Below, in pieces: positions 1 to 46,350 of a stretch of DNA of 46,350 nucleotides. Position numbers and translations under genes: made by a program. The DNA comes from a virus, in IMG/VR virus record IMGVR_UViG_3300020147_000006, positions 1 to 46,350 of that record; one strand, written 5' to 3'. How positions within the stretch are numbered: the first letter of the stretch is position 1; each line of letters opens with the position of its first letter. The notes beneath the pieces are model-generated. The model ran no database searches and was not told the DNA's origin. It worked only from the letters and a program-made list of their open reading frames with translations.

Positions 1-127
1 AAAGCGGCAAGCGCGCCAAGTACACATGCCCCGACTGCAGCACGCATGTTTGGGGCAAGTCGGGATTGTCGATCACCTGCAATGCCTGCGCCTGCGAAAT
101 GAGCGGGGAGGCCTGACCCATGCAAAA
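1..127. repeat. terminal direct repeat, left copy (circular join)
   Basis: These 127 bases are identical to the last 127 bases of the window (46224-46350). The repeat lies inside a reading frame that runs off the left edge and is complete at the right edge. It therefore marks a circular molecule cut at an arbitrary place, not a biological long terminal repeat. A length of exactly 127 fits a de Bruijn assembler using that k-mer size (inference). Confidence 0.95.
3..116 (+). CDS. duplicated 3' end of the SprT-like gene (partial)
   Basis: In frame with the last codons of the SprT-like gene at 45665-46339, ending at the same TGA. It encodes the C-terminal zinc-ribbon part (CPDC and CNAC pairs). 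It is the same locus seen twice because the circular genome was cut here, not a second gene. Confidence 0.9.
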   Translation, partial: SGKRAKYTCPDCSTHVWGKSGLSITCNACACEMSGEA

Positions 128-407
128 GGACTTCGACCTTCTCGACGGCGTGGCTCTCAAGGGCTCGGTCGAGTTCGAATGGGACCGCTCCGGGCAGGAG
201 GTCATCGCCTCGCTGATCCGCATCAAGACGCCATCGGGATTGATCGGCATCACGCGGCGCGGGCGCGGCCTTGAGGGCGAACTGTTCCGGGCGCTGGAAG
301 ACGCGCTGCTGACCGCCCACCGCGACGACGCCGACATTCAAGCCTTATACGCGCGCGCCTCGTTCCGTGAGCTTGGCGACCGTCTTTTGCAGCGGGAGCT
401 ACGCTAG
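120..407 (+). CDS. hypothetical early protein, 95 aa
   Basis: No family recognised. A soluble, charged 95-aa protein with no membrane segment. ATG at 120 lies 3 nt after the SprT-like stop, with a GGGGAGG ribosome binding site at about 104-110, so it follows SprT in the same early operon once the circle is closed. The TAG stop directly abuts the ATG of the next gene at 408. Existence is supported by operon packing and the good ribosome site; function unknown. Confidence 0.75.
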   Translation: MQKDFDLLDGVALKGSVEFEWDRSGQEVIASLIRIKTPSGLIGITRRGRGLEGELFRALEDALLTAHRDDADIQALYARASFRELGDRLLQRELR

Positions 408-686
408 ATGCGCACGATCATCGTCCTTCTCATCGCATCAGCGCTTTTCTTGGTTCACGGCGTCGTCCTAACGCAACTGTGGGGCTGGTTCATTGTCCCG
501 CTCGGCGTCCCTGCAATTTCCTTGGCATGGGCGGTCGGTCTTTCGTGCGTCGTGGGGCTTGTAACGCCACAGCCTGCGCCGGTCCCAAAAGATCGCGCTC
601 TCGAATATCTCGGCATCATCACCACCAAACCGTTCGTCGTCTGGGCCATTGGCCTCGTCGCACACGCTTTCATGAGAGGTGCGTAA
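408..686 (+). CDS. small membrane protein, 92 aa
   Basis: Unrecognised membrane protein. Residues about 3-22 and 26-52 are hydrophobic, followed by a charged stretch (PKDRALEYLG) and a third hydrophobic segment near 75-88, suggesting two to three spans in the inner membrane. It begins immediately after the preceding TAG, and its TAA overlaps the next ATG (TAATG), so translation is coupled. First of a run of tiny membrane proteins; role unknown. Confidence 0.75.
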   Translation: MRTIIVLLIASALFLVHGVVLTQLWGWFIVPLGVPAISLAWAVGLSCVVGLVTPQPAPVPKDRALEYLGIITTKPFVVWAIGLVAHAFMRGA

Positions 687-838
687 TGCCCATCACCGCC
701 ATTCTCCGCGACGCCAACGGCACCGAGCAGAACCGCGTCAACTCCGAAAACATGGATTGCCTTCGGCTGCTGGTCGAGACGTTCTTGCTTCCCGGCGCCG
801 GACCCGGCGACACCATCGAGATCGGAGAGCCGCAATGA
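686..838 (+). CDS. hypothetical protein, 50 aa
   Basis: A 50-aa soluble peptide starting MPITAILRDANG. The ATG overlaps the TAA of the gene before (TAATG) and its TGA overlaps the ATG of the gene after (ATGA). This double coupling is the main evidence that it is real. No known family; acidic C-terminus. Confidence 0.65.
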   Translation: MPITAILRDANGTEQNRVNSENMDCLRLLVETFLLPGAGPGDTIEIGEPQ

Positions 839-963
839 CCTTCGACGGATTCCTGATCGTCGTGATCTGCCTCTGGGCCGCACTCGTGATCGCATTCATC
901 GCCTGGATCGCGCTGCCGCCCAAGCGCAAGCGACCGCCCCGGCTCGATGAACCCTATCCGTAG
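835..963 (+). CDS. single-span membrane peptide, 42 aa
   Basis: 42 aa: a short N-terminus, one strongly hydrophobic helix (residues about 6-27), then a basic tail (PPKRKRPPR). The basic residues after the helix predict N-out, C-in topology. The start overlaps the previous stop (ATGA). Function unknown; it resembles the small membrane peptides often found in phage early regions. Confidence 0.65.
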   Translation: MTFDGFLIVVICLWAALVIAFIAWIALPPKRKRPPRLDEPYP

Positions 964-1004
964 CGTCAGTTGCGTCAGCATTGAAACCATGTGTCCGGGG
1001 GGAC

Positions 1005-1115
1005 ATGACGATGACTGCATTTCGCGAGGCCGCTTCTATAGCGGCGACTGCTGGAGTTAGTGCCGCGTTCGTTGGCGTTTTGCTCGCCGTTCTTGTGATG
1101 GCGATGGCTGGTTGA
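1005..1115 (+). CDS. single-span membrane peptide, 36 aa
   Basis: A 36-codon frame (MTMTAFREAASIAATAGVSA at the start) ending TGA at 1113-1115, with a G-rich Shine-Dalgarno (GGGGGGA, 997-1003) just before the ATG. The C-terminal half is one hydrophobic helix (FVGVLLAVLVMAMAG). It lies in an otherwise empty gap between two operon genes. Plausible but small; function unknown. Confidence 0.5.
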   Translation: MTMTAFREAASIAATAGVSAAFVGVLLAVLVMAMAG

Positions 1116-1124
1116 GTTCGAGAT

Positions 1125-1197
1125 ACCCGCGCGGCCCTAGGGACCCTCTCTTCCGACGCACCACAGTTACCGATCCCACTGTGGGGGCCGCGCGGGT
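1125..1197. repeat. 73-bp interrupted inverted repeat with nested hairpin
   Basis: A perfect 13-bp inverted repeat, ACCCGCGCGGCCC at 1125-1137 and its complement at 1185-1197, encloses a second hairpin (CCACAG 1161-1166 with CTGTGG 1179-1184). No T-run follows, so it is not a simple intrinsic terminator. As RNA it would form a long stable stem between two tiny membrane-protein genes of the early operon. Role unknown; it could be a transcript-processing or antitermination structure. Confidence 0.6.
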
Positions 1198-1218
1198 TGT
1201 CAGACAGGAGTGCAGCGC

Positions 1219-1299
1219 ATGATTTTTGCCGATTGGGGCGTCGCCCTCGGAATTGTTCTTCTCGCCATCGGCGTCTACGGCCGCAGAGACAAGCTTTAG
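1219..1299 (+). CDS. single-span membrane peptide, 26 aa
   Basis: A 26-codon frame, MIFADWGVALGIVLLAIGVY followed by a basic GRRDKL tail and TAG. A near-perfect AGGAG sits at 1206-1210, 8 nt before the ATG, which is much better than chance. One transmembrane helix with a positively charged C-terminus. It starts directly after the 1125-1197 inverted repeat. Function unknown. Confidence 0.6.
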   Translation: MIFADWGVALGIVLLAIGVYGRRDKL

Positions 1300-1436
1300 G
1301 GATGCCAACCGGGGGTGTTGTCACTCGGCTACCCGCCGGGTCGGACTAAGTAGGAAGGCGCGATCCGGACCCCGACTTGGCTGGATCTTCATACCGGCAA
1401 ATCGCGCCAACGGCGGGAACAAATTCAGGAGCAGAG

Positions 1437-1610
1437 ATGCAGACCAACATCATCGACATGCAGACGGAACGCGAGAAGCGGCAAGCCGACCGCTACGCCA
1501 ACCCGAGTGCGGCCCGTGAAATCGGGGAGGCCCTGATCGCTGGCGCGTTCATCATCGGCGCGTTCTGGCTCGCGTGTTGGATTTTAGGCCCGAACATCTG
1601 GAAAGCGTGA
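1437..1610 (+). CDS. small membrane protein, 57 aa
   Basis: Chosen start ATG 1437 has AGGAG at 1428-1432. About 30 polar, charged residues (MQTNIIDMQTEREKRQADRY) precede one hydrophobic helix (ALIAGAFIIGAFWLACWIL). The predicted product is a tail-anchored inner-membrane protein. It stops just before the ERF recombinase gene, probably in the same transcript. Function unknown. Confidence 0.65.
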   Translation: MQTNIIDMQTEREKRQADRYANPSAAREIGEALIAGAFIIGAFWLACWILGPNIWKA

Positions 1611-1618
1611 GGCGTGCA

Positions 1619-2314
1619 ATGGTCGACAAAATCCCGAAGTCCATCGTCAAGGCGATCTGCGAGATCAAGCGCTCGATGGAAGCCGTCGCCAAGACGCAGA
1701 AGAACAGCCACGGCGGCTATATGTTCGCCTCCACCGACGACATCTATGCGGCGTTGACCCGCAAGATGGGCCAGGTCGGGCTCGTGATCATGACGCTCGA
1801 AGACAAATGCGAAATCGTCCGCATCGAGAAGACGGCCAAGGACGGTACGCAGCAGACGGTCCAGTGGGCGCACATGGAATACTCGTTCGTGCTCGCCACC
1901 GACGAGGACACATGGACCGACGAGCGGGCGAAGCGCTCCCTCTATATTCAGGTCACGGGCCCGCAGACATTCCAGGCCGCGACCTCGTTTGCCGAGAAGG
2001 CCTATTACCGCTCGCTGTTCAAAATCCCGACCGGCGACGTTGATCTCGACTCCATCCCGCAAGCCGAAACCGAGGAAGCGCAAGCCGCGCTCAACGGCAA
2101 CGGCGGCAAGCGGAAATCCTCATCCGCCGCGAAGAAGGACGGCACCGACAAGGTGTTCAACGAGATCAAGGCCAAGATCGAGAAGGCCGAAACGGCGGAG
2201 GTCTTGGAGCAAATCCCCGACCTCTACGCCGACGAGATCGGCACCTTGCCGCGCGCCTGGGGCGAGATCATCCAGCACACCTTTGAGGATCGCATGGCGG
2301 AGCTTCGGTCATGA
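1619..2314 (+). CDS. erf: ERF-family single-strand annealing recombinase
   Basis: 231 aa. The N-terminal half (KSIVKAICEIKRSMEAVAKT, then GGYMFASTDDIYAALTRKMG) and the later TGPQTFQAATSFAEKAYYRS segment match the ERF superfamily pattern (P22 Erf type). Such proteins anneal complementary single strands and can circularise or recombine phage DNA. A charged linker near residues 150-180 joins an extra C-terminal region, as is usual in the family. ATG 1619 is preferred over an upstream in-frame start because GTGAGG lies just before it. The next gene overlaps the stop (ATGA). It may drive exchange within the mosaic early genes that follow. Confidence 0.85.
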   Translation: MVDKIPKSIVKAICEIKRSMEAVAKTQKNSHGGYMFASTDDIYAALTRKMGQVGLVIMTLEDKCEIVRIEKTAKDGTQQTVQWAHMEYSFVLATDEDTWTDERAKRSLYIQVTGPQTFQAATSFAEKAYYRSLFKIPTGDVDLDSIPQAETEEAQAALNGNGGKRKSSSAAKKDGTDKVFNEIKAKIEKAETAEVLEQIPDLYADEIGTLPRAWGEIIQHTFEDRMAELRS

Positions 2315-2535
2315 ACACGCTCCGCAAGGTCGCCGACGTCGTGACGCTCTACCCGGCCTTTGTCGAGGCGAAACGTCAGAGCGTCGACCCGCTCGACATC
2401 GAGTTGTCGGTGATCCGGAGCCTCCGCTGGGAACTCGCAAAACTCCCTGACGACTCCTCTGTCCTCCGCTGCATGACCTACCTGATGGACCACCTCGGCT
2501 ACGAGCTGAAAGCGCCAAACCAATACGAGGAGTGA
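2311..2535 (+). CDS. hypothetical protein, 74 aa
   Basis: A small acidic, soluble protein (ATG 2311 overlapping the erf TGA). It contains a predicted helix-rich segment (LDIELSVIRSLRWELAKLP) and one cysteine. No family recognised. Position next to erf suggests an accessory replication or recombination role, but nothing in the sequence proves it. Confidence 0.7.
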   Translation: MNTLRKVADVVTLYPAFVEAKRQSVDPLDIELSVIRSLRWELAKLPDDSSVLRCMTYLMDHLGYELKAPNQYEE

Positions 2536-2538
2536 CCG

Positions 2539-2769
2539 ATGACCCTGATGCGCTGCTGCGACCAGAATTACGACGGTGACGAGCACGAGGATTGTCCCTG
2601 CTGCGGAGGTTCCCATGGACGTTCAAACGGAGACGACGCTGCCGGTGCGCTACGTGAAGGCCAAGGCGTCGGTGGAACCGTATCGGAGCCGGGTGAAACT
2701 GGCGCGGGAAGCAGCAGCGGATGGCAAGGGCTGGGAAGATCTGACGGTGGCGTTCCGCATCGGCGCTGA
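2539..2769 (+). CDS. possible small Cys-rich protein overlapping the next gene
   Basis: ATG 2539 lies 3 nt after the previous stop. The N-terminus has paired cysteines (MTLMRCCDQNYDGDEHEDCP then CCGG), suggestive of metal binding. The C-terminal half overlaps a better-supported frame (2615-2797) and becomes Gly/Ser/Arg-rich like an off-frame translation. Perhaps only the first 30 residues are meaningful. Confidence 0.3.
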   Translation: MTLMRCCDQNYDGDEHEDCPCCGGSHGRSNGDDAAGALREGQGVGGTVSEPGETGAGSSSGWQGLGRSDGGVPHRR

Positions 2770-2797
2770 GCTGGCGAAACGAATGGTGGGACTGTGA
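2615..2797 (+). CDS. hypothetical protein, 60 aa
   Basis: ATG 2615 has a full GGAGG at 2605-2609. The product (MDVQTETTLPVRYVKAKASV at the start) is basic, soluble and helix-rich, with a C-terminal segment (WEDLTVAFRIGAELAKRMV) that could be a helix-turn-helix-like pair. This is not certain. The stop overlaps the next ATG (TGATG). Function unknown. Confidence 0.65.
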   Translation: MDVQTETTLPVRYVKAKASVEPYRSRVKLAREAAADGKGWEDLTVAFRIGAELAKRMVGL

Positions 2798-3240
2798 TGG
2801 CCTCTCGTATCAAACACCCGAAAGCACGGCTCGGAGACTTCCGCCCCCCATTGCGGGAACGGATGAAGGACAAGCCGTCCGCCCAGCAGCGCCGAGAGGG
2901 GAACTGCGAAAAGCACCTGGCCCTCATTCGTCAACTGCCGTGCTGCGTCACGGGGCGGGCGGGGCCAAACGATCCCCACCACCTACTCGGCGGACCAGCA
3001 GGGAAGGAACGCGCGTTCGGCCGGCGTTCAACAGACAGGTGGGCTGTTCCAATTTCCAGACACGAGCATGAAATCGCTCAGCGGCTCCACGGCAAAGGCG
3101 AGCTTGGGTTTTTCCGCGAGCGCGGGATTGCCGATCCGTACGAGCTCGCCGCGGCGCTCTGGAACGCACCCCGCGACGTGGAGATCATGACGAGAATTGT
3201 GCAGTCGCACATGGGACGACCCAGGCGGACGGGAGCGTGA
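2797..3240 (+). CDS. DUF968/HNH-like nuclease candidate
   Basis: 147 aa. The segment from CCVTGRAGPNDPHHLLGG to RSTDRWAVPISRHEHEIAQR has the layout of DUF968- and HNH-type phage nucleases: a Cys pair, a His pair, an Asp-containing strand and a final His-x-x-x-His region that would bind zinc and metal. Such proteins are often found with annealing recombinases in phage early operons. Start ATG 2797 overlaps the preceding TGA. The HNH active site is inferred from motif spacing only. Confidence 0.6.
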   Translation: MASRIKHPKARLGDFRPPLRERMKDKPSAQQRREGNCEKHLALIRQLPCCVTGRAGPNDPHHLLGGPAGKERAFGRRSTDRWAVPISRHEHEIAQRLHGKGELGFFRERGIADPYELAAALWNAPRDVEIMTRIVQSHMGRPRRTGA

Positions 3241-3247
3241 GCGAGAG

Positions 3248-3514
3248 ATGACCACACCCATGCAAAAATCGACAGATGGCGGGCCGGCGTTTCCGCTGCG
3301 GTCTGAGCGCCAGAGCGGCCCGTTCGAGACCGAAGTGACGACTTACTTCGGCATGAGCATCCGCGACTGGTTCGCCGGTCACGCGCTTGCTGGAATTTTG
3401 GCGAGCCTCGCTGGCGAAAAAGGCCAAATCCCCAACATTGAGAAGTCCGTGGCGGAGTCGGCCTACGACTATGCCGACGCGATGCTGAAAGCCCGCGAGG
3501 TCCCCCATGCCTAA
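3248..3514 (+). CDS. conserved phage protein (DGGPAFP / GMSIRDWFA type), 88 aa
   Basis: Contains the sequence pattern DGGPAFP near the N-terminus, GMSIRDWFAGHALAGILA in the middle and AYDYADAMLKAR at the end. This layout recurs in small orphan proteins of many temperate phages of Gram-negative bacteria. No biochemical function is known to me. ATG 3248 is chosen because the upstream codons overlap the previous gene; a GAGCGAGAG stretch precedes it. Confidence 0.7.
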   Translation: MTTPMQKSTDGGPAFPLRSERQSGPFETEVTTYFGMSIRDWFAGHALAGILASLAGEKGQIPNIEKSVAESAYDYADAMLKAREVPHA

Positions 3515-3830
3515 CCCAGAGACAAAACCCGACGCGCTTTTCGACAGCCGGAAAGATCAGCTTTCGAAAGTGAGCCTGCATCCCGGCCACGAACCGACCG
3601 ACCCGCGCGTTGCTATGGTCGAGGAAATGGCCATCGACCAATGCGGCTATTGTGCTGACCGGACGCATCGCTGGCGGGATCGGCAATCAGGCGAGTTCGT
3701 CCATCTGGAAGAGTTCGGATACGACGCGAACTCGTGCGAGGCGCACAACATGCTCCGTATCGCCGTCGAGCACGGAGTGCCGATTTACACGGGTGCCGAG
3801 CTGGAATTCTCCGAGGACGAGCAGCCATGA
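3507..3830 (+). CDS. hypothetical protein with Cys pair, 107 aa
   Basis: A 107-aa acidic protein with a CGYCADRTHRW motif (residues about 46-56) and a further lone Cys and His (SCEAHNML), which together could bind one zinc ion. No transmembrane segment. The ATG overlaps the previous gene by 8 nt, and its stop overlaps the next ATG (ATGA). Function not recognised. Confidence 0.65.
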   Translation: MPNPETKPDALFDSRKDQLSKVSLHPGHEPTDPRVAMVEEMAIDQCGYCADRTHRWRDRQSGEFVHLEEFGYDANSCEAHNMLRIAVEHGVPIYTGAELEFSEDEQP

Positions 3831-4018
3831 CCGCAGAGACAAAAGACGTGACGGAACGGCCCGCAATCACGCTGATCCAATGCGGATGCGGCGCACATAA
3901 TAAATGCGAGCACGAGTGGGGCGGCTGGCGCGAAATCGATGGCGGGCGTGGCGGCGAGCAGTTCTGCCAGAAGTGCGGGCTCGGTGCGATGGCTCACACC
4001 CTCAGCTTGGATTGGTGA
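3827..4018 (+). CDS. small zinc-ribbon-like protein, 63 aa
   Basis: 63 aa with QCGCGAHNKCEHEW and FCQKCGLG, giving several cysteines and histidines spaced like a zinc ribbon. The Cys/His-GCGAHNKCEHEWGGW layout is typical of small phage metal-binding orphans. ATG overlaps the preceding stop (ATGA). Metal binding is an inference from spacing. Confidence 0.65.
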   Translation: MTAETKDVTERPAITLIQCGCGAHNKCEHEWGGWREIDGGRGGEQFCQKCGLGAMAHTLSLDW

Positions 4019-4024
4019 CAACAA

Positions 4025-5290
4025 ATGACCGACGCAAAGATTGCACACATGGCGAACCGCTTCCTGAACTGGAAGCTGCCTGACGGTTTCAATCCCGATG
4101 GTGGCATCAGCTTTGAGAAGATCGGCAACAAGGGCACGCCTCACGAGTACAAGCGCGAGCCGGTAGGCACGAACCTGCTTGGCTACGCTGATGCGGTGGC
4201 AATGGTCCGCCACATGCTCGAAGGTTTGCCCCAAGGCGATGATGTGGAAATGGACGCCAGACGGGACATCGGCTATCAGCCGGGCGAGCGCGATGCTCCA
4301 CGGAACGCGAAGGATCAGGCAGACTGCCTCGCGCAGTTGCTTTACCGCAGAAACGCGCACGCCCGCGACCTGATCGGCGGAAGCAATGCGCAGATTTTGA
4401 ACGACGCAATAGCCGAGATCGCCCGCCTCCGCTCCACCTCCAAAGCGGAGGTCCCCGAAGGATGGCAGTTGGTGCCGAAAGAGCCGACGGAGGAAATGTT
4501 GCTCGCCGCGCAGCGTGCCGTTGGCGACCACAGTGATCCCGAAGATTGGCTTGAAGACGAAGGCCGCGAGATCGCGCAGGTCTTCCGCGCCCTTCTTTCC
4601 GCCGCGCCACCTCCGCCCCACCCCACAAACCTTGCGCTACAAGCTACCAGTGTAGTGCAAGACGGGATGAGGGAAGCGCTGGAGCCGTTCGGCAACGTGT
4701 GTGGCGAAGGCAGTTCCGATTTCCCGGACGAAACGCCGGTCACCATCAAATTCGGACGCACCACGCACTTCGCCGTGAAACTCGGTGATTTCCGCCGTGC
4801 CCGCGCCGCTCTCGCAGCCGCCCCCACAATGGACGAACGTCCTCAATGTGACGGCCACGGCGCACTGACCCGGACCCGTCACGATCAGGATCAATTTGGT
4901 CCTGTCGTAGTCGACGAGACTACACAATGCCCCGGCTGCCCTGCCTGCGCCCCCACAATCGACGCCGTGGCAGAAGAACGGGCTATTGCCGACATCGCAG
5001 CCGAACGCCGTCGCCAGATCGAGACGGAAGGCTGGACGCCGGAACACGGCGACACGCATGACAAGGGCGAGCTGGCAGATGCAGCCGCCTGCTACGCGTC
5101 TCCGCAAAGCGTTGGCTTTGCCGGGGCCGTCTTCGGCCGATTGCCGTGGCCGTTTGAGCGCCAGTGGTTCAAGCCGCGAGACGCACGGAAGAACCTCATC
5201 CGCGCGGGCGCTCTGATCGTCGCCGAAATCGAACGCCTAGACCGCGCCGCCATACGCGCTCGCGGAACTGATGGGGGGACAAATGGCTGA
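4025..5290 (+). CDS. mosaic protein built from several small phage modules, 421 aa
   Basis: The 421-aa chain reads like several orphan phage domains joined by Ala/Pro linkers: residues 1-69 (MANRFLNWKLPDGFNPDGG type); about 95-140 (coiled ADCLAQLLYRRN type); about 142-195 (VPEGWQLVPKEPTEEM type); about 215-268 (MREALEPFGN type); about 276-310 with paired cysteines (CPGCPAC); and about 318-410 (AAERRRQIETEGWTPEHGD type). The last three or four are commonly seen as separate small phage proteins. No enzymatic motif is visible. The gene ends in a repeated junction sequence shared with its neighbour. Function unknown. Confidence 0.75.
   Translation: MTDAKIAHMANRFLNWKLPDGFNPDGGISFEKIGNKGTPHEYKREPVGTNLLGYADAVAMVRHMLEGLPQGDDVEMDARRDIGYQPGERDAPRNAKDQADCLAQLLYRRNAHARDLIGGSNAQILNDAIAEIARLRSTSKAEVPEGWQLVPKEPTEEMLLAAQRAVGDHSDPEDWLEDEGREIAQVFRALLSAAPPPPHPTNLALQATSVVQDGMREALEPFGNVCGEGSSDFPDETPVTIKFGRTTHFAVKLGDFRRARAALAAAPTMDERPQCDGHGALTRTRHDQDQFGPVVVDETTQCPGCPACAPTIDAVAEERAIADIAAERRRQIETEGWTPEHGDTHDKGELADAAACYASPQSVGFAGAVFGRLPWPFERQWFKPRDARKNLIRAGALIVAEIERLDRAAIRARGTDGGTNG
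5273..5290 (+). repeat. gene-junction repeat A, copy 1
   Basis: GGGGGGACAAATGGCTGA, identical to 5544-5561. It holds the ribosome binding site and start of the downstream gene plus the stop of the upstream gene, so a whole gene could be swapped between two copies by homologous exchange. Confidence 0.9.
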
Positions 5291-5561
5291 GACTCTGCTG
5301 ACCGAAAAACAATGGCGGACGCTCGATGATTTTCGGAACCACTGGCACGCGTTTTCCCAGTGCGATCTGATCCCAATCGACAGCGACGAATTCACATCAC
5401 GGCTCGAAGCGGAGGGCTACATCGAAATGGCCACGGTGACGAAGCGGGTTCTGGCCGAAACATCATTCGCAGCCGAACTCGGCTTCGAACTCGGTGGGAC
5501 ATACTGGAAGCTAACCGACAAGGGCCACGCCGCTCTCGCGACCGGGGGGACAAATGGCTGA
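5283..5561 (+). CDS. hypothetical protein, possible winged-helix fold, 92 aa
   Basis: Starts at ATG 5283 inside the repeated junction (G-run ribosome site at 5273-5278). The sequence has an N-terminal helix (EKQWRTLDDFRNHW), a segment like a recognition helix (DSDEFTSRLEAEGYIEM) and a beta-wing-like end (GGTYWKLTDKGHAAL), the pattern of small winged-helix proteins. No close family is recognised. It ends in a second copy of the junction repeat. Confidence 0.65.
   Translation: MAETLLTEKQWRTLDDFRNHWHAFSQCDLIPIDSDEFTSRLEAEGYIEMATVTKRVLAETSFAAELGFELGGTYWKLTDKGHAALATGGTNG
5544..5561 (+). repeat. gene-junction repeat A, copy 2
   Basis: Second exact copy of GGGGGGACAAATGGCTGA, 271 bp after the first, again spanning a stop/start overlap. 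Confidence 0.9.
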
Positions 5562-5886
5562 TCACACGCCGGGGCCTTGGCACTACCAGGAGGAATCCGA
5601 CGCATACACGCATATCGTGCGTGGCCCAACGGACAACTTCATCGTCCAGCTTCCCCAGGACACGAGCGGGCGCGCGGAAGCCAACGCCCGTCTCATAGCA
5701 GCAGCGCCAGCGATGCTAGAGGCGCTACAGGCAATCAGCAGCGACCCGTACGGCTGCGTGTTTTGCGACAGCGGTGCGCTGCACAATCCATCCAAAGGTC
5801 ACGAGGATTCGTGCGGCTTCTTCAAAGCCCAGACCGCCATCGCTCTCGCCACTGGCGCAGACGCAAAAGAGGGGACAGCGGAATGA
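5554..5886 (+). CDS. conserved phage protein (HTPGPW / ANARLIAAAP type), 110 aa
   Basis: The N-terminus MADHTPGPWHYQEESDAY and the segment EANARLIAAAPAMLEALQAI are hallmarks of a very common orphan family in tailed phages and prophages. A C-terminal CVFC and SC give three cysteines. No function has been assigned that I know of. Start is inside junction repeat A copy 2. The 3' end carries a 20-nt sequence repeated at the end of the next gene. Confidence 0.75.
   Translation: MADHTPGPWHYQEESDAYTHIVRGPTDNFIVQLPQDTSGRAEANARLIAAAPAMLEALQAISSDPYGCVFCDSGALHNPSKGHEDSCGFFKAQTAIALATGADAKEGTAE
5854..5873 (+). repeat. gene-end repeat B, copy 1
   Basis: GGCGCAGACGCAAAAGAGGG, identical to 6156-6175. Both copies encode a GADAKEG tail and provide the purine-rich ribosome site for the next gene. 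Confidence 0.9.
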
Positions 5887-6191
5887 GCACAACAGGCGAA
5901 CGCATCGAAGCGAACGCGGACCTGACGCTGTGGTGTGTCCACATTCTCGGCCCAGACGATGTTCTCGCAGCGCCGTCGCATGACGCCGCTGCCGTCCACG
6001 CCCATGAGTTGAACAAGGCGGTCCACAGCAGAGTGAGCGAGCCGAACGATGTCCTTTGCTTCGCATATGCCGCGCCGTGGCCGTACAGCCGTGAACATCA
6101 CGCAGAGGCGGTTAAGGATTGGCTGAAGCACACGGCGCGGCGTTCCACCACTGTCGGCGCAGACGCAAAAGAGGGAGGGGCGGATGTCTAG
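5883..6191 (+). CDS. hypothetical protein, 102 aa
   Basis: A soluble 102-aa protein beginning MSTTGERIEANADLTLWCVH. It has an N-terminal alpha/beta-looking stretch (LWCVHILGPDDVLAAPSHDA) followed by an Ala/His-rich helix; the sequence resembles orphan phage proteins but no family is claimed. The ATG overlaps the previous TGA (ATGA). The C-terminus ends in the same GADAKEGG tail as its neighbour (repeat B). Confidence 0.7.
   Translation: MSTTGERIEANADLTLWCVHILGPDDVLAAPSHDAAAVHAHELNKAVHSRVSEPNDVLCFAYAAPWPYSREHHAEAVKDWLKHTARRSTTVGADAKEGGADV
6156..6175 (+). repeat. gene-end repeat B, copy 2
   Basis: Exact copy of the 20-mer at 5854-5873, again at a gene 3' end just ahead of the next start codon. 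Confidence 0.9.
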
Positions 6192-6711
6192 CGTTCACCA
6201 CCCTGATTGCGACCGGCTAATTGCGGTTCTCCATCCGATGACACGCGGCGTCCGAGTGAAGCGTGGTTATTGGATAACCGACCCAGACTGTGGGATGCAC
6301 ATCAACGAAAACGGCGGTGATTGGTGTTACCTCTGCGGCTCGGTGACCGTGCTGCAATTGCAAGCGCTCGATGCCGAGCGACGGGACGAATACACGCTCG
6401 ACGGCGGCTGGCGGTCGGAGCACGACACCCCGCCCATGTGCGCGGGCTGCGGCGCAAAGATCGATGGCGCGCTCCTGCTCTACGGCGCCGTCTATGAGCT
6501 AGAGCATTTCCGAGAACACCCTCCGAAATCTGGTAGCGCCGACGACTGCTATGCGATCTGCGAAATGTTGGCCGCGCTCTCGTTTACCAGTGTCGAGGAC
6601 GCACCACTGGCTCAAGAGGCCATTGCCATCGCAGACGCGATGCTCCGTAACGCCGATTCCACCCCTCTCCCCGCAGGGGGGCGGGTCAGCACGGATGGGG
6701 GTGCGGAGTGA
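6184..6711 (+). CDS. Cys-rich hypothetical protein, 175 aa
   Basis: 175 aa with HHPDCDR near the N-terminus, WCYLCGS at about 47-53 and MCAGCGAKIDGAL near 85-97, giving two CxxC knuckles likely to hold zinc. A short acidic helix region follows. No family recognised. ATG overlaps the preceding gene by 8 nt. The last codons carry junction repeat C. Perhaps a small nucleic-acid-binding protein, but this is inference. Confidence 0.7.
   Translation: MSSVHHPDCDRLIAVLHPMTRGVRVKRGYWITDPDCGMHINENGGDWCYLCGSVTVLQLQALDAERRDEYTLDGGWRSEHDTPPMCAGCGAKIDGALLLYGAVYELEHFREHPPKSGSADDCYAICEMLAALSFTSVEDAPLAQEAIAIADAMLRNADSTPLPAGGRVSTDGGAE
6673..6689 (+). repeat. gene-end repeat C, copy 1
   Basis: GCAGGGGGGCGGGTCAG, identical to 6906-6922. 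In both places it lies near the 3' end of a gene shortly before the next start. Confidence 0.85.
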
Positions 6712-6947
6712 AACGCAAAGAAGCTGAAGCCGCAGTCGATGCCATTTTCGCCGACTTGCGCGACCGACGTTTCCTGAAATGGCTCTTCGATCCGGACCCT
6801 GAAAACATGGGGCCGATCCTGCACAACAAGAACGGCGAACCGCTGATGGCGCTAGACCGAGGCGTTCAAGCCGAGATCCGCGAAGCATGGATCTCGATCC
6901 TTGTGGCAGGGGGGCGGGTCAGAGATGAGGGAGGGCACGCGAAATGA
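6708..6947 (+). CDS. hypothetical protein, 79 aa
   Basis: GTG start at 6708 overlapping the previous TGA (GTGA). The sequence is charged and soluble (MKRKEAEAAVDAIFADLRDR, then WLFDPDPENMGPILHNKNG). No family recognised. The 3' end holds copy 2 of junction repeat C. Confidence 0.65.
   Translation: MKRKEAEAAVDAIFADLRDRRFLKWLFDPDPENMGPILHNKNGEPLMALDRGVQAEIREAWISILVAGGRVRDEGGHAK
6906..6922 (+). repeat. gene-end repeat C, copy 2
   Basis: Exact copy of the 17-mer at 6673-6689, 233 bp downstream. Confidence 0.85.
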
Positions 6948-7090
6948 GCATCGAAATCGTGAGGATCACCGCGATCTGCATTTTTGCGTGCGTCGCCGTG
7001 GCGTCAATGGCTGCGTGCGAAGCTGACCAAGGTCGGGGTCGCACGAGTGTCGCGATTGCGAAACTGAAATGCGAGGCTCCCAATGAGTGA
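6944..7090 (+). CDS. short exported or membrane-anchored peptide, 48 aa
   Basis: 48-codon frame with ATG overlapping the preceding TGA (ATGA). The N-terminus MSIEIVRITAICIFACVAVA followed by SMAAC looks like a signal sequence with a possible lipobox-like cysteine near residue 25. The mature part is short and basic. Either a small lipoprotein or a single-span peptide. Ends inside the start of the next gene. Confidence 0.5.
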   Translation: MSIEIVRITAICIFACVAVASMAACEADQGRGRTSVAIAKLKCEAPNE

Positions 7091-7418
7091 GACAGACGCG
7101 GTTCATTCGACCGTACAGGATAACGGTTCGGTCATCGATCCGGTGTGCCGGTGGCAGCCGATAGAGACGGCACCGAAGGACGGGACGCCGATCCTCATTT
7201 GGCAGCCCGACAAAGCGGCGCGCTTCGCAAGCGACTTCGACGATCTGCGATACGCCATCGGGTACTGGCGTACTGATGGTCGCGAAAGCTGGGGGAACCG
7301 AAACAGTTCGGAAGTGTGCCCGACCCACTGGCAGCCATTGCCCCTCCCACCGCCTCCTGATGACCGAACCAACGCCCCCGTGGCGCAGTCCGTGAGTTTG
7401 AACGAGGACACCCCATGA
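7083..7418 (+). CDS. DUF551-like phage protein, 111 aa
   Basis: The core WQPIETAPKDGTPILIWQ, the later YAIGYWRTDG and PTHWQPLPLPPPPD are the defining pattern of the DUF551-type orphan proteins found in many temperate phages. No enzymatic role is established. The start overlaps the upstream peptide by 8 nt; the stop overlaps the next ATG. A truncated relative may be the gene split by the transposon (38024 to 34702), which has a similar KDGTWF...WAPLPE layout. Confidence 0.8.
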   Translation: MSETDAVHSTVQDNGSVIDPVCRWQPIETAPKDGTPILIWQPDKAARFASDFDDLRYAIGYWRTDGRESWGNRNSSEVCPTHWQPLPLPPPPDDRTNAPVAQSVSLNEDTP

Positions 7419-7813
7419 CTCGTCCCTACCCCGTGCCTGAGGCTAGACCGAAGCGCATCCAGCTTTCGCGCGCCAAGGGCTGGCGTCTGCCGCCCAACAC
7501 GGTGAAGGTCGATCGGACGACGGTCTTCGGAAACCCTTGGTCAGTGCGTGACGCCCGCGCGTGTGGCTACCACGGGACAGACACCGCACTCGCTAGCTGG
7601 TGCGTGAGCCTCTTCCGGGAATGGATCACCCGTCAGCGCGGCTCGCTCACGCCAATGCTGGAAAACAGCGATGCGAAGCTGGCGAAAATCGAAGAGCGCA
7701 TGCCGCTCCTTCGCGGCAAGAATCTGGCCTGCTGGTGCAAGCCCGGCGAACCCTGCCATGCCGACGTGCTGTTGGAAATCGCGAATGCCGTTCCTGAGAC
7801 TGGAGACGTGTGA
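7415..7813 (+). CDS. DUF4326 protein, 132 aa
   Basis: RIQLSRAKGWRLPPNTVKVD, then TVFGNPW and near the end LRGKNLACWCKPGEPCHADV are the diagnostic segments of DUF4326. The conserved Cys/His cluster (CWCKPGEPCHAD) may bind metal or form an active site, but the biochemical role of the family is not known to me. Overlaps the excisionase-like start (TGATG). Length is normal for the family. Confidence 0.85.
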   Translation: MTRPYPVPEARPKRIQLSRAKGWRLPPNTVKVDRTTVFGNPWSVRDARACGYHGTDTALASWCVSLFREWITRQRGSLTPMLENSDAKLAKIEERMPLLRGKNLACWCKPGEPCHADVLLEIANAVPETGDV

Positions 7814-8274
7814 TGACCGACCTCGAGCCGGATTTCCCGCTTGATGAGCTGGCGGAGCGGCACGGCTACACGCTTGCCATGTTACGCACAGAGCGCCGCA
7901 AGGGCCGGTTGAAGGTCTCCCGCATCGCGGGCAAGCTTCGCTCCACCGACTCAGCCATCCGGGAGATGCGCCGGCTATGCCAAGAAGAGCAAAAGGCCCT
8001 CGACTCCATCTCCGGCCCGCCCGCGCCGATCGAGCCCCCGTCTGGGTCATCCTCGACCGAGGAACGGAAACAAGCACGGGATGCGGCGAACGCGACGTTG
8101 AGGGCTCTGAAAGAGCGCTTGCGGCCTACCTCACCGACAAATACGAGCCGCCAAAAACACACGGCAAGCTCGCCCGAACGGCCATCGCCGATGTCGTCAA
8201 CGTCTATCTCAAAGAACGGGCGCCCAAAACTGCGCGTCCTGACTTCATCCTCGGCAACGCCACATCGGTCCTAG
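7813..8274 (+). CDS. excisionase-like HTH protein overlapping int
   Basis: 153 aa. Residues about 8-55 (LDELAERHGYTLAMLRTERR, KGRLKVSRIAGKLRSTDSAI) form a MerR/Xis-like winged helix, and its place directly before the integrase fits a recombination directionality factor. The frame continues for 298 nt inside int in another frame. Beyond residue 56 it is Ser/Thr/Pro/Arg-rich and may be disordered. The overlap is either true dual coding or a longer-than-functional tail. It would bias recombination toward excision. Confidence 0.6.
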   Translation: MTDLEPDFPLDELAERHGYTLAMLRTERRKGRLKVSRIAGKLRSTDSAIREMRRLCQEEQKALDSISGPPAPIEPPSGSSSTEERKQARDAANATLRALKERLRPTSPTNTSRQKHTASSPERPSPMSSTSISKNGRPKLRVLTSSSATPHRS

Positions 8275-9176
8275 CCTGGTGGGGCGACAAGACGCTGGCG
8301 GACATCCGCGCCAAATCCTGCGACGAATACGTAGCGTGGCGCACCGCTCAGAAACGAAAGCGCCGGCACGATGGCACCGTGTCGAAACAGACTGCCCGCC
8401 ACGAGCTCAAAATGCTGGCCACCGCAATCGGGTACTACCACAAGAATTACGGGCCATTGGATGCCATCCCGGCCCTGACGTTGCCGCCGGCGTCATCGCC
8501 GCGGGGCAATTACTGGCTGACGCGCAAGAAGGTGGCGGAGCGGCTGCGGGTGGCGCGGCGTCTGCCCAAGTGCAAGCACGTCGCTCGGCTGCTGATCACG
8601 GGCGTCTATTCCGGAACGCGCCCCGGCGCGACGAAGCGCATCCGGTGGATCCCGAGCGTCGATGGGGGATGGGTCGATCTCGAGAGCGAAACCCTGCACC
8701 GCCGCGGCGCGGACGAGATCGAGAGCAACAAGCGCCAGACCAAGGCGCGCATCCACCGCCGGCTGCTGCCGTGGCTGAAACGCTGGTACCATCAGGATAT
8801 GGTGGTGGGGGTGAAGCGGCGCGTGAGCAAGGGCAAGTCGCGCCACAAGGTGACGGAGCCCTGCACCTATCTGATCCACTACGGCGGCAAGCCGATCGGC
8901 AAGGTGCGCCGCGCGTGGGCCTCGGTGGCGATCGCCGCCGGACACGCGACCAAGGTCAGGCGGAACGGGAAAGACTATTGGAAGATCCCGGACGGGCCGC
9001 ACATCTGCCGCCATACTGCGGCGACCTGGCTGATGCAGTCGGGCGTTAAAACATCCGAGGCAGCCGGCTATCTGGGCATGAGCGAGAAGACCTTGCTGGA
9101 GGTCTATGGGCATCATCACCCGGACTTTCAGCAGCACGCCGCAAGTCACGATGGCAAGAAGAGAAAGACGCAGTGA
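7977..9176 (+). CDS. int: tyrosine-family site-specific integrase
   Basis: 399 aa. N-terminal MPRRAKGPRLHLRPARADRA and the following strand-rich region match alphaproteobacterial phage integrases; a core-binding helical domain follows (about 65-165). The catalytic domain shows R215 (YSGTR), a likely K256, H342-x-x-R345 (HICRH), H379 or H380 and nucleophile Y377 (LEVYGHH). All key residues are present. It should integrate and excise the phage at the attP immediately downstream. The start is inside the excisionase-like frame; GGGAG at about 7961 may serve as ribosome site. Confidence 0.92.
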   Translation: MPRRAKGPRLHLRPARADRAPVWVILDRGTETSTGCGERDVEGSERALAAYLTDKYEPPKTHGKLARTAIADVVNVYLKERAPKTARPDFILGNATSVLAWWGDKTLADIRAKSCDEYVAWRTAQKRKRRHDGTVSKQTARHELKMLATAIGYYHKNYGPLDAIPALTLPPASSPRGNYWLTRKKVAERLRVARRLPKCKHVARLLITGVYSGTRPGATKRIRWIPSVDGGWVDLESETLHRRGADEIESNKRQTKARIHRRLLPWLKRWYHQDMVVGVKRRVSKGKSRHKVTEPCTYLIHYGGKPIGKVRRAWASVAIAAGHATKVRRNGKDYWKIPDGPHICRHTAATWLMQSGVKTSEAAGYLGMSEKTLLEVYGHHHPDFQQHAASHDGKKRKTQ

Positions 9177-9210
9177 TGGAAGCCGTGCCGCACCTGCGAG
9201 AAACAGCCAT

Positions 9211-9231
9211 TCATGGGCGTATTCGTGGGCG
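9211..9231. repeat. candidate integrase arm-type sites, int side
   Basis: Two direct copies, TCATGGGCG (9211-9219) and TCGTGGGCG (9223-9231), 12 bp apart, lie between int and the attP core. Matching copies occur on the other side of the core at 9398-9417. Paired short repeats flanking a core are the usual layout of lambda-type integrase arm sites. Binding is inferred. Confidence 0.55.
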
Positions 9232-9267
9232 GACCGAAAAAGAGGACGACAGAACCGCAATGAACAT

Positions 9268-9312
9268 TGGCGATCCCGGCAGGATTCGAACCTGCGACCC
9301 CCTGCTTAGAAG
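9268..9312 (-). other. attP: attP core: 3' half of a tRNA-Arg(UCU) gene
   Basis: Read on the minus strand this 45-bp segment starts at a tRNA anticodon loop (CTTCTAA, anticodon TCT). It continues through the 3' anticodon stem, variable loop, the T arm with GGTTCGAATCC, acceptor strand and CCA end. The 5' half of a tRNA is absent and the bases before the loop cannot pair with the stem. It is therefore the attachment core that rebuilds the host tRNA-Arg after integration. It sits 91 bp after the int stop, the classical arrangement. Confidence 0.88.
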
Positions 9313-9397
9313 AAAGAGTATCCATCGGGTTTTAGGCGATTTCGGCGCGCCGCCGCCGCGATTCGTTGATGAGTCGTTTCCGCCGCGTTCACCCGAT

Positions 9398-9417
9398 GCG
9401 TGGGCGTTTCATGGGCG
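9398..9417. repeat. candidate integrase arm-type sites, distal side
   Basis: GCGTGGGCG (9398-9406) and TCATGGGCG (9409-9417), 11 bp apart and in the same orientation as the pair at 9211-9231. Together they bracket the attP core. Confidence 0.5.
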
Positions 9418-9426
9418 GGTGTCGCC

Positions 9427-9585
9427 ATGTGCACCCTGACCGCTGCCCTGCTCACCGCAGGCTTGCTTGGTATCGTCGTCGTCCTCGGCATCTGGGACCA
9501 TCGCCGGCGACGGCAGGAGTGGGACAACGCCTCCGACGCAGAGCGCGCGGAGATCGAAGAGGACGAGGAGAACAGGCAATGGTGA
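9427..9585 (+). CDS. single-span membrane protein, 52 aa
   Basis: 52 aa: MCTLTAALLTAGLLGIVVVL forms one transmembrane helix, followed by WDHRRRRQEW and a very acidic tail (ERAEIEEDEENRQW). Positive charges after the helix put the tail in the cytoplasm. An upstream GTG at 9400 is possible but overlaps a candidate arm site. The stop lies inside the start of the next gene (ATGGTGA). Function unknown. Confidence 0.55.
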   Translation: MCTLTAALLTAGLLGIVVVLGIWDHRRRRQEWDNASDAERAEIEEDEENRQW

Positions 9586-9968
9586 GGACCACCGAACTCA
9601 TCGAAATGCAGTGCGGGACGTGCGGCGTCTGGCACGCAATCCCGAAAGCAATGCGCGACAGCTGCAAAGAGGAAGGCGGCTACTGGCACTGCCCGAATGG
9701 GCACCAGCGCGGCTATCGTGAGGGCCTGCACGAGCGGGAGGCGCTTCGGCGGGAGCGGGACAAGCTCAAGCAGGACGCTGCCCGGCTGGAGCAAGAGCGC
9801 GAGGAAGCTCTTAAGGAGGCCCGTGCGATGAAGGACAAATACCTAAAGGTCCAGAAGCGCGCCGCGGCCGGCGTCTGCCCGTGCTGCAACCGGACATTCA
9901 CCAACGTCCAGCGGCACATGAAGACGAAGCACCCGAACGTGGTGCCTCTTGAGCAGAAGAAAGTTTAA
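9579..9968 (+). CDS. zinc-finger and coiled-coil protein, 129 aa
   Basis: An N-terminal zinc-ribbon-like part (MQCGTCGVWHAIP and HCPNGH) is followed by a long charged coiled coil (about residues 48-90, LHEREALRRERDKLKQDAAR type). The C-terminus has a classic C2H2 finger: CPCCNRTFTNVQRHMKTKH. This suggests a nucleic-acid-binding protein. Translation is probably coupled to the membrane protein before it. It lies beyond attP, so in a prophage it would be separated from the early operon. Confidence 0.75.
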   Translation: MVRTTELIEMQCGTCGVWHAIPKAMRDSCKEEGGYWHCPNGHQRGYREGLHEREALRRERDKLKQDAARLEQEREEALKEARAMKDKYLKVQKRAAAGVCPCCNRTFTNVQRHMKTKHPNVVPLEQKKV

Positions 9969-10014
9969 TCTGACCCCAGCTAACCCGGATATATAGGAGA
10001 GGGAGCGGCGCGCG

Positions 10015-10218
10015 ATGGAGCTATCGAAAATAGAAGTTAAGCCCGGCGTCGGAGACTCCATCGTCGCGGAGCTGCGCGCTGACGTGGCGTTAGGAGACAG
10101 AGGGTATTGGCTCGTGATCGGCGGGTGGGCCGGTACTGAGCCTGAGGCGCGGGCTCAGATTGAAGCCGCCTTGCAGGCATTGAACCTAGACGCCGACAAG
10201 ATCGCAAATGCGATCTAG
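10015..10218 (+). CDS. hypothetical protein, 67 aa
   Basis: ATG 10015 preceded by AGGAGAGGGAG, an excellent ribosome site. The sequence alternates beta-like segments (GYWLVIGGWAG) with a helix (EARAQIEAALQALNL), a small alpha/beta fold. No family recognised. Upstream GGATATATAGG could include a -10-like element but no clear -35 is seen. Confidence 0.6.
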   Translation: MELSKIEVKPGVGDSIVAELRADVALGDRGYWLVIGGWAGTEPEARAQIEAALQALNLDADKIANAI

Positions 10219-10283
10219 ACGTCAGAATAGCGCCCACTCGTGCACATCCGGCCTGTGCTAGAGAGAGCCCGCAAAGAGAAACC

Positions 10284-10499
10284 GTGAAGGAATCGATGAT
10301 GCATCCCGACGATTCTGTCGTGATCTACTCCGATGGACGCCCGAGTTTAACCCGGCGCGATTGTACCGTAGACAATTATACGACGATGCGGCGCGAGTAT
10401 CTGAGCGTTGACGGCCAGGTGACATCATCGATGTCTGCTGCAGCTGTGATGGCCAAATATGGTCCTCCTCAGCTTCCGTGGGGAACATACAAAAAGTAA
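10284..10499 (+). CDS. hypothetical protein, 71 aa
   Basis: 71 aa from GTG 10284, or 67 aa from ATG 10296. Soluble, mixed composition (MMHPDDSVVIYSDGRPSLTR near the start). Its stop is only 5 nt from the stop of the convergent late-arm gene at 10505, so this is where the early and late arms meet. No obvious terminator separates them. Function unknown. Confidence 0.5.
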   Translation: MKESMMHPDDSVVIYSDGRPSLTRRDCTVDNYTTMRREYLSVDGQVTSSMSAAAVMAKYGPPQLPWGTYKK

Positions 10500-10504
10500 G
10501 GCGC

Positions 10505-10957
10505 TCAGAACAGCCACGGATGCGCCATCTGCGGCTGCGGCTTCGCCCGCTTCCGCCGGATCACCGGCGTCACCTTTCGGACCGGATACGGGATCGCCAC
10601 CACGACGGTTTCCGGCTCGCGCGCCTGTGCCGCCGTGAGCTTCTGCGACAGCCCTTCCTGATACATTCGCGCTGCGAACAGCTCCGCCCGGCTCTGCTCG
10701 AGCGCCGCCGCAAGGTCGATCCTGGCCTTGTTCGCGTCCTCGGCCCACGACTGCCAGTCGCGCCAGCGTGACGCTGCCAGCGCCGCCGCGTCGGTCTTGA
10801 CCGACAACGCAGCCTTGGTATCGAACAACTCCACCTGGCAGAAGGCGAGATCGTCGGCCGCGTTCACGGACTCGACCATGGACGGCCACAGCGCCGCGCC
10901 GAATCCGGCCGCAATCAGCAGGACCACGCAGCCGACGAGATAGGGCCAATCGTGCAC
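10505..10957 (-). CDS. membrane-anchored coiled-coil protein, end of lysis cassette
   Basis: 150 aa, GTG start at 10957. One N-terminal transmembrane helix (WPYLVGCVVLLIAAGFGAAL) is followed by a long helical periplasmic part rich in Ala/Glu/Lys and a basic Pro-rich tail (PVIRRKRAKPQPQMAHPWLF). The layout resembles Rz-type inner-membrane spanins, but a clearer spanin pair is present upstream, so the role is open: second spanin, holin partner or virion protein. Last gene of the late arm. Confidence 0.6.
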   Translation of the reverse strand: MHDWPYLVGCVVLLIAAGFGAALWPSMVESVNAADDLAFCQVELFDTKAALSVKTDAAALAASRWRDWQSWAEDANKARIDLAAALEQSRAELFAARMYQEGLSQKLTAAQAREPETVVVAIPYPVRKVTPVIRRKRAKPQPQMAHPWLF

Positions 10958-10961
10958 AGGA

Positions 10962-11051
10962 TCAGACCGGCGGGAACACGACGTAGTAGGCCACGCTGCC
11001 TATGGCCAGGCCGACCATCGACCACAGGTAGGCCGAGAACCGCGCCCTCAT
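10962..11051 (-). CDS. tiny membrane peptide, 29 aa
   Basis: MRARFSAYLWSMVGLAIGSV plus AYYVVFPPV: two basic residues, then one transmembrane helix. The ATG overlaps the stop of the preceding gene (ATGA) and it ends 4 nt before the next start. Position among lysis genes suggests a holin-related or pinholin-like peptide, which is inference only. Confidence 0.5.
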   Translation of the reverse strand: MRARFSAYLWSMVGLAIGSVAYYVVFPPV

Positions 11052-11299
11052 CTGGTGAGCCCGCGGATCAGTTCGGCGAGCGCGGGAAATTTGTCCTGCG
11101 CCAGCACGTAGATCGATCCCAGGATGGCCAGGATGGCCCGTTCGTGCAGCGTCAGGCGTTCGCTGTGGCCGTCGATCTGCTCCCCGTGATCCTCCGACTT
11201 CACCTCGAGCGTCGTGAGCCGGTTTTCCAGCTCCTTCGTCGAATGATCGGGATGGGAAGTGTTGGGCGAGGTTTGCCAGCGTGGCGGAGTCCAGTTCAT
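11048..11299 (-). CDS. XhlA/holin-associated-like membrane protein, possible frameshift at N-terminus
   Basis: The frame encodes 83 aa: a helical charged part (KELENRLTTLEVKSEDHGEQ, IDGHSERLTLHER) and a C-terminal hydrophobic helix (AILAILGSIYVLAQDKFPAL). This is the layout of haemolysin XhlA-like proteins that work with holins. The first 25 residues look unnatural. A better start (MAYELDSATLANLAQHFP, ATG 11306, ribosome site GGCAGGA) is in the neighbouring frame, so a one-base shift near 11250 may have split the true N-terminus. Confidence 0.55.
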   Translation of the reverse strand: MNWTPPRWQTSPNTSHPDHSTKELENRLTTLEVKSEDHGEQIDGHSERLTLHERAILAILGSIYVLAQDKFPALAELIRGLTR

Positions 11300-11318
11300 A
11301 GGCCATCGTCCTGCCTCT

Positions 11319-11546
11319 TCAGCTCTTGGCTGCGTTTTCACCGGGCTTGCAGCCCCAGTTTACGCGTGCACCGTTGTCGCCTTCGATGTCGGAAGCCGTC
11401 TTTTCGGTGAGCACGTCGGACTTCGAAACGGTCTTGTGGCGCCAGTCCGTGCACAGCTCGTCAGCAGTCGCGACAATATAGCTTGCGCACCCGTTCAGGA
11501 GCGCCAGGCTGGCGAGCGCGATCGAACACTTGAGCATTTTTCGCAT
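11319..11546 (-). CDS. outer-membrane spanin (Rz1-like lipoprotein)
   Basis: 75 aa. The signal sequence MRKMLKCSIALASLALLNGC ends in a lipobox with Cys20, so the mature protein is an outer-membrane lipoprotein. The short mature part contains two further cysteines (ELCTDW and WGCK). It overlaps the i-spanin gene by 86 nt in another frame, the typical Rz/Rz1 arrangement. Together they would fuse inner and outer membrane at the final stage of lysis. Confidence 0.75.
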   Translation of the reverse strand: MRKMLKCSIALASLALLNGCASYIVATADELCTDWRHKTVSKSDVLTEKTASDIEGDNGARVNWGCKPGENAAKS

Positions 11547-11703
11547 TGATCTTTTTCCCTTCCTGCTTGGAGGCCTCGAGCACTTTGGCCTTGCCGCGGC
11601 TTTGCTGGTCCAACGCGAAAATACCGAGAAACACGAGCACGGCCCCGACGCCGGCCGCGATGCGGCCGAGCTTCGTTGCGAGAAACGTGAGGATCATCGT
11701 CAT
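11461..11703 (-). CDS. inner-membrane spanin (Rz-like)
   Basis: 80 aa from ATG 11703, which overlaps the endolysin stop (ATGA). An N-terminal transmembrane helix (LGRIAAGVGAVLVFLGIFAL) is followed by a charged periplasmic helix (DQQSRGKAKVLEASKQEGKK). The overlapping o-spanin in the +1 frame supports the assignment. Shorter than lambda Rz but typical of compact alphaproteobacterial phages. Confidence 0.7.
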   Translation of the reverse strand: MTMILTFLATKLGRIAAGVGAVLVFLGIFALDQQSRGKAKVLEASKQEGKKINAKNAQVFDRARQPGAPERVRKLYCRDC

Positions 11704-12353
11704 GACGATTGCTCCTGCTTGGGCCAGAAGTAGAGCGCGGCCAGCACGGCGATCAGCAGAACGACCATGAGGGGGTTCTGCCATGACCACGACGCGAGGC
11801 CGGACAGCGTTTCGCCGAAGCCTCTCCACCCTGAAAACCACGACAGGTCAGGGGGACTCGGGAGGGACGGGGCTGGTGCTGGCGTGGAACTGGCCGCGGT
11901 GCCGGCCGTCATACCTGTCATCGTCAGCACCGGCTTGGACGTCACGACCTTGGAGACGCCCTCCTTCACTTTCGCCATGACGCCGATTCCGCTGGCCGGG
12001 TAAGCCGTGCGCGACAGCTCGAAGTGTGGCGTATCTCGTTGTTTCCAGTCCCCGCCCCAATCGATCGGGACGTTGCACTCCTTCGCCACCGCCTTCATCG
12101 CGGCCGCGATCTTATCCATGTCCGGGATGTCATAGCGGGCGTCCGGGTCCACCACATCGACCGCATGGCCCGTCAAATGCCTGCTGTTCAGCGTCCAGGA
12201 CTTGCCGGCCGCGACAAGCTGCTTCTGCCGGGTGAGGTTGCGCAGCCCTTCCGTCACGATGAAGGGTTCGCGCTCCGCGGCCAGCTTCACCACCCGAACC
12301 AGGTCCGGATGCACGCCTTCGAGGTTCGTCAATGATCGTGCGTTGAGGGTCAT
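11700..12353 (-). CDS. M15-family endolysin with C-terminal membrane anchor
   Basis: 217 aa. Zinc ligands of the M15 peptidase fold are visible: SRHLTGHAVDVVD with H59 and D66, and TPHFEL with H110. This is the VanY/L-Ala-D-Glu peptidase type, which cuts peptidoglycan stem peptides. A Pro/Ser-rich linker (about 152-170) leads to a C-terminal hydrophobic helix (PLMVVLLIAVLAALYFW) and a charged end. It may therefore be held in the inner membrane until the holin acts, like other anchored endolysins (inference). Followed directly by the spanin genes. Confidence 0.85.
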   Translation of the reverse strand: MTLNARSLTNLEGVHPDLVRVVKLAAEREPFIVTEGLRNLTRQKQLVAAGKSWTLNSRHLTGHAVDVVDPDARYDIPDMDKIAAAMKAVAKECNVPIDWGGDWKQRDTPHFELSRTAYPASGIGVMAKVKEGVSKVVTSKPVLTMTGMTAGTAASSTPAPAPSLPSPPDLSWFSGWRGFGETLSGLASWSWQNPLMVVLLIAVLAALYFWPKQEQSS

Positions 12354-12383
12354 GATTCATCTGTCCTGCGGATACGCAGCACA

Positions 12384-14114
12384 CTATTGGCCGAGAAGAC
12401 CGCCAGCCGGGGCTTCCTCGGAACCAAACATCGACGCGCCAAGTCCGGCCGTACCGAGCAGGCCGTACTTGCGGAGGATTTCGATCAGGGACGCGTCGTT
12501 GACGACGTAGTTATACGATCCCTCGCCGGCGTCCCGCGACATACCGTCGAGATAGCGGATGCCGGGAATGCCTGCCTCGCGGAGCAATTCCGCGGCCTCT
12601 TCCTCACGCAGAAACGGCTGCAAATCCTCAGCGTCCCAAAACGGACGGATGGCGTCCCTAATTGCAGGGGTCTGCGCGTTGAGCGGCTTGTCCCAGTCCA
12701 CAAATTGCTCTGGCTCGGCATTGATGCGGACCTCGTACATCCGGCCGCGCTTGAGATGCCCGGCGCTCTCAATGGCTTTCACCGCCATGGCCGCGAGCGT
12801 TTCCTCGCTGTGGCCGGCTTTGATGAGATCGAGAGCCGGTTGACGCAAGTGCTCGGGGACATCCTGGGCGCTCGACAGGCGGCGGACGGCGTGCGCGCCG
12901 TAGGCACCAAGAAAATCTGACGCCACGCCCTCCGGCGTTTTGCCGAATTGGCTCCAATCGCCAGTCGCCGGGCCTCTGTAATTCCCCGCAACACCCGGCT
13001 TCTCGCCGAAGTAGAGGCCATGCCCGAACGCCTGCGCACCCTCGCCAGTGCCGATCTTCGACATATCGAACTCATCGAAGTCGTGAGGGGAGCCGTGGTA
13101 GGCGCGGATTCCTTTCGGCTGATCGAGTGCATTTGCGAGCAGCGAAGGAAGAGATGCGTTCGCATCGTTGGCGGCGAGCGTGACCTGCTGCCTAGCGGCG
13201 TTCCCTTGCAAACCGCCGCGGCTACCGGAGACGCGAACGCCGGAAAAGTTCGTGACGCCGGGAAAATCGCTCCGGATCTGCTCTCGAAGTTGACGGAGCC
13301 CTTTGACGCCCAGCGGGGTTGGGTTGTGGTGTCCACCCCCGAACCAATCGAACCACATCGTATCGCCGCGCACGTAGCCAGTGGCGCTACCGGCGTGCCC
13401 GCCGTCACCATCGACAATATTGTAGTGAAACGGCTGCTTGTCCCCGGCGAGAGATTCAGTGAATGCGTCATACCACGACGACCGCATGTCGCGTTTCAGG
13501 TCTCTCCCGTATTCAAATGCGGCCCTCGCTGAACCCGCGGGACCGTCACCCATATTTCTTGAAAGCCGGTATTGGGCAGCGACTTCCGGTAAAAGATTAT
13601 CGATATGTGCCGCACCGAATAGCCCAAGCAATTCGGTCGGCGTATGTTCCGGGCTGACAGTTTCTTCTGGGCCACCAACGAGGCGGTATCCTCCTGCGTG
13701 TTCCCGTGCCTTGACCGCCCGTGCCGGATGTTCGAGTGCGGTTGCAGCTTGGTTGAGAACGTCACTTCCGCCCAATCCAAGCGCACCACGCGGGATAGCT
13801 CCGGCCCCCTTAGCAGCAACCCCTGCCATCGGCGCGATGCTGGCCGCATTGAACGCATCCAACGGCTGCGCAGTAGCCCCCGAGACGTATTGCCCGCCGT
13901 CATCGAAAACGGGAGCGCCCTCCTGCGCCACGAGCGACCGGATACCGCCTTCCCACGCATCTTTCAAAAACCCCGGCCATGCGAGTGTCAGCGACCCGTC
14001 TTCATACTGTCCTATGGGAAGCAGGGTTGCGCGGTCGACGACTTCTCTGGAGGGCGTATAGCCGCCGATCAGTCCGCCTTGCGGCTTACGGTAAAGCTCT
14101 GATAGCGGCATCAT
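12384..14114 (-). CDS. polyvalent protein with ADP-ribosyltransferase-like domain
   Basis: 576 aa. Residues about 338-550 match the ART-PolyVal pattern: YHGSPHDFDEF (339-349), GTGEGAQAFGHGLYFG (355-370), then GIPGIRYLDG and SYNYVVNDASLIEI near the C-terminus. Such domains occur in phage polyvalent proteins thought to enter the cell with the DNA and modify host targets. The N-terminus (LYRKPQGGLIGGYT) and the Gly/Leu-rich end resemble ejection proteins. A middle region (about 160-300, FHYNIVDGDGGHAG, WFDWFGGGHH) may be a second domain of unknown type. It lies between structural and lysis genes. Confidence 0.8.
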   Translation of the reverse strand: MMPLSELYRKPQGGLIGGYTPSREVVDRATLLPIGQYEDGSLTLAWPGFLKDAWEGGIRSLVAQEGAPVFDDGGQYVSGATAQPLDAFNAASIAPMAGVAAKGAGAIPRGALGLGGSDVLNQAATALEHPARAVKAREHAGGYRLVGGPEETVSPEHTPTELLGLFGAAHIDNLLPEVAAQYRLSRNMGDGPAGSARAAFEYGRDLKRDMRSSWYDAFTESLAGDKQPFHYNIVDGDGGHAGSATGYVRGDTMWFDWFGGGHHNPTPLGVKGLRQLREQIRSDFPGVTNFSGVRVSGSRGGLQGNAARQQVTLAANDANASLPSLLANALDQPKGIRAYHGSPHDFDEFDMSKIGTGEGAQAFGHGLYFGEKPGVAGNYRGPATGDWSQFGKTPEGVASDFLGAYGAHAVRRLSSAQDVPEHLRQPALDLIKAGHSEETLAAMAVKAIESAGHLKRGRMYEVRINAEPEQFVDWDKPLNAQTPAIRDAIRPFWDAEDLQPFLREEEAAELLREAGIPGIRYLDGMSRDAGEGSYNYVVNDASLIEILRKYGLLGTAGLGASMFGSEEAPAGGLLGQ

Positions 14115-14116
14115 GG

Positions 14117-14605
14117 CTAGGCGACCTCACGGAACTGCCGCGCGACGAGCGCAAGAGCGGTGATGTCCGCGTCGATGCGGGACACCCGGTCCTCGAGCGA
14201 CTTCAGGATTTGCACGATGGCCTGCGTTGACCGCTCCTGATCCATATGGCGGCGCTCAGCCGTGGTCAGGCCTTCGCGCAGCGCAGCCACATCGAGCGCA
14301 ATCGGGGCCGGATCGAATGACGTTGACGGTGCCTCGCGGGGCGCGTTCGCGGCGACCTCCAGTCCTGCCACCCGATCGGCAAGGTTGGCGATGCCGTCCA
14401 GCACCGGGCCGAATTCAACCGGCGCCGAGACCGGCCGCGCCTCCAGCGCTGCAAACCTGGCCCACACCTCCGACAGGTCCGGGCCTTCGTGGCGCACCGT
14501 GACCGGGATCGACCCGCCATTGTTGACGAAATCAACCAGCCGTTCGAGAAGCTTGCGCTCGAACGTGTTTGAGGCCCTGAGATCGTCCAGCAGAAGCTCA
14601 GCCAT
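14117..14605 (-). CDS. coiled-coil structural or accessory protein, 162 aa
   Basis: 162 aa, mostly helical: an N-terminal FERKLLERLVDFVNNGG segment, a middle Pro/Ala stretch and a heptad-rich end (QAIVQILKSLEDRVSRIDAD). No cysteines, no membrane segment. Its ATG (14605) meets the stop of the fibre-like gene upstream. Probably virion-associated, from position; no family recognised. Confidence 0.6.
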   Translation of the reverse strand: MAELLLDDLRASNTFERKLLERLVDFVNNGGSIPVTVRHEGPDLSEVWARFAALEARPVSAPVEFGPVLDGIANLADRVAGLEVAANAPREAPSTSFDPAPIALDVAALREGLTTAERRHMDQERSTQAIVQILKSLEDRVSRIDADITALALVARQFREVA

Positions 14606-15351
14606 CAGGTCTGGTTCCCGAACTGGACCCAGCGGATGGATGTCGCCGAATAGATGAACGTGAACGCGCCCTGCGTGGTCGTCGTGATGTCCGATCCGGT
14701 CAGCGTGAGAATCCTGTTCGCGGCCGCCGACGTCGCGTTGTTGGCGATCGTCAAGGCGAATTGCGGCGCGGCAAACACGCGGATCAGGCGCCCGTCGACA
14801 CCGCCCGTAAATCCGCTGATCGTATAAACGCCGGTCGGGCCTTCGATGTAGAAGTTGGTCCCCGCCGGCAGCACGAGATCGGTATTCGCGCCGTTGACGC
14901 AGTTCAGTTCCACGAAGGGGTCGACGTTGTTCGTGCTGCCGCTATGGCCTACGCCGATGCACTCGTAATAGTCCCCGGCCGCGTTGTAGGCCGCGTGCAC
15001 GATCTGGTTGATGTCCAGATCGCCCGCCAGCAGGCTGCCTCCGCCCTGCCGCCTGAGCGGCTTGGCATCGAGCGAATTGACGGTGAGCGTCGCGGTTCCG
15101 GTGTTGGCGACATGCACCCGGAACATAAACACCATGCCGGCCGTGTGCTCCGGATAGGCCGCGTTGGTGCTGATCGCATAGGCAGTCGCCGAGCCGGTGG
15201 TGAGCGTGACGCCTGATCGGTCCTTGTGGTACCGGGCGATCATGCCCTCGAGGGCGCGCGCGCCGTTGTTGAAGGTCGGGATTTTCTGCCCCTCGGGAAA
15301 CCGCCCGACATTGCTGGCGTCATTGACAAGAAGATCTGCGATTTCCGCCAT
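14605..15351 (-). CDS. tail-fibre or appendage protein, 248 aa
   Basis: 248 aa, beta-rich and low in charge. It starts with MAEIADLLVNDASNVGRFPE and has repeated short beta motifs (TLTTGSATAYAISTNAAYPE, GTATLTVNSLDAKPLR), typical of phage fibre or appendage domains. AGGAC precedes the ATG. It is the last clearly structural gene before the polyvalent protein. Assignment is from composition and position. Confidence 0.6.
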   Translation of the reverse strand: MAEIADLLVNDASNVGRFPEGQKIPTFNNGARALEGMIARYHKDRSGVTLTTGSATAYAISTNAAYPEHTAGMVFMFRVHVANTGTATLTVNSLDAKPLRRQGGGSLLAGDLDINQIVHAAYNAAGDYYECIGVGHSGSTNNVDPFVELNCVNGANTDLVLPAGTNFYIEGPTGVYTISGFTGGVDGRLIRVFAAPQFALTIANNATSAAANRILTLTGSDITTTTQGAFTFIYSATSIRWVQFGNQT

Positions 15352-15385
15352 TGGGAGTCCTCGTAGGGCGTGCTAAGAAAAACGG

Positions 15386-15568
15386 ATGAGCCCATTCGAA
15401 CGAACAGGCTTCTATTTGCTGGGCGCTGCTCTAGGGGTGGCGCTGGCGTTTTTAGTCGGGTCGGTTATTCCAAAGCCGCAGGAAGGCCGCTGGAAAATCC
15501 AGCGAGTAGACCTTCCACCGTTCGCGCCCGCCGACCGGGCTTCTGAGCCGCTGCGGTCAACCCCCTGA
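15386..15568 (+). CDS. possible antisense membrane peptide, 60 aa
   Basis: On the strand opposite the late arm: MSPFERTGFYLLGAALGVAL AFLVGSV gives one transmembrane helix, then a soluble tail (PKPQEGRWKIQRVDLPPFAP). The first 79 nt fill the only long gap between two late genes; the rest is antisense to the end of the 655-aa ejection protein. The ribosome site is weak (AAGAAAAACGG). It could be an independently expressed moron-type gene or chance. Confidence 0.35.
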   Translation: MSPFERTGFYLLGAALGVALAFLVGSVIPKPQEGRWKIQRVDLPPFAPADRASEPLRSTP

Positions 15569-17432
15569 GCACTCCCGGCGGCAATCCCTGCCCTGCAGGT
15601 GTCATCGCAATGTCGAGCATCGCGTTAGCGGATGCGGGCGTGATGCCTGAGAACCGATTTCCGGCACGCGCCAGCATGTCGAGCGCAGGCTGCAGACGCC
15701 CTGTCATCGCTTGGGCGGCCGTCATCGCGGCCTTCATCGGCGCACCTGCCTCGTCGGCATTGATCAGGTTCTGGTCGGTCTGTGACCCGCCCGTCACCTT
15801 CGCGCGCAAGCGCGTCTTCTTGCGCTCGTTGTCGAGCGTCCGCATGAATTGCGACCGCTGGCCCGCCTCGGGAAAAATGGCTTTGAGCTTGAGATTCATT
15901 TCCGGCGACGAGAACAGGCTCTTGGTGCGGTCGTTCCAGGCGCTGCCGCGGCGAATATCCTGTACAAGCGAGCGGGCCGCACCGATCCGGTAAAGGTCCG
16001 CCTCTGCCTTCGGCATCCCGCGCATTTTCCGCGTCAGTTCCTCGGGCTGCAGCGCCTTGAAGTCGTCCAACCCATCCTCAACGGCGCGGATCATCCCGCT
16101 TTCGTCGGAGAACTTGGACAAGGCGTGCCCGAGCGGCTTGTTGTGCTTGCCGATCAGCGCACCAAGCTCCCGGTTGAGCAACGTAAGGTCGCGCACGTCC
16201 CAATTGGCCTTGCTGTCGGGCGTGCCGCGCTTCAACCGGCCGATCTCGCGGTTGATTTCCATCTTGGCCCGGTGCAGCATTTCCCACGGGGCCATTTGAT
16301 CGACGGTCTTGCCCGTCATGCCCTGGACGCTCTCCGTCGTTTTTTCGAAGATCCGCTGCACGTAACCGCGCGACCCAGCGAAGGCCTGGAAATCCTTGAT
16401 TGCTTGCTGACTAAGTGGCTGCTGATAGCCCAGCGAGAAGGCTGGAGTCGCGCTGCTCGACCGCGCCTTCACAAGGTCGCCGGTTACGTCGAAAAACTCT
16501 TTCCCGTCCGCGAGCGTGGAGCGAAGCGCCTCTTCAATCCGGCGCGGCGCCGTCACTTGTCTGCGATCGAGGACGGTGCGGAACCGCTCGGCCCTGTCGT
16601 TCGGCATGTTGAATGCCTGGCGCGAGAGACGGCGCACGTTGTCGCCACCAATGTCGGCTAGCATCATCTGCGGGTCCGCCGCGGCCGCCCGCTGCCCGGT
16701 GTTTCGCACCTTGCTCATGGCCGCCGCTACAGCCCCAGGCGTGCCGCTGGCGCCAAGATCGCGCGCGAACGCCTCTCCCATCTTCTCCGCAGCCACGCCA
16801 CTGGGGTCAGAATAGCCCCTGATCGGATTGGTGAAGCCGCGCCCGACTGCGGAGACGGCATCAATCGCCGCGGGGAATGCTGCACCAATGCCGCCGCCCA
16901 TCGCAGCACCCGTTGCAGCGGTCGTGAGTTTGCCGGCGCCCTCGCCTGTTCCCGCGCCGTAGGCCGCGCCGTAGGCCGCCCCTTCCTTAGCCGCCGCGAA
17001 CGATCGTGCGCCGAGCCCAAGGTCCGCTGACTTCGCCAGCGCACCCTTGATGCCGACCTTCGCGAGCCCGCCGGGCACGAGCAAAGCGCTGCCGATCTCG
17101 CTGCCGTAGAAGGCCAGCGGTTGATCTTTTCGGGCCGATGCCAATCGCTCGCGCGCGGTGCCAACCCGTTCCGAGTAGGCATCCGAAAATGATTTGTCCG
17201 ACGCCAATGCGTCGATGCCGCCGCGCGCCGCGCCTTCGATCTCGTCCGCGAACCCGAACGTCAGCCCCTGCCCAACGCCCTGCGCCGCAGCCGACAGTGC
17301 TCCGGTCTCGGGCTTCTGCGCGGCATTGGTCTGCGATTGCACGAAGGCGAGCACGTCCGTTTCCGACGCGCCGTCAGGCGCCGTGACGTCGTAGCTCGCC
17401 CCGTCGGGCCCCGTGATGCGGTATGTGGGCAT
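15465..17432 (-). CDS. large ejection (internal virion) protein, 655 aa
   Basis: 655 aa, Ala/Gly/Lys-rich. It begins with a beta-like motif (PTYRITGPDGASYDVTAPDG), seen at the N-terminus of many podovirus ejection proteins. Gly/Ala-rich potential membrane-inserting segments follow (AAYGAAYGAGTGEGAGK, ATGAAMGGGIGAAFPAA at about 145-195), then a long helical region. This fits a P22 gp16/gp20-type protein that leaves the virion and forms a channel for DNA. Its start overlaps the previous stop (TAATG). Confidence 0.7.
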   Translation of the reverse strand: MPTYRITGPDGASYDVTAPDGASETDVLAFVQSQTNAAQKPETGALSAAAQGVGQGLTFGFADEIEGAARGGIDALASDKSFSDAYSERVGTARERLASARKDQPLAFYGSEIGSALLVPGGLAKVGIKGALAKSADLGLGARSFAAAKEGAAYGAAYGAGTGEGAGKLTTAATGAAMGGGIGAAFPAAIDAVSAVGRGFTNPIRGYSDPSGVAAEKMGEAFARDLGASGTPGAVAAAMSKVRNTGQRAAAADPQMMLADIGGDNVRRLSRQAFNMPNDRAERFRTVLDRRQVTAPRRIEEALRSTLADGKEFFDVTGDLVKARSSSATPAFSLGYQQPLSQQAIKDFQAFAGSRGYVQRIFEKTTESVQGMTGKTVDQMAPWEMLHRAKMEINREIGRLKRGTPDSKANWDVRDLTLLNRELGALIGKHNKPLGHALSKFSDESGMIRAVEDGLDDFKALQPEELTRKMRGMPKAEADLYRIGAARSLVQDIRRGSAWNDRTKSLFSSPEMNLKLKAIFPEAGQRSQFMRTLDNERKKTRLRAKVTGGSQTDQNLINADEAGAPMKAAMTAAQAMTGRLQPALDMLARAGNRFSGITPASANAMLDIAMTPAGQGLPPGVLRGLTAAAQKPGRRARTVEGLLAGFSSGLPAALE

Positions 17433-18442
17433 TAGTCGACCCTCTTAATGGACCAACCCGGAGTCTTCTTCGGCGGCGGCGGCAGTGCGGCAGGCGCCAT
17501 TCCTGCCCTTTCGCGCGCGAGTTGCATCAAGCTTTCGACCTCACCTTTGAAGTCGGTGAGCGCCTGCTTGAAGCCGGCATCTGACTGGCGCAGGTTCTGC
17601 AGGCGCGCCAGCGCGTCGGTGGCTTTCTTGCCTTCGATCTCGGTAATCTGGCCGCCACCCTTGAGGCTTTCGAAGGCCTGCAGGAACGCACCGCCGCCGA
17701 GCTGGGCGATGCGCTCTTCCGTGTCCACGTTCCGGGGGTTGAACGTCGGCAGGAAGCCCTGCCAGCCGGTCACGTTCGGCAAGTTAGGGTCGCTCTGAAC
17801 GCCCTGGATCTGTTCCATCATGCGATCGCCAGCCGCGAGCGCACGCGGGAGATCGGCAGCGGCCTTTCCTGCCGCTTCGCCGGATTGCTTTAGCCGCTGT
17901 TCTTCCGCCACGTTCTTGTCGACCGTGCGCGGTGTTCCTTGCGGATTGCCGGGGCTCGGCGAGACGAACTGCGTCCCCGTGTCGAGCCATTTCTCGGCGC
18001 GCTTCATGGTCAAGTATTGCTGCTTCTGTTCTGGCGAAAGACTTTGGAAATACTGCCACTCGCGGACGTTGGACGGCTGCTCGCCGCCGTTGGCCGCCTC
18101 CCGCTTCAGCTTCGCGATCTGCGCTTCCTTGTACTGGCGCTCGAGTCCGTTGGCGGGGTCCGCCTGCTTCATCAGGAACTCGAGCCCGCTCGAGGGGCCC
18201 GCCGCCTGTGCGATCTGCCTCACCTGGGGCGGGAGGTTGAGGCTCGGATCCGCGAGCAACCCTTGGAACGCCTGCTCCTGCTGCTTGCGCAAGGCCTGCT
18301 GGCGGCGGTCCTCCTGGAACCCCTGTCCGACCCGCATTCCCTGCAGCGCCCCGCCCATGCCCTCGCCGGCCAACAGGCTCGCCCCGCCGAGGAAGAGCGG
18401 GTTCGTGATGCCCTGTTCGAGATCGCCCCAGATTCCAGCCAT
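17432..18442 (-). CDS. ejection-type internal virion protein, 336 aa
   Basis: 336 aa. The N-terminus (LGGASLLAGEGMGGALQGMR) is Gly-rich and weakly hydrophobic, followed by a Gln/Glu-rich coiled coil (QEDRRQQALRKQQEQAFQGL) and helical C-terminus. Composition and position beside the 655-aa protein point to a second DNA-ejection protein of podovirus type. GGGGGACAGGACC precedes the ATG. Homology could not be tested here. Confidence 0.65.
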   Translation of the reverse strand: MAGIWGDLEQGITNPLFLGGASLLAGEGMGGALQGMRVGQGFQEDRRQQALRKQQEQAFQGLLADPSLNLPPQVRQIAQAAGPSSGLEFLMKQADPANGLERQYKEAQIAKLKREAANGGEQPSNVREWQYFQSLSPEQKQQYLTMKRAEKWLDTGTQFVSPSPGNPQGTPRTVDKNVAEEQRLKQSGEAAGKAAADLPRALAAGDRMMEQIQGVQSDPNLPNVTGWQGFLPTFNPRNVDTEERIAQLGGGAFLQAFESLKGGGQITEIEGKKATDALARLQNLRQSDAGFKQALTDFKGEVESLMQLARERAGMAPAALPPPPKKTPGWSIKRVD

Positions 18443-18455
18443 GGTCCTGTCCCCC

Positions 18456-19277
18456 CTAGTTTCCAGTCCACCAGCCCTGCAGCGGCGAATAACCCTGTTG
18501 CCACGGCAGGCTGCCTTGCGGCGCGAGCGCGTTCGCTGCCGTCGGGCCGCCCATCATGCCGATCCCAGGAATGCCGCTCATCATGCCGATGCCCATCATG
18601 GCGGCCCCGCCGAGTTGCGATGCCGTGCTGGGCTTGCTGGTCGTGGTCGACGTGCCCTCCGACGTGCCGCCCATGCTGCCGTAGCCCTGCAGCAACGGCG
18701 CCGTCTCGAGATACGGCCGCAGCTTGGCCATGCGCTCATCTTCCCACTGCGCCCGGTCGTAGCCCTCGCTCAACTGCCCGGCCCCGATCTGCTGCTGCGC
18801 AATCTGAGCGTCGATGCCCGGCAGCAGCCCAGCCGCCTGCTGTTGGAACCCGCGTTCGTTCTGATATTGCTGGTAGCGCGGCGCCGCGAGACCCTGCGTC
18901 AGGCCCTTCATCAGGCTCCCCTGATGCGCTGTTGAGCCCGCCATGCCGGCACTCGAGAAGGTCGAATTGATGCTCGGCGCGACGGACGCGCGAATGCTCG
19001 CATCTAGCGCGGCCTGATGCGGATTTTCGGCGTTGAGATAACCGCCGTTGACGACGTTGGTCAGATAGTCGAGCGACGTGTTCGCTCCCCCTGCTCCGCC
19101 GAGCCGGTCGATGCCTTGAGCGGTCATGTCCGACATGGTGCCGTCGTAGGCCTCGGAGCTTCGCGGATCACTCATCCACGTCTGGATGCCCCCGAGGGAC
19201 TGATCGATGGCGGGCCGCGCCGGATCGTAGGGATTGCGCGTCTCCGACGTTTTCTGCGTCTGCTTGCTTTTGCTCAT
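18456..19277 (-). CDS. virion protein near ejection genes, 273 aa
   Basis: 273 aa. N-terminus MSKSKQTQKTSETRNPYDPA, a helical middle with many Gln/Ala, and a C-terminus rich in Gly/Met (GGAAMMGIGMMSGIPGIGMM) that may insert in membranes. Proteins of this kind sit next to ejection proteins in podoviruses that infect alphaproteobacteria. Likely a third ejection or needle-associated component; the exact role is unknown. Confidence 0.6.
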   Translation of the reverse strand: MSKSKQTQKTSETRNPYDPARPAIDQSLGGIQTWMSDPRSSEAYDGTMSDMTAQGIDRLGGAGGANTSLDYLTNVVNGGYLNAENPHQAALDASIRASVAPSINSTFSSAGMAGSTAHQGSLMKGLTQGLAAPRYQQYQNERGFQQQAAGLLPGIDAQIAQQQIGAGQLSEGYDRAQWEDERMAKLRPYLETAPLLQGYGSMGGTSEGTSTTTSKPSTASQLGGAAMMGIGMMSGIPGIGMMGGPTAANALAPQGSLPWQQGYSPLQGWWTGN

Positions 19278-19278
19278 C

Positions 19279-19692
19279 TCAAATGTCCCTCTCGATGATC
19301 ACGGCAATCGGCCGCCATCCCGCGGCCTTCAGTGCTCGCGACCATCCAAGCCTGGTTGCAACGCTTTCCATCCGTACACACCCGAACGATGCCGCCCACG
19401 CGCGTATTGTCCGAACCGCAACCTCAAAACACCTTTCAAGGTCCGTGCACCCAGCAACAGGGACACCGCACGTCTTGCCCTTCGGCGTGTCGTAGACTTC
19501 CGTCAGCACGGCCCCGATGCAGGACCCGTCCTTGATCAGCCAAAGTTGCGCCGAGCCGTCGATGCAGCGCGCCTTGTAGCTCTCGACCGTCTCGAGCATG
19601 GCCGCGTCGCGCAGAGACTCGCGCACCCAGCGTTCCGCGAAGTGCCAGTTCTCCGCGACCTCGTGGGACTGGATTGGAACCAGCGTGGTCAT
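19279..19692 (-). CDS. GNAT-like protein next to virion genes, 137 aa
   Basis: 137 aa with the alternating pattern of a GNAT fold: LWLIKDGSCIGAVLTEVYD as the central strands, then FEVAVRTIRAWAASFGCVRM and LGWSRALKAAGWRPIAVI as helix and final strand. A canonical acetyl-CoA loop is not obvious, so it may be a degenerate fold used structurally. Similar small proteins occur in podovirus late regions beside ejection genes. Its ATG overlaps the fibre stop (ATGA). Confidence 0.55.
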   Translation of the reverse strand: MTTLVPIQSHEVAENWHFAERWVRESLRDAAMLETVESYKARCIDGSAQLWLIKDGSCIGAVLTEVYDTPKGKTCGVPVAGCTDLERCFEVAVRTIRAWAASFGCVRMESVATRLGWSRALKAAGWRPIAVIIERDI

Positions 19693-22097
19693 GCGTAAAT
19701 GCCGCCGTTGGTGACGCTGCCATTCACGTTGCCGGGCAGGAACGTAGCGCCGCCGCCGTTGGTCCAGATGGCGCCCAGCATGTCCGCCAGATAGCGGGTT
19801 CCGGTGGCGCTGCCGGTGAAGGTCGCGCCGTTGACCTGGATCGAGCCGTTGAGGAACACGTCAGCGAACCGTGACGAGAAGGCCGGCGTTCCGGTCAATG
19901 TCACGGTCTGGTTGACGACCTGGATCAGCCCGCCACTCTGCGCGCAATAGTGCATGATGGCGTTGCCGGTGATCGTGTAAGCCCCCTGGCAAACGACGAT
20001 GCCGCCCTGGTTGGCAAAGATGTGCCGGCCGCTCGGCGTGAATGCGCCGAACTCGATTCCGCTGAAATAGACCAGCGCATTGTTCTGTACGAGAATGCCG
20101 TGACCGGTGGTGGCCGTAGTCTTCTGCAGCTTCATGTTGGTCAACTGGAACTCGCCGCCCGTGATGGCCTGGAAGCAGTGGTTCACGCCGGCCGGCGGGT
20201 CGATGATCGTTGTGGCGCCGGCACCCGAGATCTGGATGCGCCCACCGCCTGCCGGGCGCTTCAGCGTGACCTGCTCGGCAAATGTCCCTGCCCCGACGTT
20301 GATGGTCACGGTATAGATCGAGGTGTCGAGCGCGGCGGCGACGTTGGCCGCCTTCTGGATGGTCAGGAACGCCCCGCCGCTGGTGTTGGTCAGGCCGTCG
20401 TTGAGCGTGTCGCTGCCGTCGGTGCGCACATAGTAGTTGCGATTGGCGATCAGCACCTCGCGAATGCGGAAGTTCCAGCCGCGAGCCTCCTGGAACATCA
20501 CGCAACGCCAATTGCCGGATGCGTCCGACACGAATTCGGCCATATCGCCGGCCTGCGTGGTCTTGTTGATCGCCCCCGGCAGGATCAGAGACGTGCCGTT
20601 GTGCGTCAGCGTCAGCGCGCCCGCGAACCTCACATAACGCCACTGATTGGCGACGGTGCCGAAGGAGGTGATCGTCGTGGAGCCCGTGATCTCGACCATG
20701 AGCCCGGCGGATGCGCCGATGTCGACCGTGGCCGCGCTCGCAATCGTCGCATCGGGCGCCGCGCCCGGCGTGAAGATGTCGCCGAGCACCGTATCGATGG
20801 CCGCGACGTGATCCGCAATCGACGTGCCGGCCGGGAGATAGTTGACGGCGTTGTGATTGGTTTCGATGCTGGAGCCGGTCAGCACCACCGTTCCAGACTG
20901 TCCATTGACCAGATCGACGGCGCCGGTGCCGTTCGATCCGGCCTGCGCCAGCAATTCCCAATGGCTGTTCGATGTGGTGGGCAGCGTCGGCGGCGGATTG
21001 CCGGAGGCCGGCGTGTCGTTGATATAGACCCACGTCGAGCCGAGCTCGCGCACCGCGTCGTTGAAATTGTAGGTCGTGCCGGCGTTGTAGTCTCCGGTGT
21101 GGTTGATCGGCGTGCCGGGCTCGCCCTGGGGGATGCCGAAGTCGAACACGGCCTCGGATGACGTGCCGGAATTGGTCACCGTCGCGGGATCGCCAGGATC
21201 GAGGGTATCGACCGTGCCCACTTCGACGGTGGCGGCATCACCCGGCACACCCTGGGGGCCTGTTTCGCCCTGGACGCCCGTATTGCCGCGCGGAATAGTG
21301 AGGTTCAGCGTTTGGCTGGGCGCCGTGCCGGTGATGCTCGCCGATGCCGAGGAACCCGCCGCGCCCGTCGTGACCGATCCGATCGCGAGGCTGTTGGCCG
21401 GACCCACGTCGCCAGCAATATTGATGGTCCAGGAGGCAATCGTGCCGGAGCCGCCAACGCGATCGACAGTCAGAACCAGCGTCGTGGAGCTGTACGACGC
21501 GACGATGCCTTCCATGTAGTTGGATGCGCTGGCGGTCGACGCGGCGCGCAACCGCTGACCGACCGTATAGCCGCGGCTGGTCTGGGTCGTGAATGTCTTG
21601 GAGCCGGTGCCGATCGTCAGCGACGTGGTGCTGGTGCCCTGAAAGCTGGGACCGGCCGGACCCTCGGGGCCGATCAGCGACGTGACCAGCGACCAGGTGC
21701 CGGAGCCTTTGACGTAGTACTCGGCCACGTCCTGGCGGAAATACACGTCGCCGTCGTTGCCCAGCGAATCGGCCGGGACACCGGAGCCGGCAAGGATGTT
21801 GGTCTGGGCCGCGACCAGCTCGGCGAGCGAGACCGAGATTTCGGAAACAGAATTCCAGTTCGGCGAGATGCGGGCGATGCCGTAGGCTTTCCCCGCACCA
21901 GTGGTGCCGGCATAGGCCGGGAAAATTTCGATCGACGTGTTGCCGCTGACGGCCGTGATCTCATAGCCGCGCCCGTCCGTGTCGGGAACCCACAGGTCCC
22001 CGACCTTCGCGTTCGCGAGCCACGCCGTCAGCGCGCCCGTCACGGTCTCCGAGCCATTGGTGGCCGTGACCGTGCCGGTTCGATACCATGCCGTCAT
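19689..22097 (-). CDS. tail fibre/spike with collagen-like and beta-helix regions, 802 aa
   Basis: 802 aa. The N-terminal part (MTAWYRTGTVTATNGSETVT) looks like a virion-binding domain. Collagen-like Gly-X-Y tracts follow (GPEGPAGPSFQG near 143; GNTGVQGETGPQGVPGD near 275; GIPQGEPGTP near 325). The C-terminal third starts with YYVRTDGSDTLNDG and contains repeats typical of a right-handed beta-helix (pectate-lyase fold), used by spikes to bind or cleave surface glycans. AGGA precedes the ATG. Main receptor-binding candidate. Confidence 0.8.
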   Translation of the reverse strand: MTAWYRTGTVTATNGSETVTGALTAWLANAKVGDLWVPDTDGRGYEITAVSGNTSIEIFPAYAGTTGAGKAYGIARISPNWNSVSEISVSLAELVAAQTNILAGSGVPADSLGNDGDVYFRQDVAEYYVKGSGTWSLVTSLIGPEGPAGPSFQGTSTTSLTIGTGSKTFTTQTSRGYTVGQRLRAASTASASNYMEGIVASYSSTTLVLTVDRVGGSGTIASWTINIAGDVGPANSLAIGSVTTGAAGSSASASITGTAPSQTLNLTIPRGNTGVQGETGPQGVPGDAATVEVGTVDTLDPGDPATVTNSGTSSEAVFDFGIPQGEPGTPINHTGDYNAGTTYNFNDAVRELGSTWVYINDTPASGNPPPTLPTTSNSHWELLAQAGSNGTGAVDLVNGQSGTVVLTGSSIETNHNAVNYLPAGTSIADHVAAIDTVLGDIFTPGAAPDATIASAATVDIGASAGLMVEITGSTTITSFGTVANQWRYVRFAGALTLTHNGTSLILPGAINKTTQAGDMAEFVSDASGNWRCVMFQEARGWNFRIREVLIANRNYYVRTDGSDTLNDGLTNTSGGAFLTIQKAANVAAALDTSIYTVTINVGAGTFAEQVTLKRPAGGGRIQISGAGATTIIDPPAGVNHCFQAITGGEFQLTNMKLQKTTATTGHGILVQNNALVYFSGIEFGAFTPSGRHIFANQGGIVVCQGAYTITGNAIMHYCAQSGGLIQVVNQTVTLTGTPAFSSRFADVFLNGSIQVNGATFTGSATGTRYLADMLGAIWTNGGGATFLPGNVNGSVTNGGIYA

Positions 22098-22108
22098 TCA
22101 AGGGGTTC

Positions 22109-22609
22109 CTAAGTGAAAAGCGCACACTTGAGCTTGAGGGTCAGCGTGTGGGCGGTGAGCTGGTACGTGACGCCCTCCGGGGCTTTGGGCATGACCAAAC
22201 GCTGGGCCATGAACACGGTCCCGGCCGTGGCATAAAATCGGTAGAGACACGCCGTCGTCGGCACGATGCTCACGCCCCCGCCCGCCCCCAGGACCGGCGC
22301 CGTCATCGCCCACACCAGATCCCCGCCCATGTACGTGGTCCAGCGCGAGAACCCGATGCCGTTGGTCAAACTCGTGCTCGCGAACATGACCGCTCCGATT
22401 ACGAGATCGGCGCTGGCGTGGCAGGAGCCGATTGTCGTCACGTTGGTTTCGTCGCGCCGCGTGGCCGTGCTTGCGGTCAGGACAGGAACGTTGATCGTCA
22501 ACTGCGGCAGCGTGGTCAGGATGTGAAACAGGTCCTGGTTGGTATCGAGCCGGGTTGCGCCGGCCGCGTTGGTCACCAGAACACGCCCCGCCGTGATGTC
22601 GATGGCCAT
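22109..22609 (-). CDS. structural protein, beta-rich, 166 aa
   Basis: 166 aa starting MAIDITAGRVLVTNAAGATR, with strand-rich sequence throughout and few charges, as in small fibre or tail-tip proteins. ATG 22609 overlaps the previous stop (TGATG). An upstream extension of the frame runs through another gene and is not used. Forms a set with the two small genes before it; function inferred from context only. Confidence 0.6.
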   Translation of the reverse strand: MAIDITAGRVLVTNAAGATRLDTNQDLFHILTTLPQLTINVPVLTASTATRRDETNVTTIGSCHASADLVIGAVMFASTSLTNGIGFSRWTTYMGGDLVWAMTAPVLGAGGGVSIVPTTACLYRFYATAGTVFMAQRLVMPKAPEGVTYQLTAHTLTLKLKCALFT

Positions 22610-22893
22610 CAGAGAAAGAACGCGGTGGCCGTGTTCGCAACCGTGGCCGGAGCGCTCGGGACCGCGAAACTCGATCCGCCGTAGTAGCCACGGACATTGT
22701 AGCCGCCAACCGTGAACCGCCATGCGAACACGTTGGCAAACGTTGGGATCGCAGTGCCGATCGCGAGGCTTGGCCCCTTCAGAAGCGACGATACCGTGCC
22801 TGTCGCTGCGGTCTGGATGTAGCGGAAATTGGAATCGAACTGACCGCCGTTGAAGCGGACGCGCGTTGCCTCGATGTCGATCAGGTCTGTCAT
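22609..22893 (-). CDS. structural protein, beta-rich, 94 aa
   Basis: 94 aa from ATG 22893, overlapping the previous stop (ATGA). Beta-rich sequence (RVRFNGGQFDSNFRYIQ, WRFTVGGYNVRGYYGG) with repeated Gly/aromatic pairs. Likely a small tail component. No family recognised. Confidence 0.55.
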   Translation of the reverse strand: MTDLIDIEATRVRFNGGQFDSNFRYIQTAATGTVSSLLKGPSLAIGTAIPTFANVFAWRFTVGGYNVRGYYGGSSFAVPSAPATVANTATAFFL

Positions 22894-23432
22894 GACTGCA
22901 GAATCTCGTCGGTGACCCAAACCGTGATCGGTAGCGTGATGGCCGGCAGCCGGCACTCGGAAAAGCCGGTCGCCGAAAGCCGATCAACGACCGTGTATTC
23001 GAACGCGGTGACGTGCGTGGCGTCCGCCCCGACCGATACCCACCGGGCCCACGGCCGTTCCGTCGTGCCATCGCCGTAATACGTGGCCATTTGCACCGGC
23101 ACAGAACCGCAAAACGGCACCTTGTTGCCGGCGATGGTGACGGACGCGAGCACCCATGGAAACCCCGGCCGCCCATGCGCAAACAGCGTGGTGCTCTGTG
23201 TCGTCGTGTGCGCCGGCGCGGTATTGATGCCACCGCTGACGACAGTGCGGGCCGGGAACGTCACGTTGACCGTCTGTTCGGCGATGATCTTGGGATAAGC
23301 CAGATCAGAATGAAACTTGAGCCGAGACAGGTTCGTAAGCGGCGAGGTGTGCGGGCTTTCGTCCGCTGGATTGCCCTCGTAGATCGACACGTCGCCGCCG
23401 CCCGCGGCGGTAACCAGCAGCGTGACCGTCAT
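22890..23432 (-). CDS. structural protein, beta-rich, 180 aa
   Basis: 180 aa beginning MTVTLLVTAAGGGDVSIYEG. Strand-rich, with a Thr-rich segment (NTAPAHTTTQSTTLFAHGRP). Its start overlaps the DUF1983-like gene by 4 nt. Between the tail-tip-like protein and the fibre, it probably belongs to the tail tip. No family recognised. Confidence 0.55.
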   Translation of the reverse strand: MTVTLLVTAAGGGDVSIYEGNPADESPHTSPLTNLSRLKFHSDLAYPKIIAEQTVNVTFPARTVVSGGINTAPAHTTTQSTTLFAHGRPGFPWVLASVTIAGNKVPFCGSVPVQMATYYGDGTTERPWARWVSVGADATHVTAFEYTVVDRLSATGFSECRLPAITLPITVWVTDEILQS

Positions 23433-24391
23433 GACGAGATCTTGAGCCGCTTGTTGTCGAGATCTACGATAAAGGTTCCGTCCGCGCGTTGCAGTTTGCC
23501 AGCCGTGATGGTGCCGAGGTTGGCCACGATCGCCGACAGCGTCGAAGCCACGATTTTCGCCGCCGTGATGGTGCCGTTGGCGATCATGTCGCCGCGCAGC
23601 GCCAGCTTGGTCACGCCGGCGACGTTTTGAATGCTGAACACGGGAACCGGCGCGCCGCCCGTGAGGTTGGGCTGGGCAATCTGGAACTTGTCGGCCACCA
23701 CCGTGAAATTCGTGCCCGCCGCCGTACCGTCCAACTGCACCAGGCCCGTGACCTGCCCGTTCTGGTTCAGCGTGACCGAATAGCGCTGCTCGATGCCGTC
23801 GACGCTGGTCGTCAGGACCTGGACCTGCGCGATGTTGCCGTTGAGCGCCGTCGAAATGGTCTGATCGACTGCCGCCAAGGCCGTATCGCCGTCGGCGCGC
23901 GCCGTGACCTCTTCCGTGATCGACGCCAGCGCGTTCAAAAGCTGGGCTTCGAACGTCGACAATTGCGAGACGAACGCTTCGCGGTCCGTCAACCGGGCCT
24001 GCTGCTCGACGCGGATCGAAATCTTGTTCTTCTGCCCTTCGACCAGCGCCCGGATGGTCGCTTCCGCCCCCTCCTGGCTGCGCTTGATGCCGTCGAGCAC
24101 CATGTTGCTGAGGGTGCCGAGGAGCGTGTCGACCTCGGTTACCAGCGACAATTCGAAGGCCTGTTGCGCGGTCAGCGCGCCGCCGGTTTCGATCAGGGCC
24201 AGTTGGGCCAGAATGGCGGCGATCTCCGCTTTCTCCGCGTTGATGGCATCGCGCAGAGCGTCGAGATCGACGCTATCGGTGTTCTGCTCCCGGTTCAGCC
24301 GGTCGATCAGCACCCGCAGCGCTTCGAAAATCTGCTCCGGTGCTTTCCCCCGCGGATAGGGGAAGAGCGTCCCGCCTCCGTTAACGGTCAC
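23429..24391 (-). CDS. tail-tip protein with DUF1983-like C-terminus, 320 aa
   Basis: 320 aa. A coiled-coil N-terminal half (about 45-175) is followed by a C-terminal region with YSVTLNQNGQVTGLVQLDG, then FTVVADKFQIAQPN, VFSIQNVAGVTKLALRGDMI and ANGTITAAKIV. This is the DUF1983 pattern seen at the C-terminus of lambda-like J tail-tip proteins. Finding it as a free protein in a podovirus-like tail suggests a fibre or host-contact module. Overlaps the nozzle gene by 11 nt. Confidence 0.7.
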   Translation of the reverse strand: MTVNGGGTLFPYPRGKAPEQIFEALRVLIDRLNREQNTDSVDLDALRDAINAEKAEIAAILAQLALIETGGALTAQQAFELSLVTEVDTLLGTLSNMVLDGIKRSQEGAEATIRALVEGQKNKISIRVEQQARLTDREAFVSQLSTFEAQLLNALASITEEVTARADGDTALAAVDQTISTALNGNIAQVQVLTTSVDGIEQRYSVTLNQNGQVTGLVQLDGTAAGTNFTVVADKFQIAQPNLTGGAPVPVFSIQNVAGVTKLALRGDMIANGTITAAKIVASTLSAIVANLGTITAGKLQRADGTFIVDLDNKRLKISS

Positions 24392-25856
24392 CGGAAGCCG
24401 TCCCGTCGGTCAGAATGCCCGTTGCCTCGGTCCAGTCCGCGCCGGCGGCGATGGTCACGAGGCCCCGCACATAGCGCCCCTCGGCATACATCGGGCAGAA
24501 CCCTTCCTCGTTCATGGCCGCGGCCGCAGACACCGTTTCCGTCTCATCCAGGCGGCGAATCCGCGTTGCGACCCGGCCCGTCACATGCGCGGGCGCGGCG
24601 TCAACAACCGGCCACAGCTCGGACACGAACGTCTTGCGGGCCGCCTGCTCATAGGTTGCGGTCGCGAGCTCGGCCGCCCGGTTTGGCCCCACGAACTGGC
24701 ACACGCGGCGGTCACCGTCGACAACGGCCCACTGCTTGCGGGTTTCGCGAAACAGAGGGCTGTCGATCGAAATATCGGCAAAGGCTGCGGCGTCGGCGTC
24801 GGCGGTGCCGAACATCTCGACCAGCCCATCCTCGTCGTCGCCGTCGATCGGCTCGCGGTTGACCTCAAAACCGAACTGGCTATCGAATTCGTCGTGGGTC
24901 CACTTATTGTCTTCCCACGAGTAGATCAGCACTTCCGACGGCATGATCGCGGCCCCGGTCGGGAACGCCACCATCCAGCACTTGCGCGCCGCGTCGATCG
25001 CAGCCCAGACCTTGTGCCGGTAGCCGTAGTTGAGCCGGCCCGAGAAGTATTTATCGACGGTTCCTTGTCCGATCGGCGTCGCCGCGAGGCCGTCGAAAGT
25101 ATAAAAGCCGTCCTCGGCGGTGCAGAACGCCACCTTACCCCACGGGCTCCAGGCGTTCGGACCGCAGACGCCGCGCCCGCCCTCAACCTCGTCAATGAAG
25201 AATGGCGCCGCGGCGCCGGTGTAGGCCAAGCGCACGATGCCGCGTTCCTGAAAGATCACCCCCTGCTCGCCGCCCCAGCCGGCCACAATCAGGCCGTTGG
25301 CCTGGTTGATCTCGGCCTGGAACGCCTGCGTCTCCGGATCCGGGTCCCACTGCGTGATGTTGTTGAAGCCCGAGCAGTTGACGATGTTTCCGGAGCAGAT
25401 GAACAGGTGGTTGCGCACGCGAAACACGGTATCGCCGAAGGGCGCGTTCTCGAGGTCGTCAAACACCTCCGACGATTCCATAATGAACCGCTGGGGCGCC
25501 ACGCCGCGCGCGATCGCGATCACGTTGTTGCCGAACTGCTCGAGAGTCCACGCCCAGTCGCCGGAGGCTGCATAACCGCCGGGCTTGGAGACGTCCGTAG
25601 GGATCTTGCCGACCAGCCGATAGAGCCGCCCTTCATCGCCGAGGAACACCACCGGGAACCCGGCGCTGTCGTAGAAGCCCTTGCCGCCGATGCAGTCATC
25701 GTTCAGAAGCGCGCCGGGCCTGATCTGCGAGAGGTCGGGCAACGGGGCATAGCGGCCTGACGACGGCAGCACGCCTTTGATCAATTGGCTCTGCCCGCCC
25801 AGAATGGACTGGTCCGGCGCGAACTCGCCGAACGGGACGACGGTCTTGGTGCGCAT
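24381..25856 (-). CDS. tail nozzle / hub protein (P22 gp10-like), 491 aa
   Basis: 491 aa from ATG 25856 (TGATG overlap with the adaptor gene). The frame extends further upstream but that part is the shadow of the adaptor gene. Repeated blade-like motifs (VVFLGDEGRLYRLVGKI, FRVRNHLFICSG, VIFQERGIVRLAYTG, VAFCTAEDGFYTFDG, KVWAAIDAARKCWMVAF) give a beta-propeller layout as in podovirus tail-hub/nozzle proteins. It would close the portal vertex below the adaptor. Confidence 0.75.
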   Translation of the reverse strand: MRTKTVVPFGEFAPDQSILGGQSQLIKGVLPSSGRYAPLPDLSQIRPGALLNDDCIGGKGFYDSAGFPVVFLGDEGRLYRLVGKIPTDVSKPGGYAASGDWAWTLEQFGNNVIAIARGVAPQRFIMESSEVFDDLENAPFGDTVFRVRNHLFICSGNIVNCSGFNNITQWDPDPETQAFQAEINQANGLIVAGWGGEQGVIFQERGIVRLAYTGAAAPFFIDEVEGGRGVCGPNAWSPWGKVAFCTAEDGFYTFDGLAATPIGQGTVDKYFSGRLNYGYRHKVWAAIDAARKCWMVAFPTGAAIMPSEVLIYSWEDNKWTHDEFDSQFGFEVNREPIDGDDEDGLVEMFGTADADAAAFADISIDSPLFRETRKQWAVVDGDRRVCQFVGPNRAAELATATYEQAARKTFVSELWPVVDAAPAHVTGRVATRIRRLDETETVSAAAAMNEEGFCPMYAEGRYVRGLVTIAAGADWTEATGILTDGTASGDR

Positions 25857-26500
25857 CAGACGCCGAACCCGACACGTTTGCGCAGCGGGCCGCCAAACGA
25901 ACGGGCCCCCACGGTGTAGCGGTTCGCCGCGTCGACGGCGTCGGCGTAGAACTGCCGGGACTTCTGAATTTCCCCGTCGTCGCGCAGCTTGATGAACAGG
26001 CTCATCTGGCAGGAGAACAGATAGACGCCCGGCCATTTGGCGAGAATGACGTTCGTGTCCCCGTCCTCTTCCATGGCATCGGGTCGGGCGTAGTACAGGA
26101 TTTTGGCGTCGCCCGTGAGCCCCGGCGCGATCTTGACCGCGTTGCCCTCGATCGTGTACGCGACCGGCCACGGCCCACTGCGGCGATTGTATTCCTCAGG
26201 ATAGAAGACGCTCGGCGGCTCATAGCCGAGCGATACAGAGCGCCCGCCGGTGCCGGTCCAGTAGATCGCCCGCTTGTCGAGAAAGTCCTCCGGAAGCTCT
26301 GCTTCGCCGTCGGTAAACGCGAGGTCGTCGCTGGTTTCCATGTCCAGCACGCGCAGCGGTTGCACGGTGCCGTCGCCGTAGAATATGCGCTGCTCGGCGA
26401 GCGGCAGGATTTCATCCGCAAACCAGGCGACCGCCGTGGCGTCCCCAGCCCGAGGGCCAAGAACGGCCGTGCGCAACTCAGCGAGCGTCCCGAGGCCCAT
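25856..26500 (-). CDS. head-tail adaptor protein (SU10 type), 214 aa
   Basis: 214 aa from ATG 26500. An N-terminal helix (LAELRTAVLGPRAGDATAVA, FADEILPLAEQRIF), a beta middle (YTIEGNAVKIAPGLTGDAKI, LYYARPDAM) and a C-terminal helix (VYLFSCQMSLFIKLRDDGEI) match the adaptor proteins of SU10-like podoviruses. It would bind the portal and carry the nozzle. Flanked by TGATG overlaps at both ends, so it is stoichiometrically coupled to its neighbours. Confidence 0.75.
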   Translation of the reverse strand: MGLGTLAELRTAVLGPRAGDATAVAWFADEILPLAEQRIFYGDGTVQPLRVLDMETSDDLAFTDGEAELPEDFLDKRAIYWTGTGGRSVSLGYEPPSVFYPEEYNRRSGPWPVAYTIEGNAVKIAPGLTGDAKILYYARPDAMEEDGDTNVILAKWPGVYLFSCQMSLFIKLRDDGEIQKSRQFYADAVDAANRYTVGARSFGGPLRKRVGFGV

Positions 26501-26751
26501 CAGTCGATCTCCCGCGCCCAGCCACGCTGCACAAAGATGTCGGCATAGCTGGTGTCGATGATCGCGCCTTCCTCGTCGTGCATCCCGTGCTCGGACCAGC
26601 ACATCGCTGCGGCGCCGGCGGCCGTGATCTCGACGCGGCGCTTCGCGGGCCTGACCTTCTTCTCGGGCTGCGGCGGCTTGAAGCCGGGTTCGTCGGTCTC
26701 GATCGGCGTCTGGTCGACCGGGTCGCGAACGACCTTGTTCTTGCGCGTCAT
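26500..26751 (-). CDS. small structural-region protein, 83 aa
   Basis: 83 aa, basic N-terminus (MTRKNKVVRDPVDQ, PQPEKKVRPAKRRVEITAAG) then WSEHGMHDEEGAIIDTSYAD. The start overlaps the previous TGA (ATGA) and the stop overlaps the adaptor ATG. No family recognised. Likely a minor head or connector component from position. Confidence 0.55.
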   Translation of the reverse strand: MTRKNKVVRDPVDQTPIETDEPGFKPPQPEKKVRPAKRRVEITAAGAAAMCWSEHGMHDEEGAIIDTSYADIFVQRGWAREID

Positions 26752-27068
26752 ATGATGACCTCCTGCGTCTTCAGATACCGATACTCGTTCGAATTCAGCA
26801 GACGCGTGAGCAGGTCTTGGTGCTCAGGCCTCAATGGATCGACGCCGTATTCCTTAATCCATTGATATTGAATGGTTACCGGCACGGAAGCATAGTGCCG
26901 GAACTCGCTTTTCCGGTCGACGCTTTCGCCCTGGCAGGCCTTGTTGTGATCGAGCAGCGGCTCGACGTCCTGCTGGTAGTGGAGCGCGAACGTCCCGTCA
27001 CCGAAGCCCTCGTAATCGATACGAAGGCCCCGGGACGGGTCATACTCGAAGAGACGACGCTGACCCAT
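26748..27068 (-). CDS. conserved podophage protein between coat and adaptor, 106 aa
   Basis: 106 aa. Contains QQDVEPLLDHNKACQGESVD and YASVPVTIQYQWIKEYGVDP followed by RPEHQDLLTRLLNSNEYRYL, a layout often seen in small proteins directly downstream of coat genes in podoviruses. It may be a minor capsid or connector component. Starts 3 nt after the coat stop; no strong ribosome site, consistent with coupling. Confidence 0.6.
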   Translation of the reverse strand: MGQRRLFEYDPSRGLRIDYEGFGDGTFALHYQQDVEPLLDHNKACQGESVDRKSEFRHYASVPVTIQYQWIKEYGVDPLRPEHQDLLTRLLNSNEYRYLKTQEVII

Positions 27069-27071
27069 GGG

Positions 27072-28112
27072 TTAGGTCTGATCCACGGCGTCGGTGTCGA
27101 TGTCGGCCAGCACGCCGTTCTTCTGCTCGTCGGCGCACTCGAGCGTGAGTTCGGCTGCAAGCATCTTGCGGTCGGAATGGCCGAGTTTGGCAAGCGGAGA
27201 GGTCTTCAGCGGCTGCAGGAATCGGGCCGACCACGAACTCATGTCGAGCACGAGCGCCGTGCGGTTCGCGTCCTCGATGTCGGTACGGGCCTTGTTGGTC
27301 CAGGTGTTGTCGCGGCCGGTGCCGTGGCACATGAACCGGTTCGGCACGATCGAGTGCAGTCCGAAGTCGGACTTGTAGATGTCGGCCGCCGCGATGATCA
27401 CGGCGGCCTTGGTGCCTGGGTTGTCGCGGTACTGGGTCGCGATGCCGGTGAAGCCCGAGAACTTCTGCTTCATGGCGCCGTTGACCATGATGGTCGACGG
27501 GTTGCCGCCGCGCATCCAGGCCTGTTGGATCACGTCCTTGAGCAGCGCTTCCGTGGCCTGGCGGAGCGTGCCGTCGGTCGCCGCCACGATCAGGCCCGTG
27601 CCTGTGTTATAGCCGCCCGACGAGCCGGTGGCGCCGCGGGAGACGTTGGTCTTGATGTAGGCCTCGGCGCCGCCCATCTGACCGGCGGTCCCCGCCGCTC
27701 CGAGAACGGAGGCATAGTTGCCGGTGGCCCGGGCCTCGAAGTCGCGCTTGATTTCCTTGCCGCGCTTCAGGACCTGATAGGCGAGCTCGTCCTCGCGGCC
27801 GGCGGCTTCGACCGCCTGCGCCGTGCTGGACACCTCGACCACCTTGTCGAAGAGCTGCACGACGTTCTTGAGGCGCACGGGCTGGGTGCCGGCGTCGTTG
27901 GCGGCGGTATCGCCTTCGATGTTCATGTTGGCGGGATCGGGAGCCGCGAGGCTGTCGGTCTGCCACTCGGGCGTGCGGTTCTTGGCGCTCTTCTTCGAGA
28001 TCCCCGAATAGAACGGAACCTCCGTCGGATCGATCATGGTGATCGTGTCCGACAGGTCTTCTCGGATGCCGACCATAGCGAAGGTCTGCACCGTGTTGGA
28101 TGCAACGGTCAT
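27072..28112 (-). CDS. major capsid protein (SU10 family)
   Basis: 346 aa. The N-terminus DTITMIDPTEVPFYSGISKK with the following TPEWQTDSL matches the SU10 major capsid family (formerly DUF5309), an HK97-fold coat. The family-typical PVRLKNVVQLFDKVVEVSST and LKRGKEIKRDFEARATGNYA segments follow. AAGGA lies 8 nt before the ATG, suiting the most abundant virion protein. Preceded by the scaffold gene, as usual. Confidence 0.85.
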   Translation of the reverse strand: MTVASNTVQTFAMVGIREDLSDTITMIDPTEVPFYSGISKKSAKNRTPEWQTDSLAAPDPANMNIEGDTAANDAGTQPVRLKNVVQLFDKVVEVSSTAQAVEAAGREDELAYQVLKRGKEIKRDFEARATGNYASVLGAAGTAGQMGGAEAYIKTNVSRGATGSSGGYNTGTGLIVAATDGTLRQATEALLKDVIQQAWMRGGNPSTIMVNGAMKQKFSGFTGIATQYRDNPGTKAAVIIAAADIYKSDFGLHSIVPNRFMCHGTGRDNTWTNKARTDIEDANRTALVLDMSSWSARFLQPLKTSPLAKLGHSDRKMLAAELTLECADEQKNGVLADIDTDAVDQT

Positions 28113-28137
28113 GATAATTGTCCTTGTCTGAGGGGTG

Positions 28138-29283
28138 CTAGATCAGGCCTTTGACGGCCTTGACGGCATCGTGGATGCTCCCGGTCTGGCTCAGCTTGGC
28201 CATCGCCTGGGATCGTCCTGCCGCCTTCGAGTCGGTCGTGATACGCGCTGCACCCTTCACAAGCTTCGGCTTCTGGCGAACGACCTTGACCGCCTCGGCC
28301 TGTTTCGCTTTCGACGCGCGAAACTCCAGCGCATCGCGGATCACAAGAAACATCCGGTGGTCCGTCGTCGCTGCGATTTCCTCGGGAGTGAAGCCGTAAT
28401 CCTTGCGCAGGACTTCGGTCACCTTCTTCACCGTCTCCGGGCTCTTGGCCTCGGGCCAGGCCTTGTAAAGCGCCTCGCGCTCGCCTGCGAGATGCGCCTT
28501 CATCAGAGCGGCGTTCTGCTCGGTCTGCTCTTTCGTCAGCGTCTCATGCTGCTTGGCGATGTCCGCGATCGCCGCCTTGGTCTGCTCGAACTGCTGATAG
28601 GCCATGCGGTAGGCGGCGGGGTCGTAACTGGGATGGCTTTCGTCCAGCATCGCCGTGCTCGGCGGCTGCGGGTTGAACAGCTTGGAGACGAACTCAAGGC
28701 CCTTGAGGTACTGCCCGCGGGCCTGGACCGTCTCAAGCACGGCCGTCTTATATTCGGCCGGGACGTGCGCGGATTCGGAGCGCAGCGTTTCGAGCTCGGT
28801 TTCGAGCTTGGCGGCCTTCTCGTAGCCCTCCACGAGCTCGGACAGCTTGCGCCGCGTCGGGTCCTTGCCCTCGGCCTCGGGCGGGAACTCGAACTCGAGG
28901 TCCTCGTCGTCATCGGCAGCGGCCTTGGCCGGATCATCCTCGACCTTGGCCTCGGCCGGCGGTTTGCCGGTCTTCAGGTCCACGACCTTGTTTTCCGGGT
29001 CGTCGGAGACGGCGGGCTTTTCGGCCGCCTTGAACTTGCCGCTGGGCTCACGCTCGCGCTCGGCGCGCATGGAATTGGCGAGCAGGGCCGCGCCGCTGTC
29101 CATCGTCAGCGCTGACGGGGGCTCTGCGAAATCGAACGCGGGCTCGTCGCCGCCGGCACCCTCGTCTTCAGGCTTGAAGCAGACCTGAAAGAACTTGTTG
29201 GTGGCGAGCGCGGCAGCGCCCGCGATGATGGGCTGGAACTGCACATCGATCGCCGAGATGTCCGAGACGTCGATCTTATCCAT
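28138..29283 (-). CDS. capsid scaffolding protein, 381 aa
   Basis: 381 aa, acidic and helical with long disordered Glu/Asp/Pro/Lys-rich parts (KVEDDPAKAAADDDEDLEFE), a coiled region (about 160-280) and a basic C-terminus (KPKLVKGAARITTDSKAAGR) that would contact coat subunits. This profile and its place between portal and coat identify a scaffold. Its ATG overlaps the upstream gene by 8 nt. Confidence 0.8.
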   Translation of the reverse strand: MDKIDVSDISAIDVQFQPIIAGAAALATNKFFQVCFKPEDEGAGGDEPAFDFAEPPSALTMDSGAALLANSMRAEREREPSGKFKAAEKPAVSDDPENKVVDLKTGKPPAEAKVEDDPAKAAADDDEDLEFEFPPEAEGKDPTRRKLSELVEGYEKAAKLETELETLRSESAHVPAEYKTAVLETVQARGQYLKGLEFVSKLFNPQPPSTAMLDESHPSYDPAAYRMAYQQFEQTKAAIADIAKQHETLTKEQTEQNAALMKAHLAGEREALYKAWPEAKSPETVKKVTEVLRKDYGFTPEEIAATTDHRMFLVIRDALEFRASKAKQAEAVKVVRQKPKLVKGAARITTDSKAAGRSQAMAKLSQTGSIHDAVKAVKGLI

Positions 29284-29551
29284 TGGCTTTGGCCTTTTCC
29301 ATTTGCTTGCGGCCGAACGTGGCCTCGGTTTGCAGGTAGGATTTGAGGTTGCGGACGACCCTGATCTGCATCGCGCAGTCGCGCCGCGTGCCGTCGTCGC
29401 TGAGATCGGCCGTCAGCATCTCCGCGATAAGACGCCGCTCTTCATCGGCGAACCACGCGGTAACAACGTCGTCGGAGATCAGCCGCTCGGCGGCGAGCCC
29501 GCGGTTGATCTGATCCTGTTCGCGCTCTTCCTTCGGGCGTGACGGCTTCAT
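29276..29551 (-). CDS. small protein between portal and scaffold, 91 aa
   Basis: 91 aa, charged and helical (MKPSRPKEEREQD start; TAWFADEERRLIAEMLTADL). No family recognised. ATG overlaps the portal stop (ATGA). Proteins at this place are often assembly chaperones or unknowns; no claim is made. Confidence 0.65.
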   Translation of the reverse strand: MKPSRPKEEREQDQINRGLAAERLISDDVVTAWFADEERRLIAEMLTADLSDDGTRRDCAMQIRVVRNLKSYLQTEATFGRKQMEKAKANG

Positions 29552-31764
29552 TTCGCGAGGCTCCCACCGGGCCGGCTCTTCTTCATCGCGGGCTTAGAAC
29601 CGTTGGCCTTGGCCTTGGCGTTTTCCCTCGCCGCGATCGCACCCACGGCGGCCTGCCGTTGGCTGTCGCGCTCGGCCTGCTCGCCTTCCATGTCCATGCG
29701 CATCTGCTCGAGGCGGGCCTCCATGTTCATGCGCATGACGGCGATGCGCTCTTCCATGGCGACGCGGATTTCCGCGAGCTGCTGCTCGGACTGGACCTTG
29801 AACGCGGCCAGCTCGCGCTCGGAGGCGAGTTTCTGAGCCTGCGCCTGCTGGTCGAACGCCTGCTTCTGCTGCTGGAGCTGGGCGGCGACCTGCGCCTTCT
29901 CCGTCTCCAGCTTGTTCTTCATCTGCGCCTCGACCAGCTTCGGGTCGGGCTGCGGCTCGGGTGCGAAGTCCTCCGGCACCTCGCCGAAGAACAGGCTCGG
30001 ATCGAGGAAACCCATGGTCGTGGCCATGTTGGCCAGCGTGTTGCGGTAGTGCTGCAGCGTCACCAGCGGGTTTGACGCGCCGGCCTGAAGTAGGACTTGC
30101 TCCTGCTTGGCCGCGATCAGCGACAGGTTGCCGAGGCGCTGGTGCTTCGATACGCCGGCCTCGCCGACGTTGACCGAAACCGAGACTTCATCCGACCACG
30201 TGCGCGGATCGACCTCGCACCACTGCCCGAATAGCTTGACCTGGCGCGGCTTGTCCTGATGCGCCGCAAGCAACTGCGCCGCACGCTTGAACACGTCCTC
30301 GAGGCCGGCCCCGAGCCAGGTGGCGATCAGCTCGATACGGGAGCGCCCGGCCGCCTGCAGCAGCTCGATCCCCGTCGCCGTCTTGTTGAGCGACGCCGGG
30401 TCCATACCCTGCTTGTGCTTGGTGTTGCCCGAGGCTTCCTGCTTGCGCTGGTCGAAGTATTCGAGCGCGTTGAGCGCCGGCCCCGAGATGTCGGGCGCCG
30501 TGACCTCGAGCACCGCAGCGTTGGGGTCGCCCTTGACCGGGATGACGCCGGACAGCTCGTTATCGGCCACGGCATCGATGCCGTTCTGGTCCATGGCCTG
30601 CGTGTTGACGTAGGTCCTGGGCGATAGGGTCGACGCGAGGCTGTCGAGATAGGACCGCGTGATTTCCGTGCGAATGCGCTGGATGTCGTCCAGCATGTCC
30701 GCAATCGAGAGGCCAATAGCCCGGTGCGAAACCCGGTTCGGGCTCCACAGCACATAGTCCGAGGCCTCGACCGCATAGTTTTCGAGCACAACCGTGCCGA
30801 CGCGCTTGACGTAGCGCAGCTCGACAATCCCGTCGCCGTCGAAGTCCACACGGACGTATTCCTCGTGGAGAATGACCTGGCGGCGGCCCTTGTCCTGGTT
30901 GTTCGGCTCCGGGTCGATGTTGTCGTCGGGATAGCGGGCCTGCTTGCGGCCGTCGTCCCAGATCGAGTCCGCCCAGTTGGCCGCGGCGCTCAACCCGTCA
31001 AGGTCCTCTTCCTTTTCAGGGTAGGACCGCTTCAGTTCCGCGAGGTACGCCGGGCGCTTGCGGCGGTGGTACTTGGCATCGCAGATGTTGCGCGCCGTCT
31101 TGGTGAGGGCGAACTCCTCGGGCGGCACGGCCTCGATATGAACCCGGCCCATCTTGGGCGTGCGGCGCACCTCGAGCGTGAAGACGCCGTTTTCCTCGTC
31201 CTGCGAGAGGATTTCGTATTCCGGGTCGTCGGTGTAGCGGAGAAGCTGCTCGGCGCTCACGCCCTCGATCGTCTGGGGCGGCTTCGGCTCCGGGTCTTCC
31301 CAGGAGACCTGCATGATGCCGACGCGCTGAACGAGGCCATCAAAGGCGAAGTCAAAAATGTTTTCCTTGCCGCGGTTGTCCTTGAAGAACACGTGCGACA
31401 GGTAGGCGGCCTGGATGTCGACCTTGCTTTTCTTGCTCAGGATCGGCTTGCCGTCGGGACCAGCGCCCATCTGGTAGGGCTGATCGTCCTCGGGCTTGCT
31501 GGCTTCGATGCTGACCAGATCGACCGGGCTCGCGAAGCAGCGCATGAGGTCGGGCATGATCGAGTTGACGTCATCGGCGATGTCGCGCGATACGACCTTG
31601 GACCGGCCCTCCTTCTCGTTGCCGTAGGGGCGACCGAAATACCAGTTGAGCCCGTTCTCCTGGACCTTGGCCAGCTCGGAGTCGTGATACGACGCCGCGT
31701 CCGCGTCCTCCTGGCGGAGAATGCGGATCAGGTCCTCCTCATCCATTTTGCTGGCCTTGGGCAC
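29548..31764 (-). CDS. portal protein (P22-like), 738 aa
   Basis: 738 aa, similar in length to P22 portal (725). N-terminal DEEDLIRILRQEDADAASYH, EVQENGLNWYFGRPYGNEKE-like segment and SRDIADDVNSIMPDLMRCFA, then a central clip region and a Gln/Met-rich C-terminal coiled coil (LQQQKQAFDQQAQAQKLASE, MEERIAVMRMNMEARLEQMR) resembling the long barrel of P22-type portals. The start is GTG 31764, sharing bases with the TerL stop (TAGTG); ATG 31746 is the alternative. Confidence 0.85.
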   Translation of the reverse strand: MPKASKMDEEDLIRILRQEDADAASYHDSELAKVQENGLNWYFGRPYGNEKEGRSKVVSRDIADDVNSIMPDLMRCFASPVDLVSIEASKPEDDQPYQMGAGPDGKPILSKKSKVDIQAAYLSHVFFKDNRGKENIFDFAFDGLVQRVGIMQVSWEDPEPKPPQTIEGVSAEQLLRYTDDPEYEILSQDEENGVFTLEVRRTPKMGRVHIEAVPPEEFALTKTARNICDAKYHRRKRPAYLAELKRSYPEKEEDLDGLSAAANWADSIWDDGRKQARYPDDNIDPEPNNQDKGRRQVILHEEYVRVDFDGDGIVELRYVKRVGTVVLENYAVEASDYVLWSPNRVSHRAIGLSIADMLDDIQRIRTEITRSYLDSLASTLSPRTYVNTQAMDQNGIDAVADNELSGVIPVKGDPNAAVLEVTAPDISGPALNALEYFDQRKQEASGNTKHKQGMDPASLNKTATGIELLQAAGRSRIELIATWLGAGLEDVFKRAAQLLAAHQDKPRQVKLFGQWCEVDPRTWSDEVSVSVNVGEAGVSKHQRLGNLSLIAAKQEQVLLQAGASNPLVTLQHYRNTLANMATTMGFLDPSLFFGEVPEDFAPEPQPDPKLVEAQMKNKLETEKAQVAAQLQQQKQAFDQQAQAQKLASERELAAFKVQSEQQLAEIRVAMEERIAVMRMNMEARLEQMRMDMEGEQAERDSQRQAAVGAIAARENAKAKANGSKPAMKKSRPGGSLAK

Positions 31765-33071
31765 TAAGCAATCCTCGCGGTCTTACGTTTGAGGTTGGCG
31801 GTCTTGCTGGCGCGGCTCGGGTCCTCGTAGCCGACGCACATCAGCCCGTAGGCGTCAGCGCCGTGCGATGACCAGTCGTGTTCGGGGCCAAGCCCGATGT
31901 CGCGATCGTCCTCGGACTTCTTCTCGTGGTACCAGCCGAGCGCATCGCGGCCGGCTTCCGTCGACGTCTCGTCAAACCAGACCGCTGGGAACACGCGCCG
32001 GGCCGCCTCAATGCGCATCCGGGCCGCGCCCTTCCCCTGATTGGGGATCACGGTCACGTTGTAGCCGGCGGCGCGGAACGCGCTTTCGAATGAGACGTCG
32101 TAGATGCGATCGTTCGTTGCCCCGTCGTGGGGCAGGTAGATGTCGGCGCGCGCCGGGCTGTAGCCCTTGAGGTGCAGCCATTCGATATGCGAGGCGAGCG
32201 GTTGCCCCACGGCCTCGTAATAGTCCCGGGTCCGTATCTGGGCGCCGATGAACTGCGCCGGCCACATCGAGAAGGCGTCTGCCTTCGCCCCCGTGCCGCC
32301 GAGGTCGCAGAACACACGCACCCGCATGAGCGGATCGAACGCGACCGGGCCAATGCGCCCTTGTTCCTTGGCCGACTTCAGCGCCGATGCGAAGTAGGCG
32401 CCCTCCACGACCGAGACGAAATCGCCCTCCCACACGTGGTCATACTGCTCGGGGCGCTTGATCCGGTCCTCGCGGCGCGTCTTGTCGAGCGTGGCGGGAA
32501 ACCACGGGTTGTCGCGCCAGTTGAGCGACACGATTTTGGCGCCCTCGGGCGGGTCGTCGCGGAACCGCTTGTGGGTTGCCGACTTCTTGCGCTCCGGGTT
32601 CCACGTCACCCAGATTTCCGAGCCGTCCTCGCGCACCGTCGGTATGGCCTTGGCCCAGGCCTTTTCGGATACCGGCTCAGCCTCATCCACCCACAGCAGC
32701 CGGATCCGCGCCTTGGACTTGATGCTGTCCAGGTTATGGCGGAGACCGATGAACGCGAACTCGATCCGCTTGCATTTGGTGCGGATGAACTTCTCGCCGA
32801 CCTCGTAAGCTGCCGCCAGCCACGGCTCGGACGCGATCGCAGCCTTGACCTCGGCGAAAGAGCTTTCGTCCAGCGAGTTCATGAACTCACGGCCACACAC
32901 GATCACGCCGGGCAGATTGGCCCTGGCGAACCGTAAGCCGAACACAGCCGCCATCTTGGCGAAGGTCCGCGTCTTGGCCGAACCACGACCGCCATACGCC
33001 CCTCGGTACATGGCCTCTCCCGTGAACACCGGGATCAGCTTGGGGGGCAGCTCAATGCGCTGCGTGGTCAT
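31764..33071 (-). CDS. terL: terminase large subunit
   Basis: 435 aa from ATG 33071. ATPase: Walker A GGRGSAKT (27-34), Walker B LLWVDEAE (125-132), coupling motif TWNP (156-159). Nuclease: VFCDLGGTGAKADAF with D256, and a late acidic motif HDWSSHGADAYG near 405-415, as in the RNase H-like nuclease of packaging motors. It cuts concatemers and pumps DNA through the portal. The frame could start 15 codons earlier (33116); ATG 33071 is preferred as it overlaps TerS by only 20 nt and has GAGAG before it. Confidence 0.92.
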   Translation of the reverse strand: MTTQRIELPPKLIPVFTGEAMYRGAYGGRGSAKTRTFAKMAAVFGLRFARANLPGVIVCGREFMNSLDESSFAEVKAAIASEPWLAAAYEVGEKFIRTKCKRIEFAFIGLRHNLDSIKSKARIRLLWVDEAEPVSEKAWAKAIPTVREDGSEIWVTWNPERKKSATHKRFRDDPPEGAKIVSLNWRDNPWFPATLDKTRREDRIKRPEQYDHVWEGDFVSVVEGAYFASALKSAKEQGRIGPVAFDPLMRVRVFCDLGGTGAKADAFSMWPAQFIGAQIRTRDYYEAVGQPLASHIEWLHLKGYSPARADIYLPHDGATNDRIYDVSFESAFRAAGYNVTVIPNQGKGAARMRIEAARRVFPAVWFDETSTEAGRDALGWYHEKKSEDDRDIGLGPEHDWSSHGADAYGLMCVGYEDPSRASKTANLKRKTARIA

Positions 33072-33390
33072 CACTCTCGGAGAGCGGGGCGACAAGCTCG
33101 ATACGGCTGACGGCAACCGTCGCGTCGACTTCAGCCTTGACGTCGACGGAGCCTAGCTTGGGCTTCTCGTAGCCAATGGCGGCCGTGGCGGCAGCGAGCC
33201 GGTCTTTCACGGGCAGCGTCCGGTCCTTGTAGATCGCCATGAGGAAGGCGTGCGCATCGCCGTCGAAGGCGTCGGGGAGCAGGTCATTGAGGACTTTCGC
33301 GGTCTCCTCGACCTTCTTCTCCCGTTCCTTCGTGTACTGGCTCTTGGCGCCTTTCGGCCTGCCGCGGGGATTTCCGGTTTTTCTGCCCAT
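33052..33390 (-). CDS. terS: terminase small subunit
   Basis: 112 aa from ATG 33390 (a TTG 18 nt upstream is possible). The N-terminus GRKTGNPRGRPKGAKSQYTK is basic and DNA-binding-like, followed by a helix bundle (EREKKVEETAKVLNDLLPDA) and KDRTLPVKDRLAAATAAIGY, a segment common in small terminases of this kind. It should recognise the packaging start and recruit TerL. It is preceded by a parS-like site (33431-33446). Confidence 0.75.
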   Translation of the reverse strand: MGRKTGNPRGRPKGAKSQYTKEREKKVEETAKVLNDLLPDAFDGDAHAFLMAIYKDRTLPVKDRLAAATAAIGYEKPKLGSVDVKAEVDATVAVSRIELVAPLSESDDHAAH

Positions 33391-33403
33391 TTTCCGATTT
33401 TCG

Positions 33404-33420
33404 CCCAATTAATAATTGGG
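33404..33420. repeat. AT-rich palindrome upstream of terS
   Basis: CCCAATTAATAATTGGG, a 7-bp inverted repeat with 3-bp spacer, unusually AT-rich for this genome. It sits between the parS-like site and terS and could be a protein-binding or packaging signal. Confidence 0.45.
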
Positions 33421-33430
33421 ATGAGTTGCA

Positions 33431-33446
33431 TGTTCCACGTGAAACG
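33431..33446. promoter_or_regulatory. parS-like centromere site
   Basis: TGTTCCACGTGAAACG matches the canonical chromosomal parS (TGTTTCACGTGAAACA) at 14 of 16 positions with the central CCACGTG/CACGTGAAAC core intact. It lies in a 42-bp gap between terS and the next gene. No ParA or ParB is encoded here, so host ParB would be the binder (inference). Confidence 0.6.
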
Positions 33447-33450
33447 TCGG

Positions 33451-33645
33451 CTAGTCCTTAGGGCGCCACCAGAACAGCAGGCCATCGTGCTTTGGTTCGC
33501 AAATGCCTACGAGGACAACACTGGGGTCAGACCAAAGAGGGTCGTCTGCTTGCAGACGCTTCAATGCGTCTTCCCGCGTTTTGGCATCAACGGCGGCTAG
33601 GATCCTGCCGTTTGCCCTCGTCACTTCGAACAGATGCCATTTCAT
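33451..33645 (-). CDS. hypothetical protein, 64 aa
   Basis: 64 aa from ATG 33645, overlapping the previous stop (ATGA); the frame upstream of this is not used. Begins MKWHLFEVTRANGRILAAVD and has ALKRLQADDPLWSDPSVVLV; a small alpha/beta protein. No family recognised. Last gene before the parS-like site and terS. Confidence 0.6.
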   Translation of the reverse strand: MKWHLFEVTRANGRILAAVDAKTREDALKRLQADDPLWSDPSVVLVGICEPKHDGLLFWWRPKD

Positions 33646-33902
33646 GCTGCTGCCATCGTCTCGGCTTCTAGGCCTCTCCACATCTCCACGAGCCTTGCGA
33701 CACCGGGGCGGGCCATGTCTTCAGCGGTGCGGTCGAACAGGGCGCGGCGGAGCGCGCTTTTGACGTGAACGATGCGGGTCCGGCCGGGGTCGAACGCGTT
33801 CCAGGCCGAGTCCTCGCAGTTCCACTCCCGGCAGGGGATGCCGATCAGGTTGACCTTGAGTGCGCGCTTGAGGCCGCCCTTGCCGCATCCCCAGTCCAGC
33901 AC
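33642..33902 (-). CDS. hypothetical protein, 86 aa
   Basis: 86 aa with MLDWGCGKGGLKRALKVNLI and PCREWNCEDSAWNAFDPGRT. Three cysteines could bind a metal. Starts 3 nt after the gene at 33906. No family recognised; position suggests a late accessory role. Confidence 0.6.
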   Translation of the reverse strand: MLDWGCGKGGLKRALKVNLIGIPCREWNCEDSAWNAFDPGRTRIVHVKSALRRALFDRTAEDMARPGVARLVEMWRGLEAETMAAA

Positions 33903-33905
33903 CGG

Positions 33906-34166
33906 TCAGCGCCCTTGCATCTTCATGCGGAGTTTGTCGGCCCACACGTCGCGGATGTTGGGCTCGACGGCGTTACTGAAGCCGTAGTATGCCCCTATGG
34001 GGCCGCCAACGAGACCCGACAAAAACGGCTGAAGCAGCCGTTCCCCTGCCATCGTCGGGCTTTCCTGCACCGGACCACCTTGCGTTCCCTGCATTCCGGG
34101 CTGGCCCGGAGCGCCCTGGCGGAGCGCGAGAAGCTGCTGGAGAATCTGTAGCTGGGCGGGGTCCAT
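33906..34166 (-). CDS. hypothetical protein, 86 aa
   Basis: 86 aa: a Gln/Leu-rich helix (MDPAQLQILQQLLALRQGAP), a Gly/Pro/Gln linker (GQPGMQGTQGGP) and a C-terminal helical part with LQPFLSGLVGGPIGAYYGFS that is hydrophobic enough to touch membranes. GGAG precedes the ATG. It follows a broken reading frame by 5 nt. Possibly a minor virion protein. Confidence 0.55.
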   Translation of the reverse strand: MDPAQLQILQQLLALRQGAPGQPGMQGTQGGPVQESPTMAGERLLQPFLSGLVGGPIGAYYGFSNAVEPNIRDVWADKLRMKMQGR

Positions 34167-34171
34167 GGCGT

Positions 34172-34366
34172 TCAGCTCCGATTCATATCGCTTGGGCTAG
34201 GGTGTCCGTACCGTTGGAGTTGGCGTACCTGACCAACGGAAACGCCCTCGCGCTTGTACAGCGTTGCGAGGGCGTCGTGTCGTGGTGCTTTGGGCGCAGT
34301 GCCGCCGTCACGGGCCTCGGCAATTTCAGGATTGCCTTACCCTGCGTTGGGTATCGTCTCGCTCAT
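34172..34366 (-). pseudogene. 65-codon frame interrupted by TAA at codon 10
   Basis: From ATG 34366 the frame reads MSETIPNAG, then TAA (34339-34337), then continues open for 54 codons (GNPEIAEARDGGTAPKAPRH, DALATLYKREGVSVGQVRQL, ending PSPSDMNRS) to TGA at 34174-34172, 5 nt before the next gene. The downstream half is protein-like, with no in-frame start of its own. A single C-to-T change (CAA to TAA) would explain it. It could be a real pseudogene, a readthrough gene or a sequence error. Confidence 0.5.
34211..34275. repeat. two adjacent hairpins inside the broken frame
   Basis: CCGTTGG (34211-34217) pairs with CCAACGG (34233-34239). ACGCCCTCGC (34242-34251) pairs with GCGAGGGCGT (34266-34275). 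On the minus strand the second stem is followed by only three T residues, so it is at best a weak terminator. They may be an RNA structure at the head of the late genes. Confidence 0.4.
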
Positions 34367-34455
34367 ACTCGAGGCGCACTAGGGTCCACCCGATTCGACG
34401 GGTAGATGATTTGAACGCGGCCAGTCAAGGGGCTGTTGCCTGATGCGCGCGGGTT

Positions 34456-34677
34456 TCAGCGCGAGCGTGACGCAACTACCTCGCCATCCTTCAATTTCAC
34501 CCGCTTGAGACCGGCAGCGATGAGCGCAGATTCCTTGTCGATGTCCGCCTTGGCCTTGGCGAGCGCCTCGCCTTTCAAACCCGCACACGACCGCAGCGCA
34601 TCAGCCTTGTACTTCTCAGCGAGTTCAACGCAGCCGTCCGAATAGTGCTTGCGGTGGTGCCGGGTCATCTCTTCCAC
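34456..34677 (-). CDS. hypothetical protein, 73 aa
   Basis: 73 aa, helical and lysine-rich (MTRHHRKHYSDGCVELAEKY, KADALRSCAGLKGEALAKAK). Soluble, with two cysteines. Starts 25 nt after the restored end of the transposon-split gene, so it belonged to the same operon before the insertion. An ATG 9 nt further in is an equally good start. Function unknown. Confidence 0.6.
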   Translation of the reverse strand: MEEMTRHHRKHYSDGCVELAEKYKADALRSCAGLKGEALAKAKADIDKESALIAAGLKRVKLKDGEVVASRSR

Positions 34678-34701
34678 CTTTCAGGCCAGTCCTTCGGGAA
34701 A

Positions 34702-34833
34702 TCACTCAGGCAGGGGCGCCCAATCAGCATTTTCATCGTCGTGCAAGTGCGTCACGTCTTTGAGGTTGGCGCTATCGCGCCACGCCAACACTGCTTCAGC
34801 GTTACCAACGCCGCCGCGCCACGAGGCGACGAC
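34702..34833 (-). pseudogene. 3' part of the gene split by the transposon
   Basis: 44 codons (VVASWRGGVGNAEAVLAWRD, SANLKDVTHLHDDENADWAP, then LPE and TGA) that continue exactly in frame from the 5' part at 37926-38024 if the element and one target copy are removed. The reconstructed 76-aa product has the KDGTWF...WAPLPE layout of small DUF551-like phage proteins. In the present sequence it has no start. Confidence 0.85.
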
Positions 34834-34841
34834 CGGAATCA
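34834..34841. repeat. 8-bp target site duplication, left copy
   Basis: CGGAATCA, identical to 37926-37933. Eight base pairs is the usual target duplication length for the IS1595 family. Confidence 0.85.
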
Positions 34842-34871
34842 GGCGATATTATACTTGCCAAACCCATGGCG
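34842..34871 (+). repeat. IS1595 left terminal inverted repeat
   Basis: 30 bp starting GGCGATATTATACTTGCC. 29 of 30 positions match the right end; the mismatch is at position 7. Confidence 0.9.
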
Positions 34872-34905
34872 AAGCAGTATATTGGAATCCATAGGAGATT
34901 CCGCC

Positions 34906-35847
34906 ATGTCGCTTCTGAGCCAAAAACACCTGCAAGATGAGGAAGCCGCTTACGCCTGGGTTGAGGCCCGCGTATGGCCGGAAGGCCCCGTCTGCCCCCA
35001 CTGCGCAGAGAAGGCGCGCGTCTCAAAGATGCAGGGCAAGGCAACCCGGTTCGGCCTCTACAAGTGCTACGCCTGCCGGAAGCAGTTTCGCGTGACCGTG
35101 AACACCATTTTCGAGAAGAGCCACGTCGCCCTGCATCTATGGCTCCAGGCGTTCTATCTGGTCGCTGGTTCGAAGAAGGGTATCAGCTCGAACCAGCTTC
35201 ACCGCACTCTAGGCGTGACCCTCAAGACTGCGTGGTTCATGTCGCACCGTATCCGTGAGGCAATGCGTGCTGGCTCTCTGTCGCCTCCAATGGGCGGCAA
35301 CGGTGGGGCGGTGGAAGTCGATGAGACCTACCTCCATCTGACCGATGCAGCGCGCGATCTGCAGGCGAGGGGCGTCAAGGTCGTTCGTCGCGGCATGCAC
35401 CGGGTGATCTTGACCCTTGTGGAGCGTGGCGGCGACGCCCGTAGCTTCCACGTCGAGACCGCCAGCAGCGGGACTCTGCTGCCCATCGTGCAGGAGAACA
35501 TCGCCAAGGAAGCGCTGATTGTCACTGACGACGCAGCCTACTATCGGTTCTTGAAAAAGCGCGGCCACAAGCACGAAAAGGTCAACCACTCACAGGAGGA
35601 GTGGGTACGCGGCACCATCCACACCAACACCGTCGAAGGCTACTTCTCGATTTTCAAGCGCGGGATGAAGGGCGTCTATCAGCACTGCTCGGAGAAGCAC
35701 CTACACCGCTATCTCGCGGAGTTCGACTTCCGCTACAACAACCGCGTCAAACTCGGCGTGAACGACGAGCAGCGCGCGTCTAAAGCGGTGGCTGGCGTCG
35801 TCGGCAAGCGACTGACCTACCGAACGACTGGTTCGCGAGCCAAGTGA
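34906..35847 (+). CDS. IS1595-family transposase
   Basis: 313 aa from ATG 34906 (AGGAG at 34893-34897). An N-terminal zinc ribbon (CPHC near 29-32, CYAC near 53-56) precedes an ISXO2-like catalytic domain: VEVDETYL gives the first Asp, VTDDAAYY the second, and HTNTVEGYFSIFKRGMKGVY the final Asn/Glu-Lys region. All catalytic landmarks are present, so the enzyme is probably active. An upstream in-frame extension leaves the element and is not used. Confidence 0.9.
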   Translation: MSLLSQKHLQDEEAAYAWVEARVWPEGPVCPHCAEKARVSKMQGKATRFGLYKCYACRKQFRVTVNTIFEKSHVALHLWLQAFYLVAGSKKGISSNQLHRTLGVTLKTAWFMSHRIREAMRAGSLSPPMGGNGGAVEVDETYLHLTDAARDLQARGVKVVRRGMHRVILTLVERGGDARSFHVETASSGTLLPIVQENIAKEALIVTDDAAYYRFLKKRGHKHEKVNHSQEEWVRGTIHTNTVEGYFSIFKRGMKGVYQHCSEKHLHRYLAEFDFRYNNRVKLGVNDEQRASKAVAGVVGKRLTYRTTGSRAK

Positions 35848-35929
35848 GATTGAATTATCCCGCGAACTCCGGCGGGCATTCCTTCTATGGAGGACCCGCC
35901 GTAACCCCTAAGAACACTACAGGAACATT

Positions 35930-35959
35930 GACGCCGCGTGACCGATTCGGCTATTGTCA
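35930..35959 (+). promoter_or_regulatory. promoter of the transposon cargo genes
   Basis: TTGACG (35930-35935), 18-bp spacer, TATTGT (35954-35959). The spacer carries GATTC at 35946-35950, a GANTC site as methylated by CcrM. The ImmA-like start codon is 29 nt after the -10. In alphaproteobacteria, GANTC sites near the -10 are a feature of GcrA/CcrM-controlled promoters. Confidence 0.6.
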
Positions 35960-35987
35960 ACTCTGAGTCGAAATATCAGAGAGCCAG

Positions 35988-36488
35988 ATGGTCGATTTCG
36001 GCGCCATCCTCGAACGTCCAAGGTGGGCATTAGCGCGTTCTCGCGCTAATGAACTCGCCGCGTCGTATTCTTCTCCGCCAATACCCGTCAAAGAAATCGC
36101 AGAAAGCAACGGCGTGGATGTCGTGTTCGCGCGATTTCGGCACTTAGATGATGTCGTTGCAGGGTTTTGCGATTTCGAGGCTCACAAACTGTATGTCAAC
36201 GCCGGAGATGGTATGGCTCGGCAGCGTTTCACAATCGCTCATGAGCTAGGCCACTGGGTTTTGCATAGGGAGTACTTCCTCGCCCACCCGGAATCCTATC
36301 CTGTCCTGCCTCGCTTCGAAAAGCCTGACAAGGACAATTATATGGAGAAGGAGGCGAATAGCTTCGCCGCCCATATACTTGTCCCAGAACGGCTTTTGAC
36401 GCCTGTTAGGCGCTACCCCGTTTCGAAGTTGGCTCAACTGTTTCTAGTGTCGCGTGAAATGATGGAGCATCGTTTGAAATATGCCTGA
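35988..36488 (+). CDS. ImmA/IrrE-family metallopeptidase (transposon cargo)
   Basis: 166 aa. Zinc-peptidase motif HELGH in FTIAHELGHWVLHRE, with the third ligand likely in EKEANSFAAHILVP. The preceding VDVVFARFRHLDDVVAGFCD and LYVNAGDGMARQRF segments are typical of COG2856 (ImmA/IrrE) proteins, which cleave XRE-type repressors or regulators in mobile elements and phages. No XRE partner lies beside it, but the phage's own XRE repressor is a possible target (inference). It overlaps the next gene by 8 nt. Confidence 0.8.
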   Translation: MVDFGAILERPRWALARSRANELAASYSSPPIPVKEIAESNGVDVVFARFRHLDDVVAGFCDFEAHKLYVNAGDGMARQRFTIAHELGHWVLHREYFLAHPESYPVLPRFEKPDKDNYMEKEANSFAAHILVPERLLTPVRRYPVSKLAQLFLVSREMMEHRLKYA

Positions 36489-36924
36489 CGATAATGGTCA
36501 GGCTGACCAACCAAAGCCCAAGAAAGCGGCCGGAAACAAGCGGCGCCCCACATTAACTGAGGCGAAGCTTTCCGTCGAAACCGTTGAGGTAACCCAACAA
36601 GGCGGAGAGAAAGAATATGAAGATGACTTCTCGGCCAAATCTGTAACCGCAGAAGCCGAATATACTCATCTCACGGGGCTCCAAGACCACTATAAGCACA
36701 AACGCTATTGGTCTTGGTTCCTGATGGGGCTAATGACGGCTATGATTATCTTTCAGACTCTTGTGATTTACAAAGTTGGCGTTAAGTCCTGGGATTACAC
36801 TGAATACAAGTGGCTTTTACCGGCGTTGCTGGTGCAAAATCTCGCCCAAATCGTCGGGCTCGCCGTGTTTGTCGTAAAATCCCTATTTGCGAATTTGGAT
36901 CGACAAGGAAAAGCAAACTCCTAA
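36481..36924 (+). CDS. two-span membrane protein (transposon cargo), 147 aa
   Basis: 147 aa. A charged N-terminal half (about 1-75, rich in Lys/Glu/Pro) precedes two transmembrane helices (YWSWFLMGLMTAMIIFQTLV and WLLPALLVQNLAQIVGLAVF) and a short basic tail. Both ends are predicted in the cytoplasm. It is translationally coupled to the ImmA-like gene upstream and to the small protein downstream (TAATG), suggesting a three-gene unit. It might be an effector or the membrane sensor of the peptidase; no family recognised. Confidence 0.65.
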   Translation: MPDDNGQADQPKPKKAAGNKRRPTLTEAKLSVETVEVTQQGGEKEYEDDFSAKSVTAEAEYTHLTGLQDHYKHKRYWSWFLMGLMTAMIIFQTLVIYKVGVKSWDYTEYKWLLPALLVQNLAQIVGLAVFVVKSLFANLDRQGKANS

Positions 36925-37103
36925 TGCCCAAGCGCAAAGCCCCACCTGAGAAGCCCAAGGACCAGTTCAAGCGGTTCGTAGAGACGGCGAAGAAGCACGA
37001 GGTTGACGAGACCGGCGCTCCTCTGGAGGAGGCATTTAAGAAAGTCCGGGCTCCTCGGCCAAATGCTCCGCGAGGTGTCGCATCAGGCCGCGGGTCGCGT
37101 TGA
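36924..37103 (+). CDS. small charged protein (transposon cargo), 59 aa
   Basis: 59 aa. MPKRKAPPEKPKDQFKRFVE, TAKKHEVDETGAPLEEAFKK: basic N-terminus, then a helical part with the pattern FVETAKKHEVDET. Small proteins of this pattern occur widely on mobile elements; their role is unknown to me. The start overlaps the preceding stop (TAATG). The last 68 nt are antisense to the end of the HEPN gene. Confidence 0.55.
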   Translation: MPKRKAPPEKPKDQFKRFVETAKKHEVDETGAPLEEAFKKVRAPRPNAPRGVASGRGSR

Positions 37104-37884
37104 AAATATCGCGGGCCTTATCGGGGGGGACTATCGCGTCTATGTGAGCGAACCTGTTCCGCCACGCAAGCTTTACAGCATGCATGTGAGCGGATACCCC
37201 CGCATAAAAATCGACTTCACCCTTGATGGTGCGGTCCTTGTGTTCTTTCTTTAACTCGCTGTCGATCGCTTTCAACACAGGGTCCCAGTTTGGCCTTGGG
37301 TCGTTAGGCAGAAACCGCTTACCCAAAATCTGTAATGGCACCTCAAGAGCTCTCATCAGGTGAAATGCACTGGCGGTATAGCGCTCGAGCCCTAGGCACT
37401 TCCCTGCCTCTTCAAGGTCAGCTACGGCTCTTGGGAACGCCTTCACTACCTCATCCCCGAATAGCGGGACGGCGTTGTTGTAGTATGCTCCGTCGTCCTC
37501 TGACAGGATCAGGATGGAGCGGTCTTGAAGATCCTCTCTGATCCGTTCTGTCAGTTCGTCAAAGCGGTATGGGAAGTCCCCAGCCTCGAAGTCGTTCCGG
37601 CAAAGGTCGATAAAGCGATCCAAATGCCGTACGGCGCTCTTTGCTTTCAGTTGCTCACAGTAAGCTCGCAGCTCGCCCAAATTCCCGCTGAGCGTGAGTC
37701 GCAGTTCAGCTCCGAATATCTTTTTTTCGCCTTTGAACGATTGGGCTAGGTTTCTGGCCTTCTCCAAGAGCTGAGCGTACTCGTAGAAGCTTCCTGCGTT
37801 GTATTCCAGCATGTCCCACAGGCTCACGAGCCCGCGTTTAGGCCATTCCCGCTGCGCCGGGCAGTGCGCTAGCTTATTGGGCAT
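37036..37884 (-). CDS. HEPN-type protein with RNxxxH motif (transposon cargo)
   Basis: 282 aa from ATG 37884; a longer frame would leave the element and is rejected. A helical protein with ASAFHLMRALEVPLQILGKR in the middle and AWRNRFAHIDAIVPPDKARD near the C-terminus: RNRFAH fits the RNxxxH active site of HEPN ribonucleases used in toxin-antitoxin, abortive-infection and other defence systems. The C-terminal FNATRGLMRHLAEHLAE completes the helical bundle. It runs against the other cargo genes but in the direction of the phage late operon, and its start lies 2 nt after the stop of the truncated phage gene. Confidence 0.7.
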   Translation of the reverse strand: MPNKLAHCPAQREWPKRGLVSLWDMLEYNAGSFYEYAQLLEKARNLAQSFKGEKKIFGAELRLTLSGNLGELRAYCEQLKAKSAVRHLDRFIDLCRNDFEAGDFPYRFDELTERIREDLQDRSILILSEDDGAYYNNAVPLFGDEVVKAFPRAVADLEEAGKCLGLERYTASAFHLMRALEVPLQILGKRFLPNDPRPNWDPVLKAIDSELKKEHKDRTIKGEVDFYAGVSAHMHAVKLAWRNRFAHIDAIVPPDKARDIFNATRGLMRHLAEHLAEEPGLS

Positions 37885-37895
37885 GGCTACACCCC

Positions 37896-37925
37896 CGCCA
37901 TGGGTTTGGCAAGTATAACATCGCC
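37896..37925 (-). repeat. IS1595 right terminal inverted repeat
   Basis: 30 bp, inverted copy of the left end with one mismatch. It ends at the target duplication. Confidence 0.9.
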
Positions 37926-37933
37926 CGGAATCA
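37926..37933. repeat. 8-bp target site duplication, right copy
   Basis: CGGAATCA, same as 34834-34841. Confidence 0.85.
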
Positions 37934-38020
37934 TGTAACGGCCCGCGCCGTTCCGGCCACGCAAGAGGAACCACGTTCCATCTTTGGGCGGCGGAAGTAT
38001 TTCAACTGATTTGTATGCGC

Positions 38021-38191
38021 TCATTTCCGCTTTCCCTTCCGATCCGCATCAAACACCAGTCTGCGAATTGCATCTGCACGGCTCAATGGCGGGTCCTCGC
38101 GCTCCCTGAGCCTGTCCACGGCGTCGAGAAACCGCTGGTCGACGCGGATGACGAGGTTTTTATCGTACTTGATGGGCGCACTGTTGCTCAT
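38021..38191 (-). CDS. ribbon-helix-helix (CopG/Arc-like) DNA-binding protein
   Basis: 56 aa: IKYDKNLVIRVDQRFLDAVD forms the beta strand and first helix; LSRADAIRRLVFDADRKG the second helix, with the SRADAIRRL turn typical of RHH repressors. The C-terminus is basic. It is the first gene of the leftward arm that leads to packaging and head genes. Predicted transcription starts within a few bases of its ATG, so the mRNA may be leaderless. It probably binds the repeats in the divergent promoter region beside it and regulates itself. Confidence 0.75.
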   Translation of the reverse strand: MSNSAPIKYDKNLVIRVDQRFLDAVDRLREREDPPLSRADAIRRLVFDADRKGKRK

Positions 38192-38199
38192 GCGCCATG

Positions 38200-38265
38200 C
38201 ATATACGGCGTAATTGCCGGTGTCAAATCTTTTGTATTGACCGCGTATATACGGCGTGATACTTT
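38200..38265. promoter_or_regulatory. divergent promoter pair with repeated operator
   Basis: Rightward: TTGACC (38237-38242), 17 bp, TACTTT (38260-38265). Leftward on the minus strand: TTGACA (38226-38221), 15 bp, TATATG (38205-38200). An 11-bp direct repeat ATATACGGCGT occurs at 38201-38211, overlapping the leftward -10, and at 38247-38257, inside the rightward spacer; the second lies in a CGTATATACG palindrome. Binding of the adjacent RHH protein here would control both directions. Confidence 0.6.
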
Positions 38266-38275
38266 ACATGAAGTT

Positions 38276-38307
38276 GAGGGCGGAAACCGCTGACACGGCC
38301 CGCCCTC
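38276..38307 (+). repeat. 5'-leader hairpin of the membrane-protein gene
   Basis: GAGGGCGG (38276-38283) pairs with CCGCCCTC (38300-38307) in the transcript ahead of the ATG at 38348. No T-run. It could affect translation or stability. Confidence 0.4.
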
Positions 38308-38347
38308 GATGTCTCAACCCACTTCTGCGAAGAAAAGGATTTTCGAC

Positions 38348-39247
38348 ATGAAATATGTAGCACCTCTCTCTGCCCTTGTCATCGCGTGCGCTCTGCTCGG
38401 CCTGCAAGTTGTAGGCGGACTGGAGCACACGGAGGGCGGCTCGCTCTACACGCGGGCCTCGATGATTGCCGCCATGATGACGCTAGCTGTCCTGCCGGTG
38501 TTCATCGAGGCGGCGCGGCGCTCCGGGCATGGCTGGATTGCTCTGGCCCTGGGCGTCTCGTTCGTCGCCTTCCTCGCCTATTCGCTTCCCGCTACCACCG
38601 GGCGCACGGGCGAGATCAAGGAAACCAGCGCGGCGGCCGCGGGCAAGGTCCTCGAGGACAAAGCGCGGATCCAGGCCGACTACGATGCCACGAAAAAGCT
38701 CGTTGACGAGTCGAACGCGTGGCAGCCCAAGGCCTGCGCCGGCGGCCGCGGCAAGGACTGCCGGTCAGCGACGTTCATCCTGAACCAGCGGCAGGCCTCT
38801 CTCGAGAAGCTCGGCAAGCAGCTCGAGGCGTTTCAGGCTCCGCCGCCTGGGGACCTCGGCTCCGACCTTTGGGCCTGGGCTCTGTCCGGGCTCGGGGTCA
38901 CGGCGGCGACGGTGCGGAAGGTGTCCGTGCTGGCGTTCGCCATCGGGCTCGACTTCGTGATCTGGTCACTGGTGGCGTTCACCACGCATTCGTGGCCGCG
39001 TTCGATCACGGAAACGGCTCCGGGCACCATCACCGACGACGAGATCAAAGAGTTGAAGCGCGTCGTCGGAAACGATCCCCTCCCGCCTACGAAGGCGATC
39101 GTTCCTGACCCGAAGGGATCGAACATCATCCCGTGGGCAAAGGCGTTTGAACGGGAGCATTCTCGCAAGCCCCGTTTGGACGAGGCGCTCGCGGCCTACC
39201 CTGAAGTGGCTCGGACAACGTGCTGGCGACGGCTCAAGGCCGCCTAA
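38348..39247 (+). CDS. multi-span membrane protein with periplasmic coiled coil, 299 aa
   Basis: 299 aa from ATG 38348, chosen because AAGGA (38335-38339) precedes it; an earlier ATG at 38309 lacks a ribosome site. Two to three N-terminal spans (PLSALVIACALLGLQVVGGL, ASMIAAMMTLAVLPVFIEAA), a coiled-coil domain with a Cys pair (CAGGRGKDC), further spans (VSVLAFAIGLDFVIWSLVAF) and a cytoplasmic tail with a helix-turn-helix-like end. The architecture parallels the 350-aa protein at 41985-43037. Possibly involved in sensing or exclusion at the cell envelope (inference). Confidence 0.7.
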   Translation: MKYVAPLSALVIACALLGLQVVGGLEHTEGGSLYTRASMIAAMMTLAVLPVFIEAARRSGHGWIALALGVSFVAFLAYSLPATTGRTGEIKETSAAAAGKVLEDKARIQADYDATKKLVDESNAWQPKACAGGRGKDCRSATFILNQRQASLEKLGKQLEAFQAPPPGDLGSDLWAWALSGLGVTAATVRKVSVLAFAIGLDFVIWSLVAFTTHSWPRSITETAPGTITDDEIKELKRVVGNDPLPPTKAIVPDPKGSNIIPWAKAFEREHSRKPRLDEALAAYPEVARTTCWRRLKAA

Positions 39248-39271
39248 GGCGGCGTTAGGCGCTCAAAACCT

Positions 39272-39303
39272 AAACCCCGGAGGTTATCCCTCCGGGGTTT
39301 TTT
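39272..39303. terminator. bidirectional intrinsic terminator
   Basis: Stem AACCCCGGAGG / CCTCCGGGGTT with a 5-nt loop (TTATC), followed by TTTTTT on the plus strand; on the minus strand the stem is followed by a T-rich run as well. It separates two convergent genes (membrane protein and NusG-like). Confidence 0.9.
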
Positions 39304-39329
39304 CATTCCGTCTCAGTACCAAGGCAGTG

Positions 39330-39833
39330 TCACGCCGCTTCCAGGTCTTCCAGCGGAATTTCGACAGGCCGCTCCGTCCCGAGCATTGGGATGATGATCC
39401 GGGCCGCGCACCCGTTGATGCTGTCGATGGGCACGATCCAGTGTTGCAGCGGGCCACGCATGATCTCCACCTTATCGCCTGCCACGAACGCTTTGTGAAC
39501 CCGGCTGGAGCGCGTTGGAACCGAGCCGCCCGACATGCGCGCGAGGCGCTGGATGGCGTCTTCCGAGATCATGGCGGGTCGGCCGTCGAATCCGACCACG
39601 CCCTGCACCAGCCCGCGTTCCCGATAGGCGCGGATCACGTCCCAGGGGTCAGCCCCCGACGCGAACACGTACCGGGGCAGCATCGGGTAGTTGTGCGGGA
39701 CCTTCCGCTGCCGGCCCACGCGCTTCCATTTGACCTCGGTGGGAGTGAAGGCGCGCATCCCGCGGCGTTTCAGTATCTCCTCCACCGCAAATTCTCTCTG
39801 CGGGGCGGTCCGAAGGGCGTACCAGCTTGTCAT
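39330..39833 (-). CDS. NusG-like transcription antitermination factor
   Basis: 167 aa. The N-terminal NGN domain (MTSWYALRTAPQREFAVEEI, FTPTEVKWKRVGRQRKVPHN) and a C-terminal KOW-like strand set (FVAGDKVEIMRGPLQHWIVP) match the NusG/RfaH family. NusG paralogues encoded on mobile elements often let RNA polymerase read through terminators of one long operon. Here it would suit expression of the very long late arm. ATG 39833 has GAGGA upstream. It ends before a strong terminator. Confidence 0.8.
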   Translation of the reverse strand: MTSWYALRTAPQREFAVEEILKRRGMRAFTPTEVKWKRVGRQRKVPHNYPMLPRYVFASGADPWDVIRAYRERGLVQGVVGFDGRPAMISEDAIQRLARMSGGSVPTRSSRVHKAFVAGDKVEIMRGPLQHWIVPIDSINGCAARIIIPMLGTERPVEIPLEDLEAA

Positions 39834-39957
39834 TTTCGATCATCCTCAGAATGGTACGCGCGGACAGTGTGGAGATGCGGATTTTTTCGTGACCGAGGGC
39901 GTCGGCATATTTGAGCGCGCGGCGGATTTCGTGCTCGTGGTAGGGCATCGTTCTCAT
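39649..39957 (-). CDS. hypothetical protein overlapping nusG-like gene, 102 aa
   Basis: ATG 39957 overlaps the previous stop (ATGA). The first about 55 residues look like a real helical protein (MRTMPYHEHEIRRALKYADA, LGHEKIRISTLSARTILRMI). The remaining 185 nt run through the NusG-like gene in another frame and become Arg/Gly/Ala-rich. The functional product may be just the N-terminal part. Confidence 0.5.
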   Translation of the reverse strand: MRTMPYHEHEIRRALKYADALGHEKIRISTLSARTILRMIENDKLVRPSDRPAERICGGGDTETPRDARLHSHRGQMEARGPAAEGPAQLPDAAPVRVRVGG

Positions 39958-40139
39958 CTGTCCCTCTCCACCAACGCCTGCACGCACTGGGCTGCGATTG
40001 CGACCGGACAGGACTCGTCTCTTGCGATGACGTCGGCGATGGCCTGGCGCTCGAGATCGCAGGCGAGCTCCGTCGGCGTTTCGATGACCTGCATGTCGCC
40101 GGAGGCCAGCAGGACCATGAGTATCCAGCCCTCTGTCAT
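39954..40139 (-). CDS. hypothetical protein, 61 aa
   Basis: 61 aa beginning MTEGWILMVLLASGDMQVIE, with two cysteines (ELACDLERQAI, ESCPVAIAAQC). The N-terminus is mildly hydrophobic but ends in charged residues, so it is more likely a small soluble domain than an exported one. Overlaps neighbours by ATGA at both ends. No family recognised. Confidence 0.6.
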   Translation of the reverse strand: MTEGWILMVLLASGDMQVIETPTELACDLERQAIADVIARDESCPVAIAAQCVQALVERDR

Positions 40140-40321
40140 CCTGGGACCCCTTCGGTTGATAGAGTTGCACTTAGGAATTTATCGAGCGGCCACTCTTGGA
40201 TGAACCAGCCTTCGGGAACCAGGGACGCGACGTGACTGTCCGTCTTCCCGCGCTCGGCTAGGTCTCGGCTGGAGTAGACGCCGACGACTTCCAAATAGTG
40301 GAGCAGGACGTAGCAGGTCAT
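40136..40321 (-). CDS. hypothetical protein, 61 aa
   Basis: 61 aa: YVLLHYLEVVGVYSSRDLAE looks like a beta-alpha start, with VASLVPEGWFIQEWPLDKFL at the C-terminus. A pattern of small phage orphan proteins. ATG 40321 overlaps the stop of the basic 48-aa gene (ATGA). Function unknown. Confidence 0.6.
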   Translation of the reverse strand: MTCYVLLHYLEVVGVYSSRDLAERGKTDSHVASLVPEGWFIQEWPLDKFLSATLSTEGVPG

Positions 40322-40464
40322 CCCGGCGCCCTCCGCGTGACCCTGGTCTTGCGAGACTTTTTCTGTCTGATCTTGGCGCTGGCATCGAGGCCGTAGCCGG
40401 CGATCCGTTCGGGCTTGCCGTCTTTGATGCGAAAGCCCTTGAGCTTGATGCGGTGGCCGGTCAT
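40318..40464 (-). CDS. small basic protein, 48 aa
   Basis: 48 aa: MTGHRIKLKGFRIKDGKPER, IAGYGLDASAKIRQKKSRKT then RVTRRAPG. Very basic, with the DASAKIRQKKSRKTRV end that recurs in small proteins of alphaproteobacterial phages. ATG overlaps the GcrA stop (ATGA). Possible nucleic-acid binding; unproven. Confidence 0.6.
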   Translation of the reverse strand: MTGHRIKLKGFRIKDGKPERIAGYGLDASAKIRQKKSRKTRVTRRAPG

Positions 40465-41027
40465 CACAGCAACTCCAGTTCGCGGAAATTCCTGGCTTGT
40501 GGAACGCGCTGTTCGAAACTCCCCGTGACGCCTCGGTCTTTCCGACCGGGATGCCCTTTAGGACTGCCTAACCGCACCGGAACCCCGTTGAACGCCTTGC
40601 CGTGGTGGCCTGGGCAGTACGGAGAACCCGGAAGTTTCTTGCAGCCGCAAAAGCCGAAGTCGGCGCTCTTCGGATCCCCGTATGGATAGCGGCACTGGTT
40701 GTCTTCAAGGTCGATCAGCTTGAAGAGTTTGGCGGGGCGCTCGGGCTCGGGCGGGAGAGGTTCGCCAGAAAACGTCGGCGCGAAAGGCTTCTTGTCGGAG
40801 CGCACGTGGAAATATTTCGGCTTGCGTTCCTTCTGGCGGGCTGCCTTCACGTCCCGCTTGCGCCGGATCATCCGCTGCGCGACCCGATGGCCGCCGAGCC
40901 CCATGCGATGCAGCTTGCCGATCACAGCGTTGCGGGTCACGCCGCCCAAGCGCGCCGCGATCAAGCTGCAGCTCAGCCCGTCCGACCAGTGCTTTTTCAG
41001 AAGTTCAACGCGATCGTCATTCCACAT
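40464..41027 (-). CDS. gcrA: GcrA-family cell-cycle regulator
   Basis: 187 aa. The N-terminal domain MWNDDRVELLKKHWSDGLSC, SLIAARLGGVTRNAVIGKLH is the GcrA DNA-binding helix set; the C-terminal QCRYPYGDP, FCGCKKLPGSPYCPGHH is the conserved part that contacts sigma-70. The middle linker is shorter or diverged from host GcrA. GcrA activates promoters carrying CcrM-methylated GANTC sites, so a phage copy could redirect the host cell-cycle programme or time phage promoters. G-rich ribosome site before ATG 41027. Confidence 0.88.
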   Translation of the reverse strand: MWNDDRVELLKKHWSDGLSCSLIAARLGGVTRNAVIGKLHRMGLGGHRVAQRMIRRKRDVKAARQKERKPKYFHVRSDKKPFAPTFSGEPLPPEPERPAKLFKLIDLEDNQCRYPYGDPKSADFGFCGCKKLPGSPYCPGHHGKAFNGVPVRLGSPKGHPGRKDRGVTGSFEQRVPQARNFRELELL

Positions 41028-41029
41028 CG

Positions 41030-41821
41030 TCAGCCCCCGCTGGTTGCTTCGCCGGTCATGCGCTCGGATCGTTCCGTCAATTTCGGAAGTTGCTTGATGT
41101 GCGGCAGCGGGCTGTCGTCTTTCGGCCAGCGACTGCCAATGGTCATGATCTCGCCAGCGGCGATCGCGCGCTGCTCGAGGTCGTCACGGCCAAGCTTTCG
41201 GAGATGGACCATCCAATGGTCCCACTGGCAGTCGTTCGAATGGATTTCGAAGGTCGGGACTGCCTCCCGCACTTCACTTTTCAAACCAGATTTTGAATCT
41301 TCGCGCGCACGCGCGTTGGTGGTTCTAGATGGTGGTTCTAAAGTGGTGTTTCGTGGCTCACCAATTGAGCCTCTTATTTTTCCGGGTGAGCCCCTTAATT
41401 CGTCCGGTGAGCCGCTTCCGTCGCTAAGGGGCTCACTCTGAGCCCCTTCTTTTCCACAATCATCCACAGCTGATTTTTGGACGATCACGAACCGATCTGC
41501 AGCCTCTTCGTCGCGCTGGATCTCGTCGTAGCCATCGTGCAGACGCATCAGCATCCGCAGGTTGAATTCGTACTGCGTCGTGGAGCGGGGGCCCTTGCCG
41601 CCTTCCTCGATCACCGTCAGCAGCCCGACCTCGCGGAAGCCAGCCAGGATGCGCTTCACCGTGGCGAGCGAGGCCTGCGCGTGCTTGGCGAGCGTGTCGC
41701 GCGCCGGGTGGATCGAGCCGCCCTCGTCGTTGGCGTAATCGGCCAGCTTGAGTGCTATCAGCAACGTGCTTTGCGACGGCCAGGGAATATCCCAAACAAT
41801 CGACATCAGGCGGATGCTCAT
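41030..41821 (-). CDS. replication initiation protein (O-like, wHTH)
   Basis: 263 aa. The N-terminal winged helix (PSQSTLLIALKLADYANDEG, GSIHPARDTLAKHAQASLAT, VKRILAGFREVGLLTVIEEG) is typical of phage replication proteins of the lambda O/helix-turn-helix replication class. A charged low-complexity middle (Ser/Gly/Pro/Arg) is encoded by the iteron DNA, as lambda O encodes its own origin. The C-terminal part (WDHWMVHLRKLGRDDLEQRA) may contact the helicase. No helicase or loader gene was found, so host DnaB is likely recruited. The ATG overlaps a short leader frame. Confidence 0.8.
   Translation of the reverse strand: MSIRLMSIVWDIPWPSQSTLLIALKLADYANDEGGSIHPARDTLAKHAQASLATVKRILAGFREVGLLTVIEEGGKGPRSTTQYEFNLRMLMRLHDGYDEIQRDEEAADRFVIVQKSAVDDCGKEGAQSEPLSDGSGSPDELRGSPGKIRGSIGEPRNTTLEPPSRTTNARAREDSKSGLKSEVREAVPTFEIHSNDCQWDHWMVHLRKLGRDDLEQRAIAAGEIMTIGSRWPKDDSPLPHIKQLPKLTERSERMTGEATSGG
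41354..41449. other. iteron array of the putative replication origin
   Basis: Copies related to TGAGCCCCTTA at 41366-41376 (T variant), 41387-41397, 41408-41418 and 41439-41449, with an inverted copy at 41425-41435 and a partial inverted one near 41355-41360. The first three are spaced 21 bp apart, two helical turns. They lie within the initiator gene, next to AT-rich stretches and DnaA boxes, as in lambdoid origins. Confidence 0.65.
41450..41468. other. two DnaA boxes at the origin
   Basis: TTTTCCACA (41450-41458) and TCATCCACA (41460-41468), each one mismatch from TTATCCACA, in the same orientation 10 bp apart. Directly beside the iterons. Confidence 0.6.
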
Positions 41822-41889
41822 GCGTGCACCCCAGCCTTGATTTCGTCACGCGCTGCATTTAGATTCTGCACTGTCAACCTCATTCGCAT
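41818..41889 (-). CDS. possible 23-aa leader peptide before the replication gene
   Basis: MRMRLTVQNLNAARDEIKAG plus VHA, whose TGA overlaps the replication-protein ATG (ATGA). It may couple translation. Too short for certainty. Confidence 0.25.
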   Translation of the reverse strand: MRMRLTVQNLNAARDEIKAGVHA

Positions 41890-41946
41890 GGCTGTGGATT
41901 GGTTGGGTGTAACGAGTTCATTCAGCTCTTCCCCCGGTGAGCTGCA

Positions 41947-41982
41947 GCGGGCCCTTCCACAACGAAGGGCCCGCCATTTTTT
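41947..41982 (+). terminator. intrinsic terminator in plus orientation
   Basis: GCGGGCCCTTC (41947-41957), loop CACAAC, GAAGGGCCCGC (41964-41974), then CA and TTTTTT (41977-41982). The 11-bp stem plus T-run is a strong terminator for rightward transcription, although the genes on both sides run leftward. It could block antisense transcripts or act as an mRNA-stabilising stem in the leftward message. Confidence 0.65.
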
Positions 41983-41984
41983 GC

Positions 41985-43037
41985 CTACGCCGCCGCCGCG
42001 AGCCGGGGCTGGGCCGCGAACTCGCGCAGCGACTTGCCGCCGTCGCCGAGACGAGCCAGGACCTCCCAGAACTCCTTCAGGCTGACCTCCTTGGCCGGTG
42101 CACCGTTGACGTGAAGGTGCATGGCGCCGTCCGGGGCCTTCTGGAGAGCCGTGCGGAAGTCCTCGGCGGGCTTCAGAGGCTCTGCGTCGCTCTGCCGGGA
42201 CGAACTCCGGATGCCGCTGTAGGCGATCGAGAGGCAGAACGGAGCCAGGTACGTCGTGATGGCGGCGATGATCGCGCCGAGCACCAACTGCGTCCACGAG
42301 AGCGCCGACTGCGAGGGCTCGTCAGACCATGTGGCGATCTGAGCAAAGCCTGCCGTCTGGTTGACGATCTTTGACGAGTGATACTCCGTCGTGTCCGCCA
42401 CCTCGACCTTCTTGTCGATAACGCGCTGCGTTGCCTCGATGCGCGCCGTGAGGTCGGCGGCCTGCTCGACGGTGGCGACCTTTTCTTCGAGCGCGCCCTT
42501 CTCCATCATGAGGGCGAGGCACTTGGGGCCGCAGCCGCCGCGCGCCTTCTCCTGATCAATCGCCATCGTTGCGGCTTCGATCTGAGCTCGCAGGCCGTCA
42601 GCCTTGACGGTAGTTGCCCACGCGTTCTGCTCCATCAGCGTTGCGAGTTGCTCTTTCCACAGGTCGAGATTCGCCACCTCGCGGTCGCGGCTCTTCTGCG
42701 CTTCAGCGTATCGGGTGTTCTGCACGCCGGTCTGCTGGGTGTCGGAAACCCGCGTGCCGACGGTGTAGCCGAAGTGCGTGCCGTACTCGCCAACCGAGAA
42801 ACAAACGCCGGCAATGGTTGCAATGATGGCGGCGGTGGAGCGGCCGCTGGAGCGGTAGATCTCGGCGCCGATGAACGCGATCGAGACGGCGATCGCGAGC
42901 AGGCCGAGAATGATGGCGTGCAGCGTGCTCATGGCGCGGCCGTACTCGAAGGCCATGCCCATGCCGACGAGCAGGGCGGCCAAACCAACGTAGAGGGCCG
43001 CCTTTCGGACGGCAGCTTCACTGAGGGCGGAATGCAT
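41985..43037 (-). CDS. multi-span membrane protein with periplasmic coiled coil, 350 aa
   Basis: 350 aa from ATG 43037 (GGAGGATT upstream). Three N-terminal spans (ALYVGLAALLVGMGMAFEYG, LHAIILGLLAIAVSIAFIGA, AAIIATIAGVCFSVGEYGTH), a coiled-coil region of about 150 residues with a Cys pair (GGCGPKC), then a further span (TQLVLGAIIAAITTYLAPFC) and a cytoplasmic tail. Same layout as the 299-aa protein at 38348. First large gene of the leftward early operon. A role in envelope sensing, exclusion or replication anchoring is possible; none is shown. Confidence 0.7.
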   Translation of the reverse strand: MHSALSEAAVRKAALYVGLAALLVGMGMAFEYGRAMSTLHAIILGLLAIAVSIAFIGAEIYRSSGRSTAAIIATIAGVCFSVGEYGTHFGYTVGTRVSDTQQTGVQNTRYAEAQKSRDREVANLDLWKEQLATLMEQNAWATTVKADGLRAQIEAATMAIDQEKARGGCGPKCLALMMEKGALEEKVATVEQAADLTARIEATQRVIDKKVEVADTTEYHSSKIVNQTAGFAQIATWSDEPSQSALSWTQLVLGAIIAAITTYLAPFCLSIAYSGIRSSSRQSDAEPLKPAEDFRTALQKAPDGAMHLHVNGAPAKEVSLKEFWEVLARLGDGGKSLREFAAQPRLAAAA

Positions 43038-43109
43038 ATCGGAATCCTCCGTTGCGGGGAGTTGGGGGAGACGCGGGGGACGCAACAAAGGACACGAGGG
43101 CGGGGTCGT

Positions 43110-43541
43110 TTACTCCGTGAACTGCTTGGCCGCGTACGGCTGGTAATCCGTGCGGGTGACAATGCGGGTCGGGATGTTGTCGGAGTCACGCTCGACGATT
43201 TCGCCGAACGTGCACGCGGTCGTAACGTTCGGGTTGCCGGTCATGGTGATCGTGCAGTTCTCTCCGATGCGCAGCGGCTTTCCGGCGGCGTCATGAATGA
43301 CAGGCGGCGGCGTCTGGTCGCCTCGTGCGAAGCCTTCGGGACGCAAGCCGGGAGGGGCGCTCGACAGGCTTTCGGGACCGAGCTGCGAGGGCAACGGCGG
43401 CGGGAGGTTGTCAGGGCGGGCCTGCGAACAGCCAACGAGAAACGCATGGATGCGCTCCGCCAGAGCCACAACGTCCTCTTCTGCGTTCGCGCGTGCATCG
43501 AGCGCGAATTGCATGGCCATCACGCGAAGGTCTTCAGACAT
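43110..43541 (-). CDS. hypothetical protein, 143 aa
   Basis: 143 aa, start overlapping the beta-helix-like fragment by 8 nt. The N-terminal helix (DLRVMAMQFALDARANAEED, VVALAERIHAFLVGC) is followed by a Pro-rich linker and a C-terminal beta-looking part (GENCTITMTGNPNVTTACTF). No family recognised. Confidence 0.6.
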   Translation of the reverse strand: MSEDLRVMAMQFALDARANAEEDVVALAERIHAFLVGCSQARPDNLPPPLPSQLGPESLSSAPPGLRPEGFARGDQTPPPVIHDAAGKPLRIGENCTITMTGNPNVTTACTFGEIVERDSDNIPTRIVTRTDYQPYAAKQFTE

Positions 43542-43683
43542 TGTACGTCCCCTCTGCTACTTCGATCGTCGTTTCCTGACCGGTGGCGCTCGCAATGGTG
43601 AGCGCGTGCTGGATGGAACGGAACGGCGCGCCCTCGCTCCCGTCGTTGGCATCGTCTCCGGTCGTGCTCACGTAGAAGGTCAT
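43534..43683 (-). CDS. 49-aa fragment like the start of a beta-helix spike domain
   Basis: MTFYVSTTGDDANDGSEGAP, FRSIQHALTIASATGQETTI, EVAEGTYNV: the YVSTTGDDANDGS...PFRSIQHAL pattern opens pectate-lyase-like (DUF1565) beta-helices, as in the phage's own fibre. Only the first turn remains, with neat operon overlaps on both sides, so it is translated as a short protein. Either a reduced domain with a new use or a remnant. Confidence 0.55.
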   Translation of the reverse strand: MTFYVSTTGDDANDGSEGAPFRSIQHALTIASATGQETTIEVAEGTYNV

Positions 43684-43892
43684 CGCTCGTTCTCCTGATG
43701 AGGGGCGGCGGGAGGGGCAGGGATGAGAACTCCCCCCGCCGCGCTGCCGGGTGCGTGGCATTGGAGACGACACACGTCCGGCAGGGTCTCGTTGATCGCA
43801 AGGCCGAAGCAATGCCCCGGGGTCCAGGGCATTCCGCGCGAGTTCCGCAAGGATCCCGCGATGATGTCGCGGGGGAGCACGGGTTTCAGCAT
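43680..43892 (-). CDS. hypothetical protein, 70 aa (first gene of leftward operon)
   Basis: 70 aa: MLKPVLPRDIIAGSLRNSRG, then CFGLAINETLPDVCRLQCHA and a Pro/Ala-rich tail. Three cysteines. It begins about 100 nt after the leftward promoter at the XRE operator and overlaps the next gene (ATGA). No family recognised. Confidence 0.55.
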   Translation of the reverse strand: MLKPVLPRDIIAGSLRNSRGMPWTPGHCFGLAINETLPDVCRLQCHAPGSAAGGVLIPAPPAAPHQENER

Positions 43893-43992
43893 CGCGTAGC
43901 CTCGCGAGAAAAAGGGTCAGGTGCGACGCGGTACCGGGGTGGAACTCAGGCGTGGGCGGCGGCTTACGGCCATCCCCAACAACCTGTCTGCC

Positions 43993-44029
43993 GTAGGTTG
44001 AACCTACGCTCGGAAAGGGCTATAGTCAA
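43993..44029. promoter_or_regulatory. XRE operator O1 with two opposing promoters
   Basis: Operator GTAGGTTGAACCTAC at 43993-44007, a perfect 6-bp palindrome around 3 bp. Rightward promoter for the repressor: TTGAAC (43998-44003), 17 bp, TATAGT (44021-44026). Leftward promoter: TTGACT (44029-44024), 17 bp, TAGGTT (44006-44001). The operator covers the -35 of the first and the -10 of the second, so one bound repressor would block both. Confidence 0.75.
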
Positions 44030-44033
44030 TCTC

Positions 44034-44126
44034 ATGGTGATGTTTTGGAAAACAGACGTGCGGAAAACTGTCGGTAAGACGAACTTGCCGGCATGGCAAA
44101 GCCGACGTTCAATGAACAGGTCATGA
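44034..44126 (+). CDS. possible 30-aa upstream frame overlapping the repressor start
   Basis: ATG 44034 lies about 7 nt after the -10, near the predicted transcript start, and encodes MVMFWKTDVRKTVGKTNLPA then WQSRRSMNRS. It ends inside the repressor gene in another frame and could tune repressor translation. Low confidence. Confidence 0.3.
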   Translation: MVMFWKTDVRKTVGKTNLPAWQSRRSMNRS

Positions 44127-44380
44127 AAAGCTTCGGATCAGCGCTACGAGCGGCGCGTGAGGCCGCTGGATTCAAGCACGCCAAGGCTTTTGCCGAGGCG
44201 CTGAGCGTGCCTGACCACCGCTACCGCGCCTGGGAACGGGGCGAATACACCCCTGATCTGATGACCCTGACGCGCATGTGTCGCCTACTCGACGTGGAGC
44301 CTAATACGCTCCTGCCGCTCGCCTTGAAGCGGAATACGAAGGCGTCCTCCGGCGGCTCGAACCCTCGGGCAGTTGCATAG
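44093..44380 (+). CDS. XRE-family HTH repressor (lysogeny control)
   Basis: 95 aa. SFGSALRAAREAAGFKHAKA, FAEALSVPDHRYRAWERGEY and TPDLMTLTRMCRLLDVEPNT form the five-helix XRE domain with the recognition helix around residues 35-50. Almost the whole protein is the DNA-binding domain; there is no S24 peptidase half, so induction is not by classical RecA-mediated self-cleavage. It is flanked by its own operator (O1) and faces O2/O3 across a set of membrane genes. ATG 44123 is an alternative start. Confidence 0.82.
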   Translation: MAKPTFNEQVMKSFGSALRAAREAAGFKHAKAFAEALSVPDHRYRAWERGEYTPDLMTLTRMCRLLDVEPNTLLPLALKRNTKASSGGSNPRAVA

Positions 44381-44434
44381 CCCTCGTGTACTGCCAAGCC
44401 CTTGTTAAGGTTATGCGTAAGCGGACAGTCTTTC

Positions 44435-44458
44435 TACGTCAGGCGAATGACTGACGTA
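44435..44458. terminator. hairpin between convergent genes
   Basis: TACGTCAG (44435-44442) pairs with CTGACGTA (44451-44458) around an 8-nt loop, located between the convergent ends of the repressor and a small membrane-protein gene. No T-run on either side, so it is a weak or factor-dependent terminator at best. Confidence 0.4.
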
Positions 44459-44629
44459 CTACATCCCCCTGATTTCAACCCAGAGCCAACCTGCCCCGAT
44501 CGCGGCGAGGAAACCGCCGAGGATGAGCGCAGCTCCGTGGAAAGCGCCGTGGGCGATCTGCTGGGCGAGAATATAGCCTCCCGCTGCAAACAACGCGGTC
44601 GCTATCAGAATGCTGATGAAGCGGCGCAC
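44459..44629 (-). CDS. two-span membrane protein, 56 aa
   Basis: GTG start at 44629. MRRFISILIATALFAAGGYI and ALILGGFLAAIGAGWLWVEI are two transmembrane helices separated by a short polar loop (LAQQIAHGAFHGA). Begins 3 nt after the stop of the next membrane protein. Part of a three-gene membrane cluster next to the immunity region; may act in the lysogen. Confidence 0.6.
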   Translation of the reverse strand: MRRFISILIATALFAAGGYILAQQIAHGAFHGAALILGGFLAAIGAGWLWVEIRGM

Positions 44630-44632
44630 GGG

Positions 44633-44836
44633 CTACCTCGCGAACACAAAAAGGGCAATCAGCCCCAGAATGATAAATGGCCACAGGAACGTTGCAATTA
44701 CCGCCACGATGATGGACGGGAGCCAGCCCAGCCCGACGCCAAAAAGGTATCCATATTCTGCGATGCAGTAGATCCAACTGGCCGCAAAAACGACAACACC
44801 GACCAACACCCCAATCGGCCCCGGGTAGTCTTGCAT
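44633..44836 (-). CDS. two-span membrane protein, 67 aa
   Basis: 67 aa, nearly all hydrophobic: GPIGVLVGVVVFAASWIYCI and LPSIIVAVIATFLWPFIILG then LIALFVFAR. Inner-membrane protein with very short loops. Lies between two other small membrane genes. Function unknown; superinfection exclusion is one possibility for such proteins beside a repressor. Confidence 0.65.
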   Translation of the reverse strand: MQDYPGPIGVLVGVVVFAASWIYCIAEYGYLFGVGLGWLPSIIVAVIATFLWPFIILGLIALFVFAR

Positions 44837-44858
44837 TTCCCCCTCCCGAGTTCGGTCG

Positions 44859-45107
44859 TCAGCCGTATAAGCGCCACGCCAGGCCGATGAGACCCGCCGT
44901 GAGCACCACGCCCAGAACAGTCAAATTTCTTGTCCTCTCGTGCAGGCTTCTGTTCTCCGCCCTTAAATGCACCACCTCGCGATGGAGCGAACGCAGCACC
45001 TGTTCGTCAGTCATGCCTTCACAAGCGTCTAGCTGAGCCGCCGTGTTGATGACCTCATCCCTCCACCTCGTGAACGACGACATGTCCGCCGGCCCTCTCC
45101 CAGTCAA
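44859..45107 (-). CDS. coiled-coil protein with C-terminal anchor, 82 aa
   Basis: 82 aa (or 74 from ATG 45083). A soluble helical part (WRDEVINTAAQLDACEGMTD, REVVHLRAENRSLHERTRNL) and one C-terminal transmembrane helix (LTVLGVVLTAGLIGLAWRLY): a tail-anchored cytoplasmic coiled coil. First gene of the leftward membrane cluster, 66 bp from operator O2. Confidence 0.6.
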   Translation of the reverse strand: MTGRGPADMSSFTRWRDEVINTAAQLDACEGMTDEQVLRSLHREVVHLRAENRSLHERTRNLTVLGVVLTAGLIGLAWRLYG

Positions 45108-45173
45108 GCGCGCAAGCTAAACCTCTGTTTTCGCACCAGCAACGTAAACGGACGATTCCGTTCCTCACATCGC

Positions 45174-45229
45174 GTAGGTATAACCTACACATTTCTGTTG
45201 ACCTGCGTTATCGCGTAGGTTAGACCTAC
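45174..45229. promoter_or_regulatory. XRE operators O2 and O3 at the early promoter
   Basis: O2 GTAGGTATAACCTAC (45174-45188) and O3 GTAGGTTAGACCTAC (45215-45229), centres 41 bp apart, share the palindrome of O1. A rightward promoter TTGACC (45198-45203), 17 bp, TAGACC (45221-45226) has its weak -10 inside O3; O2 also contains TATAAC. Repressor bound here would silence the early arm, the expected control for lysogeny. Confidence 0.7.
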
Positions 45230-45291
45230 ACGCATCACCGGGGATTGAGACGCTTCCCACTAATGACGGCGCGGCGCTCAAAACAGGTGAT

Positions 45292-45337
45292 CCCGGCGGG
45301 GATGGCGAACCCTTCCTCCCGTCTAAGCCCCGCCGGG
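45292..45337 (+). repeat. early-leader hairpin
   Basis: CCCGGCGGGG (45292-45301) pairs with CCCCGCCGGG (45328-45337) around a 26-nt loop, in the leader between the early promoter and its first gene. No T-run follows. Possibly an antitermination or processing element. Confidence 0.45.
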
Positions 45338-45362
45338 CACGCAATTCGAAGCAGAGGCGCAC

Positions 45363-45569
45363 ATGAAAGTCTTTGTCTCAACCGATCACGAGACCCACTG
45401 GCCCGTAGGCGGTGCATCTGTGGTCGTTGCTGAGGCCGAGGCGGACGCGCGCACCCTGCTTACCGAAGCGCTCAAGAAGCACGGTCTCCAGCAAACGGAG
45501 CCGTTCACGCTTACCGAAATCGACACGACCGTGGCCGCTGCTCACGTGCTGAGCGACGGCGATTACTGA
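45363..45569 (+). CDS. conserved small phage protein, 68 aa
   Basis: 68 aa: MKVFVSTDHETHWPVGGASV, VVAEAEADARTLLTEALKKH, GLQQTEPFTLTEIDT. An alternating beta-alpha pattern common to small early proteins in many phages; no function known to me. GCAGAGG precedes the ATG. First gene of the early arm, directly under the O2/O3 promoter. Confidence 0.7.
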   Translation: MKVFVSTDHETHWPVGGASVVVAEAEADARTLLTEALKKHGLQQTEPFTLTEIDTTVAAAHVLSDGDY

Positions 45570-45598
45570 ACCGCAACCGGGGCAACCCGGAGTGGGGG

Positions 45599-45644
45599 CG
45601 GGGGAGAGAGCGATGAGGGCCGATGTGCGGCGCTGTCTCCCCCG
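45599..45644 (+). repeat. intergenic hairpin before the SprT-like gene
   Basis: CGGGGGAGA (45599-45607) pairs with TCTCCCCCG (45636-45644). Third GC-rich stem of this kind in the early transcript (with 45292-45337 and 1125-1197). Confidence 0.45.
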
Positions 45645-45664
45645 AGCACCAAACGAGGATCGCC

Positions 45665-46339
45665 ATGCTTCAGACCGTCGAGCAGACACGACCTGTAATG
45701 CACACTACAGCCGACCGGGTTCTCGCTCCGACCGACGAGAGCTATGCGCCCCTGAAGCGCGCCTTCCATTTCTTCAACGACAAGCTGTTCGCCTCGTCGC
45801 TCCCTGACTGTCTGATCACGCTGCAGCGGGGCAAATCGTATCGCGGCTATTTCTCCCCGGACCGTTTCCGGCACAGGGAGAGCAAGCGGGCGACCGACGA
45901 AATTGCGATGAACCCCGATTGCTTTGTCGGTCGCAGCGAGAAGGACATTCTCTCCACGCTGGTCCACGAGATGGCGCATCTCTGGCAGCAGCATTTCGGG
46001 AAGCCCAGCCGCACGAGCTACCACAACAAGGAATGGGCGGCGAAGATGGACACGCTCGGTCTCACGCCGTCGAGCACGGCCGCGCCGGGCGGCAAGCGCA
46101 CTGGGCAGCGCGTCTCCCACTTCATCGTCGATGGCGGCCCATTCGATAAGGCCTGCACCGAGTTCCTCGAAGCCGGAGCGGCCGGCATCGTCTGGTGCTC
46201 AATGCCGACGGTGTCGTTGGGCAAAAGCGGCAAGCGCGCCAAGTACACATGCCCCGACTGCAGCACGCATGTTTGGGGCAAGTCGGGATTGTCGATCACC
46301 TGCAATGCCTGCGCCTGCGAAATGAGCGGGGAGGCCTGA
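45665..46339 (+). CDS. SprT-like zinc metalloprotein, 224 aa
   Basis: 224 aa from ATG 45665 (GAGGA at 45655-45659). HEMAH (101-105) is the gluzincin active site, with H120 of YHNKEW as third ligand; a C-terminal zinc ribbon has CPDC and CNAC pairs. This is the SprT/Spartan-like domain order, the family that digests DNA-crosslinked proteins in eukaryotes; in phages its target is unknown. It is followed, across the circle join, by the gene at position 120. Confidence 0.85.
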   Translation: MLQTVEQTRPVMHTTADRVLAPTDESYAPLKRAFHFFNDKLFASSLPDCLITLQRGKSYRGYFSPDRFRHRESKRATDEIAMNPDCFVGRSEKDILSTLVHEMAHLWQQHFGKPSRTSYHNKEWAAKMDTLGLTPSSTAAPGGKRTGQRVSHFIVDGGPFDKACTEFLEAGAAGIVWCSMPTVSLGKSGKRAKYTCPDCSTHVWGKSGLSITCNACACEMSGEA

Positions 46340-46350
46340 CCCATGCAAAA
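46224..46350. repeat. terminal direct repeat, right copy (circular join)
   Basis: Exact copy of bases 1-127. It contains the end of the SprT-like gene and the ATG of the gene at 120. Remove one copy to obtain the circular genome of about 46,223 bp. Confidence 0.95.

What the first reader, a model, noticed from the sequence alone, without database searches (positions are those of the whole stretch)
34842..37925. IS1595-family transposon carrying an ImmA-like peptidase, membrane protein, small protein and HEPN protein
The element has clear ends (30-bp repeats, one mismatch; 8-bp duplication) and four non-transposition genes. Three on the plus strand overlap or abut (an ImmA/IrrE-like protease with HELGH, a two-span membrane protein, a small charged protein) behind their own promoter. 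The fourth is a convergent HEPN-type protein with RNRFAH. Proteases of this family release repressors, and HEPN proteins are common RNase toxins in defence. The set could therefore be a transposable defence, addiction or prophage-control module. I do not recognise this combination as a described system.
Basis: partly seen in the sequence, partly recalled or inferred. Interest (0 to 1): 0.85.

Follow-up and report, generated by a model that had tools for sequence, protein, structure and literature searches.

The report
Jumping gene with swappable toxin-like cargo
A small bacterial jumping gene has landed in a phage genome carrying two sets of genes that look like cell-arrest or defence weapons, and its relatives carry other such genes in the same slots, so it looks like a vehicle that shuffles such weapons between genomes.

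Summary
A 3,084-bp IS1595-family transposon (34842-37925; 30-bp TIRs, one mismatch; 8-bp TSD) sits in a small ORF of a phage contig and carries four extra genes.

The four are not one system; there are three units. (1) ImmA-like peptidase + two-helix membrane protein: a conserved pair. ImmA lies directly upstream in 25 of 26 distinct membrane-protein loci from several phyla, mostly with overlapping frames; none of the others held an IS1595 transposase. (2) The 59-aa protein is a transposon hallmark: 13 of 17 homologues in 289 alphaproteobacterial genomes have an IS1595 transposase nearby. (3) The HEPN-type protein is recurrent cargo: 6 of 7 homologues in that sample, 3 of 8 in a second, lie beside an IS1595 transposase.

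Of 20 delimited related elements (window included), 12 carry toxin-, RNase- or restriction-type cargo by profile: HEPN, PIN, Panacea, NYN, RelA/SpoT, methylase-nuclease. So this is a modular IS1595 transposon with toxin/defence-type cargo. Likely mechanism (inferred): HEPN RNase arrest plus a protease-controlled membrane effector.

Tn7 and Tn3 elements are known to carry such cargo. The IS1595 vehicle with its small protein, and the ImmA-membrane pair, were not found described in my searches. No function was tested.

The parts
34834..34841 (.). target-site duplication, left copy
   Evidence: CGGAATCA, identical to 37926-37933
34842..34871 (+). left terminal inverted repeat; holds the -35-like hexamer of a promoter-like site facing the transposase
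   Evidence: 30 nt, 97% complementary to the right end; TTGCCA-17-TATATT at 34855-34883, 10 of 12 matches
34906..35847 (+). IS1595-family transposase (Zn ribbon + DDE)
   Evidence: Pfam PF12762 5.9e-38, PF12760 1.4e-11; NCBIfam NF033547 3.7e-55
35928..35957 (+). promoter-like site before the ImmA gene (weak)
   Evidence: TTGACG-18-TATTGT, 9 of 12 matches
35988..36488 (+). ImmA/IrrE-like Zn peptidase without HTH domain, HELGH plus EAN motif
   Evidence: Pfam M78 1.3e-16; PADLOC capP model 1.7e-21; profile hits to IrrE and CapP structures
36481..36924 (+). membrane protein with two long helices, regular partner of the ImmA-like gene in relatives
   Evidence: ImmA upstream in 25 of 26 distinct loci; model helices 25-100 and 112-145, mean pLDDT 80.7
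36924..37103 (+). 59-aa charged protein, hallmark of this IS1595 group
   Evidence: family A5; 13 of 17 homologues in 289 genomes have an IS1595 transposase nearby
37036..37884 (-). HEPN-type protein (Rx4H: R242, H247), predicted RNase
   Evidence: motif invariant in 11 sequences; C-terminal domain of the model aligns with HEPN chains at Z 7.2-8.3
37912..37939 (-). promoter-like site for the HEPN gene, straddling right TIR and flank (weak)
   Evidence: GTTACA-16-TATACT, 9 of 12 matches
37896..37925 (-). right terminal inverted repeat
37926..37933 (.). target-site duplication, right copy

Best explanation
The element is a modular IS1595-family transposon. Its core is transposase + small protein + TIRs. 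It has two cargo slots: slot 1 lies between transposase and small protein on the same strand, slot 2 is transcribed inward from the right end and converges on the small protein. Relatives fill these slots with toxin-antitoxin, RNase or restriction-type genes. Here slot 1 holds an ImmA-like peptidase + membrane protein pair and slot 2 a HEPN-type RNase. Most likely working (inferred): both are stress- or infection-triggered growth-arrest units that help the element and its carrier phage persist or exclude rivals. HEPN cleaves RNA. The ImmA-like protease, by analogy with the ssDNA-activated CapP, acts on or through its membrane partner to switch on a membrane effector. Shown here: element, architecture, gene pairings, recurrent cargo type. 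Inferred: catalysis, triggers, toxicity, benefit. The small protein's role (transposition helper or cargo regulator) is open.
For: TIR/TSD and transposase. 20 of 45 scored IS1595 transposase loci could be delimited by TIR score and a TSD of 7-8/8; all 20 are 1,857-4,306 bp, well beyond the roughly 0.9-1 kb transposase gene. Twelve of the 20 hold cargo identified by profile as toxin/RNase/antitoxin/RM type: HEPN x4 (my own profile), PIN x2 (one of them beside a methylase-Mrr protein), methylase-Mrr, cytosine methylase + GIY-YIG nuclease, methylase-HNH, SocA_Panacea, NYN, RelA_SpoT. The small protein occurs in 10 of the 20. HEPN beside an IS1595 transposase: 6 of 7 and 3 of 8. The nearest transposase relative (L148) has the same layout with other slot-1 ORFs. 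ImmA + membrane pairing in 25 of 26 loci. GC content differs by unit: transposase 60.6, small 61.7, ImmA 52.7, membrane 48.2, HEPN 55.1 %.
Against: No function tested. Of the 20 delimited elements, 3 are called HEPN-like by motif alone and 5 have no toxin/defence call; there is no background rate to compare with, and the TSD was used in choosing the ends. In the second sample 4 of 8 HEPN loci have neither transposase nor small protein (L150, L151, L153, L154). The ImmA-membrane pair was found in no other IS1595 element. The HEPN alignments (Z 7.0-8.3) lie in the range that the tool calls common for helical bundles, and unrelated chains score alike; Foldseek alone gave no E under 0.001; no Pfam HEPN model matches. 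In the class sample two of three further membrane-protein hits (L063, L064) showed no ImmA hit in the short loci held.
Confidence: 0.55

Rival explanations
1. The ImmA-membrane pair is a lysogeny/element control switch, not an effector: the membrane protein senses envelope stress or anchors ImmA, and ImmA cleaves a repressor of the resident phage or element, as ImmA does to ImmR.
For: Relatives sit beside phage integrases (L034, L035), terminase (L021), endolysins (L022, L038), an internal virion protein (L024) and a repressor (L004): 7 of 10 neighbours tested (the ten were picked by eye as phage-like, so this is not a rate). ImmA being required for inactivation of ImmR is established for ICEBs1 (passage of PMC2701414).
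Against: None of the four cargo proteins in this element hits an HTH family. Several relatives lie among genes that read as housekeeping (L015, L016, L019, L020, by eye). A moving element would not carry its host phage's repressor control.
Confidence: 0.3
2. Small protein and HEPN form a convergent toxin-antitoxin pair: the 59-aa protein (or the overlapping antisense transcript) neutralises the HEPN RNase.
For: Convergent adjacency in 5 of 7 HEPN loci of the class sample, 3 of 8 in the order sample, 3 of 14 viral loci and the window; 68-nt overlap in the window.
Against: The small protein is also found without a HEPN hit: L097, L101-L105, L109, L111, L067, L068, L119. HEPN occurs without it (L113, L114; L150-L154; most of the viral loci). 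No significant match of the small protein in Pfam, NCBIfam or PADLOC.
Confidence: 0.15
3. The cargo is neutral hitch-hiking DNA carried by an IS with loose ends, with no role for element or host.
For: Cargo differs between close transposase relatives, and HEPN is only 82 of 282 residues identical in the nearest one. Some relatives have broken genes (L099, L103).
Against: Reading frames are intact here, active-site motifs are invariant (HExxH in 25 of 25 ImmA partners; Rx4H in 11 of 11 HEPN), and the cargo type is recurrent.
Confidence: 0.12

Closest known systems
IS1595 family with passenger genes (tISCpe8, MTnSag1 in PMC5704250, passages; Siguier 2009, title seen only in reference lists)
   Same: Transposase family and TIRs; extra genes between the ends are known in the family (the review names tISCpe8 and MTnSag1 with 25-bp TIRs; [quoted passage not shown]
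   Different: Those are described as resistance or mobilisable elements. Here the cargo is toxin/RNase/RM type and a 59-aa protein recurs next to the cargo.
Toxin-antitoxin pairs in Tn3-family transposons (PMC7157771, passages)
   Same: Transposon carrying TA genes at a fixed position; toxin types include PIN and one HEPN/MNT.
   Different: Other transposase family with resolvase; classical type II pairs; no ImmA-membrane pair and no such small protein in the passages read.
Defence and TA cargo of Tn7-like transposons (PMC8649781, passages)
   Same: Their cargo table lists ImmA (295), PIN (251), RelA-SpoT (70), HEPN (37) as toxin-antitoxin types.
   Different: Another transposon class; here a 2-4 kb IS-like element with two small slots.
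CapH + CapP regulators (PMC13373217, passages)
   Same: The window protein matches the capP model at 1.7e-21, and a four-sequence profile of it and its relatives matches a CapP structure at 4.6e-7.
   Different: CapP's partner is a DNA-binding repressor controlling an adjacent immune operon; here the partner is a membrane protein and no such operon follows.
COG2856 (ImmA) - Xre modules (PMC2701414, passages)
   Same: Zn peptidase of about 160 aa in a mobile two-gene unit, seen as TA-like.
   Different: Partner there is an Xre HTH protein; here a membrane protein.

Membership tests
IS1595 family transposon | DDE_Tnp_IS1595 domain and IS1595 Zn ribbon | tested here: met
   PF12762 5.9e-38, PF12760 1.4e-11, NF033547 3.7e-55
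IS1595 family transposon | terminal inverted repeats and 8-bp target duplication (8 bp recalled as typical) | tested here: met
   30-nt TIRs, 8-bp TSD
Peptidase M78 / ImmA-IrrE | HExxH zinc site and family profile | tested here: met
   PF06114 61 bits, cut-off 22; HELGH; HExxH in 25 of 25 ImmA ORFs of the paired loci, window included
Peptidase M78 / ImmA-IrrE | protease activity on a repressor | not testable with these tools
   needs biochemistry
CapH + CapP regulator | HTH repressor partner and adjacent immune operon | tested here: not met
   partner is the membrane protein; no HTH family hit in the cargo; no PADLOC hit for the other three cargo proteins
HEPN superfamily | Rx4-6H motif conserved in the family | tested here: met
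   R242 and H247 invariant in 11 sequences
HEPN superfamily | HEPN helical-bundle fold | tested here: inconclusive
   model residues 147-280 align with chains named HEPN: 3o10 (Z 8.3), 4nqf (7.6), 7ae2 (7.2), and with 2q00 (8.3) and AbiA 8oz7 (7.0), which I recall as HEPN-containing; unrelated helical chains score alike; no Pfam HEPN match
HEPN-MNT toxin-antitoxin | MNT nucleotidyltransferase partner | tested here: not met
   no nucleotidyltransferase family among the element's proteins
Type II toxin-antitoxin (ImmA-membrane pair) | small two-gene operon, patchy distribution | tested here: met
   25 of 26 loci paired; 19 of 25 with overlapping frames; 3 genomes beyond the seed in 385 alphaproteobacterial genomes, one of them with an ImmA hit
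Type II toxin-antitoxin (ImmA-membrane pair) | one product toxic, the other neutralising | not testable with these tools
   needs expression tests

The most novel reading that the evidence does not exclude
The ImmA-membrane pair is an undescribed, widespread two-gene immune or suicide system in which a DNA-damage- or infection-triggered ImmA-type protease unleashes a small two-helix membrane effector, similar in logic to protease-gasdermin pairs. A group of IS1595 transposons, marked by a conserved 59-aa protein, is a dedicated vehicle that swaps such units, RNase toxins and restriction systems in and out of two fixed cargo slots.
Probability: 0.22. Interest if true: 0.82.

Novelty: new variant of a known kind. 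Interest (0 to 1): 0.6.

Why it matters
It points to one of the simplest transposon classes as a carrier of toxin and defence genes, with an architecture that can be mined: the 59-aa protein and the TIRs mark new cargo, some of it without a family name. It also brings out a widely distributed ImmA + membrane protein pair whose test is simple, and it offers a route by which temperate phages may pick up such modules.

Tried and rejected
One four-gene system: rejected, because the units occur apart. Small ORF as chance or pure cargo: rejected by its own conservation and link to IS1595. Small protein as one strict transposase clade: rejected (6 changes on the tree against 14.0 in shuffles, but the one-clade tree is rejected with p-AU 4.6e-5). 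Membrane protein as a known family: no consistent Pfam match over 22 members, nothing useful among PDB sequences, and Foldseek found no chain for the VIA-align job. HEPN protein by sequence against PDB: nothing useful. Single-sequence scans of viral contigs with the membrane and HEPN proteins found nothing; alignments did. Element DNA in plasmids: only a 131-bp match in the transposase gene. Membrane-protein searches of two orders found only the seed genomes. Rfam: no match in the region. Paper searches: no description of the ImmA-membrane pair or of TA/RM cargo in IS1595 was seen in the listings or in the passages read; only open-licence papers are held, and the founding IS1595 paper was not read (a 2014 IS review cited beside it, was not held).

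A conserved LPxxED-like motif near the N-terminus of the membrane protein was noted but not used: a loose regex found something like it in most rows and missed five of 22.

Full report
THE ELEMENT. The window is a single 46,350-bp virus record. From 34842 to 37925 it holds a transposon with 30-nt inverted ends, one mismatch, and an 8-bp target duplication at 34834-34841 and 37926-37933. Joining the flanks in a script shows a small minus-strand phage ORF open across the empty site, so the insertion broke that ORF. The transposase matches the IS1595 DDE and Zn-ribbon models. The left TIR contains the -35-like hexamer of a promoter-like site facing the transposase, and the right TIR the -10-like hexamer of one facing the HEPN gene; the region had 5 such sites against a mean of 1.9 in shuffles, so only their positions are suggestive.

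UNIT 1, IMMA + MEMBRANE PROTEIN. The 166-aa protein is an M78/ImmA-type peptidase; a four-sequence profile matches the IrrE and CapP structures. Its gene overlaps that of a 147-aa protein with two long predicted helices (model mean pLDDT 80.7, pTM 0.44). An alignment of the membrane protein (A1) found 20 loci in genome contigs and 6 in viral contigs. After removing duplicates there are 26 distinct loci including the window; 25 have an ImmA ORF directly upstream, all with HExxH; the exception, L028, begins at the contig edge. By my choice of start codons 19 of 25 pairs overlap by 8-26 nt and 4 more lie within 4 nt; L025 and L032 have larger gaps. By record titles the hosts span Alphaproteobacteria, Steroidobacter and its kin, Rhodothermales, Elusimicrobia and Saccharibacteria. 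No IS1595 transposase, HEPN or small protein was found in the flanks held for those other loci, some of which are short. Seven of ten neighbours that I picked by eye as phage-like match PHROGs phage families: integrase x2, terminase, endolysin x2, virion protein, repressor. The pair is rare: in 385 alphaproteobacterial genomes there were three hits beyond the seed, one weak; of these L062 showed an ImmA ORF, while L063 and L064 did not in the short loci held. Two order samples (216 and 215 genomes) gave only their seeds.

UNIT 2, THE 59-AA PROTEIN. It belongs to a family with a conserved RF...A core (A5). In 289 alphaproteobacterial genomes there were 17 matches in 14 genomes. Thirteen of 17 have an IS1595 transposase ORF in the same neighbourhood: L096-L106, L109, L111. 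L107, L110 and L112 have none, and L108 was not recovered as an ORF. In those 13 it lies downstream of the transposase on the same strand, directly or after slot-1 genes. On a tree of 46 transposases its presence needs 6 changes against a mean of 14.0 in shuffles (0 of 500 as low), but it is not one clade (p-AU 4.6e-5).

UNIT 3, THE HEPN PROTEIN. The Rx4H motif (R242, H247) is invariant in 11 sequences. The model (mean pLDDT 75.6) is mostly helical. Its residues 147-280 align with three chains named HEPN (3o10 Z 8.3, 4nqf 7.6, 7ae2 7.2) and with 2q00 (8.3) and AbiA (8oz7, 7.0), which I recall as HEPN-containing. Helical bundles make such scores common, unrelated chains score alike, and no Pfam HEPN model matches. 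In the 289-genome sample 7 genomes have a homologue: six lie beside an IS1595 transposase (L096, L098, L099, L100, L106 and, with a distant transposase, L113), and five of these also have the small protein convergent; L114 has neither. In a second sample, 279 genomes of the order of G002, 8 genomes have one: transposase in L148, L149, L152; small protein in L148, L149, L155; neither in L150, L151, L153, L154. Overlap of the two samples was not checked. Of 14 viral loci, 3 have the small protein and 4 a transposase ORF, all four partial. Since the class sample holds 45 transposase matches at 1e-50, chance adjacency would be of the order of 1 in 1,000 or less per locus (my estimate).

THE VEHICLE. 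I scored 45 transposase loci (window, 3 viral, 41 from the class sample) for TIRs and TSD. Twenty reach a TIR score of 12.5 and a TSD of 7-8/8; their lengths are 1,857-4,306 bp, median about 2.76 kb. The TSD was part of the choice, so some ends may be wrong. Cargo in these 20. By profile, 12: HEPN, by my own profile (window, L096, L098, L099); PIN_10 with a DUF433 protein (L102); PIN plus methylase-Mrr (L119); HARE-HTH plus methylase-Mrr (L068); cytosine-5 methylase plus GIY-YIG nuclease (L138); methylase fused to HNH (L146); SocA_Panacea (L101); NYN (L127); RelA_SpoT (L132). By motif only, 3: RNxxxH proteins of 175-263 aa (L118, L121, L130). No toxin/defence call, 5: L104, L109, L116, L117 (the copy at 6080), L126 (DUF1828). 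Outside the 20, PIN occurs in L067 and L105 and DUF3800 in L097. The small protein is in 10 of the 20. No background set was run, so enrichment is not measured.

SLOT SWAPPING. The nearest transposase relative, L148, is 81% identical over 147 columns and 76-83% at DNA level in two stretches of the transposase gene, and shares the TIR, but its HEPN is only 82 of 282 residues identical. Its slot between transposase and small protein holds other ORFs without Pfam match and an inserted integrase-like transposase. Elements of 2,192 bp with transposase, small protein and HEPN but no room for a slot-1 unit exist (L096, L098). GC content is 60.6% and 61.7% for transposase and small protein but 52.7, 48.2 and 55.1% for ImmA, membrane protein and HEPN. 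The ImmA-membrane pair thus looks like a later arrival in slot 1, where other elements keep PIN or Panacea genes (L067, L101, L102, L105, L119).

MECHANISM. Shown: architecture and pairings. Inferred: HEPN as an RNase causing arrest; ImmA as a protease acting with its membrane partner. CapP is activated by ssDNA and cleaves a DNA-binding repressor (passages of PMC13373217), and ImmA is required to inactivate ImmR (passages of PMC2701414). No HTH family appears in the cargo here, so the membrane protein is the most likely target or regulator; whether it is a pore-former, an inhibitor or a sensor is unknown.

KNOWN AND NEW. TA genes in Tn3 transposons (PMC7157771, passages) and ImmA, PIN, RelA-SpoT and HEPN among Tn7-like cargo (PMC8649781, passages) are published, and IS1595 elements with passengers are known (passages of PMC5704250). 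I found no description of toxin/RM cargo in IS1595, of the 59-aa protein, or of the ImmA-membrane pair in the searches named under Tried and rejected; those cover only open-licence papers. I read passages, not whole papers. I therefore file it as a new variant of a known kind.

Noticed in passing
L117:3924-4439, L121:4065-4601, L130:225-749, L118:2808-3596, L128:4036-4656, L129:3891-4586: A second, shorter HEPN-like protein family with a conserved R[NH]xxxH motif is cargo in other IS1595 elements in which no small protein was found.
   Followed up: partly
L068:8394-12038, L119:1401-5706, L138 (element at 3530-6328), L146:1428-4532: IS1595 elements carrying compact restriction-modification-type cargo: methylase-Mrr proteins, a cytosine methylase next to a GIY-YIG protein, and a methylase-HNH fusion.
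   Followed up: partly
L132:1456-4175: IS1595 element carrying a RelA/SpoT-domain protein, a possible alarmone-type toxin.
   Followed up: no
L099:2908-7004: A member of the element family whose transposase and HEPN gene have each been interrupted by other ORFs that read like IS5-type transposases by eye.
   Followed up: no
plasmid collection: ImmA/IrrE-like genes occur in 79 Borreliella and 44 Borrelia plasmid records; those listed are about 25-27 kb plasmids.
   Followed up: no
window 27000-33500: This part of the phage is only distantly related to phage records held: best match is a 19% stretch at 72.6% identity to Microcystis phage Mae-JY35.
   Followed up: no

Follow-up and report, generated by a model that had tools for sequence, protein, structure and literature searches.

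The origin of phage lambda provides the experimentally established layout in which iterons and a low-stability tract lie inside the initiator gene (PMC7466680). On the staphylococcal plasmid pSK41, the origin encodes a dispensable linker of the initiator (PMC5703833). Strand-specific repeats have been described for other origins: TrfA binds only a single strand of the RK2 13-mers (PMC4081077), and the DnaA-trios and the DnaD recognition element of B. subtilis are strand-specific repeats of an unwinding element (PMC10201434).

Here, we analyze an IMG/VR virus record of 46,350 bp, referred to as the window. It carries genes for an integrase, a portal, a terminase and a major head protein, and the phage is therefore probably temperate. 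Within its O-like initiator gene, we find a repeat array whose site we consider to be the replication origin with a probability of roughly 0.9. According to the mechanism that we propose, positions 41273-41470 would form a theta-type origin embedded in the phage's own initiator gene. The winged-helix N-terminal domain of the O-like protein would bind the AAGGGGCTCA iterons, which comprise an inverted pair and direct copies phased by 21 bp, and the resulting nucleoprotein complex would open the adjoining low-stability segment (approximately 41317-41352). On the opened strand, the AACCACCA repeats of the coding strand may then serve as a strand-specific signal for loading of the initiator, followed by the helicase. 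This phage is probably also assisted by two DnaA boxes upstream, which stand outside the shared design. That the site is an origin in which the second repeat has an unwinding role is, in our judgement, likely. The sequences provide repeats beyond chance, independence of the reading frame, a conserved layout, strand bias, low stability and helix co-variation; iteron binding, opening, helicase loading and origin activity are what we infer from them.

An array of iterons within the initiator gene

All features of the locus are compiled in Table 1. In a profile search, residues 1-204 of the initiator protein match PHROG 391 ("replication initiation O-like", E 1.5e-12). The same protein has no match to Pfam PF04492 Phage_rep_O at E 0.1, a profile which lambda O as positive control matches at 5.7e-36, and none to RepA_N. 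AlphaFold2 models codons 1-110 with a pLDDT mostly above 90. The fold matches of this domain are winged helices including the N-domain of DnaD (Z 8.3, tied with many others); no single family stands out among them, and the initiator has no close solved relative by sequence. Codons ~120-157 are modeled with low confidence, such that the array-bearing linker is probably disordered.

Table 1. Features of the proposed origin and of its neighborhood in the window.
Feature	Position	Strand	Basis or remark
NusG-like transcription antiterminator gene	39330-39833	-	Profile matches
GcrA-family cell-cycle regulator gene	40464-41027	-	PF07750, 2.7e-37; directly 3' of initiator gene
O-like replication initiator gene, 263 aa, containing the putative origin	41030-41821	-	HTH_36 7.3e-6; phrog_391 1.5e-12
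Least stable 30 bp of the gene	41273-41302		DNA almost unchanged in closest relative (L010)
GC palindrome CGCGCG-TG-CGCGCG, after second repeats	41302-41315		Stems in relatives
Second repeat AACCACCA, copy 2, 13 nt on, other frame	41317-41324	-	Repeat search
Second repeat AACCACCA, copy 1, within TAGAACCACCA	41330-41337	-	Family-wide strand and frame statistics
Possible third, diverged copy of second repeat, AAACACCA	41344-41351	-	Weak on its own
Degenerate inverted iteron, GGCTCA core 41355-41360	41351-41360	+	Repeat search
Iteron AAGAGGCTCA, 1 mismatch	41366-41375	-	Repeat search
Iteron AAGGGGCTCA, exact, 21 bp from neighbors	41387-41396	-	Repeat search
Iteron AAGCGGCTCA, 1 mismatch	41408-41417	-	Repeat search
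Inverted iteron AAGGGGCTCA, exact	41426-41435	+	10-bp hairpin with 41439-41448
Iteron AAGGGGCTCA, exact	41439-41448	-	0/2000 synonymous shuffles reach array
DnaA-box-like site TTTTCCACA, 1 mismatch	41450-41458	+	Pair in 1/2000 synonymous shuffles
DnaA-box-like site TCATCCACA, 1 mismatch	41460-41468	+	Pair in 1/2000 synonymous shuffles
Codons 1-110, winged-helix N-terminal domain, proposed iteron reader	41492-41821	-	AlphaFold2, fold matches, co-variation
Gene upstream of initiator, function unassigned	41985-43088	-	DNA comparison

The array spans 41351-41448, i.e., codons ~124-157, and thus follows the DNA-binding domain. Its 10-bp unit with a GGCTCA core occurs in four direct and two inverted copies, whereof three are exact, two carry one mismatch and one is degenerate. 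A preliminary description of this DNA had placed TGAGCC-type repeats, three of them at 21-bp spacing, in the linker of the O-like gene. They are indeed found there, at 41366, 41387 and 41408 and once more at 41439, within codons ~120-157 of the minus-strand gene 41821-41030. Its count of one inverted repeat has to be corrected to two, with inverted GGCTCA cores at 41355 and 41430. Nowhere else in the 46-kb window do six copies of one non-palindromic 6-mer fall within 95 bp. When the codons of the initiator gene were shuffled synonymously, keeping protein and codon usage, none of 2000 shuffles reached the array. A blastn comparison of the region with phages gave no match over the origin.

The two near-consensus DnaA boxes named in the same description are real, each with a single mismatch. 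A pair this close arises in only 1 of 2000 synonymous shuffles of the initiator gene, while the number of one-mismatch boxes in the whole window (three) is close to the 2.6 expected. Among 125 array-bearing relatives (see below), a DnaA box lies near the array in ten (~8%), with 13 boxes in total versus 5.5 expected. We therefore rejected DnaA boxes as a general part of the design; they are a minority feature and probably a lineage-specific, local addition. The A/T-rich stretches that had been noted as well correspond to segments of low stability (the least stable ones at approximately 41449-41479, 41323-41352 and 41273-41302), but the effect is modest only. GC skew, suggested earlier as a check, has its cumulative minimum at 42090, near the site; its amplitude is small and we give it no weight.

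The GcrA-family gene suggests an alphaproteobacterial host, and a phage which interferes with, or uses, the cell-cycle methylation circuit of that host. The CcrM methylation site GANTC is about threefold rarer than expected over the whole window (71 versus 225), which fits a CcrM/GcrA host. One GANTC site, at 41295-41299, is located at the edge of the putative origin beside the GC palindrome. No gene for a helicase loader (P-like) or a helicase was recognized among the window ORFs scanned. In Mesorhizobium phage vB_MseS-P1 and in a Microcystis phage, NusG-like genes lie directly 3' of the initiator gene. At the DNA level, the gene preceding the initiator is 69% identical to a sequence in MW202785, a podovirus assembly from Manatee Spring.

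Conserved position and changing sequence of the iterons

As no relatives were obtained when IMG/VR was scanned with only the window protein, we turned to alignments of the N-terminal domain. The resulting collection drew on IMG/VR, GTDB genomes and GenBank phages and comprised 333 genes, which were reduced to 160 representatives at 60% identity; the loci fetched include Pseudomonadota, Actinomycetota, Verrucomicrobiota, and others. Cultured phages among the relatives are, for instance, Arthrobacter phage Marchesin, Sphingopyxis phage VSN-002 and Mesorhizobium phage vB_MseS-P1. Arrays were defined by 11-mers with at most one mismatch on both strands, and were called significant if reached by at most 2 of 40 synonymous shuffles.

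By this measure, 125 of the 160 representatives carry a significant iteron array in the same place of the O-like gene. It starts at nucleotide 265 of the gene (median of 125 genes), just past the winged helix. The remaining 35 have no significant array in the 11-mer test, and many of these carry the second repeat described below. Iteron spacing peaks at 22 and 17 bp, neither of which is a multiple of the codon length. Several relatives reproduce the layout of the window, i.e., a direct copy, an inverted one about 12-16 bp on, and then direct copies about 22 bp apart. The iteron sequences themselves fall into approximately 64 different groups.

Similarity of the iterons tracks the recognition helix, with a partial r of 0.295 (0 of 500 permutations), compared to 0.215 for the rest of the domain. 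Eight gene pairs share at least 65% identity in the helix and less than 50% elsewhere; they have on average 10 of 11 iteron positions in common. In the closest relative, L010, residues 1-30 and the bulk of the C-terminal part are preserved, while recognition helix, linker and iterons have all changed together. Directly past the repeats, almost every shared codon is again identical. Both the co-variation and the pattern in L010 are what an initiator that reads sites in its own gene should look like.

Such sites might also be operators, through which the initiator or another regulator controls transcription, with the true origin located elsewhere. Winged-helix proteins are often repressors, many of the solved fold matches are transcription regulators, and an autoregulatory block by an array well within the gene is conceivable. 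However, PHROG, Pfam and the deposited annotation of relatives indicate replication. Operators usually lie upstream, whereas the arrays hold a constant position inside the linker, and a low-stability tract with strand-specific repeats directly adjoins them, as in lambda (PMC7466680). We consider operators unlikely and retain the origin as our reading.

A second repeat on the coding strand

Comparison of the linkers revealed a second repeat directly 3' of the iterons, which reads AACCATCA, AACCGTCA or AACCACCA and is usually present in two to four copies. In the 125 array-bearing representatives, repeats of this AACCRTCA type occur 165 times on the coding strand, where synonymous shuffles predict 26.5 (sd 3.5), and three times on the other strand, where 4.1 are expected. 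An unbiased count of 6-mers leads to the same picture, with AGAACC in 68 genes versus 19.2 and its complement in none. The density amounts to 1.63/kb in these genes and to 0.03-0.04/kb on the other strand and in 616 kb of flanks. Using the looser form AAYCNYCM, 196 of 235 sites start 0-60 nt beyond the last iteron. Neighboring copies are mostly 10-12 nt apart, with a peak at 11 and a range of 9-14 nt. The reading frames of the copies differ in 62 of the 70 genes with at least two of them, and all three frames are used, giving EPS/KPS, NHQ or RTI.

These frame statistics bear on a simpler account, by which the repeats arise as a consequence of a linker that is repetitive (RGSPG-type, EPS-type) and disordered, and have no role at the level of DNA. 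The linker is disordered in the AlphaFold2 model, and the iterons at 21-bp spacing indeed specify similar peptides, in one and the same frame (RGSP/RGSI). Yet shuffles that keep the protein never give the array (0/2000), the inverted copies belong to the opposite strand, the main spacing in relatives is 22 or 17 bp rather than a codon multiple, and the second repeat is read in three frames. For the family, repeats driven by the protein are refuted by frame and strand statistics together with the synonymous shuffles, and for the window we regard this account as highly improbable.

In the window, a pair of second repeats spaced 9-13 nt arises in 1 of 2000 synonymous shuffles. These repeats (41317-41351) lie just outside the range of the preliminary description and are more conserved than the DnaA boxes. 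Further variants in the family are AACCAGTCA, the ACCCCTCC type, GATCCRTCA and GAACCGTCC. Gene pairs with a similar N-terminus and an unrelated C-terminus have the same variant in 374 of 379 cases, but those with a similar C-terminus and a dissimilar N-terminus in only 9 of 33. Because agreement follows the N-terminus, the second repeat seems to belong with the iteron/N-terminal module, a pattern that plain physical linkage could explain as well.

When IMG/VR was searched blindly for the triple repeat, 86 sites were obtained, 54 of which are in genes with an O-like N-terminus. Many of the remaining sites represent a 12-nt tandem repeat, AACCGTCACCGN, in other genes, or are in records cut near the site. 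The tandem repeat was seen on other virus contigs in genes without an O-like N-terminus (L366, L369, L370, L372, L411, L441, and L442) and is, as far as seen, unrelated to the origin motif. It must be excluded when the AACCRTCA motif is used as a detector. In a Parageobacillus phage (L098, Firmicutes), a different tandem repeat, AACTATACTCATTT, follows the iterons at approximately nt 410-450 of the initiator gene; possibly, this is a Gram-positive counterpart of the AACCRTCA element.

In 78 of 125 genes, compared to 20.5 expected, the 30 bp with the lowest stability are those of the second-repeat segment. The window itself has its absolute minimum just past the second repeats, with the second-repeat segment ranking second-lowest; its AACCACCA copies are a more GC-rich variant of the repeat. 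Stems after the second repeats are longer in relatives than expected (5.66 versus 4.39 bp), while the GC palindrome of the window is not unusual on its own within the window.

We conclude that the AACCRTCA repeat is very probably an element at the nucleic-acid level, and we read it as a sequence-specific element for unwinding and helicase entry. That it acts as a single-strand signal is slightly short of an even chance. At an origin, it could instead be bound as double strand by a protein of the host or the phage, or act as RNA within the O transcript. With 10-12 nt, successive copies are spaced by roughly one helical turn, and the fixed orientation would suit an RNA, as the transcript crosses the site. 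On the other hand, the full range of 9-14 nt is loose for helical phasing, the low stability of the region, the lowest in the gene, exceeds what the encoded protein demands, and the repeats immediately adjoin the iterons, as do the strand-specific repeats for unwinding in RK2 (PMC4081077). We rate a role as duplex site or as RNA less probable than not, yet a serious alternative.

Returning to the element as a guide for unwinding, we propose, as a tentative generalization that may well fail, that AACCRTCA represents an unrecognized strand-specific origin code, common to phage initiators of a very large family whose iterons are otherwise unrelated. The N-terminal module would first read the changeable iterons as double strand and, after opening, the constant repeat on one strand, thereby fixing the strand for the helicase. 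In the open-licence papers covered, we found no mention of AACCRTCA-type repeats in phage origins.

Comparison with described origins

From one suspected origin, a rule emerges for a widespread class of phages and prophages, in which sequence alone suffices to propose an origin, namely by iterons in the linker of the initiator that are followed by AACCRTCA repeats on the coding strand. Two questions become separable by this, how the specificity for iterons changes while the rest is kept, and whether the strand to be loaded is indicated to the machinery by a short, constant repeat.

The lambda O/ori design in an unrelated sequence, as suggested before, remains the best reading of the locus, given the match to phrog_391, the frame-independent arrays, the same linker and the changing iterons. 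As in lambda and its Stx phage relatives (annotation of L091), iterons lie beside a low-stability tract in the part of the gene encoding the initiator linker (PMC7466680). In contrast, lambda O has no sequence similarity to the window protein, belongs to a different Pfam family and uses other iterons. Lambda lacks AACCRTCA and has an A/G-rich tract where the relatives of the window have these repeats. The gene after the initiator is P in lambda and GcrA-like in the window.

In pSK41, the N-terminal domain binds boxes central in its own gene (PMC5703833), and the window protein has a DnaD-like winged helix among its fold matches. However, pSK41 is a plasmid with a RepA_N domain, for which the window protein has no match. 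For Gordonia phage initiators, exchange of the N-terminal winged helix with a kept C-terminus is reported (PMC10684548), as observed between the window and L010; that report does not appear to treat the origin. In phages of the window type, a swap of the N-terminal half appears to alter the iterons and repeats or to take them along.

The 13-mers of RK2 and the DnaA-trios and DnaD element of B. subtilis resemble AACCRTCA as short repeats on one strand of the DNA that is opened next to the sites of the initiator. They differ from it in motif, in spacing and in their reader. Unlike these elements, AACCRTCA is common to many iteron types and lies inside coding sequence, and its single-strand binding is presumed. 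The lambda-type origin and domain swapping in phage initiators (PMC10684548) have been reported before, and what appears to be new is the strand-specific repeat.
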